Positions 1 through 21,663 of a stretch of DNA of 21,663 nt are shown here, piece after piece; positions within the stretch are counted from its first letter, which is position 1; the number at the start of each line of letters is the position of its first letter. The stretch is from IMG/VR virus record IMGVR_UViG_3300000117_000324, positions 1 through 21,663 of that record; one strand, given 5' to 3'. A program made the translations under genes and the position numbers. The DNA comes from a virus. Under the pieces are notes generated by a model that did no database searches, was not told the origin of the DNA, and saw nothing but the letters and a program-made list of their open reading frames with translations.

Positions 1-162
1 CACCTTCGCGCGCCATTTGGCGATTCCTTCTTCACTCAAGACGCTGAGAACGGTTGTTATAGAAGGATATAGATTTGTTCCTGAACGATAATGCCTCTTT
101 CCGTTTTTTTCTTCTGTAAACAAATCATCGTAACCAAGATCGATCTTTTGGTGTTCAAACAT
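1..162 (-). CDS. RecB-like PD-(D/E)XK exonuclease, N-terminal fragment
   Basis: Only the first 53 or so codons are in the window; the gene runs off the left edge. The visible peptide begins MFEHQKIDLGYDDLF, continues with a stretch containing YPSITTVLS, and then EEGIAKWRAR. A 'YPS[IV]TTVL ... W+' segment near the N terminus is what I recall from the RecB-family exonucleases of T4-like marine phages. The catalytic D, E and K residues would lie beyond the edge, so the family call rests on this N-terminal pattern alone. The ATG overlaps the TAA of the preceding gene by one base (TAATG), which supports the start and suggests coupled translation. The likely role is phage DNA processing or recombination, or host DNA degradation. 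Confidence 0.6.
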   Translation of the reverse strand, partial: MFEHQKIDLGYDDLFTEEKNGKRHYRSGTNLYPSITTVLSVLSEEGIAKWRAKV

Positions 163-932
163 TATAATGACAAAGTGCCTTTTCGCAATTGAGCTTCATA
201 TGCTCTTCTCTGCGCTCTATTCAGACCAGCAAGCTGTTCTTTTGACAACTCAACTATTTTTTGATTCTTTATTATCTTGCCTCTTTTTTTCTCTTCTTTC
301 AAGTCATAGGTAACGATTTCCATATTATCACGTTTTTGTATTTTAATACCATCGTGATTATGATGTAGAACAAATTTAGTGTCTGGTTGTTTTTGTTCAG
401 CTTCTTTAAAGATACCGTCCCAAACAGGTCGCCAATTTTCTATAAGTCTAAAATTGTTTATGCTACCTCGGTCGCTACTAAGATAAAGATCTGTGACGGA
501 TCTCATATTGAAATCAAATAAAGTATCGAAACCAAACATATGGATCACATCAGCTTTTTTCTTAAAGGTAGTATAATGTACCGCCATGTGTCCACAATTA
601 AAGTTTGTTGCGTTTTGAGCGTATTTTGGAACATGCGTATAAAACTCTCGAACATTAGGTGCGTACTTTAAATAAAAGCCAGATTGTCTAGGGTCTTGCA
701 TCCAAACTTGAGGACGAGTTCCAAGTATCCATGGATACATATCCAGATTCAGAGAACCTTCCGTTAGAGCGGCCATCATTTTAAAATCAACCATAACAGT
801 AGCATAAACGTCTTTTGCCAGCATCTCAAAAGGAGGCATATTACAAATTATGTTTTTGCCTGCTCTCTGACGAAATTTGTAGCACGCCGCAAGATCACCG
901 TTACCAATTACATTCCAAACATTATTGGTCAT
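162..932 (-). CDS. Sialyltransferase-like (GT29/GT42-type) protein
   Basis: A 256-aa soluble protein without signal peptide or membrane segment. It opens with a Rossmann-like motif, NVIGNGDLAACYKF, then IICNMPP and VMVDFKMM. A second conserved-looking part contains GHMAVHYTTFKKKADVIHMFGFD. A 'GNG.L' loop near the N terminus and a late '(L/F)GFD' strand resemble the GT42/GT29/DUF115 group of sialyltransferase-like proteins that sit in glycan loci. The C terminus is basic and ends in a short LNRAQRRAYEAQ tail. It is the last gene of the glycan block and overlaps its predecessor by 11 bases. The family is inferred from the pattern; donor and acceptor are unknown. Confidence 0.5.
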   Translation of the reverse strand: MTNNVWNVIGNGDLAACYKFRQRAGKNIICNMPPFEMLAKDVYATVMVDFKMMAALTEGSLNLDMYPWILGTRPQVWMQDPRQSGFYLKYAPNVREFYTHVPKYAQNATNFNCGHMAVHYTTFKKKADVIHMFGFDTLFDFNMRSVTDLYLSSDRGSINNFRLIENWRPVWDGIFKEAEQKQPDTKFVLHHNHDGIKIQKRDNMEIVTYDLKEEKKRGKIIKNQKIVELSKEQLAGLNRAQRRAYEAQLRKGTLSL

Positions 933-1587
933 TGTATATTTTTTTCCTTATTATATTGTTACCTTTCTCTCCGGTCCAATGCATGATTCTTTTTTTATTA
1001 CTGTCGGTATTATCGTTCTCAACATCGATACGTAACCAATTATACTTGTGTGGTAACTGACAGATATGAGAGATCTGATTGATCGGATTCGCCATCATAA
1101 AATGTAAAACTTCTTGGTCTCCTTGGGCTGGTTTTTTTCGACAAGCGTCTATCCAAGGGGCTAATATTCTTGGTTTATCTATAATGGCCATAACACCAGA
1201 GTTATACCATTTTTCTCCTGTGCGTTTTGTCCACGGCCTATCTTCACACATACCTAATTTGTCTGGCTCGCAATGATCCCAAATATCTTCAACGTTGTCT
1301 AGAACTTCGCAATCAGTGTCTAACCAGCAAAGTTTTTGAGCAGATACAAGGCTTAATGTTTTAGGTTTAAGAAACCAACCGTTGACCCTTTGACGAGGGA
1401 TATCAATTATGTCGTCAAATTCACTTATTTTAAATATCCACTCGCGCGTTTCATTCGTCACACCAAAGTCTGCGAAAACAATCGGAACTGTTTTATTGTG
1501 TTTTATAAAATTTTTTAAAAACCATTCTAGTTGCCATTCAGTTTTATCGTCACAACCAGTAACAAAAACCTTATCGTAGTATTTCAT
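922..1587 (-). CDS. GT8-like glycosyltransferase
   Basis: A 221-aa GT-A-type protein. The open frame extends upstream to 1737, but I start it at the internal ATG at 1587. That places MKYYDKVFVTGCDD at the N terminus as the first beta strand, puts a purine-rich GGGG just upstream, and reduces the overlap with the previous gene to 17 bases. The metal-binding DxD is DTD (residues 90-92) in CWLDTDCEV. YNSGVMAI (about 128-135), GDQEVLHFMM (156-165) and a late MHWTGEKG histidine segment follow, in the usual order for family GT8. It should transfer a sugar from a nucleotide donor; substrates cannot be read. It is one of three DxD enzymes of this type in the block. Confidence 0.75.
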   Translation of the reverse strand: MKYYDKVFVTGCDDKTEWQLEWFLKNFIKHNKTVPIVFADFGVTNETREWIFKISEFDDIIDIPRQRVNGWFLKPKTLSLVSAQKLCWLDTDCEVLDNVEDIWDHCEPDKLGMCEDRPWTKRTGEKWYNSGVMAIIDKPRILAPWIDACRKKPAQGDQEVLHFMMANPINQISHICQLPHKYNWLRIDVENDNTDSNKKRIMHWTGEKGNNIIRKKIYNDQ

Positions 1588-2218
1588 AACCAACCCCATC
1601 GTGCCAATTGTGTTTTGCCAGACAACCTTCTGTTTTCTGTATTGTTGTAAACGAATCTTTTGCTTCAACAGGCCAAGGGTAGTATTCTTGCAACCAAGGG
1701 AATCTATCAAGGTGTAGAAAAACATCTGTTGGGCCACCGTCTATTTTGGCTCTAGCGATTAATTCTTTTGCACCTTGAGGCTTTAGACGATAAGCGTGTG
1801 CGCCTGGAAAGTATCGTTTAGAAACAAGAGAATTAACACCCAGAGAAGTCGGCGTGTTAAACTTACCATAACTAGGTTTTCCTATCGATATTGCTTTATC
1901 GTAGTTGATAAATTCGGGTAGGGTTCCTGTGCAAACAGCATCATGCTCAAATATTTGAAACTCTTCTTTAAGCTCAATGCATTTTTTCCATAGTGAAAAG
2001 TGAGAAAGAAAAGCAGAGACACAAGATTCAAGATAAGAATATTTTTCCTCAAAACCAGAGACTGGTATAGATTCTATCTCCAGTATTGCCAGAGGGTTTT
2101 CTTTTGGAGTTATAGCGTTAAATTTACTTACTTTAAAATCAGGCATTGATAAAATGCATCTATCAGCAGCCTGTTCTGATAACGTGTTGCCTCTAATTGT
2201 AATTACAAATGATTTCAT
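1571..2218 (-). CDS. GT25-family glycosyltransferase (first of three)
   Basis: A 215-aa protein of the LPS glycosyltransferase GT25 type. The N terminus MKSFVITIRGN, the helix SAFLSHFSLWKKCI and the following FEHDAV (EHD at 91-93, in place of the usual E-D/DxD) are the family pattern; a late PGAHAYRLKPQGAKELI is the usual 'G..aY.l...GAk.L' segment. GT25 enzymes mostly add galactose or glucose to lipooligosaccharide. It starts in an ATGA overlap with the next GT25 gene upstream, which it resembles in plan, so the two look like an old tandem duplication. Acceptor unknown. Confidence 0.8.
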   Translation of the reverse strand: MKSFVITIRGNTLSEQAADRCILSMPDFKVSKFNAITPKENPLAILEIESIPVSGFEEKYSYLESCVSAFLSHFSLWKKCIELKEEFQIFEHDAVCTGTLPEFINYDKAISIGKPSYGKFNTPTSLGVNSLVSKRYFPGAHAYRLKPQGAKELIARAKIDGGPTDVFLHLDRFPWLQEYYPWPVEAKDSFTTIQKTEGCLAKHNWHDGVGYEILR

Positions 2219-2913
2219 ATTGTAGTCGTCGAAACGAGCCCTTGTACTTTCGTATAGTAGTTTTTAGTTTGGCCTAATATTCCAGGTAGTAATTGTTTAC
2301 ACATTATCGCGTCGTTCGGCCAAATGCCGTACTGATTGACAAGTTCAAGTAGTTTTTTAGCACCTGTCTGTTTTATATAGTAAGCAGAATTACCCGCTAA
2401 TCCTTGAGGCACATAGTGCAAATCAATGGTAGGAGGAGGAGCAATTGTAAACTCGCTCTGTGTGACAAGCTTATGGTACTCTTGTGCTTTTCGAGTCGCG
2501 CCTCTTGGGTCATTAATACCAATGATTTGGTACTTTGAGTTTTCAAGGTGATCACATCGAACTTTTTGTATGAACTCTGCGTCGTGTTCAAGGATAAGAA
2601 AATCGCTCGAGGTTTCTATACATTTTTTCCAAAGAAGGTAGTGAGAAAAGAAACAAGCGATTCGATTTTCTATCTTGCCTGTTTTATATGCTGAAAGCTG
2701 CAGCCCAGAATTAAAATCTGTTCTCTGTCCTGTAATCGGATAAGTGTATTGTAGGTTGTATTGTTTTTGTAACTCTTCGATTTGATTGGGTGTAACTGCA
2801 GTGAATTTTTCAATTTCTATATCATTAGAAACCCTTTCATTACTCAGTAAACAGTCACGTAAACCCTTTTCGGAAATTCTGTTTCCTTCAAGGACAATAA
2901 TATATGCTTTCAT
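2215..2913 (-). CDS. GT25-family glycosyltransferase (second of three)
   Basis: A 232-aa paralogue of its downstream neighbour. Shared features are MKAYIIVLEGNRISEKG at the N terminus, the helix IACFFSHYLLWKKCIE, ILEHDAEF (EHD at 109-111) and the C-terminal AGNSAYYIKQTGAKKLLEL. No membrane segment. It follows the HAD phosphatase with no gap and overlaps the next gene by ATGA, so it is translated in one run with the sugar-activation genes upstream. It probably adds one residue of the glycan that the block builds; linkage and sugar are unknown. Confidence 0.8.
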   Translation of the reverse strand: MKAYIIVLEGNRISEKGLRDCLLSNERVSNDIEIEKFTAVTPNQIEELQKQYNLQYTYPITGQRTDFNSGLQLSAYKTGKIENRIACFFSHYLLWKKCIETSSDFLILEHDAEFIQKVRCDHLENSKYQIIGINDPRGATRKAQEYHKLVTQSEFTIAPPPTIDLHYVPQGLAGNSAYYIKQTGAKKLLELVNQYGIWPNDAIMCKQLLPGILGQTKNYYTKVQGLVSTTTI

Positions 2914-3195
2914 TTAGAATATCCAATTTGCCTTATCGTCTACCCACACGTCATAGTGCGGCTTGTTCATCCACAACTCAGTGTATCGGCAACCCCAATC
3001 GCTGAGTTGTTTTTCAGTTAATTCTTTCCAGTCTTTACCAGAAACTGCACCACGAGCGGTCCAGTAAATAATCTCATGGCCTTCGTCATAGAGCGCATTA
3101 ATTTTTTCAACGTGTTTTCTTATTGCCCAAGATTGATGATAATTACTGTTCTCAGTCAAACAGATAGTTTTGTCTATGTCGACAATGTATCTCAT
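2914..3195 (-). CDS. Small HAD-superfamily sugar phosphatase
   Basis: A 93-aa minimal HAD hydrolase. Motif I is VDIDKT (nucleophile D6, acid/base D8), motif II is YWTARG (T46), and motif III/IV is supplied by K78 and the D86-D87 pair in VWVDDKA. It lacks any cap domain and is about half the size of the GmhB heptose bisphosphate phosphatases. It resembles the short 'capsule biosynthesis phosphatase' and polynucleotide-kinase 3'-phosphatase types. Its position after kinase and cupin genes, joined by ATGA overlaps, suggests that it dephosphorylates a sugar phosphate in the same pathway. The GmhB-like role is a guess from context. Confidence 0.75.
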   Translation of the reverse strand: MRYIVDIDKTICLTENSNYHQSWAIRKHVEKINALYDEGHEIIYWTARGAVSGKDWKELTEKQLSDWGCRYTELWMNKPHYDVWVDDKANWIF

Positions 3196-3551
3196 TTTTG
3201 GCTTGATCCTTTTTGTACGCGATAGTTATCTTCTACTGAATCGGGTGTTGACACCTCGATAATAGTTCCTTCTTCGAGGCAATATAATTGATGAGGCATC
3301 ATTGGTTCATTACGCCATACATCTCCGATATTTAGTATTCTTTCGATAACAGAAGCGTCTTGAGTATCGATCAATTTCAGTATAAATTTCCCTGACAGAA
3401 CGTACCAAGTTTCATCTTTCTCTTTATGTAGGTGCATAGAAAAAGATTTACCTGCTCTAAAGTTCATTAGTTTACCGCAATACAAATCGTTTGTCACCCA
3501 GATTAATTCAGAGCCCCATGCCTTTTCGACTACACCTTCTAACCTTGTCAT
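3192..3551 (-). CDS. Cupin, phosphomannose-isomerase type II-like
   Basis: A 119-aa single cupin domain. It starts LEGVVEKAWGSELIW, the usual entry to the mannose-6-phosphate isomerase type II cupins. Metal ligands are visible as H40 and H42 in MHLHKEKDETWYVLSGK, E47, and H87 in MMPHQLY. Proteins like this are often the C-terminal half of ManC/ManA-type enzymes or stand alone in glycan loci, where they isomerise or bind a sugar phosphate. It overlaps both neighbours by ATGA, between the kinase and the phosphatase, so it probably acts on the same phosphorylated sugar. An isomerase role is likely but not proven. Confidence 0.75.
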   Translation of the reverse strand: MTRLEGVVEKAWGSELIWVTNDLYCGKLMNFRAGKSFSMHLHKEKDETWYVLSGKFILKLIDTQDASVIERILNIGDVWRNEPMMPHQLYCLEEGTIIEVSTPDSVEDNYRVQKGSSQK

Positions 3552-4300
3552 ATTTCCTCCAGTTTTGGAGCATAGACTCCTAAATGTTGTACCGTAATCG
3601 CAGCTGCCCTCATTGCAAATTCTATTGCTGTCGATTTATTATTTGTTTGTAGATAATTAACAATGTAGGCTGCAAAAAATGTGTCGCCTGCACCGCAAAC
3701 ATCAACCATTTCTATTTGAGGAGGATTCCATTCTCCTTCTCCTGACACTATCTTACCACCGCCACCAGTTACAATTAACTCGTTCGGAGAAGGGTGATCG
3801 CTAATTCTTCGATCCCACTCATCGTTATTTATTTTTGTTATAATTCCTTCGAATTGACAAAGGTCTGGTTTTTTGGTGTCGATAAACATTGGTCCTGAAT
3901 ATTTAAGACGAAGTTCTCTTATAACTTCATAAGAGATATACCCTTTGTTGTAATCAGAGATAACAATGGCGTCAGCTTTCCAATCATCAATTTCTTTCGG
4001 ATCAAACGGAGACCAACCGCCGAGCGGAGTGTCAACTCTTAAAAGTTGATGCTGTCGAGAAAAATATCGAATTTTCTCTTCAACATATTTGGTATGAATT
4101 TCTACACGCGCCCCAAGGTTCGTAAAATTTTGAGCAACGTTTGCCGCCATCCCTGAACGACGCAGGTCTTCTCCATTCCAATCTAAAACGGGTACAGGAG
4201 CTTCAGGGCTAATTCTAGAAACAACACCAGATCTATAGGTGTCCCAACATGTTTCTCCGATTAATATAACTTTCAATGGTGTTTGTTGTTGCTTCATCAT
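3548..4300 (-). CDS. PfkB-family sugar kinase, HldE N-domain-like
   Basis: A 250-aa ribokinase/PfkB fold kinase. VSRISPEAPVPVLDW (about residues 27-41) is the hallmark of the heptose-7-phosphate kinase domain of HldE/RfaE. GMAANVAQN follows, then RQHQLLRVD (82-90), ISDYNKGYI (115-122) and the anion hole with catalytic base VCGAGDTFFAAY (GAGD 203-206). It is clearly shorter than the roughly 310-residue HldE kinase domain; the missing part is mainly the segment after LGARVEIHT. The start is at 4300 (or the second Met at 4297), because the first beta strand LKVILIGE lies directly behind it. The gene therefore overlaps the end of the nucleotidyltransferase gene by 68 bases in another frame. Likely function: phosphorylation of a heptose or similar sugar phosphate. 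Confidence 0.85.
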   Translation of the reverse strand: MMKQQQTPLKVILIGETCWDTYRSGVVSRISPEAPVPVLDWNGEDLRRSGMAANVAQNFTNLGARVEIHTKYVEEKIRYFSRQHQLLRVDTPLGGWSPFDPKEIDDWKADAIVISDYNKGYISYEVIRELRLKYSGPMFIDTKKPDLCQFEGIITKINNDEWDRRISDHPSPNELIVTGGGGKIVSGEGEWNPPQIEMVDVCGAGDTFFAAYIVNYLQTNNKSTAIEFAMRAAAITVQHLGVYAPKLEEI

Positions 4301-4703
4301 TTACTCTTTCAAAAAAATCGATATCAATCAGATTTTCACCAACAATTTGTTTTCCTCTCCAATCAGAACCAATGACTCTTACATCTGCTCGCGACATAAG
4401 CCATATGAGTTCTTCGTCACTGTTAAATGACCAAACCTCGTTAATGTCAATTATACGAGACAAAATCTTAGCTCTAACTGCCAAAGGATTAACTGGGCGA
4501 TCACTACCTTTATTCTGCCGTATTCTTTCATCGCTGTCAAGTGCACAAATTACATATGATTTTGGATCTAAAGATTTAGCGTACATGAAAAGATCAATGT
4601 GTCCCGTATGAAGCATATCAAAGGCACCGTTGATCAACACTTTATGTAGATGATTTAATTTTAGTTCATCTACGTTCTTTGGGTAGAGAGAAGTTGGCTT
4701 CAC
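4233..4703 (-). CDS. Sugar-phosphate nucleotidyltransferase, HldE C-domain-like
   Basis: A 156-aa cytidylyltransferase-like protein. It shows LINGAFDMLHTGHIDLF with the HxGH nucleotide-binding motif (H32-H35), ALDSDERIRQNKG, RPVNPLAVRAKILS and, late in the chain, VIGSDWRGKQIVGEN and ATTNTIESYI (the counterpart of the STT segment of the family). This is the layout of the ADP-heptose synthase domain of HldE (RfaE2); glycerol-phosphate cytidylyltransferase is the other possibility. In HldE the order is kinase then nucleotidyltransferase. Here they are separate genes in the reverse order, with a 68-base out-of-frame overlap. It starts in an ATGA overlap with the methyltransferase gene. Confidence 0.85.
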   Translation of the reverse strand: MKPTSLYPKNVDELKLNHLHKVLINGAFDMLHTGHIDLFMYAKSLDPKSYVICALDSDERIRQNKGSDRPVNPLAVRAKILSRIIDINEVWSFNSDEELIWLMSRADVRVIGSDWRGKQIVGENLIDIDFFERVNDEATTNTIESYINRRNMLGHL

Positions 4704-5203
4704 ACTTTAATTGCCGTTGCATAAAATGAATGATTAAGATCGAATCCATCTGTCACAATAACAGAACGCCACTTGCCACGAGATTGAAGATAGTCTCGTA
4801 TAATATATGGCTCTAAAACATTAATATGTTTACGATTGTGCCATGGTTTCCAATACTCTTGGTGATAACTTGGAAGATAGAGAAATAATATTCCACCGAC
4901 TCGAAGTTGTGAATACCAATAATCAAGCACACCAACCCAGTCTGATAAATGCTCGAGGCAATGTGATGAGAAAATGTAATCCAAGTCTTTTTCTGGAAGA
5001 TTCATTGCATGAAAATCATCTTCAAAATCTAGATCAACAGGTATTGCTCCTGGAAACGCCCATTCTGGTTTCATGCAACCAACATCAACGCCTTTTCCTT
5101 TACAGAGTTTAGAAGCAAAGGGAAATGCATATTGTGAAGCAAATCCTTCTGTTTGTAGTTTTGGATATATCTTACCACCAAATTGTATTGTATGTTCACT
5201 CAT
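4700..5203 (-). CDS. SAM-dependent methyltransferase (Methyltransf_11 type)
   Basis: A 167-aa class I methyltransferase. Motif I is GKGVDVGCMKPEWAF, the acidic end of beta 2 is IPVDLDFEDDF, and the motif II region is LDYIFSSHCLEHLSDW. LRVGGILFLYLPSYH follows as the typical 'L+pGG.l...P' strand. These features place it with Methyltransf_11 enzymes of glycan loci. The chain is short and has no obvious C-terminal substrate domain. ATGA overlaps on both sides tie it to the GT9 enzyme and the nucleotidyltransferase, so a sugar or glycan is the likely methyl acceptor. Confidence 0.75.
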   Translation of the reverse strand: MSEHTIQFGGKIYPKLQTEGFASQYAFPFASKLCKGKGVDVGCMKPEWAFPGAIPVDLDFEDDFHAMNLPEKDLDYIFSSHCLEHLSDWVGVLDYWYSQLRVGGILFLYLPSYHQEYWKPWHNRKHINVLEPYIIRDYLQSRGKWRSVIVTDGFDLNHSFYATAIKV

Positions 5204-5988
5204 AATAATTTCTCACAAGCATTATAAACCATGTCAACTGTCATCCATTCATTTGCGTCAGCGCAATGTTGACAGTCATAAGTGTTACCGCAGGGCGACT
5301 CTGGATGATCATATTCTATATTGATATGTCCAGGATATTCACCAATTGTTGTGTTTGCTATTCCTCCTTGTAGAACAACACAGGGGATCTCCATACCCCC
5401 AAGGGCATGGATAAACAATCCGATATACCCGACACCAAACTTGGCCTTTCGAAGCATGGCAAAGGAAATTCGAACGTCTTCACAAACAATATTTATCGCT
5501 CCCTCTAATATCGGTTCTTTGTATATTCCCTTTGGCATGACTCGAACACAAGGGATATCGAGTCTATTTGCCAACTCTTGATACTTTGCAAACCCCCAGT
5601 TTTTATTCAGACTGAAAAAAGTCTTTTTATAATCAGGATTGATCGCCGCGAACGCTTCGGGTACGTTGTGTTCTTCTAAAAGTTTATCTGCAATCTCTAG
5701 CTCTTCTTTTGTAAAACGAATTCGAAAAGGTTTGATTTTATATGGTCTCCAGACCATCTTTTTGCCGAGGATAGTTTGCCTCTCTTCAGCGCACATATAC
5801 TGCACTCGGTAATCTGTAGTGTCTGGAGTCGTGTCTCGAGTGTTAAGTGTTTTACCAGCGTCAGAAAGAAACTCCACATTCTTAAAGAAAGGTGAGTTTC
5901 CGCTACCGACAGGACGAATATGTTGTCCAGTTTCTAGATATATTTTCTCAGCTTCGCCAAGAAAAAACATGTCATCTCCCATTCCCAT
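5200..5988 (-). CDS. GT9-like (heptosyltransferase-type) glycosyltransferase
   Basis: A 262-aa GT-B-like protein. The N-terminal MGMGDDMFFLGEAEKIYLETGQ matches the 'G(M/I)GD.+....A..l' loop of GT9 and related proteins. The C-terminal half has NWGFAKYQELANRL, then VRISFAMLRKAKFGVGYIGLFIHALGG and IPCVVLQGG, the usual 'D.g..Hla.a.g.P.v.l.G' donor-binding stretch in modified form. Several cysteines cluster in the C-terminal part (SPCGNTYDCQHC), which is unusual for GT9 and may bind a metal. GT9 members are mostly ADP-heptose:LPS heptosyltransferases, in keeping with the HldE-like genes directly downstream. Confidence 0.65.
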   Translation of the reverse strand: MGMGDDMFFLGEAEKIYLETGQHIRPVGSGNSPFFKNVEFLSDAGKTLNTRDTTPDTTDYRVQYMCAEERQTILGKKMVWRPYKIKPFRIRFTKEELEIADKLLEEHNVPEAFAAINPDYKKTFFSLNKNWGFAKYQELANRLDIPCVRVMPKGIYKEPILEGAINIVCEDVRISFAMLRKAKFGVGYIGLFIHALGGMEIPCVVLQGGIANTTIGEYPGHINIEYDHPESPCGNTYDCQHCADANEWMTVDMVYNACEKLL

Positions 5989-6639
5989 TTAACTGCTGAT
6001 TCGTTTGGTTGGTCCTGGAGGTTTTTCTTGAATATCACCCATGTCTTCTTCGGTCGCGTTACGAGCAATAACAGCGTGTCCTGCTCCACCGCCTGTCAGT
6101 CTTTCGACAACAGACCATTCTGGGTTGTGTTGACAAAACTCTTCAATAACTTTAAGCAAAGCCCAATCGTTTTGTTTGATGTCGTGAAACGCAATATATT
6201 TTTTGACAGAATGCGCGTGAACTCTCAGCTCTTGTTTTAGATGGGCTGGCTTATGTAGACTGTCGATGTGAAGCATATCAACTTCACTCACAGTTGATTT
6301 ATCCAGAGAACTCACACCATGAGCCTTCATTGTCTTATTTGTTCTTGCACAATAGTCTAACAGTAAAGGTTTAATATACTGTTCAAATTTTTTAAGGTTA
6401 ATATCAATTGCCTCACCGTGGCAAACACTATCTTGAAGCATCATCGCCATAAACGAGCTCCCTTGGAACACGCCTATTTCTTTTACCGATTCGCATCTTG
6501 CTGCATACCGCATAAGAGAGTTTAATCGTTTAAACGAATTTTGCATATGAGGTTCAATACCCTTGGTGAGAAGTTTCAATTGCATCTCTTGCGCTTCTTC
6601 GGCAGTGTCAACTAATCGATATTCGTCCCATGGTTTCAT
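5989..6639 (-). CDS. Class I SAM-dependent methyltransferase (Methyltransf_24-like)
   Basis: A 216-aa protein. The open frame reaches back to 6735, but the ATG at 6639 is preferred: it has AGGAG seven bases upstream and begins 11 bases after the preceding stop, whereas the longer version would overlap that gene by 86 bases. Motif I is VKEIGVFQGSSFMAM, then GEAIDINLKKFEQY, VDMLHIDSLHKPAHLKQELRVHA and KKYIAFHDIKQNDW. The 'D.lHiDg.H.y......d' and 'ggyi.fHD' segments are those of the CmcI/TylF-like Methyltransf_24 group. These methylate small sugars or related metabolites. Substrate unknown. Confidence 0.7.
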   Translation of the reverse strand: MKPWDEYRLVDTAEEAQEMQLKLLTKGIEPHMQNSFKRLNSLMRYAARCESVKEIGVFQGSSFMAMMLQDSVCHGEAIDINLKKFEQYIKPLLLDYCARTNKTMKAHGVSSLDKSTVSEVDMLHIDSLHKPAHLKQELRVHAHSVKKYIAFHDIKQNDWALLKVIEEFCQHNPEWSVVERLTGGGAGHAVIARNATEEDMGDIQEKPPGPTKRISS

Positions 6640-6649
6640 CTCTTTTCTC

Positions 6650-7444
6650 CTATATGTATGTGTTAAGTTTTGCACCATGTTTTTTAAAACGGTATACATG
6701 GTGAGAAGATTTTCCTTGAATGTTTCCAAAAGCATTATAAATGTCTAACCGATTCCACGGAACGTAAAGAGAAGCCAAGTGCAACATTCCAGAATCGATG
6801 CCAACGTGCCCTTCTGAATGTGACATGCAAAACCCAACGTGTTCTAGAGACGTCTGCAGGTATTTACTTCGAGCTTCTCCGCCAACGACAACTAGATCAC
6901 ACCCTTTCATTCTATATTCGTTTTCTACCTTATTACGGAGAATTGGCGACAATTGTCGACTTTTATCTGCAGAGTCCCATTGAACAGTTACATACTTTTG
7001 CGGTAGTGCAATATGATTAGAACAATCAACGGGGTTGAGTCCTGGAGATTCTGTGAGGTATTCGTCTGCGTCTATAAGATCCATTCCAGTAACGGGCCCA
7101 AGAGGTTGAAGTTCGACCCAATCTTTATAATAATAAGTCTGTACGTCTTTTAATCCTTTAGATTTTAAATATTCTATCCAATCAGGTTCAGACAGACCGC
7201 AAACTGGATGAGCAGTAATTTTTACTCGGTAACTCGTCATTCTACTTAGTTGAGCCCATGTATCTTTTTTCGCCTGTTTACCATACTTGTCTGATGTAAG
7301 GTGAAGAACAACTTCGCATTGGTGCGCGTCAGCATATTTCTGTGCAAATAAGACCGCGTGTATTCTATCACCTACTCCAGGAGTAGTATAAGGAACACCC
7401 TTCCTCCACATAGACATAGAACGTACTGCTATATTTTTTACCAT
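6650..7444 (-). CDS. GT9-like GT-B glycosyltransferase
   Basis: A 264-aa protein. PGVGDRIHAVLFAQKYADAH near the N terminus is the 'G.GD.i.a...a..' donor-loop pattern of GT9-like proteins, and HVGIDSGMLHLASLY near the C terminus is their 'D.g..Hla' motif. YVTVQWDSADKSRQL in the middle could be the entry to the second Rossmann domain. It overlaps the preceding methyltransferase gene by seven bases. It is more diverged from heptosyltransferases than the 5200-5988 protein, so other GT-B families remain possible. It presumably adds one sugar to the glycan made by the block. Confidence 0.6.
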   Translation of the reverse strand: MVKNIAVRSMSMWRKGVPYTTPGVGDRIHAVLFAQKYADAHQCEVVLHLTSDKYGKQAKKDTWAQLSRMTSYRVKITAHPVCGLSEPDWIEYLKSKGLKDVQTYYYKDWVELQPLGPVTGMDLIDADEYLTESPGLNPVDCSNHIALPQKYVTVQWDSADKSRQLSPILRNKVENEYRMKGCDLVVVGGEARSKYLQTSLEHVGFCMSHSEGHVGIDSGMLHLASLYVPWNRLDIYNAFGNIQGKSSHHVYRFKKHGAKLNTYI

Positions 7445-8295
7445 TGGGCATGCTCCAATTCGATCTCATATCGAGTCGAGTTACAAGGTGAATCAAACTC
7501 GGTCGGATAAACCTCTTTCTCTTCAGACCATTCTACAAGATCGTTACGAACCCATGTAACTTCAAAGGTCTCCGCCACTGGAGGTTTACCTGGAATCTTA
7601 TAGAAACCGGACCAATTGTTTGCGTGTATATGGCAAGGAGTAAAGTGTTTTCGAAGTTTCAGTAGCGCGTTTTCGATAAGGTTTGTGGTAGAGGCTCGTG
7701 AAAAATAAGAAACAAACCAATGCATTTCAATGCAAAGCTGTGAAAATCCTACAAGAGTATCAGGATTAATTGCATTAAAAACATCCCACTCTGCCCCTTC
7801 ACAATCCATCTGCAAAAGCATATTATCTTCTTTGGTGTGACCGTTATCAGCAATCATCTTTGATAACGTATGAATTTCATTTGTATTTTTCGGGCCAATT
7901 CCAATTCGCTGTATTGTTCGATTAGGCGTTTTAAATCTAGACGCGTCAACAGTGTGATCATACATCCATATATGGTGGCCATATTTTTCGATCGATTCTT
8001 CGAATTTAACTGTTTTGCCAATGCCGATAGAATATGCAACGTTGCCGCCTTTTAGCAGATCTTCTATAAAAACATATCCACCATCATTCTGTTCGCCGAT
8101 TCGAACTTTTTGCATACCCTTTGGTTTTTTAGGCGATAACAACGACATTACATCATACATTCTATCTTGGTTGCTTAGAAAGTTAGCATATTGTAGAGGA
8201 GACTTCATTTTTTTCCAAATAGTAGAAGGATGATCAACCCTGAAGGTCTTTTGTTCCTTGTCTTTTTTATTCATTTGTTGGAATATTTCATTCAT
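7438..8295 (-). CDS. FkbM/METTL24-like methyltransferase
   Basis: A 285-aa protein. VRIGEQNDGGYVFIEDLL, AYSIGIGKTVKFEESI, IWMYDHTVD and LLQMDCEGAEWDVFNAI follow in the order known for FkbM-family and METTL24-like SAM methyltransferases. The 'DCEGAE' motif is the most diagnostic. FkbM-type enzymes O-methylate sugars and secondary metabolites and are common in glycan loci. It overlaps the radical SAM gene by eight bases and the next gene by seven. With the 4700-5203 and 5989-6639 proteins it makes three different methyltransferases within 4 kb. Confidence 0.75.
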   Translation of the reverse strand: MNEIFQQMNKKDKEQKTFRVDHPSTIWKKMKSPLQYANFLSNQDRMYDVMSLLSPKKPKGMQKVRIGEQNDGGYVFIEDLLKGGNVAYSIGIGKTVKFEESIEKYGHHIWMYDHTVDASRFKTPNRTIQRIGIGPKNTNEIHTLSKMIADNGHTKEDNMLLQMDCEGAEWDVFNAINPDTLVGFSQLCIEMHWFVSYFSRASTTNLIENALLKLRKHFTPCHIHANNWSGFYKIPGKPPVAETFEVTWVRNDLVEWSEEKEVYPTEFDSPCNSTRYEIELEHAQW

Positions 8296-9232
8296 CAGTT
8301 GTAGATCCTAGGGCGTTAATAAAGTCGAAAGATGGTTTACCAAATAACGTACCATCTACATTACATTTGTTGCAAGGTTTTTCTGTGCGGTTGCCTTTTT
8401 TTAACTTATTTCTTATCTTTGTCATTGGTTTGCCGAACCAGACATCACTTAGGCTTTGAGTAATTAAATTACCAACCACCTGTTCTCTATTCCAATCATT
8501 ACAACAGAGAATACAATCGCCGTTCCAATCAACAAACATCTTATAAAACGGATAATAACAAGGTTTATCTTTAACAGCTTCAATCGTCGAGTCGTCAATA
8601 CCCATCCAGTCGACAACGCCGCTTCGATTGTTTAACACTAGACCATGGTCTTCCATACCACCCCAGTGCACTCTATACTTATATTTCTCTTGAGGGATGC
8701 CTGCAAGGTCAAACAACTCGTCAAAATGTTCTACTTGTTCCATACCATCATATAGGTTCACATAGATGATTGACATGCCTGCGTCAAAGATTCTTCGAGC
8801 GTAGTGCTCATCTAGCTTGTCGCCATTGGTGTTACACTCAATGACATTATTTGGTCTATGCTTACGAAACACACTAATAATCTCTGGAAACCATGGGTTG
8901 AGAAGGTTCTCACCAAACCCACTAAAGGATATCTTACCTTCAAAAGAAGAACGTTCGAGCTCCTCTGCAATGATTGTAGCGCCTTTTACAGTGAGGTGAA
9001 GGTTTCTATTGTCATAGATTTCAGGGTCATGACGAGGACAGAACACGCATGTACGGTTGCAGAGCTCTGTTGTGTTGATCTCTATTGTAAGAATAGAATT
9101 GAGCGCGTTTCTTTCTTGGATCTTGTTCCAATGCTCAGTTTCCTGTTTTCTTCGATGTTCAATCATCTCCCACTGATCAACTGCGACCATTGGTATACGA
9201 TTATTACCTTCTATTCCAGGTATCTTAGCCAT
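8288..9232 (-). CDS. Radical SAM enzyme with SPASM domain
   Basis: A 314-aa radical SAM protein. The SAM-binding [4Fe-4S] motif CxxxCxxC is LCNRTCVFC (C58, C62, C65), followed by ISFSGFGENLLNPWF, a GGE-like SAM contact, and IECNTNGDKL. The C-terminal part carries six more cysteines (C225, C240, C243, C244, C287, C290) in the arrangement of a SPASM domain that holds an auxiliary cluster. SPASM enzymes act on peptides and, in glycan loci, on sugars (epimerisation, dehydration). The substrate is not evident. It abuts the GT25-like gene upstream and overlaps the FkbM-type methyltransferase, so glycan modification is the best guess. It would need two Fe-S clusters; compare the phage IscU at 20520-20918. 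Confidence 0.9.
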   Translation of the reverse strand: MAKIPGIEGNNRIPMVAVDQWEMIEHRRKQETEHWNKIQERNALNSILTIEINTTELCNRTCVFCPRHDPEIYDNRNLHLTVKGATIIAEELERSSFEGKISFSGFGENLLNPWFPEIISVFRKHRPNNVIECNTNGDKLDEHYARRIFDAGMSIIYVNLYDGMEQVEHFDELFDLAGIPQEKYKYRVHWGGMEDHGLVLNNRSGVVDWMGIDDSTIEAVKDKPCYYPFYKMFVDWNGDCILCCNDWNREQVVGNLITQSLSDVWFGKPMTKIRNKLKKGNRTEKPCNKCNVDGTLFGKPSFDFINALGSTTDE

Positions 9233-9952
9233 CTATAAACCCCAACTAGTCGTGACATATTGCGTATTGAAAATAACAGGACTGGGATTAATATACTCAA
9301 CCGTGCAATTTTTTGTGTTCAAAATAAAATCTGATTGATCCAGACCAACGGTTAATGCTGTCTCGAGCATCTTCTTTGCTCCAGCTGGTGTAATTGCATA
9401 TGCTGCAGTTCCAGGAACCATATAAGCATTTTCCCAATCGTTGGGTTTATTATACACTAAAGGATATGATTTATCATCCAAAAGATTATTGTATTTTTCT
9501 TTCATCGGTACAGGGTAGTTCCGAATACCTTTTTGTATTGGATATTTCTTATTAGTAAACGCGTCTCCCATGTTTAGTATAAGATAATCCTCAAACTCAT
9601 ATTCTTCTGCATCTGCAACGCAAATAATATCATGTTCAATGAAGCATTGAGTCTCGTTAGAATCGATTACCTTTTTCCAGAAATACAAATGGTTGTATAC
9701 GCACGCTGTTTTGGTTTTCCATATTTGATTGTTTTCACCATGCATCATCCACAATCGACCTTTTTTCGCAAACCTCGTAGTGAAATCGTTTCGTAATCGA
9801 GCGCCTTTTACCAGATCATCAAAGTCTGAACTAATAACGCCTTCGACAAGAGAAACATCCCATCCTTTGTATGACTGAAACGATTTTAAAGATTCCATTC
9901 CAATCTTTTTAGAATCTGGATTCGAAGGAGTATAGATAATTTGAGCTTTCAT
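9233..9952 (-). CDS. GT25-like glycosyltransferase (third of three)
   Basis: A 239-aa protein with the plan of the two GT25 proteins at 1571-2913 but more diverged. The helix ACVYNHLYFWKKVID corresponds to their 'SH..lWKkci', FIEHDIIC (EHD 106-108) to their 'EHDA', and VPGTAAYAITPAGAKKMLE to the 'G..aY.i...GAkkLl' segment. LILNMGDAF is also in the expected place after the EHD. It starts in an ATGA overlap with the GT8-like gene and is followed directly by the radical SAM gene. Sugar and acceptor unknown. Confidence 0.7.
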   Translation of the reverse strand: MKAQIIYTPSNPDSKKIGMESLKSFQSYKGWDVSLVEGVISSDFDDLVKGARLRNDFTTRFAKKGRLWMMHGENNQIWKTKTACVYNHLYFWKKVIDSNETQCFIEHDIICVADAEEYEFEDYLILNMGDAFTNKKYPIQKGIRNYPVPMKEKYNNLLDDKSYPLVYNKPNDWENAYMVPGTAAYAITPAGAKKMLETALTVGLDQSDFILNTKNCTVEYINPSPVIFNTQYVTTSWGL

Positions 9953-10734
9953 ATATGTTTCATCAATTCATTAAAGTTCTCGCCCCGATCAGGCAGTTTA
10001 TCTTTTAAGAAAAAATGTACAAAAGAACATTCTTTGATCTTTGTGTTGGCTGTGTATAAACCATTCCACTTCCAATGTAAGTCTTTCGTAGGCACCTTTG
10101 CATTGTAGATAAAATAATTGAGTAAAGTTTGATCGGTGCTCCATTTCCACGCACCTTGGCCGTCGACAAAATCAACAAACTCATTTTGCATTATCCAATC
10201 TTTTGGAGAAAGACCTTTCAGAAAAGGTTCGAATTGCGCGCTGTTAAGAAGAATCAATCCCATATTATAGAAAGGATATCCCATTTTTGATACTTCTCGA
10301 TATTTACGTCTTTTAGAAAGACCCTGATATTGCATCGCAGAATAATTAATAATCTTCGCAATGTATTGATCAGTGATAGGCATCGATGACTCGAGTACTG
10401 CGCCAAACGCGTGATCAGTACCAAAATCTTCGAAAATATTTTCAGCGTTTTCTCTAACGAATATATCTGCGTCGACAATAGCAATCTGATCGTAGTCTTT
10501 CAGATGACTAAACGCGTTTTCTTTTTCATATATGGGAAGAAACCCGCCATGTTTTTCATAAGACTCTTTACTACGATTTGTTGTAAAGACATTTGGTTTG
10601 ATTCGAAGAATTGGATCTTTTTGTACGATGTGATCGATGTTATGTTGAGAACAGTAAGCGGCTACAGAAGCAACACACCCATCATATAGTTTAGATTTTT
10701 TGCCGACGTATACTTGATATATCAATCTTCTCAT
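9949..10734 (-). CDS. DxD glycosyltransferase, GT8/GT34-like
   Basis: A 261-aa GT-A protein. The DxD motif is IAIVDADIFV (D88-D90), preceded by KENAFSHLKDYD and followed by YPFYNMGLILLN, the 'f.NaGl.l.n' segment of GT8/GT34-type enzymes. STDQTLLNYFIY and a late FVHFFLKDKL histidine complete the pattern. The ATG at 10734 lies in front of the first beta strand LIYQVYVG. No good ribosome-binding site is at the right distance: AAGGA is 12 bases upstream, inside a small overlapping gene, so translation may be coupled to that gene. Confidence 0.75.
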   Translation of the reverse strand: MRRLIYQVYVGKKSKLYDGCVASVAAYCSQHNIDHIVQKDPILRIKPNVFTTNRSKESYEKHGGFLPIYEKENAFSHLKDYDQIAIVDADIFVRENAENIFEDFGTDHAFGAVLESSMPITDQYIAKIINYSAMQYQGLSKRRKYREVSKMGYPFYNMGLILLNSAQFEPFLKGLSPKDWIMQNEFVDFVDGQGAWKWSTDQTLLNYFIYNAKVPTKDLHWKWNGLYTANTKIKECSFVHFFLKDKLPDRGENFNELMKHI

Positions 10735-10849
10735 AATCTAATTTTTTCCTTGCTGGAGATTTTTCAAATTTAACTTTTTTTCGTTCAGCTCTGTATTTAT
10801 CGTTCCTTCTTTTCTTGTTTCCGGAATCGAATTTCGAATATTTTGCCAC
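10691..10849 (-). CDS. Small basic phage protein, GTG start
   Basis: A 52-aa, strongly basic peptide starting AKYSKFDSGNKKRRNDKYR after a GTG codon and ending SSIRRQKI. The GTG has AGGTAGGT seven bases upstream. It follows the stop of the preceding small gene by five bases and overlaps the start of the GT8-like gene by 44 bases in another frame. Short 'AKYSKFD..NKK' proteins are something I recall from T4-like marine phages, which favours a real gene. The charge suggests nucleic-acid or virion binding, but no function can be assigned. Confidence 0.5.
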   Translation of the reverse strand: MAKYSKFDSGNKKRRNDKYRAERKKVKFEKSPARKKLDYEKIDISSIRRQKI

Positions 10850-10854
10850 GTGAT

Positions 10855-10998
10855 TTACCTACCTTGACCTCTGTATTTTTTATAATTTGCTTTTTTCTTT
10901 TTGTTTAGAGAGGACGTGTTAAAGTGTCCTCTACCAATAGAAGTGCCTTTTGGTTTGTATTCAACTTTGTTATTACCTGAAGATAATGCCTTTGCCAT
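10855..10998 (-). CDS. Small basic conserved phage protein
   Basis: A 47-aa peptide beginning MAKALSSGNNKVEYKPKG and ending in a lysine-rich NKKKKANYKKYRGQGR tail. The start has AGGA seven bases upstream. The 'TSS(L/M)NK.KK...KKYRGQG' ending is a pattern I recall in small proteins of T4-like marine phages. It lies directly behind the lysozyme gene (12 bases) and ahead of the GTG-start gene. The function is unknown; a nucleic-acid or virion-associated role would fit the charge. Confidence 0.7.
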   Translation of the reverse strand: MAKALSSGNNKVEYKPKGTSIGRGHFNTSSLNKKKKANYKKYRGQGR

Positions 10999-11010
10999 TA
11001 ATAATTCCTT

Positions 11011-11457
11011 TTAAGCTTCTTCTAATCGAACCATCAGTCTTTCTGCGCGATTAGTTACTTGATTATACCACTTCGAATCGCGTCCTTCAATAGCTGCTGT
11101 TTTCCAATCACCGTTTTCAAGAGCGGTCAACATTTTCTTAAACTTAGAAAGTCTTGGTCGACCCATGTTAAACATCATATTGACAACAACCTGCTGTACT
11201 TCCTCTGGAAATTCGTCGAACGCTCCTCCAGGGAAAAGCTGGTGGCACTCAGCAACTGCTGTGTCAAGATCGCATTCAAAAGCCTCCCACACTCGAGTAG
11301 AACTGACAGCGGTGCCGACTTCTAATCCTGCTTCTGGATCATCGTCTGTAACAAGGTGGCCTACTCCAAAGGTAGGATATCCAAGGTGATCAAGATAAAT
11401 TTGGTATTCAACTCCCTCGTCTATCTTTAATGTCTCGAAAACTTCTTCTCTGTTCAT
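11011..11457 (-). CDS. T4-type lysozyme (endolysin), GH24
   Basis: A 148-aa glycoside hydrolase family 24 lysozyme that cleaves the MurNAc-GlcNAc bond of peptidoglycan. The start at 11457 (in-frame upstream codons reach 11493) is chosen for its ATGA overlap with the preceding gene and its match to the T4 e-protein N terminus. The catalytic triad reads E14 in KIDEG, D23 in IYLDHLGY and T29 in PTFGVGH, with exactly the spacing of T4 E11-D20-T26. VVVNMMFNMGRPRLSKFKKML and SKWYNQVTNRAERLM match the C-terminal lobe. There is no signal peptide, so it should need a holin to reach the wall. It sits oddly inside the glycan block, between a glycosyltransferase and two tiny basic proteins. Confidence 0.95.
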   Translation of the reverse strand: MNREEVFETLKIDEGVEYQIYLDHLGYPTFGVGHLVTDDDPEAGLEVGTAVSSTRVWEAFECDLDTAVAECHQLFPGGAFDEFPEEVQQVVVNMMFNMGRPRLSKFKKMLTALENGDWKTAAIEGRDSKWYNQVTNRAERLMVRLEEA

Positions 11458-12113
11458 TGTTCTTCCTTTAGTTGTTTTGCTACTTGTTTCCATTCTTCAG
11501 CGAATTCACAGTTTTCATATTCAGAAAACCATGGTCCACCGTCTGTATAATGAATAATGTTCGGTTTATCTATATCTGAGTAATACCCAGCCAAATAGTT
11601 CCATGTGTGGTTAAGAGAGCCAATATTATCAGCCCACCTCATTTGATGTAGGTAAGAAGGGTCGACAATATTAACTACATCTGGTGTCAGTTTCCAACAC
11701 GCTGAATTGTTATATAGCATGACTGAAGACCAGTTTTTCCTTGGATAGACGTGTTGCAACTTTCCATCCATTTTATACTTGCCTTTGGGTGTGTATTCAT
11801 GATGAACGCAACTAACATCACAAGATTCATCTATTGTTTCCATAATATCTAAAACATTAGTGTTACATAAAATATCACAATCAACAAAAAGAGAATATCC
11901 TTTATAGTCGCTGAGAAAAGGAACAAGGAATCGAGTCATTGTAAATTCGGTTGATGCTTTAAGATCGTGTTGTCGACGAAATATACCTTTGTCTATCAAC
12001 TCAGATCGCACAAGAGGGATAATTTCGACTTCTGTAGAATGATTCAATATCGATGCTCGTGCAACCTGATATGCTTCATCTTCTCTGGGATCGTAACCAA
12101 TAAAAACTTTCAT
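11454..12113 (-). CDS. DxD glycosyltransferase, GT8-like
   Basis: A 219-aa protein with N terminus MKVFIGYDPREDEAYQVARAS, the typical entry of GT8-like enzymes ('v.iGyD.re..a..v...Si'). FTMTRFLVPFL precedes the DxD motif SLFVDCDILC (D78-D80), and NWSSVMLYNN and a late IIHYTDGGPWF histidine segment follow. All elements of a nucleotide-sugar-dependent GT-A enzyme are present. It overlaps the sialyltransferase-like gene upstream and the lysozyme gene downstream by ATGA. Proteins of this subtype are common in phages and in cell-surface loci; the substrate is open. Confidence 0.8.
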   Translation of the reverse strand: MKVFIGYDPREDEAYQVARASILNHSTEVEIIPLVRSELIDKGIFRRQHDLKASTEFTMTRFLVPFLSDYKGYSLFVDCDILCNTNVLDIMETIDESCDVSCVHHEYTPKGKYKMDGKLQHVYPRKNWSSVMLYNNSACWKLTPDVVNIVDPSYLHQMRWADNIGSLNHTWNYLAGYYSDIDKPNIIHYTDGGPWFSEYENCEFAEEWKQVAKQLKEEQ

Positions 12114-12733
12114 TCGACAAATACTATTTTCGTGTTAAATTCTTTTTCAAAAAGAGGAAGCATTTTTTGTTCTACATCATATCTATGGTCGCCGTAATTT
12201 TTCCAATCCTTACCTCTTGTGACAGACCATCCAAACTTTCCACTACGCACATTGTCGTATCCGAGAAGATGAATCTTAGAGGGTTGAATATAGTGACAGG
12301 CATAGAGAATTGTATGTGTTCCAGAAGACATATGATTGTGTCCCAAAACGGGGTCAGAGTGAACCTGAGCTTCTTGCGAGTTTCTTGACCAGTCGTTTGT
12401 TCTCATGTCACGAAAAATTTGATTCCAATGATGACAGAGTTGCTGATTGCATTTAACTGTCTCACTATTGTATCGACTATCATAGTCTTCTTTTGGATTT
12501 CTTCGACTATCGATATAAACCCAACACTGAACATTTGGAATGTTTGATATTGTTTTATATTGAGCCGTTGACCCCCCAATAACATTGGTCTTAGAACCAT
12601 ATTGCTCTGGGTTTTCTTTAACATATTTGATTGAATTAGCTTTTTGTCTTATAACACAGTCAAACGAATCGATATAAGAACCATATTTTTTGTGCAATAA
12701 ACTAGGGCCATGACCAACTATTATAACTTCCAT
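12110..12733 (-). CDS. GT29-like sialyltransferase-type protein
   Basis: A 207-aa protein with motifs recalling eukaryote-type sialyltransferases (GT29). An L-motif-like stretch is IIVGHGPSL (residues 4-12) plus GSYIDSFDCVIRQKA. An S-motif-like stretch is MSSGTHTILYACHYI (about 135-149) leading to IHLLGYD (154-160). A VS-like DHRYDVEQ has H183 where the catalytic histidine would be. No membrane anchor or signal peptide. The GT29 label rests on these motifs and their order; general nucleotide-sugar binding is safer than sialic acid as donor. It follows phoH by one base and overlaps the GT8-like gene by ATGA, opening the glycan block. Confidence 0.6.
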   Translation of the reverse strand: MEVIIVGHGPSLLHKKYGSYIDSFDCVIRQKANSIKYVKENPEQYGSKTNVIGGSTAQYKTISNIPNVQCWVYIDSRRNPKEDYDSRYNSETVKCNQQLCHHWNQIFRDMRTNDWSRNSQEAQVHSDPVLGHNHMSSGTHTILYACHYIQPSKIHLLGYDNVRSGKFGWSVTRGKDWKNYGDHRYDVEQKMLPLFEKEFNTKIVFVE

Positions 12734-12734
12734 A

Positions 12735-13433
12735 TCATTTAATTCCCATCCATTCTTTGGTCATAATATAATCACGAACAAAATCAGATCGAACAATATC
12801 TTCCCAACCAAACTGGACATGGGTAAATGATTTCATATTATTAATGATACTAAGAAATTGATTCACCCCGCTTTTATCTTTCTCTTGTTTGAAGTCAGAC
12901 TGATAATAATCGCCACAGAATATAATTTTTGTCGCTTGTCCAACCCGAGTTATGACAGAGTCAAGTTCGTGAAAGTTTAAATTTTGCATTTCATCAACAA
13001 GTATAATACTGCTATCATAGGTCACTCCCCTTATGTAAGAGGTTGACTCAAAGTTTATGTAATTATTATGAACGAGTTTATCGTATGCTTTGGTGTCATT
13101 AAACAGTTCCGTTGCAGCTGCTCGATAAGGACCAGTATAAGCGTTGAGTTTTTCTTCAACACTTCCTGGAAGATATCCAATCTCTCTAGTTGGTACAACA
13201 GAGCGAATTATATGCAGGGTTTCATAAGGCGTCGATCTGTCCATCACTTCTTCGAGCGCGAGATAAATTCCTAAGAACGTTTTACCTGTACCAGCAGTGC
13301 CTGTGAGTGCGAGATGATCTCCATCTTTCCAGGCTTTCCAAGCGTCTTGTTGATGCGGTGTGATAGGTGATATGGTATCCATCTGATCGATCCGGATACG
13401 CATGTCGGTTTGCGATGAGATAATTTTGGTCAT
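12735..13433 (-). CDS. phoH: PhoH-family ATPase
   Basis: A 232-aa PhoH-like P-loop ATPase. The Walker A motif is GTAGTGKT (45-52) and Walker B is IILVDEMQN (143-151); TPHQQDAWKAW before the P-loop and VVPTREIGYLPGSVEEK after it are characteristic of the family. PhoH is widespread in marine phages and often used as a marker gene. Its role is uncertain; an RNA helicase or RNase-linked function is suggested for cellular homologues that carry extra domains, which are absent here. The ATG overlaps the preceding TGA (TGATG) and no ribosome-binding site is visible, so translation is probably coupled to the FmdB-like gene. Confidence 0.95.
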   Translation of the reverse strand: MTKIISSQTDMRIRIDQMDTISPITPHQQDAWKAWKDGDHLALTGTAGTGKTFLGIYLALEEVMDRSTPYETLHIIRSVVPTREIGYLPGSVEEKLNAYTGPYRAAATELFNDTKAYDKLVHNNYINFESTSYIRGVTYDSSIILVDEMQNLNFHELDSVITRVGQATKIIFCGDYYQSDFKQEKDKSGVNQFLSIINNMKSFTHVQFGWEDIVRSDFVRDYIMTKEWMGIK

Positions 13434-13669
13434 CAGTAAGTATTAATATTAACGCCGCGCCCAGATCCTTTTTTGATCTTTTTTAACAGGTCACGCCAAT
13501 CTCCAGATGTTTTAGCGACAATGTTGCCTGTATGTGTAATATCAGCAGCCATTCCTAAATGCACTTGTATCCATTCTCCGCTGGCTATCATTTCTTCTTT
13601 CTTAGAAATTGTGAGAATCATTTCTTTAATCTCACCAGTTTCTCTATTCTTTAAATCATATGTCGGCAT
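13433..13669 (-). CDS. FmdB-like small phage protein without zinc cysteines
   Basis: A 78-aa protein beginning MPTYDLKNRETGEIKEMILTISKKEEM. This matches the start of the FmdB-type putative regulatory proteins as they occur in T4-like phages, except that the zinc-ribbon cysteines of cellular FmdB are missing. The C-terminal half ends in GDWRDLLKKIKKGSGRG. AGGA lies nine bases upstream of the ATG and directly behind a stable hairpin. It overlaps phoH by one base. I recall similar proteins in many marine myoviruses; no function is known. Confidence 0.7.
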   Translation of the reverse strand: MPTYDLKNRETGEIKEMILTISKKEEMIASGEWIQVHLGMAADITHTGNIVAKTSGDWRDLLKKIKKGSGRGVNINTY

Positions 13670-13680
13670 AATATTTTCCT

Positions 13681-13710
13681 AAAAGCGAGTCCCCATATTT
13701 CAGGGGACTC
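13681..13710 (-). terminator. Hairpin with short U-run, possible intrinsic terminator
   Basis: A perfect 8-bp stem (13687-13694 with 13703-13710, GAGTCCCC/GGGGACTC) encloses an 8-base loop. On the minus strand it is followed by GC and four T residues. It begins 12 bases after the stop of the 53-aa gene and ends close to the AGGA of the FmdB-like gene. The U-run is short for an efficient terminator. It could be a leaky terminator, an mRNA-stabilising end, or a structure that affects translation of the FmdB-like gene and phoH. Confidence 0.5.
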
Positions 13711-13722
13711 TCTTAGATAGGA

Positions 13723-13884
13723 TCACCCCCTTGATATAACTTGTTCTATAGCAGCATCTAAAAACGCTTGTTTTTTAATCATCTTATATGCTGCTTCTGA
13801 TTTCCCTTTTTTATTTAACTTGTGGATATAATTTCCAAGTTCCCTAGAGTCTTTTTTTAATCTTTCTATTTGGTTTACTACCAT
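13723..13884 (-). CDS. Small conserved phage protein
   Basis: A 53-aa, probably helical, basic protein beginning MVVNQIERLKKDSRELGNYI and containing HKLNKKGKSEAAYKMIKKQA. The start has a strong AGGAG eight bases upstream, and the codon pattern is unbroken to TGA. I recall similar 'NQIE+LKK.SREL..YI' proteins from T4-like marine phages, with no function. It is the last gene before the hairpin at 13681-13710, so it may end a transcription unit that starts at the reductase. Confidence 0.75.
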   Translation of the reverse strand: MVVNQIERLKKDSRELGNYIHKLNKKGKSEAAYKMIKKQAFLDAAIEQVISRG

Positions 13885-13921
13885 AGGCAAGTCTCCTTGT
13901 TATCGATTTGGAATTTACATA

Positions 13922-13943
13922 ATTAATTTGGGATTAATTTGGG
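13922..13943. repeat. Tandem 11-bp duplication
   Basis: The unit ATTAATTTGGG occurs twice in direct succession. It covers the last codons and the stop of the DUF6433-like gene (coding for LIPN-stop), and could have arisen by replication slippage that reset the end of the protein. Confidence 0.8.
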
Positions 13944-14363
13944 GTAAGCCTCCTGTACTATTTTTTTAGTCAATCCTTTCACTGGGGATTTTTTGTTGAT
14001 CATAGACACTAAAACCTTAGCGTCTTCCGGATGAACCGTCTCCAACATATCGATAAAAATTTTTTCGCGTTTAAATGGAGGTAGTTCGTCTGCTGTTTTA
14101 ATACCTCGGACAAGGTATTTAAAATTCATGTGTTGTTTTAGTAGAGTAGAAGGAACGGATTCTTCGCGTTGAGGATTGTAGGGCGGTTCACCTTCTGGAA
14201 GGTTCCACTGAACTCTATCGTCGAAAATCCCACGAAGTACGTCTTTTAAACAGGCTGTTGAATATTTTTGTAGCACAGCTATTTTATCTTTTCTTGCTTT
14301 TGTTTTTGAAAATTCTTCAAAAACTTCATAGACTTCTCGAGTCCGTTGAATATCATACGCCAT
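13923..14363 (-). CDS. DUF6433-like phage protein
   Basis: A 146-aa soluble protein. The segment GIFDDRVQWNLPEGEPPYNP (about residues 45-64), then FKREKIFIDMLETVHPEDAKVLVSM, corresponds to a protein family of T4-like cyanophages and their relatives (DUF6433 as I recall). No catalytic motif is evident. AGGA lies seven bases before the ATG. The last codons and stop lie in an 11-bp tandem duplication. Function unknown; the conservation within T4-like genomes suggests a core phage role. Confidence 0.65.
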   Translation of the reverse strand: MAYDIQRTREVYEVFEEFSKTKARKDKIAVLQKYSTACLKDVLRGIFDDRVQWNLPEGEPPYNPQREESVPSTLLKQHMNFKYLVRGIKTADELPPFKREKIFIDMLETVHPEDAKVLVSMINKKSPVKGLTKKIVQEAYPKLIPN

Positions 14364-14387
14364 AATAATTTCCTACTATCATAGTAT

Positions 14388-14801
14388 TTAGCTTTTCAGA
14401 TGTTTTGAATGTATCCTACATTGAATATATTCGTTATAATAATCATCTCTCAATAAAACAGATTCTTGAAATTGATAGAAGGCTTCATAATAAGAACAAT
14501 CGCCTTTTGTTTTACAGAGTTTGAGTATTGTTCGAATATAATTAGAAGAGCCTTTTGTTGAAACATTTTCTTGAAGAAGTTTGTTTGATCCAAAATAATC
14601 CTTCCAGTCACTCTCAACAAGAGTTCTTTTTCTTCTCTTTCGAGTTTTTGTGACTGGAAGAGTTTTTGGTTTCCAGAAAAATTTTTTTCCGATATAATTC
14701 ATTCCGGTGTCAACTTCTTTAATATTATAGACAAACCCTTGCCAAGAAGAAAGTTCTTCTTCATTTGGTTCGAACAATTTGTCGTCAAAGTACCAGCTCA
14801 T
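14388..14801 (-). CDS. GIY-YIG-type nuclease-like protein
   Basis: A 137-aa protein. GFVYNIKEVDTGMNYIGKK carries the GIY-YIG signature in the form FVY (23-25) and YIG (36-38). A basic stretch KTRKRRKRT, SDWKDYFGSNKLLQE and KGDCSYYEAFYQFQ follow, where E106 could be the metal-binding glutamate. This layout is that of the Seg-like GIY-YIG proteins of T4-like phages, some of which are free-standing homing endonucleases. Without a recognisable DNA-binding C-terminal domain, mobility cannot be claimed. No ribosome-binding site is obvious before the ATG. Confidence 0.65.
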   Translation of the reverse strand: MSWYFDDKLFEPNEEELSSWQGFVYNIKEVDTGMNYIGKKFFWKPKTLPVTKTRKRRKRTLVESDWKDYFGSNKLLQENVSTKGSSNYIRTILKLCKTKGDCSYYEAFYQFQESVLLRDDYYNEYIQCRIHSKHLKS

Positions 14802-14813
14802 AGACTTATATAG

Positions 14814-14954
14814 TCAGAAAGCTTCTTCCCACTCTTCGTTTACGTCATGACCGCACATGGGGCAAAACGCTGGGAGTTCATCTTCTACAAAAACAGTAAG
14901 CCTTGTATGTACATCGCACGATGAACATTCTAATGTATAAGTATATTCTTCCAT
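14814..14954 (-). CDS. Small zinc-ribbon protein
   Basis: A 46-aa acidic protein. Two CxxC pairs (C10-C13 in LECSSCD and C31-C34 in FCPMCG) are spaced as in rubredoxin-like zinc ribbons. The ATG follows the reductase stop with no gap, so it is likely co-translated with it. It ends two-thirds of a turn before the GIY-YIG gene. A structural zinc site is most likely. A redox role for the adjacent reductase is conceivable but unsupported. Confidence 0.75.
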   Translation of the reverse strand: MEEYTYTLECSSCDVHTRLTVFVEDELPAFCPMCGHDVNEEWEEAF

Positions 14955-16874
14955 TTATTGAATCTCGCAGAAACCTGCAGCGCAGGCTAGTTCTTGGGAG
15001 CCAACGGTCATGTCACTTTTCTCATATTCAGATAAGTCTGACCAATCGACGTTTTTGGGCATACGTAATACCATTTCTTTATACTCAGCCTCAGAACAAT
15101 CTTGGTACGGCGCTTGCTTATAGGTGTGTTCAGAGAACGGTAGGAAAGATACTCCGGACATATAGTCAAAGTTCTTATAGACCCAAGCACCAACTTCCAT
15201 CCATTCATTTTCTTTAACTGATATTGTAACAGAAGGTTTGTGTTCACACCAATGTTTTTGATATACCAACCACATCTCTAATTGTTCTATTGCTGACATA
15301 TCCATACGGAACACCGCACCTTTATCTACTTTCACAGGGAAAGAAAACACAGAAGTGTGAGAAGGATTCATCTGATCGTCTTCGACTGGAAATCCTCGGT
15401 CAATCATAAATTGAGTCAATGGGTCTTTCTTGTCACCACGTACTGTACGAATGTAAAACGGGTTGTGTCTTGCATGAATACCTGAGGCTGCGTCCACTAA
15501 CTGCGATACAGTACCAGAAGGCTTCACACAAGTAATCGCAACACTCTGATTGATGCCAAGTTTCTTGGCCATCTCTGCGTTGACTCTGACTGCTTCTGCT
15601 TTCAGTTCTTCTAGCAGTGAAGGCAGATCACCGATCTTACCGTTGGTGTATTTGTTGTCCATGATTCCAGTCATCGAAACTCCTAACAACCGCTCTTCTT
15701 CACAGTTTTTCTTCCATGTTTTTGAGATGTATTTGAAGTTTACCAACGAAGACTGGAATGTTCCTAGGATAGTTGCGAGTCGAACTTTCTCAAGCAACGA
15801 CTCGCGAGTGTCGCTCGCGCGAACCACAACCTCAGAGAGATTACAGAACTCGCGCGACCGAAGAATGATCTCCGAACAAGGGTTGGTGCCAAACTCGTGG
15901 TCACCCACCTCGCGTCGACCAGACTTTTCTGCCATCATATTGGCAGACTGACGATTGAAAATACCGCGCTCTCCTGATTTAGAATCGTAGAGCGCTTTCC
16001 ACTCGTCCATAAAAATACCGATGTCAGGTTTTTCTGTGTAAGCTGCACTGTTATTAGCAAGCGCTCTATGGCCGTAGTCGTTCCACCACTGACCTGCTTT
16101 GGCGTGTCGCATACGATCGTCGGAGAGGTTCGAGAGACTGATCAGAGCGGATCTACGAACACCACCAACCACTACGATCTCTGCGACCTTACACACAATG
16201 TCGTGACACTCTACGGAAGTTAATCGCCGCCCAGCAGACATCTCAAAGGTTTCAACGCAAAAGGTGAACAAAGATTCGAGCGGCTCTGGACCAGAAGCTC
16301 GACCGCCAAAGGTTTTAAGAGGCGCACCAGCTGGCCTTACTTTGCTCATATCCCACTGTGGAATTTGCCCTGCATAAAGTAATCCAATCAGCTCTTTAAA
16401 TGCCTTTGCCCAACCAAGTTTGCTATCGCCTACTACAATGGTAGTATCTGTAGGGTGAAACTCATCAGCTACTACAGGTAGTTGTGAGACGTGTTGACGT
16501 TCGACTGAAAACCCAACACCTGTGCCGTTCATAAGGACATACAGGATCTCATCAAACGAGCTAGGCTTATCGACAGCGATGTAGGAGCAGTTGTAACCAG
16601 CAATGTTTTCTCGTTTGAGCGCTTCACCAGCAGTCATTAAACAACGCATCGAAGGCATTACTCGCTGAGAGAGTACTGCATCTTCAAGCTCATCGCGAAG
16701 TTTCTTGGGCAATTTATACCCACAAGTTTCATCTAGATGTTCAGTAAAGAAATCGAAATAACGTCCAATCGTCTCATCCCACGTTTCTCTTCGCCCCTTT
16801 TCTTCCAGCCATCGGCTGTATCGGGATAAGTGTATAAATTCTTGGTAGCTAGTGGGCAAAAAATTGTTGGGCAT
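14955..16874 (-). CDS. nrdJ: Class II (adenosylcobalamin-dependent) ribonucleotide reductase, monomeric type
   Basis: A 639-aa reductase of the Lactobacillus leichmannii RTPR type, which reduces ribonucleotides to deoxyribonucleotides with adenosylcobalamin instead of a second subunit and oxygen. C96 (YNCSY) and C344 (EFCNLSEV) are the substrate-reducing pair. NPCSE (N331, C333, E335) holds the thiyl-radical cysteine and its partners. VKPSGTVSQLVDAASGIHARH is the phosphate-binding region. C631 and C636 at the C terminus (ACAAGFC) form the reactivating pair with the family's spacing. It is about 100 residues shorter than the Lactobacillus enzyme, but no key residue is missing. AGGA precedes the ATG, and a promoter candidate lies about 50 bases upstream. 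No NrdB-like subunit is present in the window. Confidence 0.95.
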   Translation of the reverse strand: MPNNFLPTSYQEFIHLSRYSRWLEEKGRRETWDETIGRYFDFFTEHLDETCGYKLPKKLRDELEDAVLSQRVMPSMRCLMTAGEALKRENIAGYNCSYIAVDKPSSFDEILYVLMNGTGVGFSVERQHVSQLPVVADEFHPTDTTIVVGDSKLGWAKAFKELIGLLYAGQIPQWDMSKVRPAGAPLKTFGGRASGPEPLESLFTFCVETFEMSAGRRLTSVECHDIVCKVAEIVVVGGVRRSALISLSNLSDDRMRHAKAGQWWNDYGHRALANNSAAYTEKPDIGIFMDEWKALYDSKSGERGIFNRQSANMMAEKSGRREVGDHEFGTNPCSEIILRSREFCNLSEVVVRASDTRESLLEKVRLATILGTFQSSLVNFKYISKTWKKNCEEERLLGVSMTGIMDNKYTNGKIGDLPSLLEELKAEAVRVNAEMAKKLGINQSVAITCVKPSGTVSQLVDAASGIHARHNPFYIRTVRGDKKDPLTQFMIDRGFPVEDDQMNPSHTSVFSFPVKVDKGAVFRMDMSAIEQLEMWLVYQKHWCEHKPSVTISVKENEWMEVGAWVYKNFDYMSGVSFLPFSEHTYKQAPYQDCSEAEYKEMVLRMPKNVDWSDLSEYEKSDMTVGSQELACAAGFCEIQ

Positions 16875-16922
16875 AGTTGGACTTCCTCATTCGTCAAGGG
16901 GTTTTATTTTTTAAGTGGAACT

Positions 16923-16951
16923 ATTATATATTATTTTTTAGACTTTACCAA
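16923..16951 (-). promoter_or_regulatory. Sigma70-like promoter candidate before the reductase
   Basis: Minus strand: TTGGTA (16951-16946), a 17-base spacer and TATAAT (16928-16923), with transcription expected to begin near 16916 and a leader of about 40 bases before the reductase ATG. It overlaps the end of the lipoprotein gene and lies at the only clear gap of more than 50 bases between genes. The spacing is ideal and the -10 box perfect, but AT-rich DNA gives such matches by chance. A T4 late box (TATAAATA) is not present here. Confidence 0.5.
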
Positions 16952-17371
16952 GTCTTCATTTTTCTCAGCCCAATCTTCGGCAGTGGTGCCGTCACTTTCA
17001 CTGGTAGCATTACGATAATAGATAATTAATTCTTTCTGTTGTCTTATATAGCGCCGCACTTCTTGGAAGTTTTCAGCCATTTTTTCATAACCATCTGGCG
17101 TCAACGCAAAGACTACAAAGTTTCCATCAAGGATTTTCTCAATTTCTTTTTTCTTCTCAGGATAATTTTCCTCAGTAATAACAAAGAAGTTAACATTGAG
17201 AAGATCAATCGCTCCAGGAAGAGGAGGCTGATATATTCGAAGAGGAACGGTTTCTATTTCTTTAATAACAACGGGTTCAGGAGCAACAAAAGGAGGTTGT
17301 TCGCTTTTGGGAAACTTTGGCAACCAAGAACAACCGGATACTAGTAATACAGACAATAGTAAAATTTTCAT
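16931..17371 (-). CDS. Phage lipoprotein, possible o-spanin
   Basis: A 146-aa lipoprotein. The start at 17371 (not the upstream in-frame ATG at 17398) gives an ATGA overlap with the previous gene and a clean signal: MKILLLSVLLVSGC, with lipobox LVSG and C14 as the lipidated cysteine. A proline-rich linker follows (PEPVVIK, YQPPLPG), and then a segment with FALTPDGYEKMAENFQEVRRYIRQQKELI, which I recall in putative lysis-associated lipoproteins of several phages. An outer-membrane spanin partner to the protein at 17687-18112 is the natural guess, but it is larger than Rz1 and a 109-aa gene separates the two. Confidence 0.7.
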   Translation of the reverse strand: MKILLLSVLLVSGCSWLPKFPKSEQPPFVAPEPVVIKEIETVPLRIYQPPLPGAIDLLNVNFFVITEENYPEKKKEIEKILDGNFVVFALTPDGYEKMAENFQEVRRYIRQQKELIIYYRNATSESDGTTAEDWAEKNEDLVKSKK

Positions 17372-17697
17372 TCTTTCTCTCTCAATTCCTTTATCCATTC
17401 TTTATGGTTCTTTGCTTCTTCTGCGTACCAACCATCATCATATCCGCCTTTATATTGACGCAGTTTTGTGTTCATTTTTTTCGCAAAATGATATGCGCGT
17501 TCCATAAGATAATTGAAATCTTCAATCTCTTTTTTTGTTATTGGCTTGTTACTCTTTTGCCACTTATTAGCTTTTTGGTACATTTTTCTATGAATGTCGC
17601 AGATAGTATATGTTTTATAAAAAGCACCGTTCAATGATTGCTTATGTTTATCAGAAATTTCTTTCTGACTAATCTCATCTATAAAATCATCGCTCAT
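17368..17697 (-). CDS. Hypothetical protein
   Basis: A 109-aa charged, mostly helical protein with no signal peptide or membrane segment. It is rich in lysine, and several aromatic residues cluster at YHFAKKMNTKLRQYKGGYDDGWYAEEAK. I do not recognise a family. It starts 11 bases inside the end of the Rz-like gene and overlaps the lipoprotein gene by ATGA, so the three are translated together. A lysis-related role is possible only by position. Confidence 0.7.
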   Translation of the reverse strand: MSDDFIDEISQKEISDKHKQSLNGAFYKTYTICDIHRKMYQKANKWQKSNKPITKKEIEDFNYLMERAYHFAKKMNTKLRQYKGGYDDGWYAEEAKNHKEWIKELREKE

Positions 17698-18112
17698 CTG
17701 CTTTTTCCACTTCTTTACTATCTTCTTCTAATAATCGAAAAACCTCTTCTGTTTTGGCGTTCATTCTTGTTTCGATCATTCCTGGCTTTGCTCGAGCGAG
17801 TCGAGTGAGGTTGTGGTCTTTAAAGATTTTCATAAAGTTTTTCTTTTCTGCTTCAAGAGCTTGTGCTCGATTAGAGAGCTCAAGAATCTGTGCGCGTTCT
17901 TGTACCTGCTGCGCTTCCATGTTTTTAATTGCTTGTGCGTTTTTCTCAGCGACTTCAGTTAAAGTCACATTGTTGTCTTTGAGCGTCTTGTTATTGGCTT
18001 CGAGTTTAGAAACAGTAGCTTGATACTTAGAAACAGTCGTGGTGTGATATGCATAACCTCCTCCAATTGCAGAGATAACTGCAAAGAGAAGAATCAATTT
18101 CAAATACATCAT
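17687..18112 (-). CDS. Rz-like inner-membrane protein, possible i-spanin
   Basis: A 141-aa protein. A single N-terminal membrane segment (about residues 4-22, LKLILLFAVISAIGGGYAY) is followed by a long heptad-rich stretch to about residue 100 (KLEANNKTLKDNN, QERAQILELSNRAQALEAEKK), predicting a periplasmic coiled coil. This topology and size match i-spanins such as lambda Rz. The ATG overlaps the preceding stop (ATGA, or TGATG if the second Met is used) with GAGAG upstream. The lipoprotein two genes downstream would be its partner. A structural or DNA-packaging role cannot be excluded. Confidence 0.65.
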   Translation of the reverse strand: MMYLKLILLFAVISAIGGGYAYHTTTVSKYQATVSKLEANNKTLKDNNVTLTEVAEKNAQAIKNMEAQQVQERAQILELSNRAQALEAEKKNFMKIFKDHNLTRLARAKPGMIETRMNAKTEEVFRLLEEDSKEVEKADER

Positions 18113-18273
18113 TTAGAAACTCTCTTTCTTTTACCCGCAACTTCAATATATCCACGAGTCAAAACTTTATATTTCTTTTTCTTCTTTGGACCCATGTCTT
18201 TAGTGTCTGCAGGAATACCAGCATCTGCTGCAGTAGTCATTTCTTCGTCAAACATCTGTTTAAAGGTTTTCAT
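18109..18273 (-). CDS. Small basic phage protein
   Basis: A 54-aa protein beginning MKTFKQMFDEEMTTAADAG and ending in a basic KKKKKYKVLTRGYIEVAGKRK-type tail. AGGA lies seven bases before the ATG, and the stop overlaps the next gene's start. The 'MKTF+.(F/M)..E' beginning is common in small proteins of T4-like phages, and the tail looks like a beta hairpin with positive charge. No function is known to me. Confidence 0.75.
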   Translation of the reverse strand: MKTFKQMFDEEMTTAADAGIPADTKDMGPKKKKKYKVLTRGYIEVAGKRKRVSK

Positions 18274-18282
18274 TTCTTTATC

Positions 18283-19593
18283 CTATTTCTTAAGAGACAT
18301 TTTGAACCCAAGCTTGTTACCACCAACATAGCCAGCCCAGCCAAACTCAAAATCAGCGTCTCTAAAAAAGTTACTTTTAAATGTGATCTGTTTGTTTGTC
18401 GCGTCAACATTAACCTGTATCAACGCAACTTGTTTCGCAACATTAGTCAAAGAGTTTTTTATTTCTTTACTATTATTAAGTATCTTCCAGATAGATTCAC
18501 CAAGAGGTGATATTATCAATCGAAGTTTATCTGGACCTTCGATAGTCTTATCGGCCAATTTCATATTTAAAACATCCCAAAACGGTTGCAATTTGGCTTT
18601 AAGTTCTGTAGAATCTTTATCAGAAACCCAACTCTTCAGCTTGTCAAGGTCAATTTGTTTAACAGGTATGTCGGTAATACTCGAAAGTTTTTTTATCGCT
18701 TCGGTATTCATAAACACATGCAGTTTTATCATGCCTTGTTTCATCGGGTTATCGTTGACGATTTTAAATATGCCAAGCGATTTCTCGGCAGAAAGGTCGA
18801 CTCGACTGGCGGTCTTAGCTCGGTTTTCGATCGAATTAATAATATTCTGTATAGTTACTTTACCGCCGCCGCCAGACTTAACTGAAACAGGATATTGTAT
18901 ACCTGTTCTTATGCCATAGAAATCTATTAATGGCTCATTTGAAGCTGTTGGAAAATATGCTGCACGAAACCGAAGCGCTTTCTGTGCCCAAACAGCAGCC
19001 ATTATCTCACCAAAGTCAGCAGATATTTTAGCAAGGTCTGTTGTTTTAAACGACATCTCGGGATCAAGAGGAACCGCAGTTTTACTTGTATTAGAAAGTT
19101 TAAGCAAACGTATGAGAGAATCAGCTATAGGTTTCTCATATTTGGCATTCAATTTTTTAGAGACTGCAGCGATTATCTTTTTAGTGTCAAGAGTCTTACC
19201 TGCAAGACCTAGAGAGTCTGGGGTCAGTTCTTTATTGCCAAACAGCTGGCCGCCGCCAGCGGTCTTACCTGTGTAATTATTAACCCAAGGAAGAGTAGTG
19301 CCTTTTTTAACTGCACCAACATTTTTTGTTGCAGTCATTTGATAGGTGAAAAATTTAGCTGACAAACTTTGCCCAGGATAGTCACTAACTTTAACCCCAA
19401 TAGCAGCAAAATACTTGGGCCATTCTTTTTCTGGAATAGGAAGCGGGAATCGTGTTTGTAATCCGCCTCTGCCCTTACCGGTAATTTTTATTCCTTTTAG
19501 TTGGAGAGAACGTTCGATGTGAGATTTTAATGCTCTTTGATTTTTCTTTATATCTTCGGTGATTTGAAAAGCTTTAAAATTAATAGCGCTCAT
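18283..19593 (-). CDS. Large conserved phage protein, possible PD-(D/E)XK-like domain
   Basis: A 436-aa soluble protein. Two thirds of the way in, three elements follow in order: ISADFGEIMAAVWAQKA (E196), EPLIDFYGIRTG (D224) and YPVSVKSGGGG (K239). The order and the beta-hairpin look of the latter two are those of a PD-(D/E)XK nuclease core, with D and xVK on adjacent strands. The N-terminal part contains LTPDSLGLAGKTLDTKKII. The rest shows no known motif, no membrane segment and a lysine-rich C terminus. It overlaps the 196-aa gene by ATGA. A nuclease is one hypothesis; a virion protein is another. Confidence 0.75.
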   Translation of the reverse strand: MSAINFKAFQITEDIKKNQRALKSHIERSLQLKGIKITGKGRGGLQTRFPLPIPEKEWPKYFAAIGVKVSDYPGQSLSAKFFTYQMTATKNVGAVKKGTTLPWVNNYTGKTAGGGQLFGNKELTPDSLGLAGKTLDTKKIIAAVSKKLNAKYEKPIADSLIRLLKLSNTSKTAVPLDPEMSFKTTDLAKISADFGEIMAAVWAQKALRFRAAYFPTASNEPLIDFYGIRTGIQYPVSVKSGGGGKVTIQNIINSIENRAKTASRVDLSAEKSLGIFKIVNDNPMKQGMIKLHVFMNTEAIKKLSSITDIPVKQIDLDKLKSWVSDKDSTELKAKLQPFWDVLNMKLADKTIEGPDKLRLIISPLGESIWKILNNSKEIKNSLTNVAKQVALIQVNVDATNKQITFKSNFFRDADFEFGWAGYVGGNKLGFKMSLKK

Positions 19594-20180
19594 TTATAGA
19601 TCTCACCTATTGTAAAGTGAATCTTTTGGTTTGTGCCAATGTGCGTTCCTTCATAAATGTTGATACCAAAAATATCGTCAATGGGGAAACAATCTTCAGA
19701 GATTCGAATTTTATCTTTAGAAAACGCCAACTCTTGTAACGAGTCTGAGAGTAGTTTGTCATTGGCTATTTTATACACACCAGGAGATATCTGGTTGTCA
19801 GCTAACATATACCAAGCGTGTTGTTCTTGTAACAGATCACTCAGGTCGAGGCCAGATTCTTTGAGAATCTTTTCCATATTATTTTCTTCGATACCAAAAT
19901 GTTCTTTAATGAGGAATAGCGCAGAAGCATAAGAAGCGAGCTTAGAGCCTCCTCCAGGAGCCTTTTGCAAGAGCCTCTTGATATTATAGACTAAACGATG
20001 AAAGGTTGTGTAAGCTGCTTTTTCTTGTGAAGACTCGATCTTCTTTGTTTTTATTCTCTTGCCTTCCTCATCGATGATACCGAGTTTATATGCGTCTGTA
20101 TCCGGCCAGCTAGTAATTAAAAGTTTGATAAACCGAAAAGTGTATACGAGGTCTCCGGCTCTTGTTAATAATGACATCAA
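19590..20180 (-). CDS. Conserved T4-like phage protein of unknown function
   Basis: A 196-aa protein. It begins MMSLLTRAGDLVYTFRFIKLLITSWPDTDAYKLGIIDEEGK and continues with a helical part AAYTTFHRLVYNIKRLLQ and SKLASYASALFLIKEHFG. I recall this arrangement ('FRFl+lL......AyklGIID.eGk') from proteins found next to each other in many T4-like marine phages, without a known function. The N-terminal hydrophobic stretch is too short for a clear membrane helix. It shares ATGA overlaps with both neighbours. Confidence 0.75.
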   Translation of the reverse strand: MMSLLTRAGDLVYTFRFIKLLITSWPDTDAYKLGIIDEEGKRIKTKKIESSQEKAAYTTFHRLVYNIKRLLQKAPGGGSKLASYASALFLIKEHFGIEENNMEKILKESGLDLSDLLQEQHAWYMLADNQISPGVYKIANDKLLSDSLQELAFSKDKIRISEDCFPIDDIFGINIYEGTHIGTNQKIHFTIGEIYK

Positions 20181-20545
20181 ATCTTCCTTAATTGATCAAC
20201 AACGCGTTGATCCATTGTTATACCCGTATATTTATTATTCTCGATAATTGAAAGTTTAATTAAAAATGGTTTTATAACTGGCCAGTGTTTTTCTTCTAGT
20301 TTATATTCGAGCATCTTCAACCCAGCAGGAATAGTAAACACGTTGAATATGACAACCAAATGATTTAAAATAAGTCTTTCTGCTAAGACGCCTTGATCAA
20401 TATATCGATTGAGCAATCGTTTTACATATTTAAATCGTTTGATATCTTCGTAAAATTCTTCAGCGTCTATGCAGGTAGGATTATAGAAATGTCTTGCGGC
20501 AAATAATGTGAATGTGTCTTCATTGAGAGTCTCGAACAGCTTCAT
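20177..20545 (-). CDS. Conserved T4-like phage protein, 122 aa
   Basis: A 122-aa helical protein. It contains EEFYEDIKRFKYVKRLLNRY (about residues 29-48), then LAERLILNHLVVIFNVF and WPVIKPFLIKLSII. The 'eEF.eDl+R.kYi+RLl.RY' and 'ERLiLNHl.vi.NVF' segments are ones I recall from small proteins of T4-like phages, next to the 196-aa type encoded downstream. AGGA lies six bases before the ATG, and the gene starts 26 bases inside the end of iscU. Function unknown. Confidence 0.8.
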   Translation of the reverse strand: MKLFETLNEDTFTLFAARHFYNPTCIDAEEFYEDIKRFKYVKRLLNRYIDQGVLAERLILNHLVVIFNVFTIPAGLKMLEYKLEEKHWPVIKPFLIKLSIIENNKYTGITMDQRVVDQLRKI

Positions 20546-20918
20546 GTTTCATCCTATAATCGTTTATCGCAGCTTTGATCGCATCTTCTGCAAGCACACT
20601 ACAGTGGATTTTGACTGGTGGTAATGCGAGTTCTTCTGCGATCTCGGAATTGGTAATACTCCCAGCTTCATCAAGGCTACGACCTTTAACCCATTCGGTA
20701 AGGAGTGAGGAAGAAGCGATAGCACTTCCGCATCCGTAGGTTTTAAACCGAGCATCTTCGATAATTCCATCAGCATTCACCTTGATCTGCAATTGCATCA
20801 CATCACCACAAGCAGGAGCGCCAACCATTCCAGTTCCAACGTCTTCTGCTTCTTTATCTAGCTTGCCCACATTACGAGGATTCTCGTAGTGGTCCATTAC
20901 CTGCTTAGAGTACGACAT
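20520..20918 (-). CDS. iscU: IscU Fe-S cluster scaffold protein
   Basis: A 132-aa IscU, on which IscS and partners assemble [2Fe-2S] and [4Fe-4S] clusters. The start at 20918 (in-frame codons reach 20996) gives the family N terminus MSYSKQVMDHYENPRNVG. Every functional residue sits at the Escherichia coli position: C37 and D39 in PACGD, C63 in YGCGSA, H105 and C106 in KIHCS. The HscA-binding motif LPPVK (99-103) is intact, so it should work with the host IscS, HscA and HscB. From memory it is close to proteobacterial IscU along its length, pointing to transfer from a host. No other isc or suf gene is in the window. It overlaps the nuclease gene by 14 bases. Confidence 0.97.
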   Translation of the reverse strand: MSYSKQVMDHYENPRNVGKLDKEAEDVGTGMVGAPACGDVMQLQIKVNADGIIEDARFKTYGCGSAIASSSLLTEWVKGRSLDEAGSITNSEIAEELALPPVKIHCSVLAEDAIKAAINDYRMKHEAVRDSQ

Positions 20919-21315
20919 ACTCTCTGTTCTTAATATGTTCCTCTGCAATGTCTTCTTTGCTTTGGCCATGATATGCAACTGCATGATGCTGTTCAATCAT
21001 CATTTGGTTGATCGATCTCCAAGAATCCGTCACAGCATCATATGCAATAAATTCACCAAGAATACGCCCAAATTTGCCCTTTTTGTCTTGATGAGTTCTC
21101 ATCACAGTTTCTTTTCCGAGGTGGTTTTTGAGAAATACTTTCGCTGCCAAGCCGTATTTTTTCTCGACTTTATCTCGTGTGCGAGACTCAGGAGTATCAA
21201 TCCCATGAAGGCGAATACGCTGATTAAGGTACCAAATGCCAAAACCAAGATCAATGTCAACATCGACAGTATCCCCATCAACAACTTTTTTAACTCTGCA
21301 TTTATATTCATGCAT
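20905..21315 (-). CDS. Staphylococcal-nuclease-like thermonuclease
   Basis: A 136-aa SNase-fold protein. VVDGDTVDVDIDLGF (DGDT 13-16) is the calcium-binding entry strand. IRLHGIDTPES contains R35 and E43, and KKGKFGRILGEF contains R84; these are the counterparts of the catalytic R35, E43 and R87. No signal peptide is seen, so it acts in the cytoplasm, presumably on host or phage nucleic acid. AAGGA is seven bases before the ATG, five bases after the upstream stop. It is widespread in T4-like marine phages, where recycling of host DNA is the usual suggestion. Confidence 0.9.
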   Translation of the reverse strand: MHEYKCRVKKVVDGDTVDVDIDLGFGIWYLNQRIRLHGIDTPESRTRDKVEKKYGLAAKVFLKNHLGKETVMRTHQDKKGKFGRILGEFIAYDAVTDSWRSINQMMIEQHHAVAYHGQSKEDIAEEHIKNREYVVL

Positions 21316-21319
21316 AAAT

Positions 21320-21481
21320 TTATCCTTCAGTTTTTATTAGAGTCCAAATACCGTAAGCGAGACCTGCCCATGCAGCCATTTTTGCAAGTCCGCCAAAAGT
21401 AAGAACCGCTAAACAAACTCCTATGATAACAATACCATCATAGGTGGTACGTTCAGTCATTAATTTTGCCAAGTATTTCAC
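21320..21481 (-). CDS. Small membrane protein, GTG start
   Basis: A 53-aa protein starting KYLAKLMTERTTYDG after GTG, with a hydrophobic stretch of about 34 residues (GIVIIGVCLAVLTFGG and AAWAGLAYGIWTLI) that could be one long or two short membrane helices. The GTG is preferred to the ATG at 21460: it has GGAG eight bases upstream, forms a one-base overlap TAGTG with the preceding stop, and the ATG lacks a ribosome-binding site. Small proteins of this plan occur in T4-like phages. A holin-like role is conceivable; nothing in the sequence proves it. Confidence 0.7.
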   Translation of the reverse strand: MKYLAKLMTERTTYDGIVIIGVCLAVLTFGGLAKMAAWAGLAYGIWTLIKTEG

Positions 21482-21657
21482 TAGTGAATCTCCGTCTTTA
21501 AATTTGTGTTAGGTAAAGGACAGTTAGAATCTCCTTCTTCCCTGCCCCTGATTTGCATATCGACCCAATATAATTCTGCCACTATCTTATGATACCACAT
21601 CCGGTCATATTGATCGTGACATTTTGCTGCCTCGTCTTTGAGATCTTGCATTCTCAT
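21481..21657 (-). CDS. Small hypothetical protein, possibly partial at its start
   Basis: A frame of 58 codons ending at TAG 21483-21481. It contains MRMQDLKDEAAKCHDQYDRMWYH-type helical sequence and ends NCPLPNTNLKTEIH. It is open to the right edge, so the true start may be the ATG at 21657, the one at 21651, or lie outside the window. The stop overlaps the GTG of the next gene. I do not recognise a family. Confidence 0.6.
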   Translation of the reverse strand: MRMQDLKDEAAKCHDQYDRMWYHKIVAELYWVDMQIRGREEGDSNCPLPNTNLKTEIH

Positions 21658-21663
21658 TTCGAG

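Follow-up and report, generated by a model that had tools for sequence, protein, structure and literature searches.

A contiguous glycan-gene block with recurring ends and an exchangeable middle in a marine T4-like phage

Large glycosyltransferase clusters have been described in the cyanophages P-SSM2 and S-SSM7 (PMC3037559), in jumbo cyanophages (PMC7824862) and in pelagimyophages, for which modification of the host O-chain has been proposed (PMC7029224). The cyanophage comparison of 2010 left such LPS clusters as either working genes or stuffer DNA (PMC3037559). The block described here lies in a window that comprises an entire 21.7-kb IMG/VR record (21,663 nucleotides) and is a large new variant of this known phage LPS-cluster type: multiple glycosyltransferase and sugar-activation genes stand contiguously between phage flanks, as in clusters of the cyanophage type. 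An earlier sequence-only reading had set the block against the one to a few glycosyltransferases often found in phages; as these precedents show, sets this large have been met before. The source is a T4-like (Kyanoviridae-related) marine phage; a megablast search of phage records with the full window as query returned no match.

Eighteen glycan genes and one T4-type lysozyme gene occupy the site between phoH and a PD-(D/E)XK exonuclease gene. All 19 are encoded on the minus strand, the ORF list makes the block 97.7% coding, and neighbouring genes mostly overlap, by 4-68 nt, and otherwise abut. The single-strand block with start/stop overlaps previously proposed at 162-12733 is thus confirmed in its gene set; the lysozyme gene at 11011-11493 had been left out of its title, and two starts are corrected, that of g02 to 1587 from 1737 (codon frame and homologues) and that of g11 to 6639 from 6735. 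The left end of the window resembles the start of the gene located after g01 in the relatives L068 and L069 (RHYRSGTNLYPSITTVLSVLSEEGIAKWRAKV; compared by eye), and the L068 copy of this gene matches Pfam PDDEXK_1 at 3.7e-7. In a motif search the T4 late promoter TATAAATA was absent and its one-mismatch matches were at chance level, so the expression timing of the block is not readable from promoters. The features are:

1..159, minus: PD-(D/E)XK exonuclease gene, 5' end, at the left edge of the window; borders the block downstream
162..932, minus: g01, conserved end gene, GNGD...GFD family (weak MptE-like/DUF115 resemblance)
922..1587, minus: g02, GT8-like glycosyltransferase, DTD motif, conserved end gene (homologues and profile)
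1571..2218, minus: g03, GT25 glycosyltransferase, conserved end gene (PF01755, 2e-9)
2215..2913, minus: g04, GT25 glycosyltransferase, conserved end gene (PF01755, 1.5e-15)
2914..3195, minus: g05, small HAD phosphatase (phrog_1238, 5.7e-23; EcbF-BcbF, 9.7e-6)
3192..3551, minus: g06, cupin (Cupin_2, 1.7e-7; phrog_7851, 1e-38)
3548..4300, minus: g07, HldA-like heptose-7-phosphate kinase, short form (TIGR02198, 6.3e-32)
4233..4703, minus: g08, HldC-like heptose-1-phosphate adenylyltransferase (TIGR02199, 3.4e-21; HxGH motif)
4700..5203, minus: g09, SAM-dependent methyltransferase (PF13489, over cut-off)
5200..5988, minus: g10, tentatively GT9-like (heptosyltransferase-like) protein (profile match to WaaC)
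5989..6639, minus: g11, methyltransferase-like protein (PF13578, 3e-4, below cut-off)
6650..7444, minus: g12, tentatively GT9-like protein (homologues and profile)
7438..8295, minus: g13, FkbM-like methyltransferase (PF05050 / PF13383, ~3e-4, below cut-off)
8288..9232, minus: g14, radical SAM/SPASM enzyme (PF04055, 2.5e-10; PF13186, 4e-13)
9233..9952, minus: g15, GT25 glycosyltransferase (PF01755, 9e-7)
9949..10734, minus: g16, GT8-like glycosyltransferase, DAD motif, conserved end gene (PF01501, 1e-4)
11011..11493, minus: g17, T4-type lysozyme (endolysin) within the block (PF00959, 8e-9)
11454..12113, minus: g18, GT8-like / nucleotide-diphospho-sugar transferase, DCD motif (phrog_28018, 2.3e-54)
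12110..12733, minus: g19, tentatively GT29 sialyltransferase-like protein, partial match (PF00777, 3.6e-5)
12735..13433, minus: phoH, upstream border of the block (phrog_170, 3.4e-75)

Profile searches place most of these genes in glycosyltransferase or sugar families. Support was found for nine of the ten proposed glycosyltransferases (three GT25, three GT8-like, two GT9-like and one GT29-like), several of them via homologues alone. The Pfam cut-off of the GT25 family PF01755, 24 bits, is passed by g03 (38 bits), g04 (58 bits) and g15 (29 bits). Each of the three GT8-like proteins carries a DxD motif. The score of g16, whose relatives are encoded in at least 530 viral stretches, falls just under the Pfam cut-off; g02 is placed through its homologues, 15 of 22 of which match GT8, and its profile reaches glycogenin at 1.8e-4; g18, with relatives in Mosig, S-SCSM2R and CcrColossus, has a homologue, L073, that exceeds the GT8 cut-off. 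The GT9 assignment of g10 and g12 is weak, neither protein having a direct Pfam GT9 match. The g10 profile gives WaaC and WaaF as top matches (E 0.01-0.05), and the protein also matches a Caulobacter phage protein that carries a family 9 annotation, and has relatives in Caulobacter giant phages. Six of 13 g12 homologues match GT9 (best 1.2e-4), and WaaC tops the PDB profile list of g12 (E 0.05). The AlphaFold model of g12 is modest (pLDDT 59, pTM 0.60) and a PDB fold search with it gave no significant match; some of its top-ranked fold matches are GT-B enzymes, at low TM. The GT29 assignment of g19 is also weak, the cut-off being passed marginally (23.7 against 23.0 bits) and through residues 4-52 alone (49 residues). 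The GT25 and GT8 counts of the sequence-only reading are thereby borne out and its GT9 count is tentatively supported, whereas one of its two sialyltransferase-like proteins, g01, loses that label: among the 24 members of the family (23 diverse phage homologues were aligned), PF01973 appears weakly in five, nothing was found beyond these MptE-like/DUF115 matches, no PDB relative was recovered, and an AlphaFold model from three sequences was poor (pLDDT 36). PHROG labels judged misleading were '2OG oxygenase' for g03 and g04 (the matches are GT25 domains), 'phosphoheptose isomerase' for g05 (a HAD domain) and 'cysteine dioxygenase' for g06 (a cupin domain).

Genes g05-g08 probably constitute an incomplete ADP-heptose activation set with a putative substrate. 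TIGR02198 and TIGR02199 are the best families for g07 and g08, both matches lying below the equivalog (for g07, full-length) cut-off; g07 also matches the heptose kinase of PDB entry 4e84 (2.7e-14) and contains the RISPEAPVPV and GAGD motifs. A GmhB-like role would fall to g05, and g06 is possibly a sugar-phosphate or nucleotide-sugar isomerase; a nucleotidyltransferase-cupin fusion is present in relatives. Neither the window nor the following 4.8 kb in relative L068 yielded a recognisable gene for the GmhA isomerase or the HldD epimerase. Homologues of the cassette lie together in P-SSM2, S-SSM7 and one marine single-cell virus, the P-SSM2 and S-SSM7 genes matching g08, g07, g05 and g06 at E 6e-19 to 4e-50, with g05 homologous to T4-GC 306 and g06 to T4-GC 307 of P-SSM2. 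Many marine T4-like phages encode g08 homologues; a single-sequence scan of viral contigs for g07 found none, but profile searches do find it in cyanophages.

The three methyltransferases and the radical SAM enzyme proposed earlier stand, g09 and g14 being clear and g11 and g13 under cut-off. The lysozyme g17 has residues that match E11/D20/T26 of T4 lysozyme (by eye). Relatives of g14 are encoded in 308 viral stretches, and at 94-95% identity it is the most conserved gene of the block. This conservation, the frequent modification of peptides by radical SAM/SPASM enzymes, and the secondary-metabolite cluster that a jumbo-phage survey proposed in a cyanophage (PMC7824862) would suit a small-molecule or signalling product, such as a heptose metabolite or a radical SAM-modified peptide, in place of a surface glycan. 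About nine glycosyltransferases fit such a product poorly and no precursor peptide family was seen, and we consider it improbable.

Comparison of 28 related loci (378 locus pairs) reveals recurring ends, with g16 near phoH and the GT25 pair (g03/g04), g02 and g01 at the far end. The genes phoH/g21/g22 lie upstream in 39 of 41 g16 loci; a GT25 gene lies downstream in 36 of 36, and g02 or g01 within ~10 kb in 22 of these 36. The middle holds 167 ORFs in 63 gene families, among them sugar dehydratases, epimerases, FkbM methyltransferases, sulfotransferases and one pyruvyltransferase; the median shared fraction is 0, and 191 of the 378 pairs have nothing in common there. Divergence of the recurring end genes tracks that of phoH (correlations 0.45-0.67). 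Eight g16 matches came from bacterial MAGs, but at least three of these contigs (L078, L079, L080) carry phage flank genes, which makes phage contigs in bins a likelier source of these matches than host loci; they pointed to no host. The layout, found in dozens of uncultured marine contigs and with no member of the g16 family in any of the 50,697 phage records searched, speaks for a widely distributed means of diversifying a surface glycan. A serotype-like locus of marine T4-like phages, in which the ends diverge with phoH, sugar cassettes are exchanged and the glycans of related phages differ, possibly as surface types displayed on the virion, is an idea we put forward with rather low confidence.

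Two distinct relatives carry these 19 genes side by side in an unchanged order. None of the 18 glycan genes is broken, and strong purifying selection acts on all of them, as on ordinary phage genes: dN/dS is ~0.02-0.19, and the median pN/pS is 0.163 within the block, compared with 0.173 for the flanking genes taken together with the lysozyme gene. The gene set is therefore not a product of chance, and the multi-step pathway to a methylated oligosaccharide suggested by the sequence-only reading is well supported by the families placed, the conserved order and the selection. The stuffer idea raised for cyanophage clusters, functionless host LPS genes filling the head, draws on the observation that the greater part of the additional sequence in large cyanophage genomes consists of LPS clusters (PMC3037559). 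Here every glycan gene is conserved to a degree indistinguishable from the flanking phage genes, and the recurring end genes and phoH diverge in parallel; the block is thus not stuffer DNA, a reading to which we give almost no credence, and for this block the question of working genes or stuffer is answered by a selection test in which every gene is kept.

The families GT8, GT9, GT25 and GT29/42 are the usual ones of LOS/LPS core synthesis, and it is, just on balance, probable that the block is a functional phage surface-glycan locus making a heptose-containing methylated oligosaccharide, with host lipid A-core as the likeliest acceptor. In such a pathway, g07, g05 and g08 with the cupin g06 would convert a host sugar phosphate to an ADP-heptose-like donor, the host, or genes elsewhere in the phage genome, supplying the GmhA and HldD steps. 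Cytoplasmic assembly of the oligosaccharide would fall to the GT9-like g10 and g12 and the GT25 and GT8-like enzymes, its methylation to g09, g11 and g13, and g14 would add a radical modification; the recurring g16, g03/g04, g02 and g01 may lay down the common base, and the variable part would come from the exchangeable genes of the middle. Transfer to lipid A-core (LOS/LPS) would take place at the cytoplasmic side of the inner membrane, and the altered cell surface could block adsorption of other phages, perhaps of the phage's own progeny. None of the 19 proteins has a strong transmembrane segment, so the block holds no flippase or polymerase, and no ligase was found in it; the lack of a flippase and a polymerase would be expected if the acceptor is one that the host already exports. 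The same glycosyltransferase families can act on proteins, which counts against the host-envelope reading, and related genes adjoin tail genes in other phages, which would fit virion glycosylation too.

Of the targets named earlier, host envelope and virion stand and DNA is disfavoured. Glycosylation of the phage particle (tail fibre, capsid or decoration protein) by the same pathway, the variable middle then giving virion surface types, is possible, if clearly the less probable reading. It would need no lipid-carrier or flippase gene, and several neighbourhoods suit it: in CcrColossus, sialyl-like, g18-like and g10-like genes directly follow a tail protein gene; in P-SSM2 the heptose cassette sits among tail-fibre genes; and C48C1, the sole named phage among the records searched with a g01 homologue (45%), has a reduced block after three very large function-unassigned genes. 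In the window lineage and most relatives, however, the block adjoins phoH, lysozyme and nucleotide-metabolism genes, it lies ~30 kb from the gp23 capsid gene in a 177-kb contig, its families are those of LOS/LPS synthesis, and no candidate acceptor was seen among virion proteins in the window. T4 glucosylates its own DNA, and some T4-like phages add longer sugars, a precedent for sugars placed on phage DNA against restriction. Yet 12 related records, possibly incomplete but including 151-kb and 177-kb contigs, gave no PF00303-type (thymidylate-synthase-type) hydroxymethylase and no Tet/JBP (PF12851) match over cut-off, and heptose activation and GT9/GT25 enzymes are not known as parts of DNA modification; DNA is a very unlikely acceptor. 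For deciding between host LOS/LPS, which we favour, and the virion, g16, g02, g01 and the g07/g08 heptose pair are concrete genes.

The pelagimyophage host-recognition region (PMC7029224; Mosig EXVC030M) is likewise marine and T4-like, with GT8-type enzymes and rfaE, and Mosig shares a g18 homologue with the window. Its glycan genes lie with tail fibres or in twos and threes, whereas here there are 18 by phoH, and the ribonucleotide reductase is of class II where theirs is of class I. In the Caulobacter giant phage CcrColossus, the sialyl-like, g18-like and g10-like genes share one stretch (gp126-gp131) beside lysis genes, as here, but the genes are few and no heptose cassette or radical SAM gene was seen there. 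Bacterial O-antigen/LOS loci differ in that the window block is phage-encoded and lacks a recognisable flippase, polymerase or ligase; common to both are recurring ends around an exchangeable strain-specific middle, and glycosyltransferase, methyl, sulfo, pyruvyl and nucleotide-sugar genes. Closest are the LPS clusters of P-SSM2, S-SSM7 and S-SM2 (PMC3037559, PMC7824862), also T4-like with large glycosyltransferase and sugar-activation sets. The P-SSM2 cluster, too, is near phoH and has the homologous HldC-HldA-HAD-cupin cassette, but its phoH-to-exonuclease site is occupied by two other genes. In the window the whole set, including a radical SAM enzyme, three methyltransferases and a lysozyme gene, forms one continuous block at that site.

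The IMG/VR record is covered end to end by the window's 21,663 bases, and its minus strand carries every gene of the glycan block, transcribed in the order g19, g18, lysozyme g17, g16, g15 and so on to g01.

162-12733, minus strand: the block, 18 glycan genes and the lysozyme gene (g01-g19)
within 4700-10734, minus strand: g14, radical SAM/SPASM enzyme
within 4700-10734, minus strand: g09, methyltransferase
within 4700-10734, minus strand: g11 and g13, methyltransferase-like, scores under cut-off
12735-13433: phoH, upstream border of the block

The downstream border is a gene represented by its first codons at the left edge of the window; compared by eye, these match the PD-(D/E)XK exonuclease found 3' of g01 in two relatives, L068 and L069. 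Coding density is 97.7%; adjacent block genes overlap by 4-68 nt or lie at most 10 nt apart, with the sole exception of a 276-nt gap after the lysozyme, and the starts of g02 and g11 are downstream of the longest-ORF starts. The gap (10735-11010, minus strand) holds two tiny basic ORFs of ~47 and ~42 aa, and its DNA is conserved in both relatives. The 68-nt overlap of g08 and g07 (4233-4300) is also retained in relatives, and measures 41 nt in the P-SSM2 counterpart.

LPS genes of cyanophages have been regarded as possible 'stuffer DNA' (PMC3037559). All 19 genes occur in identical order in L068 and L069, which are distinct from each other, at 64-96% protein identity (L070, a near-unchanged second sighting of L069, is not counted separately). 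Every glycan gene has a Nei-Gojobori dN/dS of ~0.02-0.19, many genes being close to saturation or saturated at synonymous sites. The block has a median pN/pS of 0.163, against 0.173 for flanking genes and lysozyme. The conserved order and low dN/dS, similar to that of the comparison genes, show that the block is maintained by selection.

Gene by gene, about nine of the ten glycosyltransferases proposed by the sequence-only reading are supported, with unequal strength. The GT25 predictions for g03, g04 and g15 are firm. Proteins g16, g02 and g18, each with a DxD, are supported as probable GT8-like enzymes: g16 by a direct match slightly below cut-off (1e-4), g02 by GT8 matches in 15 of 22 homologues, its profile also matching glycogenin, and g18 through one homologue above the GT8 cut-off. 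Homologues and profiles underlie the GT9-like calls for g12 and g10, while g19 is marginally above the GT29 cut-off over its first 50 residues only. The tenth, g01, belongs to a well-conserved family with weak MptE-like/DUF115 matches only, and its structure prediction gave no usable model. Gene identities and conserved order thus bear out the glycan block itself, and its reading as a multi-step pathway is well supported.

A putative heptose cassette lies within the block. The best matches of g07 are heptose-7-phosphate kinases (TIGR02198, 6e-32, a model ~60 residues longer than g07; PDB 4e84, 2.7e-14, including the RISPEAPVPV and GAGD motifs), and that of g08 is the heptose-1-phosphate adenylyltransferase domain (TIGR02199, 3e-21). 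Both miss the equivalog cut-offs, so heptose is a presumptive substrate. With g05 (HAD) and g06 (cupin) they form a four-gene cassette homologous to P-SSM2 and S-SSM7 genes T4-GC 304-307; two related loci, L025 and L033, encode a fusion of such a nucleotidyltransferase with a cupin, which links the two functions. Neither GmhA nor HldD was found within the window fragment. In L025, positions 17980-20391, beside the glycan genes, encode a DAHP-synthase-family (KdsA-like) protein and a KdsB-like cytidylyltransferase, with a uroporphyrinogen-decarboxylase-like protein between them.

Profiles of the window genes, scanned across ~240 loci, show that dozens of T4-like contigs from the sea share a recurring order: phoH, (lysozyme), g16, variable genes, a GT25 pair, g02, g01. 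The 28 counting loci were selected for having g16 and g02, which makes the conservation of the ends partly a matter of construction, and some are close kin and not fully independent. A selection-free check on loci found by g16 alone gave phoH, g21 or g22 (the last two flank genes near phoH) upstream in 39 of 41 loci with enough DNA, a GT25 gene downstream in all 36, and g02 or g01 within ~10 kb in 22 of these 36. The middle of the 28 loci comprises 167 ORFs in 63 families, 27 of them confined to one locus, and the median shared fraction of middle genes between these partly related loci is 0. Middle families include GDP-mannose dehydratase, epimerases, FkbM methyltransferases, sulfotransferases, an aminotransferase, a pyruvyltransferase and GT61. 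End-gene divergence follows phoH divergence (Mantel r 0.45-0.67), and middle content follows it less closely (r 0.25-0.44). About seven consecutive radical SAM/SPASM-like ORFs lie near a g18 homologue in viral contig L057 (3378-17262) and in L058.

An affiliation with Kyanoviridae-like T4 phages is suggested by PhoH, by the phage transcriptional-regulator family of g21 and by several PHROGs, and gp23 is present in four large related contigs. The window's ribonucleotide reductase is closest to those of phages of alphaproteobacteria (65% to HMO-2011); it is of class II (B12-dependent; 14955-16874), whereas C48C1 and Mosig carry class I. Related contigs L078, L079 and L080 are binned in Sphingobacteriales, Flavobacteriaceae and Rhodobacteraceae MAGs, yet resemble T4-like phage contigs. 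Lysis-type genes surround the locus, with the T4-type lysozyme (11011-11493) inside it and spanin-like lipoprotein-like and coiled-coil membrane proteins at 16931-17398 and 17687-18112; several relatives place lysis-type genes between g02 and g01. A NifU/IscU-like iron-sulfur scaffold gene (20520-20996; NifU_N 1e-53) occurs in the same phage as the radical SAM enzyme.

The block draws on the families that assemble the core oligosaccharides of LOS/LPS in the cytoplasm, and its 19 proteins include no exporter. The simplest reading is therefore that the acceptor would be lipid A-core, exported by the host itself. The main rival is glycosylation of the virion, since CcrColossus and P-SSM2 have related genes next to tail genes; modification of DNA by the block is unlikely. 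Proposals matching a lipid A-core acceptor have been made, as putative, for cyanophages and pelagimyophages (PMC2984593, PMC7029224, PMC7824862).

The size of the glycosyltransferase set is not unprecedented. The site between phoH and the exonuclease is empty or under 1 kb in some phages, and in P-SSM2 it holds two other genes. Among isolated phage records the g16 family has no match and the g01 family has one. What is new is the 19-gene arrangement, its maintenance by selection, and the architecture of fixed ends and a variable middle.
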